Origin: Natrarchaeobius halalkaliphilus
GTDB lineage: Archaea; Halobacteriota; Halobacteria; Halobacteriales; Natrialbaceae
Assembly (NCBI RefSeq): GCF_003841485.1
Contig: NZ_REFY01000004.1
Location: 62,001 to 126,000 of the forward strand
DNA length: 64,000 bases
Direction: 5' to 3'
Part shown: positions 1 through 64,000 of the stretch, in pieces
Layout of the letters: each line of letters opens with the position of its first letter
How positions within the stretch are numbered: the stretch's first letter is position 1
The notes under the pieces: generated by a model
Database searches by the model: none
What the model was told of the DNA's origin: nothing
What the model saw: the letters and a program-made list of their open reading frames with translations, nothing else
Made by a program: the position numbers and the translations under genes

Positions 1-30
1 GCGGTTTGATCGGATCCGAAGGGTGAACGG

Positions 31-1161
31 ATGAGATTGCGACGGCTGCTCCGCGTTACTTTTGCCGTGGTGATAGTTCTCACCCTAGGATCACTCCTTC
101 TTGGGGCAATGCTCGGTCAGCCAATTCTGCTGTCATACACCGAGACAGGGAGTATGGACCCGACGATCGCTGAAGGAGATGGATTCGTCGTGATTCCCTC
201 GACGGGTCTCGGGTCAGCGGAAGTTGGCGATGTTGTCATCTACGACGCCCAAGAGGCTAACGAAGGTGGGTTGACGACTCACCGCGTCGTCGGCGCGACC
301 GACCATGGATACGAGACTGCTGGAGACGCCAATATCGTGACCGATCAGGATGGAGGTGAACCCGCCGTCACCGACGGGCAGATCGTCGCGAAAGCTTGGA
401 CGGTCGGTGGGGATGTCGTAACGATCCCTCACCTCGGTACGGTCGTGATGAACATCCAGTCTGGGATCGACTCGATCAGAGATGTACTTGGGATTGGTCC
501 AAGACTCGGATCCCAAGGAATAGCTACTCTACTGTTCGGGGTCGGCGTTGCCCTCCTCGCGTTCACGTTCCTCACGAAGTCACGGAGCCGACATCGGGAA
601 CGAACGCGGTCGCGACGTACGTCGGTTTCCGCGCGTGGAATTGTATTCGGTCTGGTTGTCTGTTTGTGCATAGTGACGTTCGGAACGATGCTGGCAATCT
701 CGGGTTCGACCGAGTTCGGTACCGTCAGCGCCGATTATGAGTCCGACGCTCCGCACGTAATCCAGTCCGGCGAGACCGGCGAGCGTAACTACGAGCGCCA
801 CAACGGTGGTCTGTTGCCAGTCGTCTCGATTCTCGAGCCCGCCAGCCAGGGCGTGTCGGTCGAAGATGAACCGACCCAGTTGCACCACGGTGAATCTGCG
901 AACACGACAATTACCGTCACTGCACCGACCGAGCGAGGGTACGTCTTGCACGCCGTCTCGGAGTTTAGGTATCTCGCGGTGCTTCCTCCTCCTCTCCTCG
1001 AAATGCTACACGACGTACATCCTTGGATAGCGATGACAAGTGTGACGGCCGTCGTCGTCTCCCTGTTCACACTCCCGTTTGCCCTGCTCCTCGGAACGGG
1101 TCGAATCGTTCTCCGCGAGCGAAAATCGGGTGGACACACCCACGATTACCTGAGAATATGA
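31..1161 (+). CDS. Archaeal signal peptidase I (S26B-type)
   Basis: Membrane serine peptidase that removes signal peptides of exported proteins. Catalytic Ser41 lies in TGSMDPTI after an N-terminal membrane helix (about 8-30). THRVV around residue 83 supplies the His that replaces the bacterial Lys in archaeal and ER-type enzymes, and GDANIVTDQD (98-107) is the conserved acidic box. At 376 residues it is longer than a minimal enzyme: further hydrophobic segments lie near 163-181, 203-226 and 335-358, with an extracytoplasmic-looking domain between the last two. The next gene (DUF5305) follows after 31 bp and probably forms an operon. The neighbouring DUF1102 proteins, which have SipW-type leaders, suggest it is their dedicated peptidase; that link is inference. 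Confidence 0.88.
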   Translation: MRLRRLLRVTFAVVIVLTLGSLLLGAMLGQPILLSYTETGSMDPTIAEGDGFVVIPSTGLGSAEVGDVVIYDAQEANEGGLTTHRVVGATDHGYETAGDANIVTDQDGGEPAVTDGQIVAKAWTVGGDVVTIPHLGTVVMNIQSGIDSIRDVLGIGPRLGSQGIATLLFGVGVALLAFTFLTKSRSRHRERTRSRRTSVSARGIVFGLVVCLCIVTFGTMLAISGSTEFGTVSADYESDAPHVIQSGETGERNYERHNGGLLPVVSILEPASQGVSVEDEPTQLHHGESANTTITVTAPTERGYVLHAVSEFRYLAVLPPPLLEMLHDVHPWIAMTSVTAVVVSLFTLPFALLLGTGRIVLRERKSGGHTHDYLRI

Positions 1162-1192
1162 TCCCCAACATCACACACCGGAGGTATCAACC

Positions 1193-2347
1193 ATGAACGC
1201 CGCTTTCATCCGCCTGCGAGCCGTCGCAGGCGATTGGTTCGTCTTCGTCGTCATCGCCCTACTCGCCCTGTCCCTTCTGGGTGGCTGGATAGCATACTCC
1301 GGCGTCGCGTCCGAACCCGACACGGGGGACGGGCCGACGAGCGCACAGTGGTCGCCGGTCGCCACGTTCGACCACAGCGCAGAAGTAGACCGTGACACAG
1401 AGGTATTTGAGGCCGGTGAAGTGCTCTCGGATCGATCGGCGTACTTCACGACGGTGACGCCCGAACTGGACGGCGAGTTCGCCTACCGCTACGAGGCTGA
1501 ACGTGGCGACGCCGAGGTCGGTATTTCCCTGGAACGACAACTCCGTTCTGTGTCAGACGACGACGAATACTGGTCGACGAACGATCCCATTGATGAGACC
1601 GCGGCGGAGTCGGTCGGGCCCGGCGAGGTGATCACAACGCCGTTCTCCGTCGATGTTCCCGCGATGATGAACGACACAGAGCAGATTGAGTCGAGCTTGG
1701 AGGCCTCTCCAGGAACTGTCGAGATGGTGATCGTCGCACACGTCACCATGGAGGGTACAATTGACGGGGATCCCGTCACTGTGACCGAATCATACGAGCT
1801 GTTGATCGAACAAGATGACGAAACGTATTCCCTCGACACGCCAGGTATCGATCACCACGACACCGAGCAAGCGCCCGTAACCGAGACACAAAGCGCACGT
1901 GGACCCGGTTCGACCCTGATGGGACTCGTGTTAGCGCTCGTCTCGATAACCGCGCTGGGCGTCGTCACCGTCCAGAAAGTCAACGGGACACTTTCCCCTT
2001 CCGAGCGCGAACTCGCGCGGTTTCGGCGCGAACACGAACGGGCGTCCTTCGATGAGTGGATCTCGACCGGTACCGTTCCCGAGAAGGTGTACGACCGTGC
2101 TCGTATCGACCTTAACTCGCTTGAGGATCTTGTCGATGTTGCTGTCGATTCTGACCAGCGTGTAATTGAGAACGCAGACGACGAAGGAACTTACTACGTC
2201 CTCGACGACCCGGTGTACGTCTACGATCGGATGGATGGTGCGGAACCCGTCGGTTTGGATGACGACGGTAGCGATCTCTCGGATACTGATGCCGATGATA
2301 GCGAGCCGAGGTCGGATGACGAGTCTACACCACCCGGAACGAATTGA
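1193..2347 (+). CDS. DUF5305 membrane-anchored protein
   Basis: 384-residue protein of the archaeal DUF5305 family; its molecular role is unknown. An N-terminal helix (about 16-36), a beta-rich acidic exterior domain and a second helix (about 245-264) are followed by a charged tail predicted to lie in the cytoplasm, ending in an Asp/Ser-rich stretch. It lies directly downstream of the signal peptidase, an arrangement found with DUF1102 exported proteins in haloarchaea. The topology resembles that of an assembly or anchoring factor, but no catalytic motif is visible. The start ATG at 1193 gives a short positively charged N-terminus before the helix. Confidence 0.8.
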   Translation: MNAAFIRLRAVAGDWFVFVVIALLALSLLGGWIAYSGVASEPDTGDGPTSAQWSPVATFDHSAEVDRDTEVFEAGEVLSDRSAYFTTVTPELDGEFAYRYEAERGDAEVGISLERQLRSVSDDDEYWSTNDPIDETAAESVGPGEVITTPFSVDVPAMMNDTEQIESSLEASPGTVEMVIVAHVTMEGTIDGDPVTVTESYELLIEQDDETYSLDTPGIDHHDTEQAPVTETQSARGPGSTLMGLVLALVSITALGVVTVQKVNGTLSPSERELARFRREHERASFDEWISTGTVPEKVYDRARIDLNSLEDLVDVAVDSDQRVIENADDEGTYYVLDDPVYVYDRMDGAEPVGLDDDGSDLSDTDADDSEPRSDDESTPPGTN

Positions 2348-2357
2348 AGCTACCGCA

Positions 2358-2969
2358 TCACCGTTTGGTAGTCTCCTCGATCTGACGAGCGTGAACGATG
2401 ATACGTTCGACGTCCAGGTAACTATCTTCCTTCGAGAGAAGCTTCGTGGAAATGGAAAGGCCGATACAGGTACACTCGCCAATTGATAGCGTGAGTGCAT
2501 TCGATTCGCTGTCGACCCGTCGATCGACCTGAGACCCCTTGTAGAACGCAACGCGATCCTCGTCGGCCGGTTTCACGGATCCCTTATCTTTCTTCGTTTG
2601 GACGGGTATCCGTTCAGGCACTTCGATCCAGGCGGTGACCGGTTCCGTTCCCTGGTTACAGATCCGAAAGACGTCGTGAATGTACGTGACCGCGTTTCCG
2701 TTGATCCCGAGGCCGGTCTGCTTGGTCTTGGATTTCCGGATCGAATTCGACGGCGAGAGATCTATTTTGAGGTGACCGTTCCCGTCCAGTCTGGCGTACC
2801 TCCTGTTAGGTGATCGCGGACAGGGCTCGAGCCCAAGGTAGCCATCGGGATCTTCGGAGACCTCAACCCGGACGCCGGCAACCTCTCGCGATAATGCCCC
2901 TGAACCAACGACGATGCCGGTACTTGTGGCACTTCCACCCGCGACGAGCAGTAGAGTTCGCCGATGCAT
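2358..2969 (-). CDS. DUF1102 exported protein (SipW/TasA-type), paralogue 1
   Basis: 203 residues. The N-terminus is MHRRTLLLVAGG followed by GSGALSRE, the short leader with a GSGA(F/L)S-type boundary typical of haloarchaeal DUF1102 proteins. The body contains the family patterns DGYLGLEP, GNGHLKIDL and VFRICNQGTEPV, matching the gene at 3375. Lys and Arg are more frequent than in its paralogues. It converges on the DUF5305 gene (10-bp gap). DUF1102 includes the TasA-like subunit of archaeal bundling pili, so an extracellular fibre or cell-surface role is plausible but not shown here. Confidence 0.75.
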   Translation of the reverse strand: MHRRTLLLVAGGSATSTGIVVGSGALSREVAGVRVEVSEDPDGYLGLEPCPRSPNRRYARLDGNGHLKIDLSPSNSIRKSKTKQTGLGINGNAVTYIHDVFRICNQGTEPVTAWIEVPERIPVQTKKDKGSVKPADEDRVAFYKGSQVDRRVDSESNALTLSIGECTCIGLSISTKLLSKEDSYLDVERIIVHARQIEETTKR

Positions 2970-3374
2970 GATGACCAGGGATTCGTTACCGTGCGTGAAC
3001 CCCGATCAAACGCGAAGATTCGGCCGCGGTTCGGAACCCCTGGACAGGATATTGGTCGTGTACGCTTTGGTATTCGGTGCTAATTTGCGTGTAAGCCAAG
3101 CGTGCGCTGGAATTCTCGTCCAATCGCCCATCTGAGCTGGCCGAGTCGTCGACCGCTGGCGTCGCAACCGCTACCTCGATTGTAGGTACTTGTACGGCTC
3201 CCTTTCTCAGTATAGGGAAGGCCATTGTCAGCACAAGGGTGGTGTGAAGATTCTACCGGCGACGTATACATAAAGGGACGATCGTTGAGGCCCCGATTGT
3301 GACACTCGAGTTCGACCCACCCATACACCGCGTGACCTGGAGCAGCCAGACGGACTTGAGCGTCCAGAGATACA

Positions 3375-3956
3375 ATGCAACGACGAAAATTCTTAATCGG
3401 TACCGGAAGCACAGCAATCGGAGCCAGCGCGATCATCGGGTCAGGCGCGTTCAGTCGAGTGGAGGCGGACCGGTCGCTCACCGTCGCGGCCGCCGACGAC
3501 CCCGACGCCTACCTTGGACTCGTCCCGTTGGATACTCCGAACAGCAACGCCTACGTCGAACTCGACGCAAACGGGCACCTCGAGATAGACATCGCCACGA
3601 ACGAGAACGATGGAGAGGGAGTCAACTCCAACTCGATTACCTGGTTCGACGGCATGTTCGAAATCTGTAATCAGGGAACAGCCGACGCCGACGTCTATAT
3701 CGAAGACATAGCAGGTCTCGGTGAAGATCCCGGTGAAGTCAGTTTCTACACGGGCACTGGTGCCGGGGACGGCGACGCCGGCCTTGACTTCATCGTTGGC
3801 GAAACGGAATCTATCAACATCGCAGTCGGTACGTGTGAAGAGATCGGTGTTCGTGTGAACTCCGCGGAAGAACAGTCCGACCCGGTCTTCGACGACGACG
3901 TCACCATCATCGCTGACTCGCCGGATGCCGGTGAACCGGAGAACGGTAACGGCTGA
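3375..3956 (+). CDS. DUF1102 exported protein (SipW/TasA-type), paralogue 2
   Basis: 193 residues. The leader is MQRRKFLIGTGSTAIGAS with the boundary motif GSGAFSRVEADR, one of the most recognisable haloarchaeal DUF1102 signatures. The body has DAYLGLVP, ANGHLEIDIA and MFEICNQGTADADVYI, and a beta-rich acidic composition. The 3' end is strongly acidic (EPENGNG). It is transcribed opposite to paralogues 1 and 3. Such proteins are cleaved just after the GAFS region by a SipW-like peptidase in characterised relatives, which fits the signal peptidase 2.2 kb upstream. Polymerisation into a fibre is inference. Confidence 0.8.
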   Translation: MQRRKFLIGTGSTAIGASAIIGSGAFSRVEADRSLTVAAADDPDAYLGLVPLDTPNSNAYVELDANGHLEIDIATNENDGEGVNSNSITWFDGMFEICNQGTADADVYIEDIAGLGEDPGEVSFYTGTGAGDGDAGLDFIVGETESINIAVGTCEEIGVRVNSAEEQSDPVFDDDVTIIADSPDAGEPENGNG

Positions 3957-4054
3957 TCCTATCGGCAACCGTTTTTCTGACGATCTCAAATTCATCCCTT
4001 TAGGATACTTGGCTTCACGCTTCGAGAGAACGCTGATTCTCGCAGGATCGATCG

Positions 4055-4570
4055 TTATTCAGTACTCATCGAACCGATATTTGCGTTCACGATGAGTGTG
4101 TCGATGATCTCGGTCTCTTCGCCGTGATCTGTCGTGTCGACGAAAATGTCCGTGGTGATCGATTCTCCAACGGATATCGTAACCGGCTCGTCAGCGTCCG
4201 TCAGGTCAGTCTCGGTCTCGGCGTCGGTGAACGCGATCGATTCCGGGTTCTCACCGTCTGGCTCGAGCCAGACGTCGACGGGTTGTGTTCCGTTGTTGGT
4301 TATGACGAAGACATCGTCCAGCTCTGTCACACCCTCAGGGTTCACCGTATCGATGAAGAGTCGGAACGCCCCCGTCGTTTCGTTGGTGGTGGCGTACTCG
4401 CCGTTCGGATCGTCCGATGGGGCGAGCCCAAGGTAGGCTGTTCCATCACCTGTCTGTTGGACGGTCGTCGCACGTCCGGTGGTGACCCTAGAAAGTGCGC
4501 TCGAGCCGATGACGCCGAGTATCGCGATGGCGACACTACCGATTCCGAGTGTGAATGATCGTCGTTTCAT
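4055..4570 (-). CDS. DUF1102 exported protein (SipW/TasA-type), paralogue 3
   Basis: 171 residues. The leader MKRRSFTLGIGSVAIAIL is followed by GSSALSRVTTGR. The core has TAYLGLAP, DDVFVITNNGTQPVDVWLE and SVGESITTDIFVDT, the same order of blocks as the other two DUF1102 genes but without the cysteine in the NxGT block. The gene downstream of the small exported protein at 4592-5053 is this one, separated by 21 bp and in the same direction, so the two are probably cotranscribed. Function as a surface or matrix subunit is inferred from the family only. Confidence 0.75.
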   Translation of the reverse strand: MKRRSFTLGIGSVAIAILGVIGSSALSRVTTGRATTVQQTGDGTAYLGLAPSDDPNGEYATTNETTGAFRLFIDTVNPEGVTELDDVFVITNNGTQPVDVWLEPDGENPESIAFTDAETETDLTDADEPVTISVGESITTDIFVDTTDHGEETEIIDTLIVNANIGSMSTE

Positions 4571-4591
4571 TAGGTATTTCCCTTGGTTTGT

Positions 4592-5053
4592 TCAGGACGG
4601 ACAATCGATATTGAGCCCTTGGGCAACTTTCGAGGCCTCGATTGCCGTCGATGTCCCCGATGCCTGGACGCAAAACGTGACGTTGGCGGCTCCCTGTCCA
4701 GGAGCGCGGCCGCTGCAACCGACGGTGACGCTTCCTTGACCATTCGGCTGCAGTTCGGAAGGGTGTTGAACGACCTCGATCGACTCTGGATCGACGCCTC
4801 CGACGTCTTCGATCTCCACGTCGAGTTCAACTGGCTCGGGTGAGTTATTCTTGAGGTCGAGGATGATCTCCCCCTCACCGTTCTCGATTGGGGTACCATT
4901 GTACTCATCTTCGATACCAATGGTGGCCTCCGCTGCCGGAGCGACCTGCACGATCGCCTCTCGACCCCCCGTGAACGCGCTATACCCGGCCGTCGACAAG
5001 ATGAATCCGATGCCGCCAATGAGGATAAGTCCGATAGCGATTCGTCCAATCAT
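4592..5053 (-). CDS. Small exported protein of unknown function
   Basis: 153 residues with a hydrophobic N-terminus (IGLILIGGIGFILSTAG) followed by AFTGGREAIVQVAPAAEATIGI. The mature part is a beta-rich, Ig-like stretch (LDLKNNSPEPVELDVEIED) with two or three cysteines toward the C-terminus (VGCSGRAP, VTFCVQ, IDCPS). It is first in a two-gene leftward unit with DUF1102 paralogue 3. The AFTGG boundary resembles the SipW-type leaders of its neighbours, so it may be a minor subunit or cap of the same structure. I do not recognise a named family. Confidence 0.65.
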   Translation of the reverse strand: MIGRIAIGLILIGGIGFILSTAGYSAFTGGREAIVQVAPAAEATIGIEDEYNGTPIENGEGEIILDLKNNSPEPVELDVEIEDVGGVDPESIEVVQHPSELQPNGQGSVTVGCSGRAPGQGAANVTFCVQASGTSTAIEASKVAQGLNIDCPS

Positions 5054-5171
5054 CCTTTCTTAAAAGCGAGCGGATAGTTCACTACAGACGATTTAATGTG
5101 ATGCATCACTTCGTCCAGTAACTGACTTTCCACTAAACATGAGTATTCACTTCCTACCCTATAGAAAGAGA

Positions 5172-5234
5172 CTCAGTACCTCACAAATCAGCCTCAGCTA
5201 ACTGTAGCTGAAGCGTGATTTGTGAGGTACTGAG
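5172..5234. repeat. Perfect 19-bp inverted repeat (long hairpin)
   Basis: CTCAGTACCTCACAAATCA (5172-5190) is exactly inverted at 5216-5234, and the inner bases continue pairing around CAGCTA/TAGCTG with one or two mismatches, leaving a four-base loop. It lies between the exported-protein cluster and the decayed transposase. It could be a mobile-element terminus, a MITE-like remnant or a strong bidirectional terminator. The surrounding 5054-5420 has no supported gene. Confidence 0.8.
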
Positions 5235-5372
5235 CCTTGTTTATATGAAGATCCCAACCCGTTCTTTCAGACAATCTGAAAACTGAACACTGCTTTTGTG
5301 CAGGTTTACAATGATGTGCTCTGTAGGATCGCTAGACAGCGTCGCTACGACTGCGTTATCTCGGTAGAAAGC

Positions 5373-5412
5373 GAAGAGACGGAATGTTGTGACTTCGGAA
5401 TTCCGTCTCTTC
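5373..5412. repeat. 12-bp perfect inverted repeat in transposase 5' region
   Basis: GAAGAGACGGAA (5373-5384) pairs with TTCCGTCTCTTC (5401-5412) around a 16-base loop. It coincides with the place where the reading frame of the transposase N-terminus is lost, so it may mark a rearrangement. Confidence 0.6.
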
Positions 5413-5420
5413 ACCCGTAA

Positions 5421-6209
5421 TTCGGTGCGAAAGCTAAAGCAGTTGTCGCTGATCCCGACGAACCCGCCGACCCCGAAGGGGGTGGCGGGTTCGCCGAGTG
5501 GGCGATGCTGACACTTCAGGCACTGCGGATTGAACTTGGAAAATCCTACCGCCAGACGATCGGTCTCCTCAGTGAAATGCCCGGCATTCTCGAGGAAATC
5601 GGGCTCACGCGACTCCCCCATTTCACGGTACTTCGTGACTGGTTCGAGACCATCTCGATGGAGACCTATCGTGCGTTTCTCGGCGAATCAGCTGAGAAAC
5701 GCACTGGCCACGCAGCGGTCGATTCAACTGGCTTTGACCGTGATCAGCCATCCCGTCACTACGCACAACGAGCACACTATCGCGTTCGCTCGCTCAAAGT
5801 CACTGCGCTCGTTGACGTAAAAACGAGGTACGTCTTCGACGTTCACTGTACCACGACGAAGAAACACGATGCGAAGATCGGGCCGCAGGTCGCGCGGCGA
5901 AACGCCGCGGACCTGCGGTCACTGGCTGCTGACCGTGGCTACGACGGGAAACCGTTCCGCGACGAACTTCGTGGCGACGGCATTCGTCCGTTGATCAAGC
6001 ATCGGATCTACTCCTCGCTTGATCGAGCGCATAACGCCCGAATGAGTAGCCGCTGGTACAACCGCCGCTGGATGGTTGAGACTGTCTTCTCGTCAATCAA
6101 GCGCACGCTCGGCTCCGCCGTGCGTGCGCGAAGCTGCCAGCTCGAATTCCGGGAGATAGTGCTGAAGTGTGCCGTCTACAATCTTCGTCGAACGGTAAGA
6201 TATCCGTAG
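5421..6209 (+). pseudogene. IS5-type haloarchaeal transposase, N-terminally frameshifted
   Basis: DDE transposase. The open frame from ATG 5505 gives 234 residues containing LLSEMPGILEEIGL, GHAAVDSTGFDRD (first Asp), SLAADRGYDGK (second Asp) and MVETVFSSIKRTLGSAVRAR (Glu region with the Y/R motif). Codons upstream of 5505 still read AKAVVADPDEPADPEGGGGF in the same frame back to a stop at 5418-5420, which is the usual N-terminal part of these proteins. The preceding piece (SEFRLFTRNSV) reads in another frame. One base therefore appears to be lost near 5430, so the copy is probably inactive. I could not define matching terminal inverted repeats at 6210-6300. Confidence 0.75.
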
Positions 6210-6380
6210 AACCGACCGCTGTGTATCGGTTTTCACCGGATAGCAGAGTGAGTGAAAACGCCGAAATCAAGCCTCGTCTAGCGACCCTACGAAGCACAGA
6301 ATTTAAATGCGGAACGGTGTTCGGTTGCTTGTCAACCCCCTGCGAAAGCTAATAACCCTCAAAGAGAAACATGAATTCGA

Positions 6381-7133
6381 ATGTTGGATGTGATTTTGGA
6401 TACTAACTACTGGATCACACTCAAGGAAAACCAGGACATCCTTTCTAGATTCAAACAGTCGAAGCTAAGACATGGATTCAATGTTCTATTCACTCGGCCG
6501 AATTTCGTCGATCTTGCCAAATGGGATCAGCAAGACAGACTAAGCGATATTATAGCCGAAATCACCGACACGTACGTTGTTGTTGAAGACTATAATTCCG
6601 ATGAATATCTTTACTCGGACGACCCTTTGCTAATCCCTCCGCCCGAAATCCGCGACGCCCTCAAGGAACACACGCTGGACTTCAGGGCGGCAAAAACACT
6701 GAGATTCTTATTCCGTTCGATGGAGCAAAACCCTGATGAAGGATTTCCGGACTTATCACGCGCGCTTAGTGACATCCACAAAGAAGGCGGAGAGAGTTAT
6801 TTGAAGATGGCTGCGTTCTGGCGATATATCGAACGGAAGGACGATCGGGCGCGAGTTGAGTTGAGCGATGCCTCAAAACTCGGCTACGTTAGAAGGCAGC
6901 TTACGGTGGAGCACGCAAAGCAGATTCAACCAAATGAAAACATCGAAACACAGGATTATGTAGACCTGGAGATTTGCGCCTACGCTATCTATGCATCTGA
7001 TGTGTTTGTCGGTGAAAAGAAATGGATCAACCAGGAAATCATTCCAAACGTGTGTGCAGGAATTGAGGACGAGGACGGACCAATATTAATGAAATCTCTT
7101 GACGAGTTCTTTGCCGGGTTCCCTGTCGTGTGA
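6381..7133 (+). CDS. PIN-like domain protein
   Basis: 250 residues starting MLDVILDTNYWITL, the first acidic strand of PIN ribonucleases (Asp7 in ILDTN). Later acidic residues that could complete the site occur in YVDLEICAYAIYASDVFVG near residues 193-211. PIN proteins cleave RNA and act as VapC toxins or RNA-processing enzymes; at 250 residues this is longer than typical VapC (about 130), and there is no small antitoxin gene directly upstream. Base composition is more AT-rich than host genes nearby, suggesting acquired DNA. Its activity is not established by the sequence. Confidence 0.6.
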   Translation: MLDVILDTNYWITLKENQDILSRFKQSKLRHGFNVLFTRPNFVDLAKWDQQDRLSDIIAEITDTYVVVEDYNSDEYLYSDDPLLIPPPEIRDALKEHTLDFRAAKTLRFLFRSMEQNPDEGFPDLSRALSDIHKEGGESYLKMAAFWRYIERKDDRARVELSDASKLGYVRRQLTVEHAKQIQPNENIETQDYVDLEICAYAIYASDVFVGEKKWINQEIIPNVCAGIEDEDGPILMKSLDEFFAGFPVV

Positions 7134-7215
7134 AGACCCGATCTCGCGAACTTATCAACGAGTGTGTCATAGTCATCTTCTCTTTCAGGAGTCTACCAGG
7201 TTCAGAGATGTATTT

Positions 7216-8031
7216 TCAACGAAAGAGACGTCGGATTGATCCGGATACAGGTGTTGGCTCGATTTGCAGTAGCTGAGCGGTGTTTTCAAACAGTTCTTCG
7301 TTGATTGCCGCCTCCAACTGGTTCAAATCATATTCTGTGACGTACTGCTGGACTCCGTCCTTCATCTCCTGATAATCTTTAGTGTACCACAACAGCGCGT
7401 GGAGGTCTGCCGCATCCTTCACTCGTTTATGACTCTTATCTCGGTCAGGTAACGACCGAATCTTCATCGCCGCCAGAAGCTCGGGAGCCACAATAAAAAC
7501 GTCCGCCGGTGCTTCCCAAGACACGTATTCAGACAACGGCACTCCCACACCACCCTCAAACACAGGTTTTAACAAGGTCTCTGCGGGTGGTGTAAAGCCA
7601 TACTGCTCTCTAAAACTATCTAACTCCGTAGTATCCGGTATCACGTCGATGTATACCTGGAAGACTTCATGCATCCCATACTCCTTGGCCTCGCTCTCAG
7701 AGATTCGCTCTCCAGTTTCTCGATCAAAATTCTGGACGAACCCGAACCGGCTCTTCTCGTACCCTAACTCCTCAATACCTGCTAACGTTTTCCCAACACC
7801 GGTATCATCGTACTCTTCTGCCGTCCAATCCGGCTCAACATGGATTCCAAGATCGATGTCACGGGAACCGATGTAGCCACGTCCATGCTCACGTTGAAAT
7901 CCTTGATTTACGTGTAGATGGACCGCCCAACCTCCAAGAAGACAGACCGGCGGCTCCGCAACCCTGAAAACGGCCTGAAGCTCCTCCTCAGAAAGCTCCG
8001 TAACCTGCGGCACATAGTACTGACGCACCAT
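7216..8031 (-). CDS. AbiEii-type nucleotidyltransferase toxin
   Basis: 271 residues. LLGGWAVHLH (31-40) and GSRDIDLGI (55-63) form the GG...RDxD nucleotide-binding and metal-binding motifs of the DNA-polymerase-beta-fold nucleotidyltransferases. Further on, MKIRSLPDRDKSHKRVKDAADL has the Lys/Asp pattern of the AbiEii/MenT group, which transfer nucleotides to target RNA such as tRNA. It follows the predicted antitoxin gene with only 5 bp between them, consistent with a type IV AbiE-like toxin-antitoxin operon. The target substrate cannot be read from the sequence. Confidence 0.75.
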   Translation of the reverse strand: MVRQYYVPQVTELSEEELQAVFRVAEPPVCLLGGWAVHLHVNQGFQREHGRGYIGSRDIDLGIHVEPDWTAEEYDDTGVGKTLAGIEELGYEKSRFGFVQNFDRETGERISESEAKEYGMHEVFQVYIDVIPDTTELDSFREQYGFTPPAETLLKPVFEGGVGVPLSEYVSWEAPADVFIVAPELLAAMKIRSLPDRDKSHKRVKDAADLHALLWYTKDYQEMKDGVQQYVTEYDLNQLEAAINEELFENTAQLLQIEPTPVSGSIRRLFR

Positions 8032-8036
8032 TTCTG

Positions 8037-8645
8037 TCAGGCCTCACCGTGGAAGTTTTGAATCAGTTTTTCAGCGGCTTCTCTGCATGGTCCTCCCTCA
8101 TCCAATAGATCTAGGATCAGTTGTGGAATCGAGACTGTAGAGAAATCATCCGCGGTTTTTCCGTTATAGAATACGTGTTCATCCAAGACTCGTACCCGGG
8201 TGTTTCCGCCTCCTAACAGGCCTTTCTCTTCGATAATATTCAGCCAGTCATTGGTCTGATCAGGGGAGATATAGAAGTCAGTGGTTGATGCGAACAGGAA
8301 GCCTTGATGCAGGTTTTCGGCTTGATATGTTGTTAACGCGTACTTCAAACCCGTGTCTTCCAGTAGCTGCATTGGCTGTTGAAGCGAGACCTCTAATTGA
8401 CTGGGCTTGATCCGGGTTCGTTGCCACTCTCGATACAACTCCTCAACTTCCACGACTTCGGTATCCTGTATCAGGCCTTGGTTTTCGAGTTTGTCCGTGT
8501 ATTGTCGTGTCCAGGGTTCTGATGCGCCGGAAAGTTTGGCTATTCGGTATTTTGTTAATTTTCCGTCTGCGTGGTTCAAGAGGACTCTGATTATCCGTTC
8601 TTTGTTGAATCCGCGTTCTCTGTCCGGTTTCTCCAGCAGCACCAT
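8037..8645 (-). CDS. AbiEi-type winged-helix antitoxin
   Basis: 202 residues from ATG at 8645 (the frame is open further upstream, but that DNA is the operator array and a TATA-rich promoter). Residues 12-60 (NKERIIRVLLNHADGKLTKYRIAKL and following) form a winged-helix DNA-binding domain; the rest (YALTTYQAENLHQ, FYNGKTADDFSTVSIPQLILDLL) resembles the C-terminal AbiEi domain that neutralises AbiEii. It is the first gene of the pair. Tandem CATTGG-containing repeats immediately upstream imply cooperative autoregulation, as in characterised AbiEi proteins. Confidence 0.72.
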   Translation of the reverse strand: MVLLEKPDRERGFNKERIIRVLLNHADGKLTKYRIAKLSGASEPWTRQYTDKLENQGLIQDTEVVEVEELYREWQRTRIKPSQLEVSLQQPMQLLEDTGLKYALTTYQAENLHQGFLFASTTDFYISPDQTNDWLNIIEEKGLLGGGNTRVRVLDEHVFYNGKTADDFSTVSIPQLILDLLDEGGPCREAAEKLIQNFHGEA

Positions 8646-8649
8646 AGTA

Positions 8650-8808
8650 CATTGGTTAACTCCTATGCTTATATACCTAACCAACGCATTGGCAAAGACT
8701 CCATTATATATACTCGGCCAATGCATTGGTAGCCTACAGTATATAAATAGCTAAGCAACCCATTGGCAAAAGAATCACTTATAATCTCAACCAACCCCTC
8801 GCCAAAAG
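8650..8808. promoter_or_regulatory. Tandem 37-bp operator array of the AbiE-type operon
   Basis: CATTGG recurs at 8650, 8687, 8724 and 8761, exactly 37 bp apart, with a degenerate fifth copy at 8797. The surrounding unit is CCAAYSCATTGGCAAAAGA followed by an AT-rich TATATA stretch. The third copy contains the perfect palindrome CCAATGCATTGG (8718-8729). The position directly upstream of the antitoxin start indicates binding sites for the AbiEi-like repressor overlapping the promoter. Confidence 0.75.
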
Positions 8809-8846
8809 TTCTGTACCAAGAATAACCCGAAAGAACGGGGAAAGAG

Positions 8847-8891
8847 AGCCTAGGCCGGGATTTGAACCCGGGCTCTCGTCCTTACCAAGGA
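8847..8891. other. Distal attachment site (tRNA-Thr 3' fragment)
   Basis: 45-bp copy of the tRNA-Thr 3' portion, from the discriminator base to the anticodon stem. The following bases (8892 on) do not continue the tRNA, so this is the displaced fragment left by integration, not a functional tRNA. Confidence 0.92.
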
Positions 8892-9073
8892 TTTTTTCGA
8901 GATCGCCTCAAACCGGCCACTTCACGGCCACTATCGCCGGTTCTCGACCTGACTCGTACCTTCTCATCCCGAAATAACTACACGGACCTATAAGTAAGCG
9001 ATGATACACTCTCGGGAGCCACAGGAACACGTACCGGATAACACCGCGCAGACCCAGCTCTGGCTACCAACCG

Positions 9074-9583
9074 CTACACACTCACGATCGACTCACTATC
9101 TGGGAGCGGGTTCAGCTCAGAAACCGGTACTTGGTAGTTGTAGTGGCCGAACTTCGACTTCTTTGGATCTCTGTCGAGGACCATCTCTTTCGTTGCCGCT
9201 CCCAAGAACGTCACCGTAGTGTCCTGCAGATGTGCAAGGACGTAGTAATCGGAGTTGACGCGCGATTTCTTCACTGGTAAGGCGTACGGCTCCTTCTGAC
9301 TCGTCTTTATGTCAACTGTTCTCTCAATCCCCTCGATTGAGATCTCAAAATCAACACCCTCGTCTGACCACCCTAAGACCTCAGTATTGATTTGCAGATC
9401 AGCGTAGATCGCGAACGCCATCTCACCCATCAGCCCAATCATATGCCGGCTCTCAGGATCTACGCCCCAAGTGTTCGACTGGTTGTCCCAGTCCTCGTAC
9501 TCTTCGAATGACTGGTTTCGTTCCTTTGCCTTCTTACGAACCAACCGAGCATATCGGGGCGGTACTTCGATAGTGACTGTCAT
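9074..9583 (-). CDS. Putative PD-(D/E)XK-like protein
   Basis: 169 residues. HMIGLMGEMAFAIYADLQ, then GVDFEISIEGIERTVDIKTSQ, resemble the Glu helix and the D...(D/E)xK strands of the restriction-endonuclease fold (Asp in VDF, and DIK in VDIKTS). The following YYVLAHLQDTTVTFLGAATKE also fits such a fold. The N-terminus (VTIEVPPRYARLVRKKAKER) looks like a short DNA-binding or RHH-like segment. It overlaps the upstream gene by 4 bp (ATGA), so the two are translationally coupled. Small nucleases of this kind occur in mobile elements and viruses; the catalytic assignment is tentative. Confidence 0.5.
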   Translation of the reverse strand: MTVTIEVPPRYARLVRKKAKERNQSFEEYEDWDNQSNTWGVDPESRHMIGLMGEMAFAIYADLQINTEVLGWSDEGVDFEISIEGIERTVDIKTSQKEPYALPVKKSRVNSDYYVLAHLQDTTVTFLGAATKEMVLDRDPKKSKFGHYNYQVPVSELNPLPDSESIVSV

Positions 9584-10548
9584 TCGTGAACCTCAGTCCC
9601 CGTTCGGAAGCTGGTGAGTTCGTCGATACGGCCTTCCAGATCTTCGATCTCCTGGCGTAGCTCTTCGGCCTCCTCACCCTCAGTCGCCGCGAGTTGCTCC
9701 TTGAGGCCCTGGAGTCGCGTCTCTTTGACTTCCTCGTCAACCTCTGCCTTGCGGACGTACTCACTCTCCTCGATGTCGTAGACGTCCCTCTCGGATAACT
9801 CCGTGACCTTTAACGCGTCGTCGACCTTGCTCCGGTCGATACCCGTCACCCGTTCGCGATCGACGCCCGCGTTCTCCAGCTTTGCCAGTACCTCTTCCTC
9901 GTCTTTCAACGACCGATTCCGACGAGTCGTGCGCTGGACCGAACCAAAGGGGCCGCTCACGGGCCGGTCGTGATGAAGGCGGTTCAGCAGTACGCCAGCC
10001 ACGTCCTGGCGGAGATCGTTAGCGTTGCGCTGGACATCCGAGAGGAGGGTGTAGAGGTTCACCAGCGCGTTCGTCTCCATCTCCGACAGTGTGGTCACGT
10101 CATGGCGCTCAAGAGCGTCTACGAGCAACAGCGCGTCCGCATACACGTCCAGGTCCGGCTCCGACCGTTCGTCGGTATCTCTGGTGAGTTCGGCGTCGAG
10201 AAGCTGGCTGGAGGTCGGGCCGTCCTTCTCGATGATCAGGCCTGCGTCCTCGTCGATCTCGAACCGTGGGTGGAGACTCAGCACCGCAGGGTACGGATCT
10301 GCGTCAGCTGGAAGTCGATCAAGCTCGAAGCCGCCATGCCCGTCGCTGATGCGCCGATATAACGTCTCGAACTGGTCGCGCTGGAGTGGTCGTTTCTCGT
10401 CTCTGTCCTCGAAGTCGATGATGACACGTTGCTCCTGCACGTCGGTGACCCGAAATCGCTTGTGCGAGAGTGGGGTGATCAGCGTCGCTCCCTCGGGAAG
10501 ATCGTCGAGTTCGTCGAGGAGCGTGTGCCACGAGACGCTGAACGTCAT
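9580..10548 (-). CDS. Unknown protein with C-terminal coiled coil
   Basis: 322 residues, not assigned to a family. The N-terminal 90 residues are beta-rich (ITPLSHKRFRVTDVQEQRVIIDF), a central region has helices with Arg-rich TTRRNRSLKDEEEVLAKL, and residues from about 260 to 312 (EVDEEVKETRLQGLKEQL, EEAEELRQEIEDLEGRIDEL) are a heptad-rich coiled coil. It is the first gene of a leftward two-gene unit, divergent from the gene at 10682. The presence beside a nuclease-like protein suggests a DNA-related role in the element, but nothing catalytic is visible. Confidence 0.6.
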   Translation of the reverse strand: MTFSVSWHTLLDELDDLPEGATLITPLSHKRFRVTDVQEQRVIIDFEDRDEKRPLQRDQFETLYRRISDGHGGFELDRLPADADPYPAVLSLHPRFEIDEDAGLIIEKDGPTSSQLLDAELTRDTDERSEPDLDVYADALLLVDALERHDVTTLSEMETNALVNLYTLLSDVQRNANDLRQDVAGVLLNRLHHDRPVSGPFGSVQRTTRRNRSLKDEEEVLAKLENAGVDRERVTGIDRSKVDDALKVTELSERDVYDIEESEYVRKAEVDEEVKETRLQGLKEQLAATEGEEAEELRQEIEDLEGRIDELTSFRTGTEVHE

Positions 10549-10681
10549 ATCAGCGAAGAGGTGGTCAGGGGCTAAAACCGTGAGGGACTTCTCGGAGCGA
10601 TCGAAGCCGAGGCCGACGCCTCTGTTGGCAGGTGCTTTTTCTCTCTCCCTATCAAATGGGTGATGTGGTCACGCAACAGTA

Positions 10682-12415
10682 ATGATGTCCCAGCTAGAAG
10701 TATCGCCCCAACGAGTACATCTTATGTCGGAACAGCAAAGATTCGTCGAGGAATCCACCCCCACGGAAGCCCTGGTTTTCTACAGACCTATCAAGGTCGA
10801 TACGCGTGGTATTCCAAAGCTGGACGCTACGCGGATCCCTCAGGCCGCCGAAGTAGACAAGCTTCTAAGCCATATTAAGGTAGACAAGCTGAAGTACCCG
10901 ACCAGTCTCAAGGACGCGGAGATGGGCGAGGTTGCTTTCGACTACGCCGTCGATATTGTAGGATCCGGGGCGGACAAGGAGACGAACGTCAAGCTCTTTC
11001 TCGCCAACTTTTGTGACTCTCTCCAATCCAAGCAGCGAACGAAAGACAAGTACGCGATGTTAGTCTGTTATGAAACCGACTTCCTGCTCGCACACGTCAA
11101 AGCAGAACGTGGGATGTCGATTCAAGAAGAAAGTGGCGACGTAGAACTGGTCCGCCGATTTCTCGACGTCGACAACATCCTCAGCGCCGCCTACTTCGAG
11201 GACTTGGAAGACGACATTAAGTTCTCACACTTCACTGACACGGACTCTGGTTCGTTCCGTGACTTCCTCGGTGTCTCCGAGAAACGGTTCAACTACCGTC
11301 GGAAGAACATCCAGATCATCTGCCACTACGAGGGCAAGAGCGGTATCGAGTGCAAGTTCGAGTTCAGTAATGATCAAATGGAAGAACGGTGGCTCCAGCA
11401 GGGATCGCTTGAGTTCTTCAATGGGAAGTTCAAGCTCTCAAACGGACACTCACACAACATCAAGGAAATCCGGTGGGGGCGTGACTCCTACGAGACGCCG
11501 CAGAGCTTCATGAGCGAGTTCAAAGAGTACAGCTACGAACTCGACGGACAGGCTCGCCGATACAACGATCTGAAGCGGCTTCCCGGGAACGATGTTCCCT
11601 CGGCCTACAGTGACGACGTGACCCTGACCGATTACAAAAGCGAAGTCATCATCGAGGGCGAGGACGGTGAGCCAGAAGTCCAGCCAAAGGGAGAGGTCCC
11701 TGACCATATCCACGTGATGTATGCAAACAACTCGATCGCGTTGAGTGCCGACTTTGCAGGTGACATCTTCCGTGACCTAATCGACACCGCCGATTTTTCT
11801 CTTTACCATCCGTCGGAGTCGTTCGCATCAGAGGAGTTCAAACTCAACGGACTCTCGCTTCTCAACATCGACAAGGCTGAAATCGCCTCGGAAAGAGCCT
11901 CGTTGCTCGCAACTACCCACAATCACTTAGACAACGCCACGGGGCAGACAGTTCGCCGCTGTCTCGGGTTCGTCTTCCTCCACGTACTCGCTGAATCTGA
12001 CTGTGTCAGTGTCGGATTCAAGAACGGTATCAAGGAGCTCATCAACCTGAACCACGGAGCAACCCGTCAACACGACGTTGTGACGACGAAGGAGCAGGAG
12101 GGTGATGGGTTGATTGAATACAAGGACAAGGACGACCTCAGCAAAGAGGACACCGCAGCTAGCATCGTCGAGAACATAGAGAAAGAGGGTCGAAACTATG
12201 ATGAGAAGCTGTTCTTGTGGGGAGTCGATGAGGACACTCGTCGTATCGACGGGTTACGTAAGCAGAAGTGGGGGGACGACCGCGTGTCTGGTGTTCAGCG
12301 CCACGTACTTGAGCGGTTGGCCGACCGAGACGTGGAATACACTGACTTCGAGTTACTAAACCTCCCGATCGGTGACGAGCAGGAGCGGTGTATCATCGTT
12401 GGCATTCTTCACTAG
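10682..12415 (+). CDS. Unknown 577-residue protein
   Basis: Long single gene with no recognised domain. It is alpha/beta, acidic, soluble and lacks signal or membrane segments. Notable stretches are FLANFCDSLQSKQRTKDKYAM, GYELD-like EYSYELDGQARRYNDLKRL, and a C-terminal HVLERLADRDVEYTDFELLNL. ATG codons at 10682, 10685 and 10724 (MSEQQRF) are in frame; the last would give 563 residues. It is divergent from the two-gene unit on the left and convergent with the RAMA genes on the right, standing alone in a defence-like neighbourhood. It could be a sensor or effector, but the sequence gives no direct evidence. Confidence 0.6.
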   Translation: MMSQLEVSPQRVHLMSEQQRFVEESTPTEALVFYRPIKVDTRGIPKLDATRIPQAAEVDKLLSHIKVDKLKYPTSLKDAEMGEVAFDYAVDIVGSGADKETNVKLFLANFCDSLQSKQRTKDKYAMLVCYETDFLLAHVKAERGMSIQEESGDVELVRRFLDVDNILSAAYFEDLEDDIKFSHFTDTDSGSFRDFLGVSEKRFNYRRKNIQIICHYEGKSGIECKFEFSNDQMEERWLQQGSLEFFNGKFKLSNGHSHNIKEIRWGRDSYETPQSFMSEFKEYSYELDGQARRYNDLKRLPGNDVPSAYSDDVTLTDYKSEVIIEGEDGEPEVQPKGEVPDHIHVMYANNSIALSADFAGDIFRDLIDTADFSLYHPSESFASEEFKLNGLSLLNIDKAEIASERASLLATTHNHLDNATGQTVRRCLGFVFLHVLAESDCVSVGFKNGIKELINLNHGATRQHDVVTTKEQEGDGLIEYKDKDDLSKEDTAASIVENIEKEGRNYDEKLFLWGVDEDTRRIDGLRKQKWGDDRVSGVQRHVLERLADRDVEYTDFELLNLPIGDEQERCIIVGILH

Positions 12416-12504
12416 CAGCACCCGTCAATATTCAAGTGGTTGGTGGTGAAAACTATGCTTCGCCTATGCAGCTACTCGCGCGTACTGCACTGTAGCGGAT
12501 ACGT

Positions 12505-12834
12505 CTACTCTGGAAGTTCGCTGATTGGAACCCACTCTCCATCATCGTCTTGGTACTCCCACCAGTCCCATCCGCTGTATCCGTAGGGATCGTTGCGAGA
12601 GTCCGCACCTCGGTGTCGCCGATCAGCTTCTCGGGCGGCTCCTGACGGTGTGCGCGTCGTGAAGTCAGAATCGTCCGGCCCGGTATCACCAGGGACATCA
12701 ATCCGCTCACCTTGGACGTGGGCTGTCACGACGTCGTCCTCGTACTCTCCGCTCTTGTAGACATGGCGGAGCGTCGTACCGTTGTCCAGTTGCCCGAGCT
12801 TCGGATTCAGCCACCAAGGCATTTCTTCTCCCAT
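12505..12834 (-). CDS. RAMA-domain small protein
   Basis: 109 residues. LDNGTTLRHVYKSGEYEDD, VQGERIDVPGD, TPSGAAREAD and YSGWDWWEY follow the order of the RAMA domain (restriction enzyme adenine methylase associated), a fold found attached to DNA methylases and nucleases and thought to recognise DNA or its modification. It is a paralogue of the C-terminal half of the gene just upstream (2-bp gap), so the pair arose by duplication, and it lacks the RHH-like N-terminus of that gene. Tryptophans in GWDWWEY match the aromatic end of the domain. Confidence 0.65.
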   Translation of the reverse strand: MGEEMPWWLNPKLGQLDNGTTLRHVYKSGEYEDDVVTAHVQGERIDVPGDTGPDDSDFTTRTPSGAAREADRRHRGADSRNDPYGYSGWDWWEYQDDDGEWVPISELPE

Positions 12835-12836
12835 CG

Positions 12837-13298
12837 TTATCCCTCCGCGAGTACGGTGATCGGTTCCCAGTCACCATCCTCGGTTTCGTACTCCCACCAA
12901 GTCCAGCCGTTGTATCCCTCGCCGCGAGCGTCATCGTCGCGAAGCTTTTTGTCGGCTATCCGTGCGGCTCCGGTGGGGCTTCGCGTCTCCTGCGTATCAC
13001 CCTCGACGGACAACCGGCCACCTTGCACGGTGGCCTCGACCGTTTCGCCGCTGTACTCGCCGCGCTGGTATCGATGTCGGACCACGGTACCATCCGGCAA
13101 CTGACTCAATGCGGAATCCTCTGCTTCCGTCTCCTGGCTGTTGTGCGTCGTCTCTCGGTTGTCTCGATCTTCGAGCGCCGCCTCTTCATCTATGTGTGCG
13201 AGCACGCGAGCGAGCACGTCATTCCACGATTCGTCTCGGTTTCCGTAGCGACCGAGGTCTCTGTAGAGGTCTTCGTCTACCTTGATAGTTCGCGCCAT
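12837..13298 (-). CDS. RHH-like plus RAMA-domain protein
   Basis: 153 residues. Residues 1-36 (MARTIKVDEDLYRDLGRYG...VLARVLAHID) resemble the short ribbon-helix-helix antitoxin-type DNA-binding segment common in haloarchaea. Residues 66-136 form a RAMA domain: LPDGTVVRHRYQRGEYSG, RSPTGAARIAD and GYNGWTWWEY. The combination suggests a sequence-specific DNA binder with a modification- or structure-reading module. First gene of a leftward pair; the promoter region between 13299 and 13444 is shared with the divergent DUF6884 gene. Role as a regulator or a modification sensor is inference. Confidence 0.68.
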   Translation of the reverse strand: MARTIKVDEDLYRDLGRYGNRDESWNDVLARVLAHIDEEAALEDRDNRETTHNSQETEAEDSALSQLPDGTVVRHRYQRGEYSGETVEATVQGGRLSVEGDTQETRSPTGAARIADKKLRDDDARGEGYNGWTWWEYETEDGDWEPITVLAEG

Positions 13299-13444
13299 AC
13301 TGTACTATCATTAGCCCGACCACATAAACCTTATCCTGTCCTTGGTTACTAAGCAAATTCTGATGGAGACTCCGTTTACGCTCGGTGCTGAATCTCCATA
13401 AGAACGACCAGAGGCTTCATCGGGCCGGAAAGAGATTACCCGCT

Positions 13445-13870
13445 ATGGACATCGGGCTCGTGAGCTGTACCAAGAGCAAACGCGAGCAGGCTGCAAAGCC
13501 CGCTGACCTCTACATGCCGTCGACGTTCTTCCAGAAGGCGCGTGAGTACGTCGAAGCCAACCACGACCGCTGGTATGTCCTTTCAGCCAAACACCATCTA
13601 CTCGATCCTGCTGGCCCGCCTATCGAACCTTACGACGACACCCTGTCTGGTGCGCCGGTTGCCCGAAAACGTGAGTGGGCTGAAACCGTGTACGGCCAGC
13701 TCGAAGACGAGGGTTTACTCGACGAAGGCAATCGTCTCGTTTTCCACGCAGGGCGCAACTACTACTCCGAACTCATCCCGCTACTGGACGATACCCCGGT
13801 AGACATCGAAACCCCGACTGATGGCCTCCAGTTCGGTGAGTCGCTCGCGTGGTACAACGAACACCTGTGA
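13445..13870 (+). CDS. DUF6884 family protein
   Basis: 141 residues from ATG 13445; the frame extends upstream but the family starts at MDIGLVSCTKSK. Conserved blocks are ADLYMPSTFFQKAREYVE, WYVLSAKHHLLDP and IEPYDDTLSG, the hallmark of DUF6884. The fold is thought to be nucleotide- or base-processing, and members occur in viruses and defence regions, but no reaction is established. It is followed 42 bp later by the GIY-YIG-like gene in the same direction, so the two likely form a unit. Confidence 0.7.
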   Translation: MDIGLVSCTKSKREQAAKPADLYMPSTFFQKAREYVEANHDRWYVLSAKHHLLDPAGPPIEPYDDTLSGAPVARKREWAETVYGQLEDEGLLDEGNRLVFHAGRNYYSELIPLLDDTPVDIETPTDGLQFGESLAWYNEHL

Positions 13871-13912
13871 AAATCCCGAGCGATTTTGTGTGCTACCTCC
13901 GAACGGAGTGGT

Positions 13913-14623
13913 ATGTCGCGTCATTCGGATCTCGATAGACTATACGACCTTCTCAACCGTCTCGAAACAAACGTCGGTGGCAAGCAACGACTCAAGGACT
14001 GCACGGGATACATGGATTGGCCGGATCGCGGCGTGTATTTCTTTTTCGCTGAGGATGAGACGCGAGACGCAGCTGATCAGCTTCGGCTCACCCGGATCGG
14101 CACACATGCGGTGTCCTCGGGATCGGGTACATCGTTGTGGAACCGACTACGGACACACCGCGGAGCGAACAGCGGGACCTACGAAGACGGCGGAAATCAT
14201 CGGGGTTCGGTCTTCCGTAAGCGTGTCGGCGAGGCTCTGATCGAACGAGACGGTCTTCGCGACGAGTATCCACACTGGGGTGATGGCTCCAGTGCGAATC
14301 GAGAACGTCGCCTCGCAGAGTTAGAACACGAACGTCGCGTGAGTGAGTACATCCGTGACCTCCCGTTCCTGTGGATCCACGTCGACGACGAGCCCAGCCC
14401 GCAGAGTGACCGTTCCTATATCGAACGCAACGCAATCGCTCTCGTCAGCAACTACCGGAAGGACTCCCTCGACCCTCGGAGTGGCGGTTGGCTGGGGCGT
14501 GACAGTCCCCGTAGCGAGATCAGCGACTCGGGTCTATGGAACATCAACCACGTCGGAGAAGAGTACGACACGGCGTTTCTGGACCGGTTGGCTGATGCCG
14601 TAGCGGATACCTCTGCCCTCTGA
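13913..14623 (+). CDS. GIY-YIG-like nuclease
   Basis: 236 residues from ATG 13913. GVYFFF (40-45) and LTRIGTHAV (59-67) stand in for the GIY and YIG strands, followed by LWNRLRTHRG with the conserved Arg and His, GGNHRGSVFRKRVG, and a candidate catalytic Glu171 in SYIERNAIALVSNY. GIY-YIG enzymes cut DNA; this divergent subfamily appears repeatedly in haloarchaeal genomes as a stand-alone protein. It is the last gene of the DUF6884 unit. Nuclease activity is predicted from motifs only. Confidence 0.65.
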   Translation: MSRHSDLDRLYDLLNRLETNVGGKQRLKDCTGYMDWPDRGVYFFFAEDETRDAADQLRLTRIGTHAVSSGSGTSLWNRLRTHRGANSGTYEDGGNHRGSVFRKRVGEALIERDGLRDEYPHWGDGSSANRERRLAELEHERRVSEYIRDLPFLWIHVDDEPSPQSDRSYIERNAIALVSNYRKDSLDPRSGGWLGRDSPRSEISDSGLWNINHVGEEYDTAFLDRLADAVADTSAL

Positions 14624-14885
14624 GTTAACTGTGACCTAGGGGTGCCCTGGCCGTCGTAGCGTCTGCCGGGTAGCTGTTGGCATGAACCGCGTAGAGATGA
14701 CTCTCAACCCGTTGCGGATGGAGGATTGAGGGTTACGTCATTCAGCCGGAGGCCGACATACGCGCTGAGCGCCAGGATGACCGGAGGCGCTACGCCGGTG
14801 GTTGCAAACACGACGCTTAGACAGCCGGAGATTATGAGTTCCTTCGTCATTTGTCTGAGGTATTTTAGGATGCGGTTCTCCGATC

Positions 14886-14965
14886 CGCCGTTATCCCCTC
14901 ATGAGGATTCGAACCTCGAAATCCAGGGTCCACACCCGCTGTCCTCAGACGCGTCGGTGTTAACA
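14886..14965 (-). other. tRNA-like 3' remnant (possible old attachment scar)
   Basis: Read on the minus strand, a T-arm-like GAGGTTCGAATCCTC is preceded by a GGGT/ACCC stem resembling a class II variable arm and by CTGAGGA, which could be an anticodon loop with GAG. The acceptor side has no matching 5' half nearby. It looks like a decayed piece of a tRNA-Leu-type gene, perhaps an attachment scar of a nested or earlier element. The rest of 14624-15012 has no supported gene. Confidence 0.35.
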
Positions 14966-15012
14966 AACCGTAGGAGTTCAACCGATAAAAGATCTCGTCC
15001 CGGAAAGAGTAG

Positions 15013-15330
15013 TTAACGACCGTGGTGTCGGTACATCCCCTCGCTCCAGCTGAGCGTCCAAGAGAGCGCGATCAGTGCTGCGATTAGCAGGTTGAACAGG
15101 ACGTTCAGAACATCACCAGCTGTGTAAGGCGGGAGAATGGGGAGAACAATCGACACCCAAGCCTCGACAAAGTACGGAAGCGTCTCAAAGTTCTGTGGTT
15201 GACGGCTCAACAACCCGATATTGATTACCAGTAGCTGTAGTGCGGTGTTGACTGTCCCGCCAGCACCGTACAGGAATCCAAATCGGGCGATGAAAGTCCG
15301 AATGAAATACTTTTCTGATCCTTGATACAT
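15013..15330 (-). CDS. Small membrane protein of unknown function
   Basis: 105 residues with two or three hydrophobic helices (GGTVNTALQLLVINIGLL, AWVSIVLPILPPY, VLFNLLIAALIALSWTLSW) and charged ends (MYQGSEKYF, YRHHGR). It lies 11 bp downstream of the helicase gene stop in the same direction, so it is probably the third gene of the methylase-helicase operon. Small membrane partners occur in several abortive-infection systems, but nothing in this protein shows such a role. Confidence 0.55.
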   Translation of the reverse strand: MYQGSEKYFIRTFIARFGFLYGAGGTVNTALQLLVINIGLLSRQPQNFETLPYFVEAWVSIVLPILPPYTAGDVLNVLFNLLIAALIALSWTLSWSEGMYRHHGR

Positions 15331-15341
15331 CGTATCCTTCC

Positions 15342-18300
15342 CTATGTGCTGAACGTAACCTGGGACATCAACTGTGGTCGATCATTTTCCTCCTCGTCTT
15401 CTTCGGGTGCAACGACCATCCAGCAGATCAGCTTGACCTCATCTTCCTGAATCGGTGGGAGTGGATCAGGTGCCTCGAACGGCTGGAGACCCAGATCTTC
15501 GACTTTCTCGACGAGTTGACGGGACTTCTCGACCGGAGCAAGCGAATCGTCCTCGTATATCTCCCGTAGCTCGCGCTCGTACCGACGACCCCACGGAGCC
15601 TCGACGGCCTCGACCGTCTCCTGAAGCTCATCTTGGGTCATGTCGTCCGGCCAGTTCTCCCGTAGGTGCTGGGCGACCTCGCGGAACAGCCGCCGGATGT
15701 CGGGCTGCACGTTCAACGGGTCGGTCTGCTCTTGCCACTGCTTGTAGATGTCTGACCGCGCCGTTTCCCACGCATCGTACACGCGGTCACGCATCGAGTC
15801 TGGAAGCGTTCGCTCCGTCTCCTCGGTACACTCGATCCGCTTGAGACAAGTGAGCGTGTCTTGGACGATCTCGTCGTCTTCCTCGTCCATCTCCTCGGGG
15901 AGGAACCGCATGAACACCTCCTCGCCAATCCGGGCGCAAAAGAAGTAGCCCGGCGTGTCACCCTCGAAGCCAGAGCCCGCCGCCCACGGAAGCGACGTGA
16001 CCTGGTCTTCTCGCGTCTCCAGCCCTTTGCGAAGTTCCTGACGGTACTCTTCACCGGAGTAGGCGGCCGCAGTTCCGCCGCCTTCCTCGTAGAAGTCCCT
16101 GTCCTCCTCCTGGATCGAGCCGATGTCCGCGACGCGCTCCGCGAAGTTCTGGTTCAGCGTCTCCATGTCAGGGATCACGCCGCCGCTTACGCCGATCGAT
16201 CGAGCCGCCTGCGTGAGCTTCTGGCGGACTCGGTGTTCCAGCTCAAGGAGATCGTCAAGGCGGTCCTCGGGGAAGAACGTGAACGGGAAGATCTTCGAAT
16301 GCGGCGAGTTTACGCGGTCGATACGTCCGTTCCGCTGGACGACACGCATCGGATTCCACGGAAGATCGTAGTTGATGACGGTACGTGCCTCTTGGAGATT
16401 GACACCCTGGGCGAGCACGTCCGTCGAAATCAGGATGTCGAACTCGTCAGTCGCATCCGGGGGTGCGTCACCGGAGTTCGGCGCGAATCCGTGAACCGCT
16501 TTCTCTCGCGTCACGCCGTACTTCGATCCGTCACCACTGACGGCTGCGATTCGATCCTCGTAACAGGATAGTTCTTCGCTATCCTCGACGGCTTCTTCCA
16601 GATACTCGTAGATCCAGTCGACGGTGTCCTCATAGTACGAGAACAGCAGTACCTTGCGGTTGCGACGGAAGGCCGACTCAACACTCTCGTCGTCGACGCC
16701 TTCCGACTGGGCGTCCTCACGCGCCTCTGTGACGACATCTTGAAGTGCATTCCGTAGAGCGTGGAGTTTCTCGTCGTCGTCGCGTTCAACTTCGCGTGCG
16801 CCGTCACGCCAGCGTTCGAGGATCTCGACGTCATTCTCTAGGTCGGCACGGAGTTGTCCCGGGTCGGCGTTGACGGCGCTAAGCGGGATATGGCCGTCTG
16901 AGACGTCACCAAGGGTCTCGTCGAACGCCTCGTCGCTATCCATCTCCACCCACTCATCAATCGCCTCTGGGTCGGGGAAGCGGTCTTCTTCCATAAGCCG
17001 GAGGGCGGCGCGATTTTGCGTCACCATCCGGTCGAGCGTGTTGGCAAAGGCGTGACTCGACGACTCAAACCGCTTGAGCAGTCCCGTCCGTAGCAGGCCA
17101 ACGAGGGAGAGCTCTGAGCCGTCCTCCTCGCCTTCGAGATAGTACGACGGTCGGTAGCGGGCCAGCGTCAGCTCGGACTCGTCATGATCGCCTGCGGCCA
17201 GTCCACGGGCAACGTCCTCGAAGTATGCGTCCCCGAAGGTGTCGGAGAATGTGTAGTCAACGCGCCGGGGGTTGGGGTCGGGGAAGTTGATCCGAACCGA
17301 GCCGCCCTCGCCATCAGGCATTGTCGCATTCTCGTAATGATTCTTGATGAACCGACGAGTCCGCCGGACGGTCGTCTCGTCGAGGACGTCGAACAGCATG
17401 TCGGGACTCAGGTCGGACGGGTCCTCTGACTGGGCCGTCTTGAACCGCTCGCGGAGCGACCGGATACCCTCGTTGGCGAACGTCGCGTCGTTTTTGATAA
17501 AGTAGTTGAGCAGGTAGTACAGGTCCCAGAGCGAGTTGTTCACGGGTGTCGCCGTGAGCATCACTACGTCCTTCGGTGGGTCGCCACGCAGGAGCGTGCG
17601 AAGTGCGTGGGACTGCTGAGTTCCGGGGTTGCGGAACGCGTGGGCCTCGTCGATGACAACCAGCTGGTACTCGTCGACGTCGAGGTTCAGTACGTTGAGG
17701 TCGCCGCCGAGTTGCCGATCCCGCCGGAGTTCAGCGTACGACACCGTCTCGAACTGCACACCCCACTCCGGTGCTTTCTGCGTCCACATCCCATCTCGAA
17801 GGTACGCGGGTGCGACGACAAGTGCGCGCTGTCGGTTCTGCTGGACGTACTGGCGGAGGAGCTCGCCCGCGATGTAGGTCTTCCCGAGGCCGACCTCGTC
17901 GGCAATGATGACGCCACGGTGATCCTCAAGGAAACGGTTCGCTCGCCTGACGGCGTCTTGCTGGAAGTTCGTGAGGTTGATACCGCCGTCTTCGTCTTTC
18001 TCCTCTTCCAGCTCCTCGCCGTACCGCTCGTACAGGACACGTAGGTAGATCAGGTATGGATCGTAGGGTTCGAACCGCTCCTCGTACAGTGCAGCGAGGT
18101 CGAACTCCTCGCTCTCGGCCCAGAGGTCGTCGAACCAGTCCTGGACCTCACCCGTAACGTGGGGGTCGTACGCGCCGATGTTCAGCTCCAGATTTGAGTT
18201 CAGGCCCGCGCCGGTGAAGTTTGACGAGCCCGCGATGACGCCCTGGTGGTCCGAGAAAAGATACGCCTTTCCGTGGATGAACCGGTCCTCGTGGCGGCGG

Positions 18301-18707
18301 ACTTCGACGCTGTCGCTCCGGAGGAAGTTGACCAGCTCTTGGAGGTTTTCGTCGACTTCACGAGAGAACCCGAGTAGGTCTCGATCACGTTTGAGGTTGA
18401 AGTCGAGGGACTGGAGGGACTCGTTGATCTGCTTCTGATTGTACTGCTCGTCACGGGGCTCGCCGGGTTGTCGCCAGCGTTCCGTGCCCTCGTTGCTTGG
18501 TTGGGCACCGACCAAGAGCCGCACCTGGTCGACGTGTTCGAGGCCATCGGAAACCGAGAAGTACCCACGCGGATTGAAGTAGCCCGTAACGATGTCGAGG
18601 TCGGGATTGTCCGCGAGCGTGTTGTCGAGGTCCGTGAGGTAGTCGTTAATCGCGGTCGAGAGCGTGTTGCCGTCCCGGTTGTCGACGAACTGCGGTTGCT
18701 CAGTCAT
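15342..18707 (-). CDS. PLD-domain SNF2/DEAH helicase (defence)
   Basis: 1121 residues from ATG 18707, which overlaps the end of the methylase gene by 8 bp (ATGACTGA). Residues 1-215 hold a phospholipase-D-type nuclease motif (HGK at 145-147, Asp153, GSSNFTGAGL at 160-169). Helicase motifs follow: DEVGLGKTY (270-278), DEAH (353-356), TATP, and the C-terminal lobe ISTDVLAQGVNLQEA with RNGRIDRVNS. This is an SF2 SNF2-like ATPase fused to a nuclease. With the methylase it resembles DISARM class 1 (DrmD plus DrmMI) with the PLD component fused on. It should translocate on and cut unmodified DNA; that function is inferred. Confidence 0.85.
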   Translation of the reverse strand: MTEQPQFVDNRDGNTLSTAINDYLTDLDNTLADNPDLDIVTGYFNPRGYFSVSDGLEHVDQVRLLVGAQPSNEGTERWRQPGEPRDEQYNQKQINESLQSLDFNLKRDRDLLGFSREVDENLQELVNFLRSDSVEVRRHEDRFIHGKAYLFSDHQGVIAGSSNFTGAGLNSNLELNIGAYDPHVTGEVQDWFDDLWAESEEFDLAALYEERFEPYDPYLIYLRVLYERYGEELEEEKDEDGGINLTNFQQDAVRRANRFLEDHRGVIIADEVGLGKTYIAGELLRQYVQQNRQRALVVAPAYLRDGMWTQKAPEWGVQFETVSYAELRRDRQLGGDLNVLNLDVDEYQLVVIDEAHAFRNPGTQQSHALRTLLRGDPPKDVVMLTATPVNNSLWDLYYLLNYFIKNDATFANEGIRSLRERFKTAQSEDPSDLSPDMLFDVLDETTVRRTRRFIKNHYENATMPDGEGGSVRINFPDPNPRRVDYTFSDTFGDAYFEDVARGLAAGDHDESELTLARYRPSYYLEGEEDGSELSLVGLLRTGLLKRFESSSHAFANTLDRMVTQNRAALRLMEEDRFPDPEAIDEWVEMDSDEAFDETLGDVSDGHIPLSAVNADPGQLRADLENDVEILERWRDGAREVERDDDEKLHALRNALQDVVTEAREDAQSEGVDDESVESAFRRNRKVLLFSYYEDTVDWIYEYLEEAVEDSEELSCYEDRIAAVSGDGSKYGVTREKAVHGFAPNSGDAPPDATDEFDILISTDVLAQGVNLQEARTVINYDLPWNPMRVVQRNGRIDRVNSPHSKIFPFTFFPEDRLDDLLELEHRVRQKLTQAARSIGVSGGVIPDMETLNQNFAERVADIGSIQEEDRDFYEEGGGTAAAYSGEEYRQELRKGLETREDQVTSLPWAAGSGFEGDTPGYFFCARIGEEVFMRFLPEEMDEEDDEIVQDTLTCLKRIECTEETERTLPDSMRDRVYDAWETARSDIYKQWQEQTDPLNVQPDIRRLFREVAQHLRENWPDDMTQDELQETVEAVEAPWGRRYERELREIYEDDSLAPVEKSRQLVEKVEDLGLQPFEAPDPLPPIQEDEVKLICWMVVAPEEDEEENDRPQLMSQVTFST

Positions 18708-21700
18708 CGCTTCGTGTCCCCGCCTCTCGTTCCTCCTCACGGTTAGCGTGATCGAGGTCGAGTTTGTCAGCCCAACTCGTGTAGTAGTCGAGTACACGGT
18801 CTAACCGTTCCTCGTGGTCCCAGCCGTCGTGGAAGGTCTCGAAGAGGACCTCGACATGTTCACGGGAGAGCCCGTAGAGGTGCGCAACGACGGCGTCAAG
18901 TTCGTAGGTCTTGTCCTGCTTTTCCTCCTCGCCAAGAGGACCATAGTCGACACCAACTGCATCAGCCCAGTCTGAGTAGCGTTCATCAACTGCGGCCAGT
19001 CGTGCGGCCAGCTCTATTGCACGGTCTCTAAGTATACCATTAACGCGGGGAACGGGGAACGTCTTCATTAGACTCTTCGTAACGTTTGCCTCAACAAATC
19101 TGCGGGCATACCAATCGAAGGGGATCGAACTTAGAATCCCTAGCAGGTAGGCTTCATCACGTTCATCTCCTTTAGGCCAGATGAAGTACCAGGAGTGGTG
19201 GGTGAGTGGCGTCTTCGGTGGAATAAGTGAGGAGATGACCGTGCGAGTATCTGTACTTCTCCCGATTTGTCTGTAGGCTATGCGTGGATGCAGACAGGGG
19301 AGGGTTTCGATGTCCTCTATCCACGCTTCAGACATCTCTGTGAATGGCGAACGCCAATGACCATACGAGCTTTGTCTATCCTCCTGAAGATACTCTTTAA
19401 TGAGGTCAGGCTCAGCCCAGGCGTATCTCACTCCGGTATCTGGTTCCCAGAGGTTGTAAGATCCGCCTTTGTATATCGGCCAATAGCTCTCTGGCGGATC
19501 ATCAATAAAGTGCATCAGGGTGGTTCCGTCATCCTTTTTCTTGTCCTGCGTAGCATCCAGTTCTCGTACGAGCAGGGCACGCCAACCAAAGTCGTCGTTT
19601 TCCGTGTCAAGAGGTGGAGAACGCGCCATTTTTTCAAGTGTCTTTACAGAATCTGGATTAGTGGGTAACATCGGGAACGCACTCTTTGCCCACCGTCTTA
19701 CCACATCTAAGGGGAATGAATGAGGATCTCTTCGCTCTTCATAGGCTTCTGGCGAAGAGTAAGGACCGCGAAGTGGGAACTCAGTATCTGGACCGGGAGC
19801 AGTTTTTTCGATACTCCAGAGTGCGATTGTATACTGTGGATGAACATTTTCGAAAACCCATCCGCGGTTGTTTGTGAGTAGTGTGAGATCGCTTCCAGTC
19901 CCTTCGTCAACAACTCGGAGACGGAATTCCTCCATTTTTGGTCCTAATAAAGCCGCACGAGGTAGCACTACGCCAAGGTGACCACCGGTATTGACTAAGT
20001 CCCAGAATCGCCACCCAAAGCCAGCATATAGATCTGGATCGCTTCCTCCGATAGGATATGGACCATTGATCAGGATTGACGACCGCACAGACTCTTCTGT
20101 ACGTTTCCTTTCAAGTTCTTCAACGAGATCTGGTCGTTCTTCCTCAAGTTCATCAATACGTTTTTCGACCTCAGTTTGGGTTGTTTCGTATAATCCCGGA
20201 TAATACATTTTCCAGAAGGTGTCACGTTCCACCTTTGTCTTCTCCCAGGGTGGGTTTCCGACAACAACATCAAATCCGGATCCATCCCCATCGAACACTT
20301 CCGGGAAGGCGGCGGGGAAATGAAGAGGCTCAGTCGATTCTAATGCCGCTTGAGCCAGCGTGTAGCTTTCATGATCAGTCACATCTATTTCTGTATTCGA
20401 AACAGGCGATGTGTCAATATCATCATCAATACGTGACGCAGCCAAAATATCAAAACGCGCCCGAACCTGCTCCATCTTGTTCTCAATCTCTGCACGGGTC
20501 TCACGGGCTTCCTGTACCTGCTCGGCACTGGCATCAGCAAAGCTACCGAGTTCGTCGATGTCATCTCGGATCTCGTTCATCACGCTTTGACCACCAGCAA
20601 ACATCCCCAACGAGGACTGCTCGACATCGAGAATTTCCGTGACTTCATCAAGAGTGCCGATTCCGGCCAACGAATCCCCAGTTACGAGGTTGTAGTCGAG
20701 GAACGTCAGCGGAAGCCCTGGAACGAACGTGTGTACCCAGATAGACAGCCGGGCGAGTTCGGTCGACAACGGGTTGAGATCGACGCCATAGATACACCGT
20801 CGGGCGACCTGACGCCGTAGAAGCTGTCCACGTTCGACTGGCGGCGCGTACTCTTCGTCCTCGAACGCCTCAAGTGCCGCGTCCTCTAGATTATCAAGTT
20901 CGTCCTCGACGGGCGACAGCGGGTTCTCAGTCAGGTATGCGTAGAGGCGCGACTCGATGCGGTCAACAGCCCCAACAAGAAAATGTCCCGACCCCATCGC
21001 GATGTCAGAGACACGGAGGTCGAAGAACGCATCCGCGGCCGCGTGCTCGCCTTCTTCTTCGCGGAGCCGGTCGATCCGGTCAAGGTGATCGTCCAGCGCA
21101 GGTTCAAGCGAGTGGTCGAGAAGGTGCTCGACGAAACGGGATTTCGTGTAGTACGTTCCCGTCGCCTTTCGCTCGCCGGACTGACCGTGGAGGTAAACCT
21201 CGCCTTCGTCGACAATGACTTCCTCGTCACCGAGCGTCTGCTGTCCGTCCGAGTCGACCGGGACGTAGTGCCCCTCGTCATCGGTGGTGAGCGGCTGTTC
21301 CGCCAGCGACAGCTCGGATTCAAGAAGTCCCTCGTAGATCACGCCGAACTCCCTCACACCGATGTTGCGGAAGTCGACCGGCCCCTGATACCCGTCGCCC
21401 GTCTCGTCAATAAGTAGCTTCGCCAGCACCGGACCGAACTCGGCGTTATTGAGTCGGATGTCCGCCAGCTTCGCGCCCGCCTCGGAGATGTTCTCATCCT
21501 CGGAGAGCAGGCGGCCGTCGTAGGCTGGAAGCCCCAGCTCGTCATGGCCGTGGTGGATGGCCCGCGAGAGGTGCATCACATCGTCCCAGTGGTCGTAGAA
21601 CGCGGCATCGAAGTCGCCGTCGTCCTCGATGAAGCCATGGAGATCGTGGGCCTTCTGCTTCAGCGAGTTCCGGTCGTACCGCTCGTTGCGCCGTCGCGGA

Positions 21701-22806
21701 AGGAACTCCTCGTCTTCGGCGTAAGCGATGAACAGCAGCCGGTAGAGCAACACGAGCGTCATCTCGTAGGTCTCGTCCAACTGCTCTTTCGTAGGGTCGT
21801 CGAGGTCGCGGGCACGGGCAATAGCCTCCGCGAGGTCCGGGACGACATCGTCGTAGATGCGCTCACGGAGCCGTTCTCCGAGATCAGCCGCGTAATCCTT
21901 CGACCGCTCCATGATGTCGTGAAGCGTTCCGTCTTCACGGAGGGCGTTCGCGGAGAACAGCAGCCAGAGATAGGCGGCTTTCTCGTCCGCAAGTAGGCTG
22001 GTGTTCACCTCGACGTAGGTGTCCGTCCGACCGCGCGAGCCGAATCCAGCGTCAGGATTCGTCGTGTACAGCCGCAGAGTGTCACCGCTGCTCCCGATGA
22101 CGTATTCGAGGTTGCGCTTGTCGGCCTCGTTGAGCGCGTAGGCTACCGGCGACTGGCCCACGAACCGTTCCTGCGTGTGGTCGAATGACTCATCTTCCTG
22201 GAGGAACATCGCTACGGCGCGTTCGTGGCCGTCGCTCGTGTCCTTGAGCACGTAACTCTGGTCGGTGAGCTGGTCGATCTCGTAGTTGAGACCCTTGATC
22301 AGCTCGCGTGGGTCGTCGTCGATTGCCTGCTTGGCTCGTTCGGTAGCCTCTTCCCAGTCGTCGCGTTCGGGGACGCCGACCTTTAGCTCGTGTGTCGAAA
22401 GGAGGCCCTGATTCCGTAGCCCGGTTAGTTCCTCGTCAAGCTGCGGGAGCATCTCAGTGAGGAACCGCTGGGCCGCGTGTCGGTCAGGCTCGTCGAGAGC
22501 GGTGTCACAGACGCGATCTGCTTGTCCACGGTCGACATCCCGGTAGACTGGTGGTTCTTCGCCACTCGGCCCACACAGCCCCGCGTAGCCGTCGTAGAGG
22601 GCAACAACGAGAATCGGGTTTACTCGCCCGCCACGTCGATCTTTGTACGCCTTCTGGAGAAACTCTTTGGTCGGTCGTTCGCCGTGATCGACGACAACGA
22701 CCTCCAGCGCACTTGATCCGTTTCCCTGGTAGAACTCGAAATCGCCTCCAGCCGGATCGTCAGCCCATGGACGGCCAGAGCGTGATTCGAGAAAGTCCGA
22801 AGCCAT
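18700..22806 (-). CDS. Large Eco57I-class adenine DNA methyltransferase
   Basis: 1368 residues. ATGTYYTKSRFVEHLLD (548-564), motif I DIAMGSGHF (601-609), GVDLNPLSTELARLSIW (674-690) and motif IV NPPW (851-854) identify an N6-adenine methyltransferase of the type IIG/PglX/DrmMI class. The N-terminal 300 residues contain no clear nuclease site. The C-terminal half probably includes the target-recognition region. A TATA box 25-34 bp upstream of the start suggests a leaderless transcript. It heads the operon with the PLD-helicase gene, so it probably supplies self-protection. BREX PglX and DISARM DrmMI are alternative names for the family; no other BREX or DISARM genes are present. Confidence 0.85.
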   Translation of the reverse strand: MASDFLESRSGRPWADDPAGGDFEFYQGNGSSALEVVVVDHGERPTKEFLQKAYKDRRGGRVNPILVVALYDGYAGLCGPSGEEPPVYRDVDRGQADRVCDTALDEPDRHAAQRFLTEMLPQLDEELTGLRNQGLLSTHELKVGVPERDDWEEATERAKQAIDDDPRELIKGLNYEIDQLTDQSYVLKDTSDGHERAVAMFLQEDESFDHTQERFVGQSPVAYALNEADKRNLEYVIGSSGDTLRLYTTNPDAGFGSRGRTDTYVEVNTSLLADEKAAYLWLLFSANALREDGTLHDIMERSKDYAADLGERLRERIYDDVVPDLAEAIARARDLDDPTKEQLDETYEMTLVLLYRLLFIAYAEDEEFLPRRRNERYDRNSLKQKAHDLHGFIEDDGDFDAAFYDHWDDVMHLSRAIHHGHDELGLPAYDGRLLSEDENISEAGAKLADIRLNNAEFGPVLAKLLIDETGDGYQGPVDFRNIGVREFGVIYEGLLESELSLAEQPLTTDDEGHYVPVDSDGQQTLGDEEVIVDEGEVYLHGQSGERKATGTYYTKSRFVEHLLDHSLEPALDDHLDRIDRLREEEGEHAAADAFFDLRVSDIAMGSGHFLVGAVDRIESRLYAYLTENPLSPVEDELDNLEDAALEAFEDEEYAPPVERGQLLRRQVARRCIYGVDLNPLSTELARLSIWVHTFVPGLPLTFLDYNLVTGDSLAGIGTLDEVTEILDVEQSSLGMFAGGQSVMNEIRDDIDELGSFADASAEQVQEARETRAEIENKMEQVRARFDILAASRIDDDIDTSPVSNTEIDVTDHESYTLAQAALESTEPLHFPAAFPEVFDGDGSGFDVVVGNPPWEKTKVERDTFWKMYYPGLYETTQTEVEKRIDELEEERPDLVEELERKRTEESVRSSILINGPYPIGGSDPDLYAGFGWRFWDLVNTGGHLGVVLPRAALLGPKMEEFRLRVVDEGTGSDLTLLTNNRGWVFENVHPQYTIALWSIEKTAPGPDTEFPLRGPYSSPEAYEERRDPHSFPLDVVRRWAKSAFPMLPTNPDSVKTLEKMARSPPLDTENDDFGWRALLVRELDATQDKKKDDGTTLMHFIDDPPESYWPIYKGGSYNLWEPDTGVRYAWAEPDLIKEYLQEDRQSSYGHWRSPFTEMSEAWIEDIETLPCLHPRIAYRQIGRSTDTRTVISSLIPPKTPLTHHSWYFIWPKGDERDEAYLLGILSSIPFDWYARRFVEANVTKSLMKTFPVPRVNGILRDRAIELAARLAAVDERYSDWADAVGVDYGPLGEEEKQDKTYELDAVVAHLYGLSREHVEVLFETFHDGWDHEERLDRVLDYYTSWADKLDLDHANREEEREAGTRSDD

Positions 22807-22830
22807 ATCAACGGACTTGGAAGACCGGGG

Positions 22831-22840
22831 ACATATATCT
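22831..22840 (-). promoter_or_regulatory. TATA box of the methylase-helicase operon
   Basis: AGATATATGT on the minus strand, about 25 bp upstream of the methylase ATG (22806), the spacing expected for a leaderless haloarchaeal transcript. Confidence 0.55.
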
Positions 22841-23029
22841 TGGTAGCTTGCTCTCAGTTGGCGGTGGATTTGCTACCTTGTCCCCGACGTCCAAGCAATC
22901 GCATCTGTTGGCATTGTCACGACAGGATCAATAATCCGGTTCCAGGTCTCGGGGGTTGCACATACATATGGGTCCGTACTTACTTACAGATCCTATCTGG
23001 AAGGTGCGAACTTCGCTACGGCTGATTCA

Positions 23030-23767
23030 TCACGTATTAGGATTTTCTTCCAAATTCGGCGTCACGATCGCTGCCAGAACAAAGAATAAGACACCGAACG
23101 GAATCCCTATGATCGTAATACAAAACATGATCCCCAATATGAAACAGAGATTAGCAAGGTTCTTCTTATACTTCTCAGTCGGTGTCAACTCTCGGTCTGG
23201 GCTGTCCGCCTTGATCTCCTCCCGGATCTCTAACACCCACATGATTGCTTTTTCGACTATCGACCCGCGGAGAACCCCATCTAACCCACCCGAGTATACC
23301 TCTCCCTTGATGTCTACTGGCTGACGCCTCGGATCTATATCCATCGCCTCCTTCCAAACGTCCTCGTGACACTTGTCACAGGTCGCTCCACCGAGACCGG
23401 GGTTCAAAGCCCAAGCACCACATTCCGGACACGGACCTGTTTTGGCATACACCTCCGCATCTTCCCAGTGTTTATCTCCCACACTGGTCGTCCGGAGTAT
23501 GCTCAGGTCTTCTCTTTCGATGTCATAGACCCGTTCAGAATCCACGTCACTGAGTGTTCTCGATTCGTCTACGTTGAGATCGTCCCGTTGATACTGCTCT
23601 CCACACAACTGACATACGTATGCATCGTTTCCCTGTACAATCGCAAAAAGTCCACAGCTTGGGCAAGCTCCGTTTGTTACGATGTCTGATATGGAGCCCA
23701 TGATTCTACCACCCAATCCATCTTCGTGGGGGTGTCTCCACAGCCAGCGAGCGTTCTCCGATTTCAT
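23030..23767 (-). CDS. Zinc-ribbon membrane protein
   Basis: 245 residues. Two four-cysteine zinc ribbons are visible: CPSCG with CQLCG, and CPECG with CDKCH. A helical linker follows, then a hydrophobic C-terminal region (LANLCFILGIMFCITIIGIPFGVLFFVLAAIV) that makes one hairpin or two membrane helices. An internal start at 23701 (MGSISDIV) would place the first ribbon close to the N-terminus and is a good alternative. It is oriented as if upstream of the methylase gene but separated by 223 bp with its own promoter for that gene. No known family name; a membrane-attached zinc protein of the element. Confidence 0.65.
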   Translation of the reverse strand: MKSENARWLWRHPHEDGLGGRIMGSISDIVTNGACPSCGLFAIVQGNDAYVCQLCGEQYQRDDLNVDESRTLSDVDSERVYDIEREDLSILRTTSVGDKHWEDAEVYAKTGPCPECGAWALNPGLGGATCDKCHEDVWKEAMDIDPRRQPVDIKGEVYSGGLDGVLRGSIVEKAIMWVLEIREEIKADSPDRELTPTEKYKKNLANLCFILGIMFCITIIGIPFGVLFFVLAAIVTPNLEENPNT

Positions 23768-23947
23768 CGATTCTCCGGTCTAAGCCACCTGTTCGAACTA
23801 ACTTCTCTCCCCAATCAAATACAAGAAGACGCATGATAGTCTGGTTGAGAGGACTACCACTTAGTTTTATCTTACCGGTTAGTTTTTCTCATCGGTTAGT
23901 AGAATCGTTTATATAGCTGTTGTTAGGCGGTCTGGAAATCCTAATCG

Positions 23948-24187
23948 ATGAGTCTAATCGGAGAGACGAAGCAGAGTATCTTACTCCGGCTCCGCGAAGA
24001 ACCAGCGCATGGATACGACTTGGCGAAGGAGTTGGACATCTCGTCTGGATACGTCTATCAGCACCTTCAAGAGCTACAAGATGAGGGAATGATTGAGGTC
24101 TATGAGGACGAAACAGAGGGTCGACAGCGTACCAGCTACCACTTGACCGAAAATGGAGAGTTATTGCTGAAAGCCCTCGGTGAATAG
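23948..24187 (+). CDS. PadR-like winged-helix regulator
   Basis: 79 residues that are nearly only a winged helix: LRLREEPAHGYDLAKELDIS, YVYQHLQELQDEGMIEVY, RTSYHLTENGELLLKAL. The pattern HGYDLAKEL and YxHLxxLxxxGxI is typical of PadR. Promoter elements of AT-rich DNA (tttatatag) lie about 35 bp upstream. As the only rightward gene between leftward operons, it may regulate the element's own transcription; the target is unknown. Confidence 0.75.
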   Translation: MSLIGETKQSILLRLREEPAHGYDLAKELDISSGYVYQHLQELQDEGMIEVYEDETEGRQRTSYHLTENGELLLKALGE

Positions 24188-24218
24188 TTCGCAACTGCCC
24201 ATAGAATGAGATTCATGA

Positions 24219-24464
24219 CTACTTCTCCGGTACTGGTCGAAGATCTCGCCAGCGAAAGTGTTCAATCTCGCCATTCCCAAACTCAACGGCGAACAAGTAC
24301 GAGTCGCGCACGTCGCCGGTAACTGCATCTGCGTCGTCTTCGATCAGATCGACAACCTCGCCTTTCCGGTCGTGATACAGCTCAAAATCGGGATCACCTT
24401 TGTCGGGAATGTCAATGCGGACCCGATCTCCGACCTCGAATCGTCTCATCGGCGTAACCATCAC
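24219..24464 (-). CDS. Small SH3/KOW-like protein
   Basis: 81 residues; the likely start is the internal MRRFEVGDRVRI. FEVGDRVRIDIPDKGDPDF, HDRKGEVVDLIED and LFAVEFGNGEIEHFRWRDL form a small beta-barrel like KOW or hypothetical SH3-type domains. It is the last gene of the leftward mini-gene operon. Function is unknown. Confidence 0.55.
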   Translation of the reverse strand: MMVTPMRRFEVGDRVRIDIPDKGDPDFELYHDRKGEVVDLIEDDADAVTGDVRDSYLFAVEFGNGEIEHFRWRDLRPVPEK

Positions 24465-24482
24465 GGGGCTGGCTCGTGGTCG

Positions 24483-24707
24483 TTACGGTCCAGCCCACTG
24501 ATCGCCCATCTCGCGGGCACGGTCGTCGACGTCGTCTCGATGGTCGACAGCAGACAGCGGCACTCGACCCGTCATCTGCTCCCAACCACACCGTTCGTTG
24601 CACTCGTAGTAGACTTTCCAGCTCGACGCTTCCTCCTTCGTACCGTAGACCAGTAACGCACCGCAGTCAGGACACGTCGCCGTGTCGTGTTTCTTGAACG
24701 TAATCAT
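24483..24707 (-). CDS. Small zinc-binding protein
   Basis: 74 residues with CPDCG and, 24 residues on, CNERCGWEQ, a four-cysteine zinc knuckle (treble-clef-like) of a kind frequent in haloarchaeal mobile elements. It overlaps the next upstream gene by 4 bp, so translation is coupled. Probably a nucleic-acid or protein-interaction module; role unknown. Confidence 0.6.
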   Translation of the reverse strand: MITFKKHDTATCPDCGALLVYGTKEEASSWKVYYECNERCGWEQMTGRVPLSAVDHRDDVDDRAREMGDQWAGP

Positions 24708-24988
24708 TGCTCTATCGGGCGACTCCGATCCTTCACACGAACGCCAGCAAGTTGGTGACTCCAGAACACGGCCTCGACGATCACTTCGTCAGCTCCTTCC
24801 GTTCCAGGGTCCACTGATCCGGGACAACACTTCATGCACCAGGTCCGTCTTGGTGTCCAGCCGCCTTCGTCGTACCACGTGGCATACATCGAGACCTTAT
24901 CCCCGTGTTGAATCTGCTTGTTACAGCTATCGCAAATGTGGCCGGTCTGCACACCGTTGAGCGATGTTGCGGGATCAGGACGGCTCAT
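24704..24988 (-). CDS. Small zinc-finger protein
   Basis: 94 residues with HICDSCNKQI and WCMKCCPGS, giving two cysteine pairs 34 residues apart around an aromatic MYATWYDEGGWTP segment. It overlaps both neighbours by 4 bp (ATGA), a translational-coupling feature of the whole operon. Function unknown. Confidence 0.6.
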   Translation of the reverse strand: MSRPDPATSLNGVQTGHICDSCNKQIQHGDKVSMYATWYDEGGWTPRRTWCMKCCPGSVDPGTEGADEVIVEAVFWSHQLAGVRVKDRSRPIEQ

Positions 24989-25173
24989 CCGTCGATTCCC
25001 TCCAGTTCAATCCCGATTGCTTCAGCTGTGTTCTGGAAATTCTCTTCGCTGACTTCGATTGCTGTCTCGACGTACTCTTCGCGTCCCGTCTTTTCACCGA
25101 CGAGCCGGAAGATCGGATACCATTTGCGGAACCACCATACCATCAGGCGGATGAATCGCTCAATCATCGGCAT
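24985..25173 (-). CDS. Small amphipathic protein
   Basis: 62 residues. The N-terminus MIERFIRLMVWWFRKWYPIFRL is strongly aromatic and basic and may associate with membrane; the rest is acidic (EYVETAIEVSEENFQNTAEAIGIELEG). An AGGAGGTGA-like ribosome site directly precedes the ATG at 25173; the second ATG at 25167 is also possible. It overlaps the upstream gene by 14 bp. No family recognised. Confidence 0.5.
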   Translation of the reverse strand: MPMIERFIRLMVWWFRKWYPIFRLVGEKTGREEYVETAIEVSEENFQNTAEAIGIELEGIDG

Positions 25174-25561
25174 TCACCTCCTTGTACCACGCGTCGAGAT
25201 CGGACGAGTGGAGTGTCCATCCCTTCTCGGGGAGATTAGCCACGACGTCTTGCTTGAACCTCTGGTAGTGATCACAGGCGATGTCACCGTCAAACGCGTG
25301 CGCGAGCAACGCAATCGCGAGTTGTGCGGGGCCGCTTCCTCCATAGCCCCACTCGAACCCGCTTCTCGAAGCCGACAGCAGATCATACCTGAAGTCGAGC
25401 GGCTCGCCGTCGACGCTGACAGTACACTCTTCGCCTACCGGTGAAGTAGGATCTCGATAGCCGTGATAGACTGTTTCCGCCGAATCGGTCGTTGCTGAAG
25501 GCCCCGGATCGGTGCTTTGGATGCTCGAACCCTGGGTTTCGCCCCCGACATCGTGGCTCAT
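25160..25561 (-). CDS. DUF6166 family protein
   Basis: 133 residues. YHGYRDPTS, VDGEPLDFRYDLL, FEWGYGGSGPAQLAIALLA and the C-terminal WTLHSSDLDAWYKEV are the signature blocks of DUF6166, a family spread through haloarchaeal plasmids and viruses and also bacterial plasmids. No activity is known. It overlaps the SWIM-domain gene upstream by 4 bp. Confidence 0.72.
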   Translation of the reverse strand: MSHDVGGETQGSSIQSTDPGPSATTDSAETVYHGYRDPTSPVGEECTVSVDGEPLDFRYDLLSASRSGFEWGYGGSGPAQLAIALLAHAFDGDIACDHYQRFKQDVVANLPEKGWTLHSSDLDAWYKEVNADD

Positions 25562-25944
25562 CTTTCCGCCACCTCTCGAAGCCGTTCGACTGCATCTTCG
25601 AGTTTGGTAGCCGTCTCGCCTAACTCGTCAGCGGCCTGGATCAGTTCCGCGGCATCCTGCTGGATGTCGTTGGCCTGTTCGCTGAGCGATTCGCTGAGCG
25701 CATCGATGTCGACTTGCCCTACCTCTATCCTCACCCTCCGCACATGTTTACATTCTTTTACTTCCTCGCGGTACTGAAAGTCGGGACAGGAGCAGGCTGG
25801 CTCTCGCAGGTCAACCGTGTAGGCTGATCCGGATTGCGTCGTCACCTCGAAGAGCGCATCTCCCTCTTCAATGACGGTCATGTGCTCGCGGGCGGCCCGA
25901 AGCGTCCGGGCGTCAACTTCGGGCTGGACCGACTCTGAACTCAC
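25558..25944 (-). CDS. SWIM zinc-finger protein
   Basis: 128 residues. ACSCPDFQYREEVKECKHV is a CxCx(n)CxH SWIM motif, which binds zinc and interacts with DNA or protein. The C-terminal half (SESLSEQANDIQQDAAELI, TATKLEDAVERLREV) is a coiled coil. Such proteins are common in haloarchaeal elements and often near replication or recombination genes. It sits in the middle of the operon with ATGA overlaps on both sides. Confidence 0.72.
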   Translation of the reverse strand: MSSESVQPEVDARTLRAAREHMTVIEEGDALFEVTTQSGSAYTVDLREPACSCPDFQYREEVKECKHVRRVRIEVGQVDIDALSESLSEQANDIQQDAAELIQAADELGETATKLEDAVERLREVAER

Positions 25945-26438
25945 GCTTCGTCACCCCCAGTGTCGCGGACTGGTACCCAAACGGGCTCGTCGTTGGAGTA
26001 TTTGAGCTGTCGTTCCAAGTGAGCATCTTCGTCGACGAGGTCGATCGCCTGTTTGGCAGCTTCCAGAGTTAATGAGCCCGTCCCAAACGTGTGGCCCCGC
26101 TCCAGCGCCGAGGGATCGGTAGTGATCCGTACGTCGACGACCGGGCCGAACGACCGTTGGTTGACGCACCCCGCACGGGACGACCAGGGGCCTTTGAGCG
26201 TGACTTCTGTGCCGTCACGCATCGTGATGGTGTAACACCGACCGGCGTAGCCGCCATCGTTGCCGTCGCCAGACCACGCGTAGTAGGACACGAAACCGTC
26301 CTTGATTCCGCACCAGATTCCGTCTTCGTGCTCAAATCGGAGTTTGTCTCGCGACGGGATCTCGTCGACGACGACCTGTAGACGTGGGTCGTTGCCGACA
26401 TCTTCCATCCAATCTACTGACGCCGCTTTCAACTCCAT
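25941..26438 (-). CDS. Conserved element protein, unknown
   Basis: 165 residues, beta-rich with many Gly and aromatic residues (IWCGIKDGFVSYYAWSG, CYTITMRDGTEVTLKGPWSS) and a helical tail (GSLTLEAAKQAIDLVDEDAHLERQL). No recognised family or catalytic motif. The start overlaps the stop of the preceding small gene by one base and its end overlaps the SWIM gene by 4 bp, confirming the operon. Confidence 0.55.
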   Translation of the reverse strand: MELKAASVDWMEDVGNDPRLQVVVDEIPSRDKLRFEHEDGIWCGIKDGFVSYYAWSGDGNDGGYAGRCYTITMRDGTEVTLKGPWSSRAGCVNQRSFGPVVDVRITTDPSALERGHTFGTGSLTLEAAKQAIDLVDEDAHLERQLKYSNDEPVWVPVRDTGGDEA

Positions 26439-26641
26439 TAGGCGTCACCTCCCCGCCGCTGGACATCGCTGACGTACACGTGGCTCCGAGCCTTCTCGGC
26501 GTGTTCAGTACACGCTGGGTCCTGAGCGTAACCCCTCACGGGCGCGTTCACGATGACCGTGTGAGTGGCCTCTCGCTGACAACCGAGCTCCCGACGGTAC
26601 GGACCAGAACTCGATGGCGTCGCTCGCTGCTCGCTCATCAC
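26438..26641 (-). CDS. Small protein with Cys/His pair
   Basis: 67 residues. LGCQREATHTVIVNAPV and DPACTEHAEKA carry CxxxxxH and CTEH groups that could bind one zinc ion. It overlaps the first gene of the operon by 4 bp. Function unknown. Confidence 0.5.
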   Translation of the reverse strand: MMSEQRATPSSSGPYRRELGCQREATHTVIVNAPVRGYAQDPACTEHAEKARSHVYVSDVQRRGGDA

Positions 26642-26877
26642 GCCTCACCTCGACACGAGTTCGGGAGGTCACGTTTCTGGAGGACCTCTACGCCACACAG
26701 AGTACAGCGGTAGAAATGTTCCAAGTACTCCGTCTGCTCTGGATGTCCTCGATGTGGATCGGGGTGCTGCCCCGGAACCCATTCCGCCTTGTCGATGATC
26801 AGATGTGAGCCGACTCGCTCCGCGTCTGGGTGTTGTTGTGCCGATGCTCTTTTGCCGTAGCTGTAGCTATCTGACAT
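26638..26877 (-). CDS. Small zinc-finger protein, first gene of mini-gene operon
   Basis: 79 residues. FYRCTLCGVEVLQKRDLPNSC supplies CxxC and a third cysteine, and the upstream His-rich stretch (QHPDPHRGHPEQ) may complete a site. It is the first of nine overlapping small genes running left to 24219. The structured leader at 26912-26966 and the TATA box near 26981-26990 lie upstream. Confidence 0.55.
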   Translation of the reverse strand: MSDSYSYGKRASAQQHPDAERVGSHLIIDKAEWVPGQHPDPHRGHPEQTEYLEHFYRCTLCGVEVLQKRDLPNSCRGEA

Positions 26878-26911
26878 TGGCTTCTTGCCTCCATCAGGAA
26901 GCCTACCGAGT

Positions 26912-26990
26912 CCGGTGCTCCAGCACCGGCCTCAACTCCGGAACTCTGTGCCCAGAGCCGTGGCTCCTCGTGTAGGTTTCCTTATATAGT
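26912..26990 (-). promoter_or_regulatory. Structured leader and TATA box of mini-gene operon
   Basis: The minus-strand TATA (ACTATATAAGG, about 26981-26990) would start a transcript near 26960. Stems include GAGCC/GGCTC (26955-26966), CTCTG/CAGAG (26944-26957) and CCGGTGCT/AGCACCGG (26912-26929). The first two share bases 26955-26957, so they cannot both form, as in attenuator-like switches. The GAGCC stem may lie at or before the transcript start. Confidence 0.45.
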
Positions 26991-27082
26991 AGTAGGAGGG
27001 GTAGGATATTAGTAAACTTGTTGACAGCAATAACTGTCGAGAATGAGCGTTTCAGAACCTATTAGCGGGGACCGAGAGCGCA

Positions 27083-27208
27083 ATGCCAACAGCTGCGTTG
27101 TCCGAGGGCAACCCACAGCAAGCCGTTTTCCGACTCTTTTCCGCGATTAATCAGAGTGACGAAAGCGATCTGGAAGGGGTCCAAATAGAGAAGATCTCTG
27201 TTGACTAA
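27083..27208 (+). CDS. Possible 41-residue protein
   Basis: ATG at 27083 to TAA at 27206-27208 encodes MPTAALSEGNPQQAVFRLF and a further 22 mostly acidic residues. It abuts tail-to-tail with the stop of the leftward gene at 27209. Amphipathic helical composition looks protein-like, but there is no recognised family, and the start lacks a clear ribosome site. Confidence 0.3.
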   Translation: MPTAALSEGNPQQAVFRLFSAINQSDESDLEGVQIEKISVD

Positions 27209-27619
27209 TCAGTCTGAATTTGGAACGAGATTCTTCGCCTCGATTCTGGAGTCTGGCTCAAGTAGTTTATCCCACGGCTCGTCGAACCTTCTGACCAACG
27301 CAGGAACATTTCCTATCGCCTCGCGTGCTTCCGGCCGCAACAAGTAGTGAGTCTCTCTGTCGATCTGTTGTCGCTTGATAAAGGCGTCAGTACCAGGGCT
27401 ACCGGGAATATCATCAGTCTCGTTGATTCGCCTTCCGAAGGCTCCCAAGACCCCTGTGAGGCTTTGCTCTGGGTCTTGGTGTATCCCTCCGCGAAGCTTC
27501 TCCGCAAGTTCCCCGCGACCAATCGGTTCGTCTCGCTCGTAGAGTACTTTCAGCAACGTTATTTGACCTCGCATGAGGTCCGCTCGGCACAATATTTTGG
27601 TAAGGGAAGACGGCTGCAT
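27209..27619 (-). CDS. Putative small winged-helix DNA-binding protein
   Basis: 136 residues from ATG 27619 (MQPSSLTKILCRADLM); the upstream extension in frame is Cys/Pro-rich and unlikely. MRGQITLLKVLYERDEPIGRGELAEKLRG looks like a winged-helix helix-turn-helix, followed by LTGVLGAFGRRINETDDI and YLLRPEAREAIGNVPALV. It resembles small DNA-binding proteins of haloarchaeal elements. It stands alone between the mini-gene operon and the helicase operon; a regulatory role is inference. Confidence 0.55.
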   Translation of the reverse strand: MQPSSLTKILCRADLMRGQITLLKVLYERDEPIGRGELAEKLRGGIHQDPEQSLTGVLGAFGRRINETDDIPGSPGTDAFIKRQQIDRETHYLLRPEAREAIGNVPALVRRFDEPWDKLLEPDSRIEAKNLVPNSD

Positions 27620-27917
27620 GAGGTATCTGTGCGTACCCGAGCATGTTAAAAACCCGTCTTCACCGTGGCAACACGAACTATTGGGTCCGTGCCACCGAGG
27701 CTGTTGGCATGGGTCGGTCAGAACCGGTAATGATGCTCTGGCTCTGAGCCTCTGTGCTTTTGATATACTCAAGAAGTGTCGCTCTCATATTGTTAAAACT
27801 GAACATATATACGATTCAGCCAGTGACCTGCGCCCACTACCCATATCTAATCAAATAAGGGATTTGGGCTACACTTGTGTGATCTTTTACTGTTTGGGTG
27901 AGGCGGGGTAGGAGCGT

Positions 27918-29780
27918 TCAATCGTCGATACGAACCTCTCCCCACCAGTTGCCATCGTCAAGACCAGCGTCAATCCACACGGTAGCACCTCGGTCAGTTT
28001 CCTTCTCGACATAGCCATCCTCATGGAGACGGTTTAGATGGCGTTTGATGGAGCTGGTTCCGTAGTCGACCATCTCGTCAAGTTCGGTAGTCGTGGCGAC
28101 CTCTTTTGTTTGGAGAGCACGGATAGTGACGTGTTCTTTGTCGGTTCTCGTTCGGATGGAGTCGCGATCATCATCATCAACTGCAGCTGTAATGGGGATC
28201 CAGTCCGGGATTGTCGAAGTGTGGACATAGATGTCCGCACCGTCGACGTCTTCGTCTCGGCCAATCCGGAAGATAGCTTGGGCGGTCATATGCTTAGTAA
28301 CGTGGTCGTAGTACCGATCGCCGACCGGGCCATACGTCTTTTCGGAGCCCTTCCCTTCTCCCTCGGGTACGTCGTATCCGTCGAGAGCCGCCAACCGCTG
28401 GATCTCACGATCACCGGGGTGTCGTGAGCCCGATACGACTAACGTATCCATGTGCGAGATAGCGTTTGAGCTCTTGAGTCCGCCGAAGTAGAGTTCGTCG
28501 TTAGCCACGAACTCATCGTACTGTCTCTCGGCGAACTCTCTGGTCTGCTTGCGTCCTTTCTTGCTGGTGATGAACGCGACAGGCTCTCCTCGACGACCGG
28601 GCGCACCACGATCGTAAGCGTGTTCGAGTAGAACCATATTGTGTCGCTCGTTCACGTATTCTCCGGAGCTGGCCGGCTTTGTCGTCCATGTTGTCTGATA
28701 GACGTTGTACCCGAGGATGTCGTTGATGTAGTCCTGTCGCTTCTCCGTGGTGAGGAACTGGTCAACTTTTAGTTCGAGGCCAAGTCGGTTGTTCCACATC
28801 TCGGGCACCGGTGTCCCGTCAAGACCTATAACCGTGTCAGCGAGGTAGAGTGCTGGTGGGACACGCGTCGTCACGCCGCCTTCCTGATCATCTTTGAGAA
28901 AGGTAGCTTCTCTACCCTCCAGGTTGATTTCGCATCGCTTGAAGTTCGAGTCGCCCAGTGGCGTGGCCATTAGCTCGCCGACAATCAGCAGCGGAGTATC
29001 AGCCCGGCGTCCGTTCATCGACAGGCCAAGTTCGGGGTCGATTAGTCCACCATCCCGGTTTTTTATGGTTTCGACGATCTCCATCTGTTTTGGAGGTGCC
29101 ATATCTTTGATGTCGGCCAGCGTCTCGACGTCATCGATCTCATCGGTTGTCGATAACATCTGGCTCACGGCCCTCGTGACGGTATTGTCTGCTACTTCCG
29201 TCTCGTATGCCTTACCTGGGTCTTCATCAAAAACGCACACTCGGCCTTCAGTGTACGACTCGACATAGGCATGTTGTGGACTGGCAATAATCAGCTTCTT
29301 GTCTTCAGCCTCGAAATCAGACCTCTCCGAGTAGGTGCACTTCCCGTCCCGCTGTTGACACGGCATGTTCTTCTTTTTCTCGACTCCGAACCACTTGTGA
29401 ATTTTACTGGCGGTCGCTCCGTTCGAAGTGAGGGTGTCGATGATCTCCACCCATTCAGGATGGTCGTCTTCGTCGTAGGAGTCGCAATGCTGCTGAAAGG
29501 AGGGAGCAATCGCAACATCATCTTCACAGACCCTACGACATGAAACAGCGTAGTCGTAGATATCGTGGCGTGTATCCCACTGACGGGTGAACACAGTCAC
29601 TGGTTTCGATTGCCACTGCGCAAGATGGCCAGCGAGATACGTTTTCCCGAGCGTCATAAGCGCGAGCATCAGACGGTTGCGCCCGTTGTTGATGTGATCA
29701 ACGACACGCTTTGCAAGCTCTCGACGGTATTCGTTGATACCTGACCCGTCTCCAATACCTTCGATCTCTTTCAACGCCAT
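27918..29780 (-). CDS. P-loop helicase-like protein with C-terminal wHTH (replication candidate)
   Basis: 620 residues. LMLALMTLGKTYLAGHLAQW (about 37-56) is a Walker-A-like P-loop (LGKT), and VCVFDEDP near residue 182 is a Walker-B-like DE pair, as in superfamily 2 helicases. Between them are several cysteines (CQQRDGKC) that may bind zinc. The C-terminus (VTIRALQTKEVATTTELDE, SIKRHLNRLHEDGYVEK) is a winged helix. It follows the 172-residue gene by 8 bp. Helicase plus DNA-binding domain next to nested inverted repeats at 30331-30409 makes it the best replication-protein candidate; motifs III-VI are not clear enough to be certain. Confidence 0.55.
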   Translation of the reverse strand: MALKEIEGIGDGSGINEYRRELAKRVVDHINNGRNRLMLALMTLGKTYLAGHLAQWQSKPVTVFTRQWDTRHDIYDYAVSCRRVCEDDVAIAPSFQQHCDSYDEDDHPEWVEIIDTLTSNGATASKIHKWFGVEKKKNMPCQQRDGKCTYSERSDFEAEDKKLIIASPQHAYVESYTEGRVCVFDEDPGKAYETEVADNTVTRAVSQMLSTTDEIDDVETLADIKDMAPPKQMEIVETIKNRDGGLIDPELGLSMNGRRADTPLLIVGELMATPLGDSNFKRCEINLEGREATFLKDDQEGGVTTRVPPALYLADTVIGLDGTPVPEMWNNRLGLELKVDQFLTTEKRQDYINDILGYNVYQTTWTTKPASSGEYVNERHNMVLLEHAYDRGAPGRRGEPVAFITSKKGRKQTREFAERQYDEFVANDELYFGGLKSSNAISHMDTLVVSGSRHPGDREIQRLAALDGYDVPEGEGKGSEKTYGPVGDRYYDHVTKHMTAQAIFRIGRDEDVDGADIYVHTSTIPDWIPITAAVDDDDRDSIRTRTDKEHVTIRALQTKEVATTTELDEMVDYGTSSIKRHLNRLHEDGYVEKETDRGATVWIDAGLDDGNWWGEVRIDD

Positions 29781-29788
29781 CGTCTCTA

Positions 29789-30307
29789 CTACTCTTCAGC
29801 TGTATCGAGGGTCTCGGAGTCGAACTTGATTCGTTGCTGGAGTTTTTCGTCATTGAAACCGGTGAAGCCGTCTTGCATTTCTTCCATACCTCCTCGTTGG
29901 TTCGTAGACCGAGCTTCGACGTGTTGAACGATCCACTCCGCGACACCATAGGGGAGACGTCTCCCTTCCTCCACCATCTGCTGTCGAATCACCTTCACCG
30001 TTTCTGGTGATGAGTAGTCATCACTTTTGACGTAGTTCTTAGCGTACGTTGATGCGTAGCGGATCGTCAGTTGTAGAACCGTCCACGAGTCTCGTGGTGG
30101 TTCGTCAGTATTGAGACAGTGTTGATATGCTGATAGATGATGGAATAGCTGTTGGCGACAGTTTGTTACTTGGTCTTGATCCCCAGTGCTAAGCACCTGG
30201 TAGTACTTCTCTGCGTGCCGAAATATTACTGTGTCGGGGTTGTACATATGGTTGTTGCCGAAACTCTTGTACTCCGATTCTTCCATCGGTTTGTGTGTTT
30301 TCATCAT
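29789..30307 (-). CDS. Unknown protein upstream of helicase-like gene
   Basis: 172 residues, mainly helical: YYQVLSTGDQDQVTNCRQQL, LQLTIRYASTYAKNYVKSDD, VIRQQMVEEGRRLPYGVAEW. No recognised family. The alternative start MEESEYKSF lies seven residues in. It is 8 bp from the helicase-like gene, so probably a partner in the same operon. In analogous haloarchaeal elements such genes accompany the helicase, but the role is unknown. Confidence 0.5.
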   Translation of the reverse strand: MMKTHKPMEESEYKSFGNNHMYNPDTVIFRHAEKYYQVLSTGDQDQVTNCRQQLFHHLSAYQHCLNTDEPPRDSWTVLQLTIRYASTYAKNYVKSDDYSSPETVKVIRQQMVEEGRRLPYGVAEWIVQHVEARSTNQRGGMEEMQDGFTGFNDEKLQQRIKFDSETLDTAEE

Positions 30308-30330
30308 ATTTTAATCACTTATTTTTGCAT

Positions 30331-30458
30331 AGGCCCGCCACTCGTCGGAAGATACAAGCCTCGAAAACGCGTAAACGTGAACGAGGCTTTCACCCGGAGT
30401 TGCGGGCCTCAAGTTAGGATCCAGCGGCCGATCCCCTGCTACAAGTTCCGGCCGTTGG
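30331..30458. repeat. Nested inverted repeats (possible origin or leader)
   Basis: AGGCCCGCCACTC (30331-30343) pairs with GAGTTGCGGGCCT (30397-30409) with one mismatch, and inside it AAGCCTCG (30356-30363) pairs perfectly with CGAGGCTT (30382-30389). A further imperfect pair lies at 30421-30429 and 30451-30458. The block lies between the RHH gene and the helicase operon, where an element origin or regulatory site would be expected. Confidence 0.5.
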
Positions 30459-30468
30459 TTTTATACTG

Positions 30469-30606
30469 CTACTGAGTAGTTACCTCCGAGTAGTGGTCGA
30501 TCATCTTATCGAGAAGTTGACTATAAGTTTCTCCACCTGATTTTTGGGCTCTCAGTCGATCTCTCACGCTTGGATCCAGCTTGATACTGGTTCGATTTCG
30601 GGTCAT
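30469..30606 (-). CDS. 45-residue RHH antitoxin-type DNA-binding protein
   Basis: Minus-strand ATG at 30606 to TAG at 30469-30471. The protein begins MTRNRTSIKLDPSVRDRL and continues with GGETYSQLLDKMIDHYSE, a clear ribbon-helix-helix pattern (strand RTSIKLD, helix RDRLRAQK, helix YSQLLDKMI). A TATA-like GGTATATATCCCC lies at about 30641-30652, 35-45 bp upstream. Such proteins are copy-control or antitoxin-type repressors. Being so small it is easily missed. It is upstream of the inverted repeats and the helicase operon and could regulate them. Confidence 0.7.
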   Translation of the reverse strand: MTRNRTSIKLDPSVRDRLRAQKSGGETYSQLLDKMIDHYSEVTTQ

Positions 30607-30652
30607 TATGCCAGGCTTCAGATGTATCTACACCCCCGGGGATATATACCAG

Positions 30653-31051
30653 TTTTCCGTGATGAAGGTCACTCGCCGTTCCTGCTGCACCAAGTGTGGA
30701 AACTGTGTATTCTATCCTCGACAAACCAACTAAACTAGCTGACGGCGATCGATGGCCGGTGTCAATAAAACAATACAGTCAGGTGATATTTCAGAATCGG
30801 ATTCACGACGACAGCGTGGATATGCCAACACATCCGGCGGTACGGACTGCTCGGACACCACCGGAGTGAAACACCGGTCGGCTTGGAATTTCGACCGGGG
30901 GTAGGACCAGGGCTGCTATCGTCAAGGGGAGGGTCAAACAGACGAGGAGGGGTACTACCCTTGTTTGAGATCAGCTGGCATCAGTAAGAAGGGGTCTTAG
31001 AGCGGACTGACATCCAGTTTCGACGGGTTTAGGGGACGAAAACAGTGGGGG
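30653..31051. other. Non-coding interval, no gene supported
   Basis: About 400 bp between the RHH gene promoter and the next gene. No convincing open frame, tRNA or strong hairpin was seen; the only structure is scattered short AT-rich stretches. Confidence 0.5.
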
Positions 31052-32431
31052 CTACTTCTCCGCACCCCCAATTTCGCCCAAGGTCTTGTTGCGGAGGTCC
31101 ACCGGCTCGTCCCACGCATCCTCGGGATCGACCGGTTTCAGCGAGTGCTCAATCTCAGCTTCAGTGAACGCGACCTCGGGCACCCGGTAGTCGAACCGTG
31201 GATGATCGTACTCCATCGAGATCCGTCGCCACTTCATCGCGAGTGGTGGCTCCCCTGGCTCCGCGACACGACCACCGTGAATCTTGAAGTGGTCCCACCC
31301 ACGTCCGGCACCCTTGCCAGCGTAGCAATGTTTGTCGACGACGACGTCGTACTTCTCACCGATCACGAGCTCGTCTGGCTCTGCTGGGAACGTTACCTCC
31401 GGCTCCTCTCCACTCATCATCGCCTCGGCTCGTTCGCTTGCGATTCGATCGAACTCCGCGATTCGATCGTTGACTGCTGGCCGTTCGGACCTGACGACGC
31501 TCAACGCGGCATAGATGGCCGCAAGCTTCGATTCCCAGCAGGACAGGTCTTCGTATCGCTCTCGGGCCATCCGCTCGTACGTCTCCACCACAGTGATCGC
31601 CGACGCAGAGGCGTGCTCTATGGCGAGGTTTGTGATTTCTGACCAGAACTTCTCCCCGAATCCTGAACGGGCAAGTTCCCAGCTACAGAACGACGCTACC
31701 TCCTCGTCGTCATCGGAAATTGCGCGTCGAAGCCGTTCCCGCAACAACCGCTGATCGAAGCTGTGATGCGTCTCTTCGACACGGAGTGGCTCGCCGAAAT
31801 CGTTGGTCGGAACCTCGTCGTCTGAATCGTCTTCTCGTTTCCCGTCACCGAAGGTGAGCTGTTTGTCAGTGTCCGCCTCTTCGATCGGTGGCCCCAACTC
31901 GTCCTCATCAGTGAGGGTACCGGGGTTAACCGGGAGGTCGTACAGTGTCTCGTGTTCACCGTCCTGCTGGGCTCGTACACGGTCCTTGCAGGCCTTGTCA
32001 AAGCCGTCATTGAGGTAAGTGGCCTCTCGTGATGGGCGAGCTTTAGCGGCAATTCTGGCGGCTCTCATTGCACACAGGATTACGTCCCGATCGTCAGACT
32101 GATCGGCGATCCGTTCGAGGACTCGAATCTCCGTCGCCCCCTGGACGCCAGCAGCGAGATCCTCCAGGATGTAGAGATTGAGCCGTTTCCAGACGTTGTC
32201 TGAGTAGCCTGACCGGCACATCTCGTAGGCGACCCACTCGGCGATCTCTGGCTGGTTTCGCCGAACCGATTTCTGCATCAGGCTGGACAAGATGTGACGA
32301 TTGTAACCGCCCTTCGTCTGATGCCAGCTGTACGTCTCACCGACATCGTTCAGTTCTTCGCCCGGTTCGTCCTCGTCATCAACGGGAGAGCCGTCAAGCC
32401 GTTGCTGTCGCTCTTCGTTGTTCTTTGCCAT
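31052..32431 (-). CDS. Protein with duplicated RarA/MgsA C-terminal-like domain
   Basis: 459 residues from ATG 32431 (MAKNNEE). Residues 37-135 and 221-340 are homologous repeats: HQTKGGYNRHILSSLMQKS, AEWVAYEMCRSGY and a long helical part match HHSFDQRLLRERLRRAI and ASFCSWELARSGF. Both resemble the C-terminal helical domain of RarA/MgsA (QKSIRG..DAALYYLARMIEAG), without its AAA+ domain. An acidic linker of about 85 residues separates them, and a 100-residue beta-rich C-terminus (KHCYAGKGAGRGWDHF) follows. A role in replication-fork or clamp interaction is inferred. It is divergent from the PD-(D/E)XK gene. Confidence 0.55.
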   Translation of the reverse strand: MAKNNEERQQRLDGSPVDDEDEPGEELNDVGETYSWHQTKGGYNRHILSSLMQKSVRRNQPEIAEWVAYEMCRSGYSDNVWKRLNLYILEDLAAGVQGATEIRVLERIADQSDDRDVILCAMRAARIAAKARPSREATYLNDGFDKACKDRVRAQQDGEHETLYDLPVNPGTLTDEDELGPPIEEADTDKQLTFGDGKREDDSDDEVPTNDFGEPLRVEETHHSFDQRLLRERLRRAISDDDEEVASFCSWELARSGFGEKFWSEITNLAIEHASASAITVVETYERMARERYEDLSCWESKLAAIYAALSVVRSERPAVNDRIAEFDRIASERAEAMMSGEEPEVTFPAEPDELVIGEKYDVVVDKHCYAGKGAGRGWDHFKIHGGRVAEPGEPPLAMKWRRISMEYDHPRFDYRVPEVAFTEAEIEHSLKPVDPEDAWDEPVDLRNKTLGEIGGAEK

Positions 32432-32647
32432 AGGATATGATCCATGTGGATATTGGTGTTGACCGATGATAAAAATATCTTTTATCTGACTATTCTGACA
32501 GTAGTTGTGGTTCAAAATCGGTGATAGAGAACGGATAACGAACAGCGCGACAATGCCAACAGCCACACAAATACGAGCACCGATGAGGTCTTCACGGCCA
32601 GGGGAGTCTGCGATACTTTGATTTTCTATGTCACACGAGTACACTGT

Positions 32648-33991
32648 GTGTCAGCCGAAAAGCAACTACAGGAGCTGGTTCAGCGCCTCAACCGTCTCCC
32701 AGACGCTAACGAACCTCCGCCGACCACGCTCCAGATACTCGGACGCAATCATCAGGAGCAGGACTGGCAACGACTTCTGTTCCATTTCCTTTCGCCCGGC
32801 AAGGGACACGGACTTGACCACGGGCTCTTGGAACACCTCTTGTCGTCGCTCTCGAAGCGGGAAGACTTGGACTACACGTTCTCTCGACTGGATCTACAGG
32901 ACATCAAGGTCGAAACAGAGGTCGTCACCTCGAACGATACCCGGCCCGATGCGGTTCTCTGGCTACCGGGAGACTGGTTCATCTGTTGGGAACTGAAACT
33001 CTGGGCGTCCGAGACCCATGAGCAAACCAAGGCCTACATCGATGCCTCATCGTTCCCGGCGATCGAACTATCGAAAGACGAAGTGCCAGTAGACAATCGT
33101 CACTACATCTACCTCGCCCCCGAGAGCGCATCATCACCAGAGGCAAACGAGTTCGTACAGATCTCTTGGGAGTGGATCGCTTCTGAACTCCAGACGTTCC
33201 TCGCGGAGAGTCAGGGCGGGTATCCGGCACGGACGACAGCACAGCTCGACGACTTCATCAGCACGATACAGCAGGAACTAACGATGACTGAACACCAAAA
33301 GAACCAGCAGGAGAAGGCACAGCTGTACTTCGATTACTACGACGAACTCCAAGACGTACAGAGCGCGTTTGAGAACCAGTGGGACGACTTCACGGATAAC
33401 TGGGGTCTACGTCTCGCCCGAGAGTTGGATGGTGTCGAAATCGTGGAGATCCCGGATCTCTCCGACAACCACGTCGGGATCGAACTAAACCCAGACTCCG
33501 AAGAATCCGCTCGATGGATTTTCCGCCAGGGAAGTTCGTGGGCGGGTATCGCCAAAGAACAGTGGCGGCGACGGAGAACAGGTGACTACGCTGTCATCTA
33601 CGGTGCCCCTGATGACGACAACTACGCACACATCACCCTATATCATCGGCTTGAAAAGAATCGTAAGAAGGCGATCCAGGACGGTATATTGGAACTCACG
33701 CTTTGGCACGGCAACAGTAGCGACAATGAGTTCTATAAGCTGGTCAACGACCGAGTCACCAAGAAGATCGACGAGCGGGAGTATGAACTCCCGCCTACAG
33801 TTGAGTTAACCAATCGTACTGGAAATATACTTACGGCAACATACAATATCCCCATCGCCGAGCACGACGACTTCTTTGATGCTTACACTGCGGGACTGGG
33901 AGATGCCTTCGTTGATTTGGCTGTTGAGAACTCCGAACTGATCACCATCGTCGACGAGGCTTTTGATGAATCACTTGAGGAGTATTACTAA
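32648..33991 (+). CDS. PD-(D/E)XK nuclease superfamily protein
   Basis: 447 residues from GTG at 32648 (a TTG at 32618 would add ten residues). TTLQILGRNHQEQDWQRLLFHFL is followed by TRPDAVLWLPGDWFICWELKLW, with Asp101, Glu115 and Lys117 forming the D...ExK active site. This group is a common stand-alone family in archaea and bacteria, with a helical extension (NQQEKAQLYFDYYDEL) and a beta C-terminal region (EIPDLSDNHVGIEL, LYHRLEKNRKKAI). Probable nuclease of the element's defence set; the substrate is not evident. Confidence 0.72.
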   Translation: MSAEKQLQELVQRLNRLPDANEPPPTTLQILGRNHQEQDWQRLLFHFLSPGKGHGLDHGLLEHLLSSLSKREDLDYTFSRLDLQDIKVETEVVTSNDTRPDAVLWLPGDWFICWELKLWASETHEQTKAYIDASSFPAIELSKDEVPVDNRHYIYLAPESASSPEANEFVQISWEWIASELQTFLAESQGGYPARTTAQLDDFISTIQQELTMTEHQKNQQEKAQLYFDYYDELQDVQSAFENQWDDFTDNWGLRLARELDGVEIVEIPDLSDNHVGIELNPDSEESARWIFRQGSSWAGIAKEQWRRRRTGDYAVIYGAPDDDNYAHITLYHRLEKNRKKAIQDGILELTLWHGNSSDNEFYKLVNDRVTKKIDEREYELPPTVELTNRTGNILTATYNIPIAEHDDFFDAYTAGLGDAFVDLAVENSELITIVDEAFDESLEEYY

Positions 33992-34087
33992 CAGATCTGG
34001 ACAACTCTGTGGCGGAGTCGGAAATCGAACCACACAAAACTCTGACCAACAGTAGTGATTTGTGTTTCTATGATAACACTCTGAAGT

Positions 34088-34684
34088 ATGAAGATCGGTA
34101 GCGAGTATGAGACCGATTATTGGCGACACGTGATCTTGGAGTACCGAAGTGATCACGGCCGAATCGGAGAGTCAGTAATCCACTCCCACCAAGCTGAGTT
34201 GGAAAACTTGAGGGACGACCTATTGGATAGAATAGATAGATTGGAATCCAACCAGACTGGGATGAGGGATGACCCTGACTTTGACCAGCAGGATTTGAAT
34301 GGGCTACCGGATGACACAGCTATCCCACGGCCCTATACATATCGGCTCGTAGCACTAATGGCCCTGTCCTGTGGAATAATGGAGAAACAGTTGGAAATCT
34401 TGCTCTCGCAGGATCTTATACCTGATAAGCGACGTGACGGAATCGTTCAGTCCTGCTTCGAGAATCGAGGATTATACAAAAACTTAGAGTTTGCAAAGGC
34501 GGCCAACGTTATTGATGACAAGGTCTACTCGCCTGCAACCGATGTGAGGAAAACACGCAATAGACTGGTTCATAATCCAGTATTCAGATTACATATTGAC
34601 TCGTATAGCTCACATCGGCATCGCATCAAAAAAGCAGTAAAGGCCCCGAACGAGATTGATCAGCTCATCCAGAACGCCGTGTGA
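34088..34684 (+). CDS. HEPN-like protein
   Basis: 198 residues, mostly helical. The C-terminal helix carries RKTRNRLVHNP, with Arg157-Asn158 and His162 forming the Rx4H motif of HEPN ribonucleases. Helices SHQAELENLRDDLLDRIDRL and LSCGIMEKQLEILL precede it, as in stand-alone HEPN toxins and RNases of defence systems. No small MNT-type partner lies directly beside it. Base composition is more AT-rich than its neighbours, suggesting independent acquisition. RNase activity is a prediction from the motif. Confidence 0.6.
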   Translation: MKIGSEYETDYWRHVILEYRSDHGRIGESVIHSHQAELENLRDDLLDRIDRLESNQTGMRDDPDFDQQDLNGLPDDTAIPRPYTYRLVALMALSCGIMEKQLEILLSQDLIPDKRRDGIVQSCFENRGLYKNLEFAKAANVIDDKVYSPATDVRKTRNRLVHNPVFRLHIDSYSSHRHRIKKAVKAPNEIDQLIQNAV

Positions 34685-34760
34685 CCCATCCAAAGAAGGG
34701 ATAGAAGAGAAGCTTAGTCGGGCTGTGATAGTCTGTCACTCACCGCTTCGAGGTGAGCAG

Positions 34761-35960
34761 CTACCAGATCTGCTCAGCAGCGTCGTTACGAGTTTCAGCG
34801 TCGGAGTGGAGATATTTCATCGTCGTCGTGACGCTCTTGTGACGGAGCTGTTCCTTCGCGTGGTGTGGACCGATGTGGTTTGCCCAGTAGGTCGCAACCC
34901 CGTGGCGGATCGAGTACCAGGTAATATCCTTGTGGTCAGGGATAGGAAGGTCGCCCTGCTCAACGAGGCGGCTGAGTAGATAGTTACACGACTTGGAACT
35001 GTACTTGCTTCCTTGCTTCGTCAGCCACAGTTCGTCCCGACCGTTGTACTTGTCGTAGGTTGCTCGCTCCTCTAACCACCGTTTGAGGACTCTTGACGTG
35101 CGCTTCTTGATGGAACAGTTCCAGTGCGCCTCGTTCTTCGTGGACTCATCCTTGGGTATGTTGAGCTCGTTGTTCTCAAGATTGACCCAGTCCGTGGTGG
35201 CTCGCCCCACTTCGATGGGACGGAGGCCAGTGTCCAGCGTCACAGCGATGATCGATGGCCCCTTCCACGAGTTCGCCTGTTCGAAGTGCTCGGGACCGAC
35301 CTCCGACTTGGGCACGCCGAGGCGCTGTGATACGTGTGTTTTCAGCCGATCACGCTCCTCCGTGGACATATTGCTGTTGTAGCTCTTGACTGAGCTGTGT
35401 TCCAGCGCCGCCTGATAGAGCGGCTTGAACGCGGTTCTACGGAGATAGTCTCGTTCGTCACCGGTCGCCTGACTCAGCTCGGGTTTCGGCTCCCAGTCGT
35501 AGTCGGTTCCGTGGATGTGGTTCTGGTACTTGAACAACCGTTGGACGGCTTTCCCGTAGTGAAGCACGCTGGAATCGGCCATCCCGTCTGAGCGATTAAG
35601 CAGACGGATGAAGCGGTCGGCGTGGTCAGGTGTGAAGTCAGTCGTGTAGCCGTCTTCGTCCTCCCAGAGCCATCGGAAGACGATCTCAAGCTTGTAGTGT
35701 GTCGACTGAAGGGTGCTCTCTGCGAGGCCTTGACCCTTCTCTGGGTGCTTGCCGTATGTGGCGAGCCACGAGAGAAGGTCTTTCTTGAAGTCGCGGTAGT
35801 CGTCGACCATATTGAGCCCGTAGTTTTCGAGATCCTCGCGTGTACGTTCACTGGCGAGGGGAAAGTCGAACTCAACTTGTTCTGGAGCCGGGGGTAAACC
35901 ATCCCGTCGAGTACCATCTCCGGCGGGGAGGTTGTCAAGCGGATCGGGGTGGTTGGTCAT
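34761..35960 (-). CDS. Tyrosine recombinase (integrase)
   Basis: 399 residues from ATG 35960 (MTNHPDP); an earlier ATG at 35996 is also open. The N-terminal core-binding domain (residues 75-150) is followed by the catalytic domain: Arg247 in TGLRPIEV, a Lys near 270-275, Tyr349-Arg352 in WYSIRHGVATYW (Tyr in place of the usual His), His374 in LRHKSVTTT, and nucleophile Tyr383 in MKYLH. It lies 156 bp from the tRNA-Thr repeat at the right end, pointing inward, as usual for haloarchaeal elements. It probably catalyses integration and excision at the 45-bp sites. Confidence 0.92.
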   Translation of the reverse strand: MTNHPDPLDNLPAGDGTRRDGLPPAPEQVEFDFPLASERTREDLENYGLNMVDDYRDFKKDLLSWLATYGKHPEKGQGLAESTLQSTHYKLEIVFRWLWEDEDGYTTDFTPDHADRFIRLLNRSDGMADSSVLHYGKAVQRLFKYQNHIHGTDYDWEPKPELSQATGDERDYLRRTAFKPLYQAALEHSSVKSYNSNMSTEERDRLKTHVSQRLGVPKSEVGPEHFEQANSWKGPSIIAVTLDTGLRPIEVGRATTDWVNLENNELNIPKDESTKNEAHWNCSIKKRTSRVLKRWLEERATYDKYNGRDELWLTKQGSKYSSKSCNYLLSRLVEQGDLPIPDHKDITWYSIRHGVATYWANHIGPHHAKEQLRHKSVTTTMKYLHSDAETRNDAAEQIW

Positions 35961-36064
35961 CGGCGTACACCCCGTTTTGTTTGTGTGCCATGACACGTTT
36001 CAGAATCGCAAGACTGCGCGGCTGTCGGGTTGTAGTTTTTTTCGGACGTTCTTGGACATAGTTC

Positions 36065-36101
36065 GTCTCTCCTGAAAAGGTCGAAATCAGGTCAGAGAGA
36101 C
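36065..36101. repeat. Inverted repeat beside tRNA-Thr/integrase
   Basis: GTCTCTC (36065-36071) pairs with GAGAGAC (36095-36101), extended by CTGA/TCAG. It lies 14 bp beyond the tRNA 3' end, inside the element. It may terminate the tRNA transcript or be an integrase arm site. Confidence 0.5.
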
Positions 36102-36115
36102 GCTAAGGCCGCTGA

Positions 36116-36160
36116 AGCCTAGGCCGGGATTTGAACCCGGGCTCTCGTCCTTACCAAGGA
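36116..36160. other. Proximal attachment site within tRNA-Thr
   Basis: 45-bp direct repeat identical to 8847-8891, covering the discriminator base, acceptor 3' strand, T arm, variable region and anticodon loop of the intact tRNA-Thr. The repeat ends in the 5' side of the anticodon stem. Confidence 0.92.
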
Positions 36161-36187
36161 CGCGCTTTACCGCTAAGCTACCCAGGC
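36116..36187 (-). tRNA. tRNA-Thr(GGU)
   Basis: 72-nt cloverleaf on the minus strand. Acceptor GCCTGGG pairs with CCTAGGC (one G-U), D arm TAGCTTAGCGGTAAAG, anticodon stem GTCC/GGAC around loop TTGGTAA (anticodon GGT), and T arm CCGGG-TTCAAAT-CCCGG; discriminator T. It was the target of the 27-kb element, which restores its 3' half. Confidence 0.93.
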
Positions 36188-36446
36188 GCGCAATCATCAG
36201 TTGACTCGAGTCGTCTTTATGGGTTTCGATTCGACGGGAGAGTGAGAACCGCTCGCGCAGTTCGGACGGCCTTACCGGTTCGGATCGGGAAGAGTGAAAC
36301 TGAGTGGAGCGCTCGTCGAGCGACGTCGTGATCGTTCGCACTCGAGATCGCGCGGAGACGGTCCTCGACGCCGAGAGTGGAACGGGCCGCTGTCGGTTAG
36401 CTCCGACGACAGCACGCGGACGAGTGCACCGGTGTAGCGATCCGGA

Positions 36447-37202
36447 TCAGGGGTCGGTCGCGGAGGTCGCTCGGTCCGTCGTGGGCTCCTCGAGCGAGCG
36501 ATCGGAGGGGGAAAACGAGAAGTCGTTCAGACACTCTTCGACCGGTGGGAACGACGGTGCGACGTCGCCGGCGAGTTCGTCGGCGAGTGCGAGCAGCCGC
36601 GGTGACGGTGGCTCTTCGACGGCGGCGGCACCCGCACGGACGGCGAGTTCGAGGACGTCGCGTTCGAGGTTCGCGTCGATCGCGGCTGGGTCGGATTGTG
36701 AAGGTCGCGCGTCGACCTTCTGTCCGTCGTCGCGCCGAAGATCCTCGAGGTGAGTTTGGTCCCGGCCGAAGGACTGGACGGTTCGAACGGCCTTTCCGGC
36801 GGCGTCGGTTCGTGCGAGCAGGTAGAATCCGCGGGCGACGAGAATATCGGCGGCGAGGATTTCGAGGTCGGCCTCCGCTGCGATCGGTTCCGAGGACGTT
36901 GCCGTCCAGGGTTCGTCGTGAGCCAGCGTTCGGGTCAATCCCAGACCCTCGTAGATGAGCTGGACGCCGGCGGCGTGGGTGTATATCCCCTCGGTGTCGA
37001 TCTCCACCGATTCGAAGTCGGCTTCGTCGGCCGCGTTCTCGAGAGGGGGCGTCGTCGCTCTGGCGGCGCTTTCGATCGTGAGGACGCCGGGGATCATCGA
37101 TGCGTTGGCGAGCACGGATTCGACGAGATCGTGTAACTGCGGGGGTTCGACGTCCGCAACGGCCTCGAACGCGGCACGCCGACAGCTGTCGGCCTCTTCC
37201 AT
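36447..37202 (-). CDS. Conserved haloarchaeal protein (DUF7114-like)
   Basis: 251 residues from ATG 37202 (MEEADSCRRAAFEAV); the upstream extension is not conserved in style. Helical blocks include GVQLIYEGLGLTRTLAHDEPW and AADLEILAADILVARGFYLLART, reminiscent of the all-helical polyprenyl-synthetase-like haloarchaeal family DUF7114, which lacks a clear catalytic DDxxD. CTCGAG-rich host composition returns here after the element. Function unknown. It is the first host gene to the right of the tRNA-Thr insertion point. Confidence 0.65.
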   Translation of the reverse strand: MEEADSCRRAAFEAVADVEPPQLHDLVESVLANASMIPGVLTIESAARATTPPLENAADEADFESVEIDTEGIYTHAAGVQLIYEGLGLTRTLAHDEPWTATSSEPIAAEADLEILAADILVARGFYLLARTDAAGKAVRTVQSFGRDQTHLEDLRRDDGQKVDARPSQSDPAAIDANLERDVLELAVRAGAAAVEEPPSPRLLALADELAGDVAPSFPPVEECLNDFSFSPSDRSLEEPTTDRATSATDP

Positions 37203-37470
37203 TGCCGGGACCTTACGAGGGGGGAGCCAAAGACCTTTGGAAAGGCTCGATTTGGAGGAGGCGGTCGAGATCAGAGGGACGACCGTCCGGCGCGATCCGG
37301 GATCGATTCCCGGCACGCCCTCGAGTGAGCGTCGTTGCCGACGTCGAAGCGTTCCGACAGGCGCGGTTTTTCGTTCATGCGTGAAAACGAGCAACGAAAT
37401 GTGATTGGATGGCCAACAGTACTACACGGGGCGTAACTATTTGTGGGAATAGCAACGATTACTGCACAGA

Positions 37471-38082
37471 ATGATCGACGAACGCATCGAAGAGAAGCGC
37501 GGCATCTCGTTCGCCGTCGACGAAGGCGAACAGTTCGAGGTAACCGATCCGGAGGGCGAGCAGGTGGCTGACCTCGTCGCGTTCAATCGCCACGATGTGA
37601 GCGAGCGGTTCTCACCGAAGTACTCCTACCGCCGCACGAACGCGCTCCGTCCGACGACCGGCGATACGCTCTACACCACCGAAGGAAACCCGATCCTCGA
37701 GTTCGTCGACGACGACTGTGGCGTTCACGACCTGCTGTACGCTCCCTGTAATCACTGGGTCGTCGGAGATTACTACGGCCAGACGGGCGAAGGTGGCTGT
37801 CGGGAAAACCTGACGGACGTTCTCGAACCGGAGGGCGTCCTCGAGCGGGACCTCCAGGAGACGCTGAACGTCTTCATGAAGTCGGTCGTCACGGATCAGA
37901 CGACGGTCGAAATCGCGGAACCGGAGTCCGAACCGGGGGATACGGTGACGTTCGAAGCGAAACAGGACGTCATCGTCGGGATCGCCGCCTGTTCCGGGGA
38001 GTCGACCGTCAACGCCGACGAAACCAAACCGATCGACGTCACCGTCCCCGACGGGTCGGTCCTGCACCGCAACTACTCCTGA
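37471..38082 (+). CDS. Urea carboxylase-associated DUF1989 protein
   Basis: 203 residues. FEVTDPEGEQVADLVAFN, SYRRTNALRPTTGDTLYT, DLLYAPCNHW and GGCRENLTDVL are the DUF1989 signature, found next to urea carboxylase and guanidine or allantoin catabolism genes. Family members are proposed nitrogen-compound processing enzymes or carboxyguanidine deiminase subunits; the conserved Cys and His residues may bind metal. It is 80 bp upstream of the ureohydrolase, in the same direction, so probably in one operon. Confidence 0.82.
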   Translation: MIDERIEEKRGISFAVDEGEQFEVTDPEGEQVADLVAFNRHDVSERFSPKYSYRRTNALRPTTGDTLYTTEGNPILEFVDDDCGVHDLLYAPCNHWVVGDYYGQTGEGGCRENLTDVLEPEGVLERDLQETLNVFMKSVVTDQTTVEIAEPESEPGDTVTFEAKQDVIVGIAACSGESTVNADETKPIDVTVPDGSVLHRNYS

Positions 38083-38162
38083 TGCAGTGGGAGTAGCCGT
38101 CGAACGCGGGTGATCGGTGGACCGAATTTTCAAGGCGGTACTCATCAATTCTCGAGACGCTC

Positions 38163-39107
38163 ATGATCGACCCACAGGAGGTGCCCCGGTTCGCTGGGGT
38201 CCCGACGTTCATGCGGAGCCCGCACGTGTACGACCTCGAGACGGCGTCTCCGGACATCGCGTTCCTGGGAGTTCCCTACGACGACGCGACGAGCTTTCGA
38301 CCCGGTGCGCGCTTTGGGCCACGTGCGATCCGGCTGGCCTCGACGCTGCTCAAACCGTACAATCCCGTCACGGAAACCGATCTCTCACCCGTAACGATCG
38401 TCGATCACGACGACGTTCCGGTCGTTCCCGGCTACACCGAAGAGACGTTCGCTCGGATCGAGGCCCGCGTGTCGTCCGTCCTCGAGACCGACGTGTTCCC
38501 CGCCATCGCCGGCGGAGATCACTCGACGACGCTCGCGGTACTCCGGGCGGTCGCTGAGAAATACGGTCCGGTCTCGCTCGTTCAGATCGACGCTCACTCC
38601 GACCTGTGGACCGAGTACTTCGGAGAGCCGTACAGTCACGGGACGACCGTCCATCACGCGATCGAGGAGGGGCTGATCGATCCGTCGTCGTCGATCCGAA
38701 TCGGCGAGCGCGGCGGTCTCTACGGGCCGGAAGACGTCGACCGTCACGACGACGCCGGCATCGAGTACTACCCGATAGACGAACTCGAGGACCGCGGGAT
38801 CGAGGAGATAGGCGATCGACTGCGCGAGCGCGTCGACGGGCCGACGTTTGCGACCCTCGATATCGATGCGGTCGACCCCGCGTACGCGCCCGGAACCGGA
38901 ACGCCGAGTCCCGGTGGACTCACCTCGCGCGAGTTCCTGCGCCTCATCAGGTCCCTTCGCGGGACGACGCTCGTCGGATTCGATCTCGTCGAAGTCGCGC
39001 CGCCGTACGACGACGCGGCCGGATCGACGGCGACCCTGGCCGCATCGGCCACGTTCGAGGCGCTGTGTGCAGCGGTCGACTCGAGCGGACCAGCCGGACG
39101 GCAATAG
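38163..39107 (+). CDS. speB: Ureohydrolase (agmatinase-like)
   Basis: 314 residues of the arginase/agmatinase fold. AGGDHSTTL, IDAHSDLW and LDIDAVDPAYAPGTGTPSPGG carry the His and Asp ligands of the binuclear metal site. Members hydrolyse agmatine, guanidinobutyrate, formiminoglutamate or guanidine to urea or an equivalent. The flanking DUF1989 and M20 amidohydrolase genes favour use in guanidino- or ureido-nitrogen scavenging over polyamine synthesis; which substrate is used cannot be read directly. The ATG at 38163 follows a promoter-like AT-poor gap of 80 bp. Confidence 0.85.
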   Translation: MIDPQEVPRFAGVPTFMRSPHVYDLETASPDIAFLGVPYDDATSFRPGARFGPRAIRLASTLLKPYNPVTETDLSPVTIVDHDDVPVVPGYTEETFARIEARVSSVLETDVFPAIAGGDHSTTLAVLRAVAEKYGPVSLVQIDAHSDLWTEYFGEPYSHGTTVHHAIEEGLIDPSSSIRIGERGGLYGPEDVDRHDDAGIEYYPIDELEDRGIEEIGDRLRERVDGPTFATLDIDAVDPAYAPGTGTPSPGGLTSREFLRLIRSLRGTTLVGFDLVEVAPPYDDAAGSTATLAASATFEALCAAVDSSGPAGRQ

Positions 39108-39125
39108 GTTGAATAGCCGCCGCCA

Positions 39126-40388
39126 GTGACTCCTACTATGACGATTTCTCCGGACCGCGATCGGCTCGTCGAGACGATGGAAGCGCAGGCGTCGATCGGC
39201 GCGACCGACGGTGGCGGGCTCCACCGTCTCGCGCTCTCCGAGGAGGACGAACGGGTGCGCGACTGGTTTTCCGCGCAAATGGACGCCGCGGGGCTCTCGA
39301 CCCGAATCGACGAATTCGGCAACATGTTCGGTCGGCGGGAGGGAACCGATCCTGCCGCCGCACCGGTGTTGCTCGGCTCGCATCTCGATTCACAGCCCAG
39401 CGGGGGGATCTACGACGGTGCGCTGGGCGTCGTCGCCGCCCTCGAGTTCGTCCGAACGCTCGACGACGAGGGGATCGAAACGGAGCGTCCGATCGAGATC
39501 GTCAACTGGACCAACGAGGAGGGCTCTCGCTTTCAGCCGGCGATGCAGGGGAGCGGCGTCTGGGCCGGTGCACACGACAAAGAGGAGGAGTACGCGACGA
39601 CCGACGAGGACGGCGTGTCGCTGAAAACGGCGCTCGAGGGGATCGGCTATCTGGGTGACGCGCCCGCGGAACCGCTCGAGGAGTACGACTCGTACCTCGA
39701 GTTGCACGTCGAGCAAGGCCCGTACCTGGAGGACGGCGGCCACCAGGTCGGCGTCGTCACCGGAATCGTCGGATTCGTCTGGGGTGCCATCACGTTTTCC
39801 GGGGAGCCAAACCACTCGGGATCGACGCCGATGGCACACCGGAGCGACGCCCTGGTCGGCGCTGCGGACGTGATCACGCAGGTTCGGCGCATCCCCTCGA
39901 CGCTCGGTCCGCGAACCGTCGGGACCACGGGGTACGTCTCGGCCAGCCCGAACTCGATCAACATCATCCCCGGAGACGTCACGTTCACGTTCGGATTCAG
40001 GGATCCCGACGACGAGGTCGTCGACGAGGCGTTCGATCGCGTCCTTCTGGAAGCCGACGCAGCGGCGGACAGGGAAGGGCTCGACTGGCGCTTCGAGGAA
40101 CGAATGCGCGTCTCGAGCGTGGAGTTCGCGGACCGGTGCGTCGACGCCGTCGAATCGGCGGCGACGAGCCTGGAGTACGACCGGACGCGCATCTTCAGCG
40201 GTGCCGGTCACGACGCCTCCCACGCGTCTCGCGTCTGCGATACCGGGATGGTGTTCGCCGTGAGCGAGAACGGAAAAAGCCACACCGAAGCGGAGTACAC
40301 GAGCTGGGACGACTGTTACGCCGCGGCGAACACGCTGGCCAACGCGGCGCTCGAGCTCGCACGGCCGACCGATACCGCCGACTCCTAG
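39126..40388 (+). CDS. M20-family amidohydrolase (N-carbamoylase/allantoate deiminase type)
   Basis: 420 residues. GSHLDSQPSGGIYDGALGVV, NEEGSRFQPAM, VEQGPYLE and GAGHDASH are the metal-binding and catalytic blocks of the allantoate amidohydrolase/N-carbamoyl-L-amino acid hydrolase group, which removes carbamoyl or ureido groups and releases ammonia. It begins 18 bp after the ureohydrolase stop (a second ATG at 39138 gives MTISPDR), so the three genes form an operon. Together they suggest release of ammonium from ureido and guanidino compounds. Confidence 0.83.
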   Translation: MTPTMTISPDRDRLVETMEAQASIGATDGGGLHRLALSEEDERVRDWFSAQMDAAGLSTRIDEFGNMFGRREGTDPAAAPVLLGSHLDSQPSGGIYDGALGVVAALEFVRTLDDEGIETERPIEIVNWTNEEGSRFQPAMQGSGVWAGAHDKEEEYATTDEDGVSLKTALEGIGYLGDAPAEPLEEYDSYLELHVEQGPYLEDGGHQVGVVTGIVGFVWGAITFSGEPNHSGSTPMAHRSDALVGAADVITQVRRIPSTLGPRTVGTTGYVSASPNSINIIPGDVTFTFGFRDPDDEVVDEAFDRVLLEADAAADREGLDWRFEERMRVSSVEFADRCVDAVESAATSLEYDRTRIFSGAGHDASHASRVCDTGMVFAVSENGKSHTEAEYTSWDDCYAAANTLANAALELARPTDTADS

Positions 40389-40471
40389 CGACGCTCGCTC
40401 GAGCGGTTAGTGTGCGGGTGGGAGTCATAGAACGATTCCAATAGAATTCTTTTCGTCCCCGATAGACTGAA

Positions 40472-40560
40472 CTACCCGTTCACTCCACGTGCAAACTGCT
40501 CGCTTCGCTCGCAGTTTCTACACGGGTAGATCGCTGTTCGAGACGCGCGACAGCGCGTCT
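40472..40560. repeat. Nested palindromes
   Basis: CTACCCG/CGGGTAG (40472-40478 and 40523-40529) enclose AAACTGC/GCAGTTT (40493-40517, centred on TCGCTTCGCTC); AGACGCGC/GCGCGTCT (40541-40560) follows. Such TCGCTTCGCTCG palindromes recur in the tRNA-Glu fragment arrays nearby. No gene is supported from 40389 to 41356. Confidence 0.6.
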
Positions 40561-40803
40561 CTCTGCGGTACGGCGAAGGCACCGTGAGCGTAGCGAGCGG
40601 TAACTGAGCCGTCTGTATCTTGCACGAGTGGTTGTGACACCAACCAGACACTGCTGTTTCGCTGTGTTCGATAAAAATCATCGGAATTATATTTATATGG
40701 AGGTTCCGGAAGAGTGGGTCAAGAAAACCCGGCAAATATTGATCCGTCTAATTTCATCGGCCTATAGCAGGCTAATCCAAAAGTTCCGAAAATCGCCGGA
40801 GAA

Positions 40804-40920
40804 GTGCTCCGTCTGGGATTTGAACCACCTGAAGACGGTCTCGCTCGCTCCGCTCGCGAGCGTGCGTCTTCCGTAATTCAAATCCTATCCGTGCGCGCTT
40901 CACTCACTTCGGTCGCAGTA
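40804..40920. repeat. Degenerate tRNA-Glu 3'-end repeat unit (left array)
   Basis: GTGCTCCGTCTGGGATTTGA (40804 on) copies the last 20 or so bases of the tRNA-Glu gene. The unit runs 117 bp to the next copy at 40921 and contains an inverted T-arm-like AATTCAAATCC and palindromic spacer. Units with the same plan flank the tRNA-Glu gene on the right (46365-46608). Confidence 0.7.
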
Positions 40921-40965
40921 GTGCTCCGTCTGGGATTTGAACCCAGGTCATCGGCTCGAAAGGCC
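40920..40965. other. Left 46-bp tRNA-Glu 3'-half repeat (att-like)
   Basis: Identical to 46608-46653 through the anticodon loop; the sequence then departs (CGGCTCCGCTT), so this is not a complete tRNA. Confidence 0.85.
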
Positions 40966-41356
40966 CGGCTCCGCTTCGCGTCGCCGATCACGATTGAGCG
41001 GCGAATCAAACGAGGGAACCGCCTTTGAAGCCGGTTTCTCGGTCACTCAAGAAAGAATTATGCACTCATCATATATAAAGACCACTTTAGTAGCCCTTGG
41101 CCGAAGGCGATGGAGTTGCAGAGAGAACAAACGGACCTAATCAGTGACACCGACCGCTGGTATTCTGTGTTTTACAGGCTGTCGATCGAGAAGGCAGCCA
41201 GCTACCGCTATCGAGTCGGTCATCCCACGTGAGCAATAGCTGCGGACTGATCGTTGTATCAGCGAAGCCGCCTTCTCGTAAGGGACATTCGTCTATGGGT
41301 GCCACCAGCGCTGCCCGCATACCGTGAAAATCGATCCCGATTTCGGAGATGGTTGG

Positions 41357-42805
41357 TTAGCGGTTTCTCTCGTCAAGATTCACGGAGATGTTTTTCGTTT
41401 GGAGATACGAGTCGAGTGCCTCGAGACCTTTCTCACGGCCTATTCCGCTCTTTTTCATACCGCCGAAGGGTGTTTCGGTCGATCCGCCGAACCATTCGTT
41501 CACGTAGACGCTCCCTGCTTCGATCTCTCGAGCCATATTTAGCGCCTGTTTGATGTCGCGGGAAAAGACACCACCAGTAAGCCCAAACTCGACGTCGTTC
41601 GCGATGGTGATCGCCTCGTCGCGATCGGAGAACGGGATAACCGTGAGGACCGGTCCGAAGATCTCCTCCTGGGCGATTCGCATCTCGTTATCGACCGATG
41701 AGAATATCGTCGGCGGGATGAAGTAGCCGTCTCGATCGAGGGGGTCCCCGCCGGTCTCGAGCGTCGCACCCTCGTCAACGCCCATTTCGATGTATTCCAA
41801 TACGGACTCGAAGTGTTCGGCGTGATTGAGCGGCCCCATATCCGGGTCGTCCGTTCCGGAACCGAGCGTGTACGATTCCGCACGGTTAACGATCCGTTCG
41901 ATGAACTCGTCATAGATCGATTCGTGAACGAGCGCACGATCAGCCGCCGAGCAGATCTGGCCGGCGTTGGTGAAGATTCCCGTCGAAATCCAAAAGACTG
42001 CCTCGTCGAGATCCGCATCGGGCATCACGATGGCGGGATTTTTTCCGCCCAACTCGAGCGTTACCGGAGTGATCGTCTCGGCGGCGGATTGCATCACTGC
42101 CTCTCCCGTGGGTACGCTGCCGGTAAACGTGAGCTGATCGACGTCATCGTGTGATGAGAGGGCAACGCCCGGCTCTGCTCCGCCCGGAACGACGTTAATG
42201 ACGCCATCGGGAACGCCAGCGTCTGCACAGATCTCCGCTAAGTGGAGCGCAGAGAGAGGTGTCGTCGGTGCCGGTTTCACAACCACTGCATTTCCGGCAA
42301 CTAATGCCGGAGCCACACCACGAGCGGTAATACTCAGCGGGAAGTTCCACGGGATGATCTGTCCACTTACCCCGTACGGCTCCCGAGTCGTCAAATCGAG
42401 TTTGTCGTCGCCGAGCGGAATACTGTCTCCCTCGAGTTTGTCGGCGGCACCCGCGTAGTACTCGAAGTATCGAGCGGCCCCTTTGATGTCGTCGCGAGCT
42501 TGTGCAAGCGGCTTTCCTTGATCCCGACTCTCGATCGTTGCGAGTTCGTCCGCGCTCTCGCGGATGCGCTCTGCGATACTGTGAACGATCTGTCCGCGTT
42601 CGATAGGTGACTTCGATTGCCACGTGGAAAGCGATTCCCGCGCCGCTGCGACTGCACTATCGACGTCTTCGGATGTTGCCGCCGCAACCTGGGCGATTTC
42701 GTCACCCGTGGCGGGGTCCGTCGTCGTGAGATACTCTTCGTCCGATCCGTCCACGGATTCACCGTCGATGAACAAGTTATAGCGTTCTTCTGTTGCGATT
42801 GCCAT
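41357..42805 (-). CDS. NAD(P)-dependent aldehyde dehydrogenase
   Basis: 482 residues from ATG 42805 (MAIATEERYNLFIDG); a longer start at 42868 is less likely. Cofactor-binding IPWNFPL and GNAVVVKPAPTTPLSAL, FTGSVPTGEAV, catalytic Glu in LELGGKNPAIV and catalytic Cys in GQICSAADR are all present, as is the C-terminal FGGMKKSGIGREKG. This is the general succinate-semialdehyde/betaine-aldehyde dehydrogenase group; the substrate is not clear. It is divergent from the tungstate transporter. The enzyme itself needs no tungsten, but both genes travel together. Confidence 0.88.
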   Translation of the reverse strand: MAIATEERYNLFIDGESVDGSDEEYLTTTDPATGDEIAQVAAATSEDVDSAVAAARESLSTWQSKSPIERGQIVHSIAERIRESADELATIESRDQGKPLAQARDDIKGAARYFEYYAGAADKLEGDSIPLGDDKLDLTTREPYGVSGQIIPWNFPLSITARGVAPALVAGNAVVVKPAPTTPLSALHLAEICADAGVPDGVINVVPGGAEPGVALSSHDDVDQLTFTGSVPTGEAVMQSAAETITPVTLELGGKNPAIVMPDADLDEAVFWISTGIFTNAGQICSAADRALVHESIYDEFIERIVNRAESYTLGSGTDDPDMGPLNHAEHFESVLEYIEMGVDEGATLETGGDPLDRDGYFIPPTIFSSVDNEMRIAQEEIFGPVLTVIPFSDRDEAITIANDVEFGLTGGVFSRDIKQALNMAREIEAGSVYVNEWFGGSTETPFGGMKKSGIGREKGLEALDSYLQTKNISVNLDERNR

Positions 42806-42905
42806 CGGTATCACCAGCGGATTCGAGCGGATGCCCGTTGAGGAAAAACCCCGCTGTAAACGGACCAATGCATTCGTCCCTGATAATGGTATTCATCAAT
42901 TCACC

Positions 42906-42936
42906 TATATGATAACCAATATGGGTTATATATTTG
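42906..42936. promoter_or_regulatory. Inverted repeat with TATA, candidate ModE-like operator
   Basis: ATAACC (42912-42917) pairs with GGTTAT (42924-42929), extended outward by TATAT sequences on both sides, and it overlaps a TATATA element in the ALDH-tupA divergent region. TATAT/TATAACG-type palindromes are typical of ModE-family sites. The regulator encoded at 45553 is an obvious candidate binder. Confidence 0.4.
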
Positions 42937-43077
42937 CCCAAATTGAACTAAAATGTGGCCTATGATAGTTAACTGCGTACTCGCAGCTGTGTCACCAACG
43001 TTCTCACGCAGCGGTGATACTCTGGGTGAAATGATGGTATCCAAAGTTATTTCAGCCAGCCACCTATCGAAGTATCT

Positions 43078-44007
43078 ATGGAGATACAACGGAGGGAGTT
43101 CATCGCTGCGATCGGAAGTAGTGCTGCGGTCGGATTGGCTGGTTGTGCAGCTCTTGGTGGTGACGACGGTGATGGACCGGAGATTAGCGGGGAAACACTG
43201 ACTCTTACAACGACAACGAGTACGTACGATACCGGACTGCTTGACGAACTCAACGCACCCTTCGAGGATCGATACGGCGTCACTGTCGATACCGTCTCAC
43301 AGGGAACGGGTGCGGCAATTGAAACCGGGCGGAGCGGCGATTCCGACGTCGTGATGGTTCACGCTCGTTCGCAGGAAGACGAGTTCATGGAAGATGGCTA
43401 TGCGATCAATCGTCGCGATCTCATGTTCAACGACTTCATCATTATTGGTGATCCCGATGACCCTGCTGGGATCTCTGGCAGTGATGATGCGGTCGAAGCG
43501 TTCGCACAGATTGCCGAATCGGAGTCCGCGTTCGTCTCTCGCGGAGACAATTCGGGGACGCACACCCAGGAACTCGAGATTTGGGAAGAAGCCGGGTTCG
43601 AAGGCGGAGAGTTCGGTGAGTGGTATCAGGAAGCCGGGCAGGGAATGGGCGAGGTGATCGTTCAGACCGGCCAGAGTGGAGGGTACACGCTCTCCGATCG
43701 GGGGACCTATCTCTCGATGATCAACGATACCGATCTCGAGATTCACGTCGAGGGGCCGGTCGAAGACGGTCCGGAAATACTTTCGAACCCGTACGGGATT
43801 TTCGCGATTAACCCTGGCGTTCACGACAACGTGAATTACGACCTCGCGATGGCGTACATCGGCTTCATTACGAGTCTCGAGGGCCAGGAGATCATCGAAG
43901 AGTACACCGTCGAGGGTGAACAACTGTTCTTCCCCGAAGCGATCGCAGAGGAACCGAACTTCCAACAGTACGTTCCCGAGGATTGGGACGGTTCGAATAG
44001 CGACTAA
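43078..44007 (+). CDS. tupA: Tungstate ABC transporter substrate-binding lipoprotein
   Basis: 309 residues. An N-terminal twin-arginine/lipoprotein signal ([11 protein letters not shown], lipobox LAGC) precedes the mature protein. [19 protein letters not shown] and [20 protein letters not shown] are the characteristic TupA oxyanion-binding motifs, distinct from molybdate ModA and from WtpA. It captures tungstate outside the cell for TupBC. First gene of a compact tupABC operon, 12 bp before tupB, and divergent from the aldehyde dehydrogenase gene. Confidence 0.9.
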
Positions 44008-44019
44008 GAGCGATCGACG

Positions 44020-44736
44020 ATGCCACTCGATCTACCGATACTCTCACTACTGTTCGTTGACTTTCCCTTCGAATGGAACTACATTCGGAGTATCATTCGG
44101 GTTTCGCTCTACGTGAGTATCACAGCTGTCGTGCTGAGTACGCTATTTAGTATTCCTGTCGCACTTCTTGTCGGCTTCAAAGACTTTCGCGGGAAGACGC
44201 TCCTCACGTCGATCATCAATACGGGAATGGGATTTCCAAGCGTCGTCGTCGGGTTGATCGTGCTGTTCACAGTGTCCAACGAGGGACCGCTCGGGTCGTG
44301 GGATCTCGTGTTCACGCCCGAAGCCATGATCATGTCACAGTTCGTTCTTGCCGCGCCAGTCATTACGGGCGTCAGTCTCGCCGCAGTGAGTAGCGTCGAA
44401 CAGAACGTCCGCGATGCAGCATATGCGATGGGCGGGACAAAGATGGACGTCGCTCTCGTCACGATCAAAGAAGCTCGCTACGGAATCGCGACGGCAGTTC
44501 TCGCAGGGTTCGGACGAGCGATCAGCGAGGTCGGCTCCGTTCTCATCGTCGGTGGGAACATCGCTGGTTCGGACGGAACATCCGTTACGCGAACCCTCAC
44601 GACCGCGATACAGCTCGAGGCGCGGCAGGGTCGCTTCGAGACGGCGATGATCCTCGGTGCGATCTTGGTCGTCCTCGTGTTGCTCGTCAATGCGATCGTC
44701 GTTCGGCTCGGGAACGGAGGTGGACGGTACGGATGA
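44020..44736 (+). CDS. tupB: Tungstate ABC transporter permease
   Basis: 238 residues, five or six membrane helices. [20 protein letters not shown] (about 131-150) is the cytoplasmic loop contacting the ATPase, and [17 protein letters not shown] is conserved in TupB-type permeases. Its last bases overlap the start of tupC by 4 bp, which couples their translation. The protein forms the channel through which tungstate released by TupA passes. Confidence 0.9.
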
Positions 44737-45500
44737 CCCTCGAAGCAATCAACGTCCATCACGGCTACGGAAACGAAACGGTATTCGAAGGGGTATCGCT
44801 GACAGTGACACCGGGTGAAGTCGTCGGAATCATCGGCCCATCAGGAGTGGGAAAGTCCACGTTGCTTCGGTTGCTCGCACTCTTCGACGCTCCTAATCAG
44901 GGATCGATTTCGTACGAGAACGAGGACGTTTGGCAAGTGTCGGAACAGCAGCGTCTCGAGTACCGCCGACAGATCGGCATGGTGTTCCAAGAAGCGAGTC
45001 TCTTCGACGCGAGCGCTCGTCGTAACGCAGAGTACGGTCTCCGCGTTCGGCAATCATGGACCGATCGGCTTCGTCACGAACTCTCGAGTCTCGTCGGAAA
45101 GACAAATGGGACTGGTGATGCGATCGAGGCCCTCGATACCGTCGGGTTGCGGGAGAAAGTCGACCAGGACGCCTCATCGCTCTCTGGTGGAGAGGCCCAG
45201 CGAGTCGCGTTTGCCCGCGCTTTGGCTTATGAGCCGGATATTTTGCTCCTCGACGAACCGACGTCGGATCTCGATCCGCGGAATACGGCAGTCATCGAAG
45301 ACGCGGTTCTCGAGGCGAAAAAGCGTGGGATCGGCGTTGTGATCGCAACGCACGATATGCATCAAGCTGAGCGGATCGCCGATAGAGTCGCAGTCCTCCT
45401 CGAGAACGACATTATCGAGGTTGGAGACACCGAAACGGTCTTCGAAAATCCGACTGACGAACGCACCCAGAAATTTATCGATGGTGAACTGATATACTGA
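44733..45500 (+). CDS. tupC: Tungstate ABC transporter ATPase
   Basis: 255 residues. Walker [10 protein letters not shown] (35-43), Q-loop VFQEASLFD, signature LSGGEAQR, Walker [12 protein letters not shown] and switch His in IATHDMHQ are intact. It energises TupB. Translation is coupled to tupB. The ModE-like regulator gene follows 52 bp later on the same strand. Confidence 0.9.
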
Positions 45501-45552
45501 CAGACGATGCTCCTGTTCCATCTCTTCAGTCACTCGGTCGAGGTTATCAACG

Positions 45553-46257
45553 ATGACGATTGAAAGGGAATATAGTACGAAACTCTCGGTCGATGGTGTC
45601 ACGATCGAGCAACGCGACATCGAAATGCTCGACGCGATCGACCAGTACGGTTCGATGCACAAAGCAGCCGATGCGCTGGGACGGTCGTATGCACGATTGC
45701 AAAATCGCGTCGTCGAGATCGAAGAAGCCGTGGGGACAATCACGGAGCGACAGCGAGGCGGGAGCGGTGGCGGCGGAACCAAACTGACGCAAACTGCCCG
45801 AGAGCTGCGCCAGCAGTTCGATCGGCACGAAGCGGAACTCAACGGTGTTGCACAGGTAACGGAGTCCGTCTTTACGGGGACTGTCCGAGATCGATCCGGA
45901 GAACTTGCGACCGTCGATACTGACATCGGTTCGGTCCTCGCGCTGGTTCCCGAAGAGACGAGTGACGTCCAAATTAGCGTTCGCTCCGACGCAGTCGTCT
46001 TGACCGACCCAGACGAAGCGCCGCAAACAGACGGAACGAGTCTACGGAATCAATTCACTGGTACTGTTGACGAAATCGAACCCGGTGACGCGATCGTCAG
46101 AGTATCTATTCGACTCGGAGCGGACAGTACGATTCAGGCACTGATCACCAAAACCAGTTCAGAACGGTTAGCGCTCGAGCCGGAGCGAACCATTTCCGTC
46201 TCGTTCAAAGCAACGGCTGCACGAGCAACCTCGATCGAATCTCCGACTCGGGAATAG
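45553..46257 (+). CDS. ModE-like regulator with two TOBE (Mop) domains
   Basis: 234 residues. An N-terminal ModE-type winged helix (DIEMLDAIDQYGSMHKAADA, SYARLQNRVVEIE, GGGGTKLTQTARELRQQF) is followed by two TOBE repeats (ESVFTGTVRDRSGELATV and NQFTGTVDEIEPGDAIVRV) that bind molybdate or tungstate. It probably senses tungstate and represses or activates tupABC and perhaps the ALDH gene. Position at the end of the transporter operon supports that. Confidence 0.82.
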   Translation: MTIEREYSTKLSVDGVTIEQRDIEMLDAIDQYGSMHKAADALGRSYARLQNRVVEIEEAVGTITERQRGGSGGGGTKLTQTARELRQQFDRHEAELNGVAQVTESVFTGTVRDRSGELATVDTDIGSVLALVPEETSDVQISVRSDAVVLTDPDEAPQTDGTSLRNQFTGTVDEIEPGDAIVRVSIRLGADSTIQALITKTSSERLALEPERTISVSFKATAARATSIESPTRE

Positions 46258-46364
46258 GGGGATCTCACCGCTATCGACTACGAGATCTCCGTCAGAACCA
46301 CGGTTCGTTCGTCATGGGTGCCCAGAGCGTCGGCTCTCCTTTCGTCACGCCGTTTCTCGGACGA

Positions 46365-46608
46365 ATGCACCGTCCGGGATTCGAACCACGGTCACACGAC
46401 CTCGCTTCGATCGGCTGCGTGTTCTCCGATTCAAACCCCATCCGTGCGCGCTTTTCTGCGCTCCGCGTTGCTTCGCTCTGCTTGAAAAGTGCTCCGTCCG
46501 GGATTATGAACCACGGTCGCACGACCTCGCTTCGCTCGGCTGCGTGCTCCCCGATTCAAATCCCAGACCGTACGCTTCCTTCTTCACTCACTTCGTTCGT
46601 TCAGAAGA
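46365..46608. repeat. Two degenerate tRNA-Glu 3'-end repeat units (right array)
   Basis: Copies begin at 46365 (ATGCACCGTCCGGGATTCGA) and 46489 (GTGCTCCGTCCGGGATTATG), followed by the real tRNA at 46609: periods 124 and 120 bp. Each unit has a minus-oriented T-arm and acceptor end, a palindromic CTCGCTTCG(A/C)TCGGCTG spacer, and an inverted T-arm copy such as GATTCAAATCCCAG. The remaining part of 46258-46364 shows no gene. Confidence 0.7.
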
Positions 46609-46653
46609 GTGCTCCGTCTGGGATTTGAACCCAGGTCATCGGCTCGAAAGGCC
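46608..46653. other. Right 46-bp repeat within tRNA-Glu (att-like)
   Basis: Same 46 bases as 40920-40965. It covers two bases beyond the tRNA, the acceptor 3' strand, T arm, variable loop and anticodon loop. Confidence 0.85.
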
Positions 46654-46684
46654 GAAATGATTGGCCGGGCTACACCAACGGAGC
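46610..46684 (-). tRNA. tRNA-Glu(UUC)
   Basis: 75-nt cloverleaf on the minus strand: acceptor GCTCCGT/ACGGAGC, anticodon stem TCGGC/GCCGA around loop CTTTCGA (anticodon TTC), T arm CTGGG-TTCAAAT-CCCAG, discriminator A. It is the only complete member of a family of tRNA-Glu-like sequences nearby. Confidence 0.93.
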
Positions 46685-46863
46685 GTTCGCGTCGTTTCCG
46701 TTCCGACTTCGACGGCGGGTCCGTCTCACCGACGGAACGTCGTACGCACTCACAGGTTGCCGAGGCCTCATAAAAAGCGTTCCGTTCCACGTCCGTCGTG
46801 GCACAGACTGGCGTGCTCGAGTCACGAACCCGGCCGTCCGTCGATGGCGTGTCGCCGGGGTGC

Positions 46864-47151
46864 TCACTGGGCGGCGAACAGGTGGCCCTCGGTCGGGACG
46901 TCGAACAACCCGACGCGTGCGCCCGCATCGAGCCAGGCGTGGCCGTAGGAAAACGACGCCAGGGCGTTGACGGGGTCGTCGTTCTCGCGAAAGTGTTCGC
47001 CGTCCGCGAGATACGACGCCGCCATCTCGTAACAGTCGTCGGCGGCGTCGGCCATCGGGGTTCCCTCGGGCGGGGCGACCGTCGCCTCCTCGAGCGCCTC
47101 CGCGAGCAACTCGCCGTAGCGATCCGTCTTCTCTTCGAGATCCGCGGACAT
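46864..47151 (-). CDS. DUF357 protein
   Basis: 95 residues. EEKTDRYGELLAEALEEATV, AADDCYEMAASYLADGEHF and ENDDPVNALASFSYGHAWLDAG match archaeal DUF357 (COG1698), a small all-helical protein with a conserved SYGHAWLDAG tail. Function is not known. A longer open frame reading through this gene in another frame is rejected because of its composition. Confidence 0.82.
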   Translation of the reverse strand: MSADLEEKTDRYGELLAEALEEATVAPPEGTPMADAADDCYEMAASYLADGEHFRENDDPVNALASFSYGHAWLDAGARVGLFDVPTEGHLFAAQ

Positions 47152-47266
47152 ACTGGGACGTCGGGTCTCGCGGCCGTAAACGCGTCGACCGCGTCATCGG
47201 CTCCGGCGGGGTCGTACGGGGAACGCAAGCGGTTTACGCGCCGTTTCCCTACTATTCGATAGACAG

Positions 47267-48637
47267 ATGAGCGACCAGCCTCGAGTCGAAATCTACACCA
47301 AGGAGGACTGTCCCTACTGCGAGAAAGCGATGGATCTCTTCGACAGCAAGGGTATCGAGTACGTGACGCACAACGTCACGACCGGGAAACGAAGGTTCCC
47401 GACCGATTGGAGCGAGGAGAACTCGAGAGAGGACAGCGACGATCTGTTCGAGGAGATGGTCGAGCGCGCCGACGGCCGCAAGACGGCTCCCGAAGTGTTC
47501 ATCGACGACGAGCTGATCGGCGGCTGGGACGACACCAGCGCGCTCGAGGAGACGGGCGAACTCGACGAGAAACTCGGCCTCGAGACCGACGGCGACGACG
47601 AGGTCGAGCACCGCCCGCTCCTGATCGCGGGAACCGGAATCGCCGGACTGACCGCGGCGATCTACGCCGGTCGTTCGAACAACGACCCGCTGGTCATCGA
47701 GGGCGACGAACCCGGCGGTCAGCTGACGCTGACGACCGACGTCGCGAACTATCCCGGCTTCCCGGAGGGCATCAGCGGTCCGGAGCTGGTCAACAACATG
47801 AAAGCGCAGGCCAGGCGATTCGGTGCCGAACTCGAAAACGGCATCGTCGACTCCGTCGACGCCTCGAGTCGACCGTTCCGCGTCGAGTTGACCAACGGCG
47901 ACGTCTACACCGCCGACGCGATCATCGCGGCCTCGGGGGCGAGCGCCCGGACGCTCGGCATCCCCGGCGAGGACGAGCTCATGGGGTACGGACTCTCGAC
48001 CTGTGCGACCTGCGACGGCGCGTTCTTCCGCGACGAGGACATGCTCGTCGTCGGCGGCGGCGACGCCGCGATGGAGGAAGCGACGTTTCTGACCAAGTTT
48101 GCCGACACCGTCTACATCGCCCACCGACGCGAGGAGTTCCGTGCCGAGGATTACTGGGTCGACCGCGTCCACGAGAAAGTCGAGGCCGGCGAGATCGAGA
48201 TCATGAAAAACACCGAAGTGATCGAGATCCACGGCTCCCAGCAGGCGGGCGTCGACCACGTCACCCTCGTCCAAAACGAGCGGGGCCATCCAACCGATCG
48301 GCTCGACGACCCCGAAACCGAGGAGTTCGAGTTCGACGTCGGCGCGGTCTTCTTCGCGATCGGCCACACCCCGAACACCGAGTACCTCGAGGGAACCGGC
48401 GTCGAGATGGACGCCGACGGCTACCTAAAGACCCAGGGCGGCGACGGCGGCGGCCAGACCGAAACCGGCGTTCCGGGTATTTTCGGTGCCGGCGACGTCG
48501 TCGACTATCACTACCAGCAGGCGGTCACCGCCGCCGGGATGGGCTCGAAAGCCGCCCTCGACGCCGACGAGTACATAGAGGAGAGAGAGCGCGCCGCGGC
48601 GGAGGGCGAAACCGAAGTGGCCGCGGCGGACGATTAG
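47267..48637 (+). CDS. trxB: Glutaredoxin-thioredoxin reductase fusion
   Basis: 456 residues. The N-terminal 90 residues are a glutaredoxin-like domain with CPYC (15-18), TAPEVFIDDELIGGWDD and a 30-residue insertion. The rest is thioredoxin reductase: GTGIAGLTAAIYAGR for FAD, the redox pair CATC in LSTCATCDGAFF, VVGGGDAAMEEATFL for NADPH, and the C-terminal FGAGDVVDYHYQQAVTAAG. The fused electron path (NADPH to FAD to CATC to CPYC) is plausible. It acts in cytosolic thiol homeostasis. The reductase itself is strongly supported. Confidence 0.88.
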   Translation: MSDQPRVEIYTKEDCPYCEKAMDLFDSKGIEYVTHNVTTGKRRFPTDWSEENSREDSDDLFEEMVERADGRKTAPEVFIDDELIGGWDDTSALEETGELDEKLGLETDGDDEVEHRPLLIAGTGIAGLTAAIYAGRSNNDPLVIEGDEPGGQLTLTTDVANYPGFPEGISGPELVNNMKAQARRFGAELENGIVDSVDASSRPFRVELTNGDVYTADAIIAASGASARTLGIPGEDELMGYGLSTCATCDGAFFRDEDMLVVGGGDAAMEEATFLTKFADTVYIAHRREEFRAEDYWVDRVHEKVEAGEIEIMKNTEVIEIHGSQQAGVDHVTLVQNERGHPTDRLDDPETEEFEFDVGAVFFAIGHTPNTEYLEGTGVEMDADGYLKTQGGDGGGQTETGVPGIFGAGDVVDYHYQQAVTAAGMGSKAALDADEYIEERERAAAEGETEVAAADD

Positions 48638-48646
48638 GGACGCAGT

Positions 48647-48673
48647 GCGGGTAGTTCCTCCGGCAATACCCGC
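48647..48673. terminator. Hairpin after trxB
   Basis: GCGGGTA (48647-48653) pairs with TACCCGC (48667-48673), starting 10 bp after the trxB stop. It may terminate that transcript. Confidence 0.45.
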
Positions 48674-48681
48674 CCAGTGCT

Positions 48682-48716
48682 GGGGATATATCTCCGGGGG
48701 AGTGGATATATATTAT
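48682..48716 (+). promoter_or_regulatory. Promoter with palindromic TATA-region operator
   Basis: GGGGATATATCTCC (48682-48695) is a near-perfect palindrome, followed by a second TATA (GGATATATATTATA, 48704-48717) about 21-33 bp before the wHTH gene start. Autoregulation by the wHTH protein is likely. Confidence 0.5.
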
Positions 48717-48736
48717 AGCAGAACGTAGTTCCGCGT

Positions 48737-49261
48737 ATGACCAGCGATCGTGACCGGGACGACGGCCGTACTCAGGCCTCGATGACGCGCGGAGAGCGAG
48801 TTCGCGCCGCCGCGCGCACGCTTCGGACACCCCGTACTGCGTCGTGGCTCGCCACCGAAACGGACGTGTCAGCCAAGACGGCCAAAAAATATCTCGATCA
48901 ACTCGTCGAGGACAACGTTCTCCGAACGACCGAGCAGGGCGGTCAGACGCTCTATTGCGTCGACCAGCTTATGGCAACCTATCGCGAAGTCGCTTCCCTC
49001 CAGCGCGATCACCATCGAGAGGAGCTCACCGATTCCCTCGAGTCGATGCGTGCCAGAATCACGGATTGGAAAGACGAATACGACGTCGAGACGCCGGGTG
49101 AGCTTCGGGCAAGCATCGCCGGCCTCGAGGACAGAGCGGAAGTCGAGAGACGTCGCGACATCGCCGGCGAGTGGGAGCATCTCGACGATCGTATTCCGGT
49201 CGTTCGAGCGGCCCTTAACGAATACGAGTGGGCGACGAAACGTGACGCACTCCCCGCGTGA
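48737..49261 (+). CDS. wHTH protein, probable antitoxin of TumE-like pair
   Basis: 174 residues. TRGERVRAAARTLRTPRTAS, WLATETDVSAKTAKKYLDQL and VEDNVLRTTEQGGQTLYCVD make a winged-helix domain as in haloarchaeal DUF7342-type regulators, followed by a helical region (ELTDSLESMRARITDWKDEY). Its stop overlaps the start region of the next gene (GTG at 49258; ATG at 49264). Pairing with a TumE/DUF6516-like gene suggests the antitoxin and autorepressor of a toxin-antitoxin module. Confidence 0.62.
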   Translation: MTSDRDRDDGRTQASMTRGERVRAAARTLRTPRTASWLATETDVSAKTAKKYLDQLVEDNVLRTTEQGGQTLYCVDQLMATYREVASLQRDHHREELTDSLESMRARITDWKDEYDVETPGELRASIAGLEDRAEVERRRDIAGEWEHLDDRIPVVRAALNEYEWATKRDALPA

Positions 49262-49263
49262 GA

Positions 49264-49701
49264 ATGGGGCTTCCAGGAACGATCGACAGTTCGGTTTACG
49301 AAGGGCTGAAAGACGTCTTACAACGATATCCCGTCATCACAGCTGTCGCATACGAACCGGATCGTATCGTCAAGCAGTTCCTTCGAGCACGGGTCGATCC
49401 GAGTCGTCTCGTGCCGCCGTCAGGCCCGGAGCCGCCGACGCTCGACATCGAATGGCGGTTCCTCGAGAACGAATCGTATTATCGGATCCACTACGCTGAT
49501 TCGAACGCGGGATTCAACTGCGGCTGGCATCGCGACGATGATCACCCGGAGCTCGGACCGGTTCACTTCCAGTTCGATCATCCGGTGACCGGCGAACGCG
49601 AACCCGTCCACTTCGAGCAGTGCGTTCCAACAGAAATTCTGTGGACCGTTCTCGACCGGTTGTTCGAAGAGCGGATTCCGTCACTCACAAGCACCGTGTG
49701 A
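49264..49701 (+). CDS. TumE/DUF6516-like toxin candidate
   Basis: 145 residues from ATG 49264 (a GTG at 49258 is equally open). The core LDIEWRFLENESYYRIHYADSN, GFNCGWHRDDDHPELGPVHF and QFDHP matches the RYHYxD...RWDxxPHH pattern of TumE-type (DUF6516) toxins, with several His and Asp residues conserved. The C-terminus (TEILWTVLDRLFEERI) is helical. TumE members are proposed RNases. Assignment rests on these patterns. Confidence 0.55.
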   Translation: MGLPGTIDSSVYEGLKDVLQRYPVITAVAYEPDRIVKQFLRARVDPSRLVPPSGPEPPTLDIEWRFLENESYYRIHYADSNAGFNCGWHRDDDHPELGPVHFQFDHPVTGEREPVHFEQCVPTEILWTVLDRLFEERIPSLTSTV

Positions 49702-49797
49702 ACGACTCCGACTCGTACGTGGCCGTTGGCGTCTCCCAGACGGGAACGCAGCACCTGCACGTTCAGCTACGCCGCCGAGAGCGCTGTACGCCTCGAG

Positions 49798-50016
49798 TCA
49801 GTCGCGGTCCCTGCCGAGTCTCGAGTCGAACCCGACCGGCGACCCGCGGAGGACGGCGGGCGAGACGCGACAGCCACAGGGCATCGCCGTGGCCTCGAGC
49901 GGCCCGAGGACGGACACTACGGAGATGCCCGCCCCACAGACCGGACAGTCGCGTAACGTCGCCTCGCGTCGCTCGTCGCTTGGCAGCGTCGCCGTCGGGA
50001 CGTCCTCGTCGGTCAT
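49798..50016 (-). CDS. Small zinc-binding protein
   Basis: 72 residues with CPVCGAGISVVSVLGPLEATA and PCGCRVSPAVL, forming a CxxC...CxC zinc site of the sort common in haloarchaea. Longer open frames across the same DNA on the plus strand are low-complexity and Arg-rich. Function unknown. Confidence 0.55.
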   Translation of the reverse strand: MTDEDVPTATLPSDERREATLRDCPVCGAGISVVSVLGPLEATAMPCGCRVSPAVLRGSPVGFDSRLGRDRD

Positions 50017-50590
50017 CGGCGTTCCCCGCGAGCGAGTCGGTGGGCTCGAGTCGGTCGCCGGCCCCGTGGAAGTCGAGGGACTGGATCGGACGGATTCTCG
50101 AGTCTCCAGTCTGCCGGCGGCTCGAGTCCGCGGTACGTCCGAAGGGACCGGACGGACTCGAGGCTGCGATGGGTTGTGGGACCGCGGCCGGTCTCGAGGT
50201 GGACGCGCGGTTCGAAATCGCGGTGAATGTCGGATTTATCGGTCGCTCGAGCGATTGATGGTGGCGAAAACTGGATCGCAATAGCTGGTTGTACCGGGCG
50301 GCACAGCGGTCGTGCGGGACGTTTATGATGGGTTGGGGTGTACGTATTCATGGCTCTGGATCCCCGATGGGATTTGGAAGCCACGTCTCGGGTGCTGATG
50401 ACACCCGGGACATTTCAGCGCATGTCCCCTGCGGCGGGTGGAGCGTGGCTTCCGTTCTTATTGTCCACGTGTGTAGACTTATATCTATTGTAGTATTTGT
50501 GAATATATTTCTGAATGGGTCCTCGAGAACGCAGTGGACAGTGATGTCCTCGAGAGACCAACGTACAGAAATCGTCGTCGTGACCGAGAG
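50017..50590. other. Intergenic region without supported gene
   Basis: Contains AT-rich stretches around 50465-50515 but no convincing reading frame on either strand and no tRNA. Confidence 0.5.
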
Positions 50591-50875
50591 CTATGCCGAC
50601 GATTCCCGCATCTGTCTCACGCACCAGTCGTACAGTTCCTCCTGAAGTTCCTCGGACGTCTCACCGAACATGACGCCGAGACGGTAGCCGAGGTTCTGCC
50701 ACGACAGTTTCGAAAAGGCGAGTTCACCGAAGTCCTCGTCGGCGGGATAGACACCGTATCGCCACCCGCGTTTGAACGTCTCGAGGCGCTGGTCGTCCGG
50801 GTCCGGATCGGTGCGCCCGTCCTCCTCGTACAGCAGTCCCCTGTTGATCTCGTGTGCGGGGTCGTCCCAGTCCAT
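50591..50875 (-). CDS. Conserved haloarchaeal small protein
   Basis: 94 residues, acidic, with aromatic-rich ETFKRGWRYGVYPADEDFGE, SKLSWQNLGYRLGVMFGE and ELYDWCVRQM. The orientation toward the S-layer genes and the composition are typical of conserved haloarchaeal hypothetical proteins. No domain is known to me. Confidence 0.65.
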   Translation of the reverse strand: MDWDDPAHEINRGLLYEEDGRTDPDPDDQRLETFKRGWRYGVYPADEDFGELAFSKLSWQNLGYRLGVMFGETSEELQEELYDWCVRQMRESSA

Positions 50876-51072
50876 ACGCGATTCATGGCTGGGTTTGACA
50901 TGACTGTTGCGGTGAACGGAATGAGGTCCCGGTCGATTATCGAGTTCATCGCCCGATATCGCGCTTCGATCGTTCGATGCCGTGGTCGGGTCGCCTGACC
51001 GCGAGTCGATCAGCGCGGAGCGTCGTCACTGTCGAACGAAGCGGCGCAAAGAAATGGAGTGTGTCGCAAGGG

Positions 51073-51086
51073 CCGGCGAAAGCCGG
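51073..51086 (-). terminator. Conserved terminator of S-layer gene 1
   Basis: CCGGC-GAAA-GCCGG hairpin 17 bp after the stop of the S-layer gene (minus strand), followed by a T-rich run in the transcript. The same hairpin follows the other two S-layer genes. Confidence 0.65.
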
Positions 51087-51103
51087 TAGTTAGTTAGTTC
51101 CGA

Positions 51104-53725
51104 TTAGTGCTGGCGGCGAAGCGCGAGCATCGCGGCTGCCAGCAGGGCAACGAGTGCGACTGCAACACCGAAGCCTGGGACACTGTCGTCAGAGTCGACT
51201 GGCTCGTCATCGGAGTCGTCGGTCTCGACTGGCTCATCGTCAGAGTCGTCGGTCTCGACTGGCTCGTCATCGGAGTCGTCGGTTTCTTCTTCAGTGTCGT
51301 CGGTTTCTTCTTCAGTGTCGTCAGTCTCTTCTGGCTCGTCGTCGGTCTCGAGCTCGTCGACGAAGAGCGCGTCGACGTCGTCGACCGTGCTACCGCCAAC
51401 ACGGAAGTCGACTTCGCCTTCGTCGCCTTCGTCACGGTCGCTCAGATCGACGGCTTCCGTCGCGAACGATCCGTCCGAGTCGATCTCGGTGTCATCGAGC
51501 GTGTGCAGGAAGCTTGGCGTGTCGCCAGCGTTCGTGATGCGGACGCTCGCGTCCGAACCCGGTGCGATGTTCGTCTCACCGGTGACTTCGAACTCGTCCG
51601 AGGTCTCGAGCTGGACGTTGTCGTCCTCGTCGAGGTTCTCGAACGTGGCCTCTGGCTCGACGATCGTGAACTCGGTGCTCACGGACTGGGTCGAGTCAGC
51701 GTTGAAGTACGGGTACGCGGCGTCGCCGTTCGCGCCACCGTCGAATGGCTCTTGAAGGTCAGCGAATTCGTAGCGGTCGTCGCTGTCCGTCTCGTACTCG
51801 AGTTCAGCGGTGAAGTCCATTCCGTCTTCAATGGAGCTGTCGAACGCGTCACTGGAACTCGTGTCGACGATGACGACGAACTCACCTGCATCCTGATCGG
51901 CGAGGATGAAGATGTCTTCGTCATCTGCACCATCGAGGTCGAGCTGAGTAGCGTCCTGGTTGCCCGTGGCGTCGTCAGCTTCGACTTCGAAGTTGATACC
52001 CTCACCATCGTTGTTGGTGAGCTCATCGAGAGTGCTGGCCTGGAAGCCATCATCGAGTGCGTCCCAGTCGTTGTCGTCATGGTCAACCATCGCGCCGTAG
52101 AGGCCGGTCGCTTCGGCCTTGATGACGAGACGGTCTTCTTCAGCGACGTCCGTGCGCTCAGTGACGATGTCGAGGACTTCGTCGAGTTCGTCATCCTCGT
52201 CAGCGTCGTCACCTGGAGCGACCCACGTACTGATGGAGTCGACACCGGGCGTCGTTAGATCGAGCGTGGCAAGGTCGAGCTCGTCGTCGAGTTCGGACTC
52301 GCCGTCGTCGTCAACGATGAAGTGTGCGTTGCCGTTTGCAGCGACATCGTAGTCAGTCGCCTGCAGTGGACGGGTCAGCTGGTAATCCTCGCCACTTTCG
52401 GTGTGGTGATCGTCTGCATCGTTGATCAGGTCGAGCTCTTCGAGGTAGTCGGCGTACTCGTCGATGTCACCGGGTCCATCGTAGTTATCGACTTCTTCGT
52501 CCCAGAACACAGCACCGGTATCATCTTCGAAGAACTCACTCTGGATTTCGTCGTCCTCAGAGTGATAGACTCGATCGATATCAGAGGTGTTCGTTCCGAG
52601 CGTACGGGTGTTGACCTGGAAGGTCGCTTCGTCGTTGTCGTCGTCGTCCTCGACGTGAACGATGTCGACGAATCCAGCGTCTTCGTCACCGATCTGGATC
52701 CACGCTTCGTCGGTGTCCTCGAGTTCGACGGTGAACTCGACGACGTCACCGGCGGTCTGCGTGTAGACGCTCTGATCGAACGATCCATCGACGTCTTCTT
52801 CAACAACGTTGATCGTCGCGGAGTCTTCAGCCGTCGTATCGACAATCTCGAAGTCGAAGTCGTACTCGTCGGCGTCGATATCCTGGAAGTTAACTTCTTC
52901 TTCTCTGTCGCTGATGTCGCTGAGAACGATCAGCTCTTCGTAATCGTCCTCGCTGTCATCGTACAGTGAGGCATTGAAGGCACCGAAGCCATAGTGCTCG
53001 TACCCCGAGTCGGTTGGCTCGTGATCGTCGTTGATCGTGGAGGCGTTAGAGACGCTCTCGTCGCGGATCTCGTCGTAGAGATCGTCAGCGTGGTCAGCAT
53101 TGTCGATGTCGTCTAGCGTATCCGAGCCAACGCTGTCGTTGTTAACAAAGATGTTGAACAGCTCCTCGTCGTCGAGGTCACCGTCAGCACCGACGATTAC
53201 CGAGTAGGAACCTCGGTTCGAGTCGATGTCGAGGTCGGTGGTGCTGCTGTCACCGTCGTTGACTTCGTCGTCATCGAACTCAACGTCGAGATCTTGGGTG
53301 GTGATCTCGAAGTAGGCGTCGCTAGCGTTTGCATCGGGGTCATGAACTACACCATTGTCAAATTCAACAACGGAGTTGTCGCCAGCATTGGTGACTACGT
53401 AGTCACCAGCATCGAGTCCGTCCGTTTCGTAAGTGTAGTTATCGTCTTCATCAGTGGAGAATTCGTCTTGGAGTCCACCAACGTCATCGTCGCTCGAATC
53501 GTACGAGCGGACTTGGTATTCATTATCAGGGTCGTCAGCACCCGTCAGGTTCAGGTGGAGCTCTTGCCCTTGCCAGTAAGTCGAACCGGAATCAAGGTCG
53601 TCGTCGGTCGCCGTTGCGGCGCCCGCAAATGCAGCGGACATGGCAACGACGGAAATGACCATAATCGCGGCCAGGAACACTGCGCGTCCCTTTTCACGAT
53701 ATGATGTTGTGTTTCGTGTACTCAT
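51104..53725 (-). CDS. S-layer glycoprotein, paralogue 1
   Basis: 873 residues. The signal peptide is REKGRAVFLAAIMVISVVAM followed by SAAFAGAATA, the standard start of haloarchaeal S-layer glycoproteins (HVO_2072 type). The mature protein is very acidic with Asn-X-Ser/Thr sequons. Near the C-terminus are repeats of TDDSDDEPVE, then PGFGVAVALVALLAAAMLALRRQ, a PGF-CTERM tail for archaeosortase-dependent processing and lipid attachment. Similar in length to the Haloferax protein (827). It is the first of three tandem paralogues. Confidence 0.9.
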   Translation of the reverse strand: MSTRNTTSYREKGRAVFLAAIMVISVVAMSAAFAGAATATDDDLDSGSTYWQGQELHLNLTGADDPDNEYQVRSYDSSDDDVGGLQDEFSTDEDDNYTYETDGLDAGDYVVTNAGDNSVVEFDNGVVHDPDANASDAYFEITTQDLDVEFDDDEVNDGDSSTTDLDIDSNRGSYSVIVGADGDLDDEELFNIFVNNDSVGSDTLDDIDNADHADDLYDEIRDESVSNASTINDDHEPTDSGYEHYGFGAFNASLYDDSEDDYEELIVLSDISDREEEVNFQDIDADEYDFDFEIVDTTAEDSATINVVEEDVDGSFDQSVYTQTAGDVVEFTVELEDTDEAWIQIGDEDAGFVDIVHVEDDDDNDEATFQVNTRTLGTNTSDIDRVYHSEDDEIQSEFFEDDTGAVFWDEEVDNYDGPGDIDEYADYLEELDLINDADDHHTESGEDYQLTRPLQATDYDVAANGNAHFIVDDDGESELDDELDLATLDLTTPGVDSISTWVAPGDDADEDDELDEVLDIVTERTDVAEEDRLVIKAEATGLYGAMVDHDDNDWDALDDGFQASTLDELTNNDGEGINFEVEADDATGNQDATQLDLDGADDEDIFILADQDAGEFVVIVDTSSSDAFDSSIEDGMDFTAELEYETDSDDRYEFADLQEPFDGGANGDAAYPYFNADSTQSVSTEFTIVEPEATFENLDEDDNVQLETSDEFEVTGETNIAPGSDASVRITNAGDTPSFLHTLDDTEIDSDGSFATEAVDLSDRDEGDEGEVDFRVGGSTVDDVDALFVDELETDDEPEETDDTEEETDDTEEETDDSDDEPVETDDSDDEPVETDDSDDEPVDSDDSVPGFGVAVALVALLAAAMLALRRQH

Positions 53726-53758
53726 GTTGTATGTTATGTTTCGTTGTTTTCGTTAGTT

Positions 53759-53840
53759 TGCGTGCGTTTCGTGGAGGCGACCATCGACTTCCGTCAACAA
53801 CTCGTCGCGTTCCGACAGTGGCCACCCGGATAGGGGTGTT
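53759..53840 (-). repeat. Conserved 5' leader of S-layer gene 1
   Basis: The block GTGGAGGCGACCATCGACTT, then GTGGCCACCCGGATAGGGGT, is nearly identical to 57361-57441 upstream of paralogue 2. On the minus strand it lies between the start codon and a TATA-like ACTTATACC (about 53858-53867), so it is transcribed leader. Conservation beyond coding DNA suggests post-transcriptional control or recent duplication. Confidence 0.65.
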
Positions 53841-53869
53841 CGAGTCTCTTTCAACGTCTGGTATAAGTC

Positions 53870-54670
53870 TTGTGTTATTATAGATTTTAGTAGATATGTT
53901 GAAAAATAGCGCTACGGGGGCAGAGAGTTTCGTATAGCAGCGTCTGGGATCCATCACTACCGTTTATTTGAGATATCAATACGTCTGTATCAGAACACGT
54001 TTAGTAAATTCTAATAGGATAATAGACCAAATCTATCCTCGTCTATCGCTCGAGAAATAGTCAGACAGTACGGTCACAGGGTTGTTTTCCCACCACGAAA
54101 CGTTCATCTACTACCAGAAGATATAAATATTACATCCCATGGTTCCGATTCACGTATCGTTATCGGGCCATCGAGAGGGACTCGTTCGGACGATACCGAG
54201 GAGTAAGCCACGCCACGGCTGGATCGCTCGAGTCCACGGAGACCGGCCAACGCGCGACCGATCGCCGTCTGCCCGACAGTTCGGAACGGACGGTCCCGAT
54301 CGAACCACGCGATCGAATCCGTCGGCTCTCGAGCGATAGCGCTCGCGAAACCCACCAGCGACCCACGCTACCGTGTGACGAGGGTAGTTCGCACTGACAG
54401 CGACGATATCCGCTCGTTCGTTCGCGCGCGAGATTTAAATGGCCGGGGAAACCGACGAAGATGAGATCCGCGTTCACCCGTCGGCCACCGCCCGTGACCG
54501 GACGTCGATCATGATACCGTCGGATTCGAACTCGAGGACCATAGCCGTCGCGAGAACCGGAGTTCGTCACCTCGTTCGTGCGATCGATGCGTTCTCGAGC
54601 GGGGCATCGTGCTGTCGAGCGGAGCGCCCGCTCCGCCGGACGGCCATCACAAAAAAGGCAGTGTGTCGCA
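53870..54670. other. Intergenic region between S-layer genes 1 and 2
   Basis: About 800 bp. The only open frames are short, Arg- or Ser-rich and antisense to nothing recognised. AT-rich stretches at 53975-54040 and 54105-54140 are possible promoters. No gene is supported. Confidence 0.5.
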
Positions 54671-54673
54671 GGG

Positions 54674-54687
54674 CCGGCGTGAGCCGG
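54674..54687 (-). terminator. Conserved terminator of S-layer gene 2
   Basis: CCGGC-GTGA-GCCGG hairpin 14 bp after the stop, followed by a T-run (TTTTTT on the minus strand near 54653) in the transcript. Confidence 0.65.
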
Positions 54688-54701
54688 TAGGTAGGTGCCG
54701 A

Positions 54702-57326
54702 TCAGTGCTGGCGGCGAAGCGCGAGCATCGCGGCTGCCAGCAGGGCGACGAGTGCGACTGCGACACCGAAGCCGGGGACGGTGTCGTCGGAGTCATCGTC
54801 AGCGCCGTCGTCGGAGTCGTCGTCAGCGCCATCGTCGTCGGCACCGTCGTCGGTACCGTCGTCGTCAGCGCCGTCGTCGGTACCGTCGTCGTCGGTACCA
54901 TCATCGTCGGCACCGTCGTCGTCATCGTCGTCGGCACCGTCGTCGTCATCTTCGATCTGATCGACGAAGAGCGCGTCAGCGGTGTCGATTCCGCTGCCGC
55001 CGATGCGGAAGTCGAGTTCGCCTTCGTCGCCTTCGTCACGGTCGCTGAAGTCGACGGGTTCCGTCGCGAAGTACCCGTCAGAGTCGATCTCCGTATCCTC
55101 GAGCGTGTGCAGGAAGCTCGGCGTGTCGCCGGCGTTCGTGATGCGGACGCTCGCGTCCGAACCCGGTGCGACGTTCGTCTCGCCGGTGATTTCGAACTCG
55201 TCCGAGGTCTCGAGCTGGACGTTGTCGTCCTCGTCGAGGTTCTCGAACGTGACTTCCGGCTCGACGATCGTAAAGTCAGTACTTACGGACTGGACGGTAT
55301 CGGGCAGGAAGTACGGGTAGGCGGGATCGTCGCCGTTCGCGCCACCGTCGTACGCGTCCTCGACCGAATCGCCGTCGAAGACGTAGCGGTCGTCGGGATG
55401 GCTTTCGTACTCGAGTTCGGCGGTGAAGTCCATGCCGTCGTCGATCGAGCTATCGAACGCGTCGCTGGAACTCGTGTCGACGATGACGTAGAGTTCGCCG
55501 GCCTCGTTGTCTGCGAGGACGAAGACGGCTCCGTCTTCGGCGTCGTCGTCGAGTTTGAGCGAGGTCGCTTCCTGGTTACCCGTGGCGTCGTCAGCCGTGA
55601 CGTCGAAGGTGATTCCGTCACCCTCCCAGTCGTCATCGTCGACGACGTTCCCGAGCGTCTCCGGCGAGAAGCCGCCCTCGAGTGCGCCGAAGTCCTCCTC
55701 TTCGTAGACCAGCGCGCCGAAGAGACCGGTCGCTTCGGCTTTGATGATCAGCTGGTCGTCCGCTGCGATGTCCGTTCGCTGCGTGACGGTATCGAGGACT
55801 TCCTCGAGATCGTCTTCTGCGTTCGCGTCGTTAGACGGTGCGACGTAGGTGTCGATCGAATCGACGCCAGGCGGCGTCAGATCGAGCGTGGCCAGGTCGA
55901 GTTCGTTACCGAGTTCGGATTCGCCGTCGTCGGTGACGGTGAACTCGTTCATCCCGTTGATGGCGAGATCGTAGTCGGTCGCCTGCAGCGGGCGAACGAG
56001 CTGTTCTTCGGCGTCGTCACCGAGACCGAGTTCGTCGACGTACTCGTCGAGGTGGTGCTCGGCATTGCTAGCGTCGAGTTTGTCGCCGTCCTCGTCGGTG
56101 AACTCGACCGCTTCGAAGTCGCCGTCAGTCTCGCCACCGTGTTCGATGATCATGCTCTCGACGGTGTCGTCTCCGGCGTCGTAGACGTCGCCGGTGTCGG
56201 CGTCACTGTTGACGCCGACCGCGCGCGTGTTGACCTGAACGGTCACTTCACCGTCGTCCTCGCTGTCTTCGATGTAGAGGATGTCGACGTAGCCCGCGTC
56301 CTCGTCACCGAACTGGACGAACGCGTCGTCGGTGTCCTCGAATTCGATCGTGAACTCGACGACGTCACCGGCGGTCTGCGTGTAGACGGTCTGGTCGAAC
56401 TCGACGTCGACGTCCTCGTCGAGGACTTCGATCGAGGCGCTGTCTTCGGCCGTCGAGTCAGCGACCTCGAACGTGAGGTCGTACTCGTCCTCGCCGATGC
56501 CGTCGAAGTCGAGATCCGCCGCTCTGTCGTCGATGTCGTTGAGGACGATCTGGTCGTCTTCGTCGTCGTAGACGGAGGCGTTGAACTCACCGAAGCCGAA
56601 CTCGGCACCGGGCTCGGTCGGGCTCAGGTTGTCGTAGACGGTCGAGACGTCGGTCTCGGTGTCGTCAGTGATTGCGTCGTAGAGATCGTCGACGCTCTCT
56701 GCTCCGATGGTGCTCATCACTCCGCTGTCGACGCTGTCGTTGTCGACGAAGATGGCGAACAGGTCCTCCTCACCGAGATCACCGTCGGCGCTGACGACCA
56801 CCGAGTACGTTCCTCGGTTCGAGTCGACGTCGAGTTCGGTTTCGCTGTTGGCACCGTTGTTGACCTCGCTGGCGTCGATCGAGACGTCGAGGTCCTGCGA
56901 GGTGATCTCGAAGTAGGCATCGCTGGCGTCCGTTATCTCGTCCGCCACGCCACCGTCGAGTTTCACCGCGGAATCGCGGTCGCCCGCGAGCGTGATGACG
57001 TAGTCTCCAGCCTCGAGGCCGTCCGTTTCGACGACGGACTCGTTCTCGTCCAGCGAGAACTCGTTTTCGAGACCGCCGACGTCGTCGTCGCCTTCGTACT
57101 CGCGGATCTGGAGTTCCTCGTCCGAAGCGATTTCGGACGATGCGCTATCGGAGACGTCGGTGATTGCTAGTTCCTGTCCTTGCCAGTTGGTCGATCCCGA
57201 GTCGAGGTCGGCGTCGGCTGCCGCTGCTCCGCCGGCGAATGCGACCGACATCGCGACTACGGAAAGGACCATGATCGCTGCCAGGAACACTGCGCGTCCC
57301 TTTTCGCGATATGAATTTTCGCTCAT
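54702..57326 (-). CDS. S-layer glycoprotein, paralogue 2
   Basis: 874 residues. The signal peptide REKGRAVFLAAIMVLSVVAM is shared with the other paralogues; the mature N-terminus differs. The long acidic body is homologous (for instance VQLETSDEFEITGETNVAPG). The C-terminal spacer here is an Asp/Gly-rich run (DDDGADDDGTDDDG), unlike the Thr/Glu/Pro repeats of paralogues 1 and 3, followed by the same PGFGVAVALVALLAAAMLAL tail. The spacer differences could change cell-wall reach or glycosylation. Confidence 0.9.
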   Translation of the reverse strand: MSENSYREKGRAVFLAAIMVLSVVAMSVAFAGGAAAADADLDSGSTNWQGQELAITDVSDSASSEIASDEELQIREYEGDDDVGGLENEFSLDENESVVETDGLEAGDYVITLAGDRDSAVKLDGGVADEITDASDAYFEITSQDLDVSIDASEVNNGANSETELDVDSNRGTYSVVVSADGDLGEEDLFAIFVDNDSVDSGVMSTIGAESVDDLYDAITDDTETDVSTVYDNLSPTEPGAEFGFGEFNASVYDDEDDQIVLNDIDDRAADLDFDGIGEDEYDLTFEVADSTAEDSASIEVLDEDVDVEFDQTVYTQTAGDVVEFTIEFEDTDDAFVQFGDEDAGYVDILYIEDSEDDGEVTVQVNTRAVGVNSDADTGDVYDAGDDTVESMIIEHGGETDGDFEAVEFTDEDGDKLDASNAEHHLDEYVDELGLGDDAEEQLVRPLQATDYDLAINGMNEFTVTDDGESELGNELDLATLDLTPPGVDSIDTYVAPSNDANAEDDLEEVLDTVTQRTDIAADDQLIIKAEATGLFGALVYEEEDFGALEGGFSPETLGNVVDDDDWEGDGITFDVTADDATGNQEATSLKLDDDAEDGAVFVLADNEAGELYVIVDTSSSDAFDSSIDDGMDFTAELEYESHPDDRYVFDGDSVEDAYDGGANGDDPAYPYFLPDTVQSVSTDFTIVEPEVTFENLDEDDNVQLETSDEFEITGETNVAPGSDASVRITNAGDTPSFLHTLEDTEIDSDGYFATEPVDFSDRDEGDEGELDFRIGGSGIDTADALFVDQIEDDDDGADDDDDDGADDDGTDDDGTDDGADDDGTDDGADDDGADDDSDDGADDDSDDTVPGFGVAVALVALLAAAMLALRRQH

Positions 57327-57360
57327 GTATTGTGTTGTTATGTTTCGGATTTCGGTTAGT

Positions 57361-57441
57361 TTGCGTGCGGTTCGTGGAGGCGACCATCGACTTCCGTCGA
57401 CAACTCGTCACGTTCCGACAGTGGCCACCCGGATAGGGGTA
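57361..57441 (-). repeat. Conserved 5' leader of S-layer gene 2
   Basis: Nearly identical copy of 53759-53840, in the same position relative to its gene. The region beyond it (upstream of the gene) is unrelated except for a similar ATAAGTCTTGTG stretch. Confidence 0.65.
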
Positions 57442-57479
57442 TTTTAGCAATATTTTCAGTTTAAGCATAAGTCTTGTGA

Positions 57480-57979
57480 TCGACTGTATTTCTAGATTTG
57501 AGTCTAGGAATAACAGCAAATCCAATCAAAATGCAGAATTTTCACTTGTTGATTCTACCCACAATAGTCTTCTGGCTATACACTTCGAGTTGACGCAGGT
57601 GACCGATCTAAAGTGCCACGACGCGACGGCGAGCAGGATCGATTCACTGGCCGCGATCTCGGTTCCTGGCTCCCTCCCAGACGGACGGGTCAAAACGAGA
57701 GACGGTCTACCGAAATACTCATTTAGGAGAGGTTGAACTAGTGTCATGTGGGATGGGCCCACGCTGCGTCCACTTACGCGAAGCGGGCGCTTGTCATGTA
57801 GCCGGCCGGGGTGTACTTTCGGGTAGGGCCAAAGTGTTCTCCTCGGCGGGTCTTTTCAAAACGGACGGTGAGCGAGTAAGCGGTATCCGTCGATAGCCGG
57901 ATAGCGTCGGCAGTTCGAGAGCGAGACACATCGCTGTCGCTGCGGACGAAGCGGCACAAAAAAGGAACGTTCTGCAAGG
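57480..57979. other. Intergenic region between S-layer genes 2 and 3
   Basis: About 500 bp; open frames are short and of poor composition. No gene, tRNA or strong repeat supported. Confidence 0.5.
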
Positions 57980-57993
57980 CCGGCGTAAGCCGG
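57980..57993 (-). terminator. Conserved terminator of S-layer gene 3
   Basis: CCGGC-GTAA-GCCGG hairpin 14 bp after the stop, with a T-run (TTTTTTG on the minus strand near 57958) following. Confidence 0.65.
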
Positions 57994-58007
57994 TGGTTAG
58001 TTACCGA

Positions 58008-60539
58008 TCAGTGCTGGCGGCGAAGCGCGAGCATCGCGGCTGCCAGCAGGGCAACGAGTGCGACTGCAACACCGAAGCCTGGAACACTGTCGTCGGAGTC
58101 GACTGGCTCGTCATCGGAGTCGTCGGTCTCGACTGGCTCATCGTCAGAGTCGTCGGTCTCGACTGGCTCGTCATCGGAGTCGTCGGTCTCTTCAGTGTCG
58201 TCGGTCTCTTCGTCAGTGTCGTCAGTCTCTTCTGGATCGTCGTCGGTTGCGAGCTCGTCGACGAAGAGCGCGTCGGCGTCGTCGACCGTGCTACCGCCAA
58301 CACGGAAGTCGACTTCGCCTTCGTCGCCTTCGTCACGGTCGCTGAAGTCGACGGCGTTCGTCGTGAACGATCCGTCACTGTCGATCTCGGTGTCGTCGAG
58401 CGTGTGCAGGAAGCTTGGCGTGTCGCCAGCGTTCGTGATGCGGACGCTCGAGTCGGTGCCCGGCGCAACGTTCGTCTCGCCGGTGATTTCGAACTCGTCC
58501 GAGGTCTCGAGCTGGACGTAGTCGTCCTCGTCGAGGTTGTCGAACGTGACTTCAGGGTCGACGATCGTGAACTCGGTGCTCACGGACTGATCGGAGTCAG
58601 CTGGGAAGTACGGGTAGGCCGCTCCGTCGTGGCTGGAGCCAGCGCCACCGTTGTTCCACTCGTCGTCGAACTGGTAGCGGTCGTCGCTGTCCGTCTCGTA
58701 CTCGAGTTCAGCGGTGAAGTCCATTCCGTCCGAGATGGAGCGGTCGAACGCGTCGCTGGAACTCGTGTCGATGACGATGTAGAGTTCGCCTGCGTCGTTG
58801 TCTGCGAGGACGAAGACGTCCTCGTCGTCAGCGTTCTCGAGGACGAGCGACGTTGGGTCCTGGTTACCCGTGGCGTCGTCGGCTTCGACCTCGAAGTTGA
58901 TACCTTCGCCGTCGTTGTCGGTCAGTTCGTAGAGGGAGTCCGCTCCGAAGCCGTCCTCGAGAGCGCTCCAGTCGCCTTCTTCAGCGAGCAGTGCACCGTG
59001 GAGGCCGGTCGCTTCGGCCGTGATGACTAGCTGGTCGTCCTCAGCGATGTCCGAGCGCTCGGTGAGGAGGTCTCGGAGTTCGCCGAGGTCGTGTTCGTCA
59101 GCGTCGTCGGACGGTGCAACGTGCGTGCTGATCGAGTCGATGCCGGGCGTCGTCAGGTCGAGCGTGGCCAGGTCGAGCTCGTCGTCGAGCTCGGCCTCGC
59201 CGTCGCTGTTGACGATGAAGTGTCCGTTACCGTTGAGGGCGACGTCGTAGTCAGTCGCCTGCAGCGGACGGACGAGCTGGTCTTCTGGGTCGTCACCGTC
59301 CTGGATCAGATCGAGCTCCTCGAGGTACCACTCGAAGTCCTGGGCGGTTCCGTCGGTGTCCTCATCGTAGAACTCGGCGTCTTCGACTTCGTCGCCGCCG
59401 TCGTGGACGAGACTCTGGACGATGTCGTCTTCGGAGTGGAAGACGAGATCAGTGTCAGTGTCAGGTGCACCCGCGGTACGCGTGTTGACCTGGAAGGTCA
59501 CTTCGTCGTTGTCGCTGTCGTCCTCGACGTAGAGGACGTCGAGGTAGCCAGCGTCTTCGTCACCGAACTGGATGTACGCGCTGTCGGTGTCATCGAGTTC
59601 GACGGTGAACTCGACGACGTCACCGGCGGACTGCGTGTAGACGCTCTGGTCGAACGCGGCGTCAACGTCCTCTTCGACGACTTCGATCGTCGCCGTGTCT
59701 TCGGCCGTCGAATCGACGACGTCGAACGTGAGGTCGTACTCGCCGGTATCGATGTCAGCGAAGTCGACTTCTTCCTCGAGATCGTTGATGTCGAGGAGAA
59801 CGATCTGCTCTTCGTAGTCGTCCTCGGTGTCGTCGAAGAGCGCGGCGCTGAAGTCACCGAACCGGTGGTCGGGACCGGATTCAGTTGGTTCCAGATCCTC
59901 GTCAACCGAGGTGTTGTCCGTGCTTGGGTCGTCTCGGATGTTGTCGTAGATATCCTGGCCGTCCTCGACGAAGATGTTGAACAGTTCTTCGTCGTCGAGG
60001 TCGCCGTCAGCGTTGACGATTACCGAGTACGTTCCTCGGTTCGAGTCGATCTCGAGGTCAGTAACGCTGTCGTCGCCGTCGTTGACGATCTCGTCGTCGA
60101 ACTCGGCGTCGAGGTCCTGCGTGGTGATCTCGAAGTAGGCGCTTTCGGCGTCGGACGCGACCGACGCTTCGCCGTCGTCAAACTCGATGGCCTCACTTCG
60201 GTCGCTCGCGTTAGTGATTACGTAGTCACCCGCGTCGAGGCCGTCGGTCTCGACGACCGCGTGACCGTCACCGTCGAGTGAGAACTCGTTTACGAGGCTT
60301 CCGATGTCGTTGTCGCCGTCGTACTCACGGATCTGTAAGTCGGCGCCGTCATCGACGCCATCGGTTTCTGTGATATTCAACTCCTGTCCCTGCCAGTAGG
60401 TCGATCCCGAGCTGAGATCGTCGTCAGTCGCCGTTGCCGCGCCGGCGAACGCAGCCGACATCGCGACGACGGAAAGGACCATAATCGCGGCCAGGAACAC
60501 TGCACGTCCCTTTTCGCGAAGCGAAATTTCGCTTGTCAT
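58008..60539 (-). CDS. S-layer glycoprotein, paralogue 3
   Basis: 843 residues. Same signal peptide region (REKGRAVFLAAIMVLSVVAM), homologous body and a C-terminal repeat spacer almost identical to that of paralogue 1 (TDDSDDEPVETDDSDDEPVE), then the PGF-CTERM tail. The last 300 bp are nearly the same as in paralogue 1, which suggests gene conversion. The upstream 60540-60923 region lacks the full conserved leader seen in the other two, keeping only fragments (GGGTAGGGGT, TATAAGC), so expression may differ. Confidence 0.9.
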   Translation of the reverse strand: MTSEISLREKGRAVFLAAIMVLSVVAMSAAFAGAATATDDDLSSGSTYWQGQELNITETDGVDDGADLQIREYDGDNDIGSLVNEFSLDGDGHAVVETDGLDAGDYVITNASDRSEAIEFDDGEASVASDAESAYFEITTQDLDAEFDDEIVNDGDDSVTDLEIDSNRGTYSVIVNADGDLDDEELFNIFVEDGQDIYDNIRDDPSTDNTSVDEDLEPTESGPDHRFGDFSAALFDDTEDDYEEQIVLLDINDLEEEVDFADIDTGEYDLTFDVVDSTAEDTATIEVVEEDVDAAFDQSVYTQSAGDVVEFTVELDDTDSAYIQFGDEDAGYLDVLYVEDDSDNDEVTFQVNTRTAGAPDTDTDLVFHSEDDIVQSLVHDGGDEVEDAEFYDEDTDGTAQDFEWYLEELDLIQDGDDPEDQLVRPLQATDYDVALNGNGHFIVNSDGEAELDDELDLATLDLTTPGIDSISTHVAPSDDADEHDLGELRDLLTERSDIAEDDQLVITAEATGLHGALLAEEGDWSALEDGFGADSLYELTDNDGEGINFEVEADDATGNQDPTSLVLENADDEDVFVLADNDAGELYIVIDTSSSDAFDRSISDGMDFTAELEYETDSDDRYQFDDEWNNGGAGSSHDGAAYPYFPADSDQSVSTEFTIVDPEVTFDNLDEDDYVQLETSDEFEITGETNVAPGTDSSVRITNAGDTPSFLHTLDDTEIDSDGSFTTNAVDFSDRDEGDEGEVDFRVGGSTVDDADALFVDELATDDDPEETDDTDEETDDTEETDDSDDEPVETDDSDDEPVETDDSDDEPVDSDDSVPGFGVAVALVALLAAAMLALRRQH

Positions 60540-60923
60540 GTGTTGTGTTATTGTCGTGTTGGGTTGGTTTACGCGCTGTTCTGCGGAGGCAATCGCGGCT
60601 TACCTGCTTTGTGACTCGATGGTCGAATCATCGGTCTTTCGGGTAGGGGTACCCCATCGTACTAATCGTCTCGGTATAAGCTTTCTGTTAAACACTTCAT
60701 TTGAGCTATGTGTAGTATAATCTCCTTACTTGACTCTAATATCCAATTACAGGGCCTGATACTAACAGGTAGGATCTAGTGACTGAGTGGATTCGATACA
60801 CATATCAAATTTATAGTACTGGTCAGAAACGGATTCGGGTCCCGATTCGGTCGCTCGAGAAACGGAAAAAACATCCGGATTCGGCGGGGGACGGCGACGG
60901 AACTGGGCCGTCCGTTCTCGCAA
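60540..60923. other. Promoter region of S-layer gene 3 and tail of tetR
   Basis: AT-rich DNA with a TATA-like GTATAAGC (about 60673-60680) on the plus-strand reading. No gene is supported. Confidence 0.4.
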
Positions 60924-61577
60924 TCAGTCTCGATAGACCGTGCTCTCGAGGTAGGCCTCGAGTTCGGCCTGGACGTCCGCCGGCCACGCCGCGGAGTCGC
61001 TGGTGGCGCGGCGAAACAGCGCGCCGGAGACGATGGTGACGAGCATCGCCGCGACGCGTTCGGGATCGCACTCCTGGAAGTCCCCGCGATCGACGCCGGA
61101 CTGGACGATTTCGACGACGTGACTCTCGAAGACGTCGTCGCTTCGGGTGAAGTGCTCCTGGTAGGCCTCGTCGTGGGTCGCCTGCAGTCGCAGTTCGACG
61201 AGCGTGGTCACGAACCGGTACCGGGTCGAAGACATCTCGTCGAGTCCCCAGTGGAGAAACGCCTCGAGACGGCGGCGCGAGTCGGTGATTTCGTCGTCGG
61301 TCATGCGCGCTTCGAACCGCTCGAGCATGAACGCGAGACACGCGAGGACGAGGTCGTCCTTGCTCTCGTAGTGGCGATAGACCAGCGAGGGGCTCTTTTC
61401 GAACTCCTCGCCGATGGCGCTGATCGTCAGGTCCGCGTACCCATGCGTGCGCAGTGCACGGTACGTCGCAGCGAGGATCTCCTCGCGCGTTCCGTCCGGC
61501 TCGTCGAAGAGGTCGGTGGCCACGGTACTCTCGAGAGTTGCGATGCGGATAGATAAAGGATGTGAATGAACGTTCAA
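60924..61577 (-). CDS. TetR/AcrR-family regulator
   Basis: 217 residues. REEILAATYRALRTHGYADLTIS, AIGEEFEKSPSLVYRHYESKDDL is the TetR helix-turn-helix. The C-terminal ligand domain follows (LEAFLHWGLDEM, VVEIVQSGVDRGDFQEC). A GTG at 61523 (VATDLFDEPDG) is a good alternative start. It is divergent from the COG1361 and MMPL genes, which it probably represses; such pairs form an efflux locus. The inducer is unknown. Confidence 0.85.
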   Translation of the reverse strand: MNVHSHPLSIRIATLESTVATDLFDEPDGTREEILAATYRALRTHGYADLTISAIGEEFEKSPSLVYRHYESKDDLVLACLAFMLERFEARMTDDEITDSRRRLEAFLHWGLDEMSSTRYRFVTTLVELRLQATHDEAYQEHFTRSDDVFESHVVEIVQSGVDRGDFQECDPERVAAMLVTIVSGALFRRATSDSAAWPADVQAELEAYLESTVYRD

Positions 61578-61716
61578 TCACAAAGCCTATGTGCTGGCTG
61601 ACAAATCCCGTAGTAATGAGCGCTTACGCCCTCCCCGCGATTGGCACTCGAGGACGGAGTACCGACTGCGGTCATCGTGAGCCCCTCCGCGACGGTGGCT
61701 CGAGGTGTCGGTCGCG

Positions 61717-63318
61717 ATGAACCGTGACGGACGGCTGGTGATCGCCGCCGTCGTTCTCGTCGCGATCGCGGCGATCGCAGCGGTCGGGATCGTCAGTGCG
61801 ACGCAGGGCGTCGAACGCGGCGAGCCGAACATCGACGTCTATCTCTCCGATAACGAGGTACAGACCGGAACGACCGAAACGATCGAGATCGACGTCGGTA
61901 ACGACGCGACGGTCGCCTCCGGATCGGGCGAGCAGGTGACGACCGCACGCGGCGTCAGCGTCGAGATTCAGGACGCGGGTCCGTTCGAGGCCAAAAGCGC
62001 CGAGCGAGCGATCGGTCCGATCCAGGACGGACAGGTGGCGACGGCTCCGATGGAGATCGACGTGCCCCGCGATATCGAACCCGGCGAACACACCGTCACC
62101 GTCAGGGTTCGATACGCCTACACGAACCGCGTCTCCGGCGGCGACGTCCAGCGACTGACCAAAAGCGAGCGCCACAGCGTCACCGTGGTCGTTCCCGACG
62201 AACCGCGCTTCGAGATCGACGACGTCGAGACGGACGTCGAGCCGGGCGGCAGCGGCGAGGCGACGATCGGCGTTCGAAACGTCGGCACCGAGACGGCCAC
62301 CGATCTCAGGACCGCGATCTCGGGCGGGACCGGCATCTCGGTCGACGGCAGTACCGCGGAAGCGCCGGCCGAAGAGCTGCTGGGCGAGCTCGATCCGGGT
62401 CGTTCGACCGAGTTCACCGTCGACGTCGCGATCGAGGAGTCCGTCAGCGCGGGCGAAAAGCCGCTCCAGCTCGAGTTCACCTACCGGGACGAATCCGGAA
62501 TCGAACGCCAGGGCGAGACCGAAACGGCGAGCCTCGTCCCCGCGTCGGAGCAGTCGTTCTCGATTTCGGACCTCGAGGACACCCTCTCGGTCGGCTACGA
62601 CGGGGAGGTCACCGGCGAGCTCACGAACGACGGACCCCGGGCGGTCGACGACGCCGTCCTGATCGTCGAGCCGATGAGCGACTCGCTGTACGTCGAGGAC
62701 ACCCGATACGCCGTTCCCGAACTCGAGGCGGGCGAGTCGACGACGTTCCGGTATCCGACGGACGTCAGCGGACAGGCCGATCCGGGGCCGCGACAGCTTC
62801 GCTTTACCGTCGAGTACACGAGCGGGGATCGCTCGACGCTCACCGATGGACCGATCTCCGAACGCGTCGTCGTCGACGACGAACGGGACGAGTTCTCCCT
62901 CGAGACCGTCTCGGCGACGGTCGGTCAGGGCGAGACGAGCGATCTGGTCCTCGAGGTCACGAACGAGCGCCCGGAGACGCTCTCGAGCGTCGACGCGCGG
63001 TTGTACACCGATAGCCCGCTGGATACGACCAACGACGAGGCGTTCGTCCCCGAACTCGAGCCGGGCGAATCGGCCGAGATCCGCTTCGACGTGAGCGCAG
63101 CCGGCGATGCGTCGGCCGAACTCCACCCGGTCGAACTCGACTTCCAGTACGATACCGAACGCGGCGACACGGTCGTCTCGGACACCTATCTGCACCCGGT
63201 CGAAGTCGAGGCGGTCGAAGACGACGGCGGAACCAGTCTGGGTTCGATCCTGGTTCGAGGGATGGCCGTCCTCACGGTTGCCGGACTCGGAATCGGCTTC
63301 TGGTGGCGACGGCGGTAA
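61717..63318 (+). CDS. COG1361-type exported protein with C-terminal anchor
   Basis: 533 residues from ATG 61717 (MNRDGRLV); the upstream ATG at 61705 is also open. N-terminal helix LVIAAVVLVAIAAIAAVGIV, then four or five Ig-like beta repeats (DVYLSDNEVQTGTTETIEID, VETDVEPGGSGEATIGVRNV, VSATVGQGETSDLVLEVTNE) and a C-terminal helix (GMAVLTVAGLGIGFWW) with RRR. COG1361 proteins accompany MMPL transporters in haloarchaea and may act as the exterior partner. Followed 9 bp later by the transporter gene. Confidence 0.75.
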   Translation: MNRDGRLVIAAVVLVAIAAIAAVGIVSATQGVERGEPNIDVYLSDNEVQTGTTETIEIDVGNDATVASGSGEQVTTARGVSVEIQDAGPFEAKSAERAIGPIQDGQVATAPMEIDVPRDIEPGEHTVTVRVRYAYTNRVSGGDVQRLTKSERHSVTVVVPDEPRFEIDDVETDVEPGGSGEATIGVRNVGTETATDLRTAISGGTGISVDGSTAEAPAEELLGELDPGRSTEFTVDVAIEESVSAGEKPLQLEFTYRDESGIERQGETETASLVPASEQSFSISDLEDTLSVGYDGEVTGELTNDGPRAVDDAVLIVEPMSDSLYVEDTRYAVPELEAGESTTFRYPTDVSGQADPGPRQLRFTVEYTSGDRSTLTDGPISERVVVDDERDEFSLETVSATVGQGETSDLVLEVTNERPETLSSVDARLYTDSPLDTTNDEAFVPELEPGESAEIRFDVSAAGDASAELHPVELDFQYDTERGDTVVSDTYLHPVEVEAVEDDGGTSLGSILVRGMAVLTVAGLGIGFWWRRR

Positions 63319-63327
63319 TCGGGATCG

Positions 63328-64000
63328 ATGACCGACTTCGATCGTTCAGACGGCGGCGAGGACAGCGACCCGAGAGCCGACGGTTCCGACGCGAGCATCC
63401 GAGCCAACGGCGTCGCCACGGCGTCCGACGGGGACGGCGAGATATCCCCGGATGGAACGGACGCGGACTCGAGCCGATCGAACGACGGATCGTCGTCCGA
63501 CGGCCGGTCCCGGTTGCCCGGTCTCGCGAGCGTCGGTACTGCCGTCTTCGATCGGATTGGCTCCTCGAGCGAGCCCGACGACGGTGGTCGCAAACAGGAT
63601 CCGTTCACCCGGCGGGTTAATCCGCTCATTACGAATCGGCCCTGGACGGTCGTCGTCGTCTTCCTCCTCCTGACGGGCGTTTTCCTGGGTGGTGCCGTCC
63701 TCGGCGGCGGCGGACAGGAGGCCGGTGCCGATCAGTTCACGGAGGACACCGAGGCCCAGCAGGCGTTCGACGACATGCAGGAGAACTTCGGTGACGACGG
63801 CCGTGAGAGCGGCGGAACCACCGCTCAGCTGTTCGTCGAGGACGAGCGCAACGTCCTCTCGAAGCCGAACCTGTTGCGCATGCTCGAGTTTCAGGATCGG
63901 ATCGAAACGAGGGACGACCTGCGGGTGTCCTCCTCGACGAGTCCGGCCTCGCTGACCGCCCAGCAGCTCGATCCGACCGCGGAGACGGCAGAAGAACAGT
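63328..64000 (+). CDS. MMPL/RND-family transporter, N-terminal part
   Basis: Starts at ATG 63328 with an acidic, low-complexity N-terminus, then the first membrane helix (PWTVVVVFLLLTGVFLGGAVLG) and the start of the exterior loop (QFTEDTEAQQAFDDMQENFGDD, AQLFVEDERNVLSKPNLLRML). The frame runs off the window, so only about 224 residues are seen. The order TetR, COG1361, MMPL is a common haloarchaeal efflux locus. The substrate may be a lipid or drug, and is not determined here. Confidence 0.75.
   Translation, partial: MTDFDRSDGGEDSDPRADGSDASIRANGVATASDGDGEISPDGTDADSSRSNDGSSSDGRSRLPGLASVGTAVFDRIGSSSEPDDGGRKQDPFTRRVNPLITNRPWTVVVVFLLLTGVFLGGAVLGGGGQEAGADQFTEDTEAQQAFDDMQENFGDDGRESGGTTAQLFVEDERNVLSKPNLLRMLEFQDRIETRDDLRVSSSTSPASLTAQQLDPTAETAEEQ

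Follow-up and report, generated by a model that had tools for sequence, protein, structure and literature searches.

A standalone pair of a BrxX/PglX-like methyltransferase and a PLD-SNF2 helicase-nuclease in Haloarchaea, a probable ATP-dependent restriction-modification system

Several defense systems combine a PglX-like methyltransferase (MTase) with a helicase of the SNF2/RapA type. DISARM class 1 does so around a DrmA/DrmB core, with PLD as a separate protein (PMC9142583), and ARMADA is defined by a YprA-family helicase with DUF1998, which is its core (PMC12458937). The Type-2 BREX-related/Hma systems (PMC12839542) have an N-terminal HKD/PLD-SNF2 fusion and an N6-adenine MTase, accompanied by a DUF499 ATPase and DUF3780. 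PLD nucleases also work with SF2-type motors in restriction-modification (R-M) and related enzymes, either in one chain, as in SauUSI, which forms a PLD-mediated dimer and translocates by an ATP-driven mechanism (PMC7913695), or as in the ATP-dependent R-M systems CglI/NgoAVII (PMC4267653, PMC5737866). The pair of genes described here shares elements with all of these systems, but its PLD domain is fused to the helicase, unlike in DISARM, its genome has neither the MZB/DUF1998 protein of ARMADA nor the DUF499 ATPase of the BREX-related/Hma systems, and the pair has no constant third gene.

The window, the whole 64,000-nucleotide stretch of haloarchaeal DNA that was analyzed, codes for the pair together with the features collected in Table 1. 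The two open reading frames, their strand, order and short overlap are present as the preliminary description had reported, and so is the fusion, with PLDc_2 in the same 1121-aa chain as SNF2-rel_dom and Helicase_C. The nearest named relative of the pair is found in Natrarchaeobius chitinivorans, and a genome of the same genus carries an identical pair. PADLOC models the two proteins singly as candidate defense components, REase_MTase_IIG (PDLC03620) and HKD+Snf2 (C3a139). The two-gene set itself was not found described in the open-licence literature searched; parts of it have perhaps been described elsewhere. Halorubrum lacusprofundi ATCC 49239 carries the pair on plasmid pHLAC01, which its strain ACAM34_UNSW has lost (PMC10544981). 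The plasmid record lists the MTase as "hypothetical protein" and the helicase as "helicase-related protein"; hence, annotators miss the system.

Table 1. Features of the MTase and PLD-SNF2 locus and its surroundings (positions in the window)
Feature	Position	Strand	Basis
BrxX/PglX-like adenine-specific DNA MTase, 1368 aa	18700..22806	-	Pfam Eco57I; PADLOC PDLC03620; structural match BrxX/PglX
PLD-SNF2 helicase-nuclease, 1121 aa	15342..18707	-	PLDc_2, SNF2-rel_dom, Helicase_C; PADLOC HKD+Snf2; AlphaFold
MTase stop and helicase start overlapping by 8 bp, ATGACTGA	18700..18707	-	sequence; overlap in L001 also 8 bp
MTase motif I, SAM binding, DIAMGSGHFL, aa 601-610	20977..21006	-	
MTase motif IV, NPPW, aa 851-854	20245..20256	-	
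Exchangeable MTase cassette, putative target recognition, aa ~847-1297	18915..20268	-	alignment gap vs L001; uncoupled identity; GC
PLD active-site stretch, H145-G-K147 to G160-S-S-N163	18219..18275	-	invariant residues, 33 sequences
SNF2 motor, aa ~245-850; Walker A G273-LGK276; D353-E354-A-H356	16158..17975	-	
Membrane ORF, 105 aa	15013-15330		homologue sought in compared loci, not found
PDC-M57A (DUF6884) and PDC-M57B, PADLOC defense candidates facing the helicase	13385..14623	+	
Two tandem RAMA-like small genes	12505..13298 (12505-12834, 12837-13298)	-	weak Pfam match
tRNA-Thr-integrated element carrying the pair, 27.3 kb	8847..36160	.	45-bp direct repeats and integrase

Relatives were sought in one genome per species across 84,980 species, which yielded about 35 relatives of the helicase, mostly full-length and 25-91% identical. 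They span Haloarchaea, Nitrososphaera, Actinobacteria, Gemmatimonadota/Longimicrobiales and Rhodothermales, with further representatives in Chloroflexi, Planctomycetota, Thermoanaerobaculia and others, and when 393 genomes of the phylum were searched, further close haloarchaeal pairs and remoter archaeal ones came to light. Upstream sequence is available for 31 close relatives, and every one of them has the MTase, or its visible end, ahead of the helicase in the same orientation, in many cases with an overlap of 4 to 14 bp. Since the same gene order recurs from Haloarchaea to Actinobacteria, the arrangement is not due to chance. Searching from the MTase cassette instead, we found the helicase adjoining in 11 of 13 loci, the two exceptions being a truncated MTase (L170) and an intact MTase without the helicase (L171). 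The latter, at 2323-6444 of its locus and 56% identical, is a possible orphan MTase of the family. A split helicase frame in L176 and, in L113, an MTase of which a 118-aa stub is left next to a transposase indicate that the system also gets lost. Among phages, 18 records gave partial matches below 60% identity, none of which covered 80% of the helicase.

The gene-neighborhood survey proposed in the preliminary description shows a pair in constant order, for which clustering of the neighbors among the relatives' loci found no constant third gene. What lies between MTase and helicase varies: transposase-like genes (L005), clear RAMA proteins (L011 and L013), HNH (L014), IrrE-like and DUF4062/Fic-like genes (L022), a HerA-like gene (L028), Fic (L118) or a YhcG nuclease (L123). 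The 105-aa membrane protein that had been proposed as a third gene does exist as an open reading frame. The loci compared, closest relative included, gave no homologue of it, and from these comparisons it probably stands outside the system. Two loci first considered as members, L130 and L131, were set aside because the genes around their helicase code for DUF4391, an N6/N4 MTase and a Res-type protein of Type III; they hold a related SNF2 helicase (in L130 at 11789-18587) in a different, also unexplained, gene combination. Haloarchaeal PLD-SNF2 proteins of about 1270 aa in L039-L042, with a large Eco57I-type MTase on the opposite strand and converging, are another branch with a different gene order.

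The pair is carried by an element bounded by an exact 45-bp direct repeat (8847-8891 and 36116-36160) that corresponds to the 3' end of a tRNA-Thr gene, and a phage-type integrase gene (34761-35996) adjoins the repeat. tRNA-Thr has the same outer neighbor gene in the three other genomes of the genus, and the site may be an integration hotspot, relatives showing partial repeats nearby. Also inside the element is a PD-(D/E)XK_4 nuclease-like gene (32618-33991), and just beyond its left end there is an AbiEii-like toxin gene (7216-8031), both being additional genes of defense type. PDC-M57A/B face the helicase in the same way in L001 and L167 and are a recurrent neighbor rather than a part of the system; by eye, PDC-M57B has the likeness of a GIY-YIG nuclease, with no Pfam match. 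In the window, these two genes and the membrane ORF separate the helicase from the RAMA-like genes, of which only the second in the tandem gave a Pfam match to RAMA, below the cut-off. In Halorubrum lacusprofundi pHLAC01 (L112), copies 82-83% identical to them follow the helicase immediately on its 3' side. The RAMA-like genes are possibly an accessory reader and not a constant part.

The preliminary description had left open whether the locus is a minimal relative of DISARM or a distinct system, and the comparisons favor the second option. It had noted the absence of DrmA and DrmB, which extends beyond the locus: PF09369 (MZB/DUF1998) had no match in the whole genome, while control genomes were positive. 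Homologues always confined to full DISARM or BREX loci, which it had named as refuting, did not emerge for DISARM-type genes: among the 18 relatives' genomes in which the position of the pair is known (those with unsafe contig-number matching were left out), three have no MZB match, and in 15 the only matches are over 500 kb from the pair or on a different contig. A reduced DISARM, in which DrmMI and DrmD were kept, a DrmC-like nuclease became fused and DrmA/DrmB were lost, would account for domains like those of class 1 and for the second-best PADLOC models of the two proteins, DrmMI and DrmD. However, the top models are from other families by wide margins (819 bits vs 237 for the MTase; 201 vs 133 for the helicase), the helicase reaches 158 bits with the DrmD equivalog profile, whose cut-off is 610, and its SNF2 core falls with its family in a separate, fully supported clade from DrmD-like helicases, in a tree whose sequences were mostly gathered via the window's helicase and which depicts this separation rather than the full diversity of PLD-SNF2 proteins. 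Moreover, the pair is standalone in all relatives checked; therefore, nothing has been "lost" from it. On the DrmD score, the missing MZB, the SNF2 tree and the relatives' genomes, we rejected a DISARM remnant, which seems extremely improbable.

Three domains of the helicase are above Pfam cut-offs: PLDc_2 (125-198), SNF2 (263-454) and Helicase_C (683-801). The HGK (145-147) and GSSN (at 160) motifs highlighted in the preliminary description are indeed there, and H145, K147, G160, S161, N163 and E174 are invariant in 33 aligned sequences. From its PLD domain into the motor, the sequence profile of the helicase also matches chain 7clg_A, a "putative helicase" that we take to be SauUSI. In the classical HxKxxxxD motif, the position of the Asp is unconserved in the family and is Ser in the window protein; SauUSI, an active PLD nuclease, carries Glu at that acid position (PMC7913695). 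The AlphaFold models of the helicase and of the MTase (aa 1-1200) both have a pLDDT of 82, and structure searches place BrxX/PglX nearest to the MTase, followed by DrdV, BpuSI and CamA, while the motor resembles SNF2 remodelers, RapA and ZorD, matches that are at the domain level, with low full-length TM-scores.

To our knowledge, systems with BrxX/PglX exclude phages without known cleavage by the MTase. With this protein as the closest solved fold, the pair might act by exclusion, the MTase marking self DNA, the SNF2 protein blocking replication or transcription of unmarked DNA and the PLD domain serving as backup; DISARM likewise tolerates the loss of its PLD protein, DrmC (PMC9142583). We regard such a mode of action as unlikely, since the nuclease is fused here rather than optional, its PLD residues are invariant in distant relatives, and the genome has no match to DUF499 (PF04465) and, for PglZ, which BREX combines with a BrxC/PglY ATPase, a single match below the cut-off on another contig. 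DUF499 is present in some of the 18 relatives' genomes, never adjoining the pair.

In the MTase, motifs I (DIAMGSGHF, 601-609) and IV (NPPW) are both intact, and Pfam Eco57I is above the cut-off. The top PADLOC model matches it over nearly its full length and bears the name of Type IIG, the class to which DrdV and BpuSI point as well; the MTase might then be a self-sufficient enzyme that itself cuts, with the helicase as an accessory. Against this, no PD-(D/E)XK set of acids and lysine is conserved in the N-terminal third (aa 1-300) of 26 MTases, so that the PLD domain is the likely nuclease, and the constant partner protein carries this nuclease of its own. Judged from its residues, the Type IIG label is not supported, and we give little credence to a self-sufficient enzyme.

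The comparison of the window with L001 revealed where the pair varies. The helicase is 91% identical throughout, whereas the MTase is about 93% identical over aa 1-800, 30-60% over aa ~840-1300 and higher again at the end, and the DNA, 84-85% identical on both flanks, is unalignable between about 18915 and 20268. Over 325 locus pairs, the identity of the helicase correlates with that of MTase aa 1-800 (r 0.95) more than with that of aa 850-1300 (r 0.66), and a second set of 253 locus pairs gave 0.99 and 0.59, respectively. Some pairs of loci are conserved in both parts (helicase 0.94 and cassette 0.95 in L115/L176; 0.85 and 0.86 in L167/L169), while others share the helicase and not the cassette (0.96 and 0.47 in L114/L115; 0.96 and 0.31 in L023/L025; 0.94 and 0.60 in L167/L168). 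Drift predicts one curve; the split into two classes although the backbone is equally conserved in both thus indicates that cassette alleles have been replaced. The GC content of the window's cassette is 0.498 compared to 0.597 for the remaining gene, and it is below that of the rest in all six haloarchaeal MTases measured. In large MTases, C-terminal regions are generally less conserved, and the cassette could be merely a fast-evolving region. This is very doubtful, given its identity of either 0.95 or 0.47 at a helicase identity of 0.94-0.96, the sharp borders in the DNA and the GC shift. The best match to the window's allele among 391 genomes of the class was 57% identical, with no donor found, and in the genome itself the search for a second copy gave nothing beyond one distant MTase (34% over 377 aa).

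Residues ~850-1300 of the MTase therefore behave as an exchangeable target-recognition cassette. The helicase has no variable counterpart, its lowest 60-aa window being at 0.75-0.87 identity in four close pairs. From an MTase that exchanges its cassette and a helicase with no such region, we infer that specificity would be a property of the MTase alone, the nuclease having none itself. Exchange places the specificity in the MTase; that the nuclease obeys it does not follow from the exchange. Swapping of the cassette suggests an R-M system able to change its recognition sequence.

It seems likely (with a probability of roughly 0.7) that the pair is a standalone two-subunit ATP-dependent R-M system, with the MTase supplying the specificity for a PLD-SNF2 motor-nuclease that is itself target-blind. 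Several observations support this reading: the consistent pairing of MTase and nuclease described above (31/31 and 11/13 loci), the co-variation of MTase aa 1-800, and not of the cassette, with the helicase, the two classes of locus pairs, the helicase without a variable region, the intact and invariant catalytic residues of PLD and MTase, the absence of DISARM and BREX partners, and the precedents for a PLD nuclease with an SF2 motor in SauUSI (PMC7913695) and CglI/NgoAVII (PMC4267653). Counted against it are the unconserved Asp of HxKxxxxD and the intact MTase of L171 that lacks the helicase. The predicted activities of the pair are methylation, complex formation, translocation, cleavage and a role in defense. 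The MTase would read its DNA target through the C-terminal cassette, mark an adenine in the host genome and, as the specificity subunit, present unmarked targets to the PLD-SNF2 protein, which itself lacks a variable region for reading targets and would use ATP to travel along the DNA until two PLD domains pair and the unmarked invading DNA is cut. Specificity would change by a swap of the MTase cassette while the motor-nuclease stays constant, as in systems of Type III and Type I. If this is true, the swaps between L114/L115, L023/L025 and L167/L168 make methylation motif and restriction comparable on a near-constant backbone, and the pair is a simple test case of whether a PglX-type MTase alone can guide an SNF2 motor-nuclease.

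Among R-M systems, the pair resembles Type III in having two genes and, under the proposed reading, a specificity carried by the MTase subunit alone, which is the rule in Type III (PMC10609329), with an exchangeable target-recognition domain, whose exchange occurs in Type I/III systems (PMC3983042). It differs in its MTase class and in the SNF2 motor with an N-terminal PLD that replaces the usual Res protein. SauUSI has the same nuclease and motor in one chain but uses its own domain for modified cytosine, with no partner MTase, whereas CglI/NgoAVII have three genes, the ATPase being a subunit apart and the PLD joined to a B3 target domain. There is perhaps an even chance that the pair represents a separate, unnamed ATP-dependent R-M architecture of archaea and bacteria, in which a BrxX-type MTase of exchangeable specificity drives a target-blind PLD-SNF2 protein. 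It could be a minimal form of the pairing of PglX with SNF2 seen repeatedly, in BREX-3, DISARM class 1 and ARMADA, and two genes would then do what DISARM, BREX and ARMADA need four or more for.
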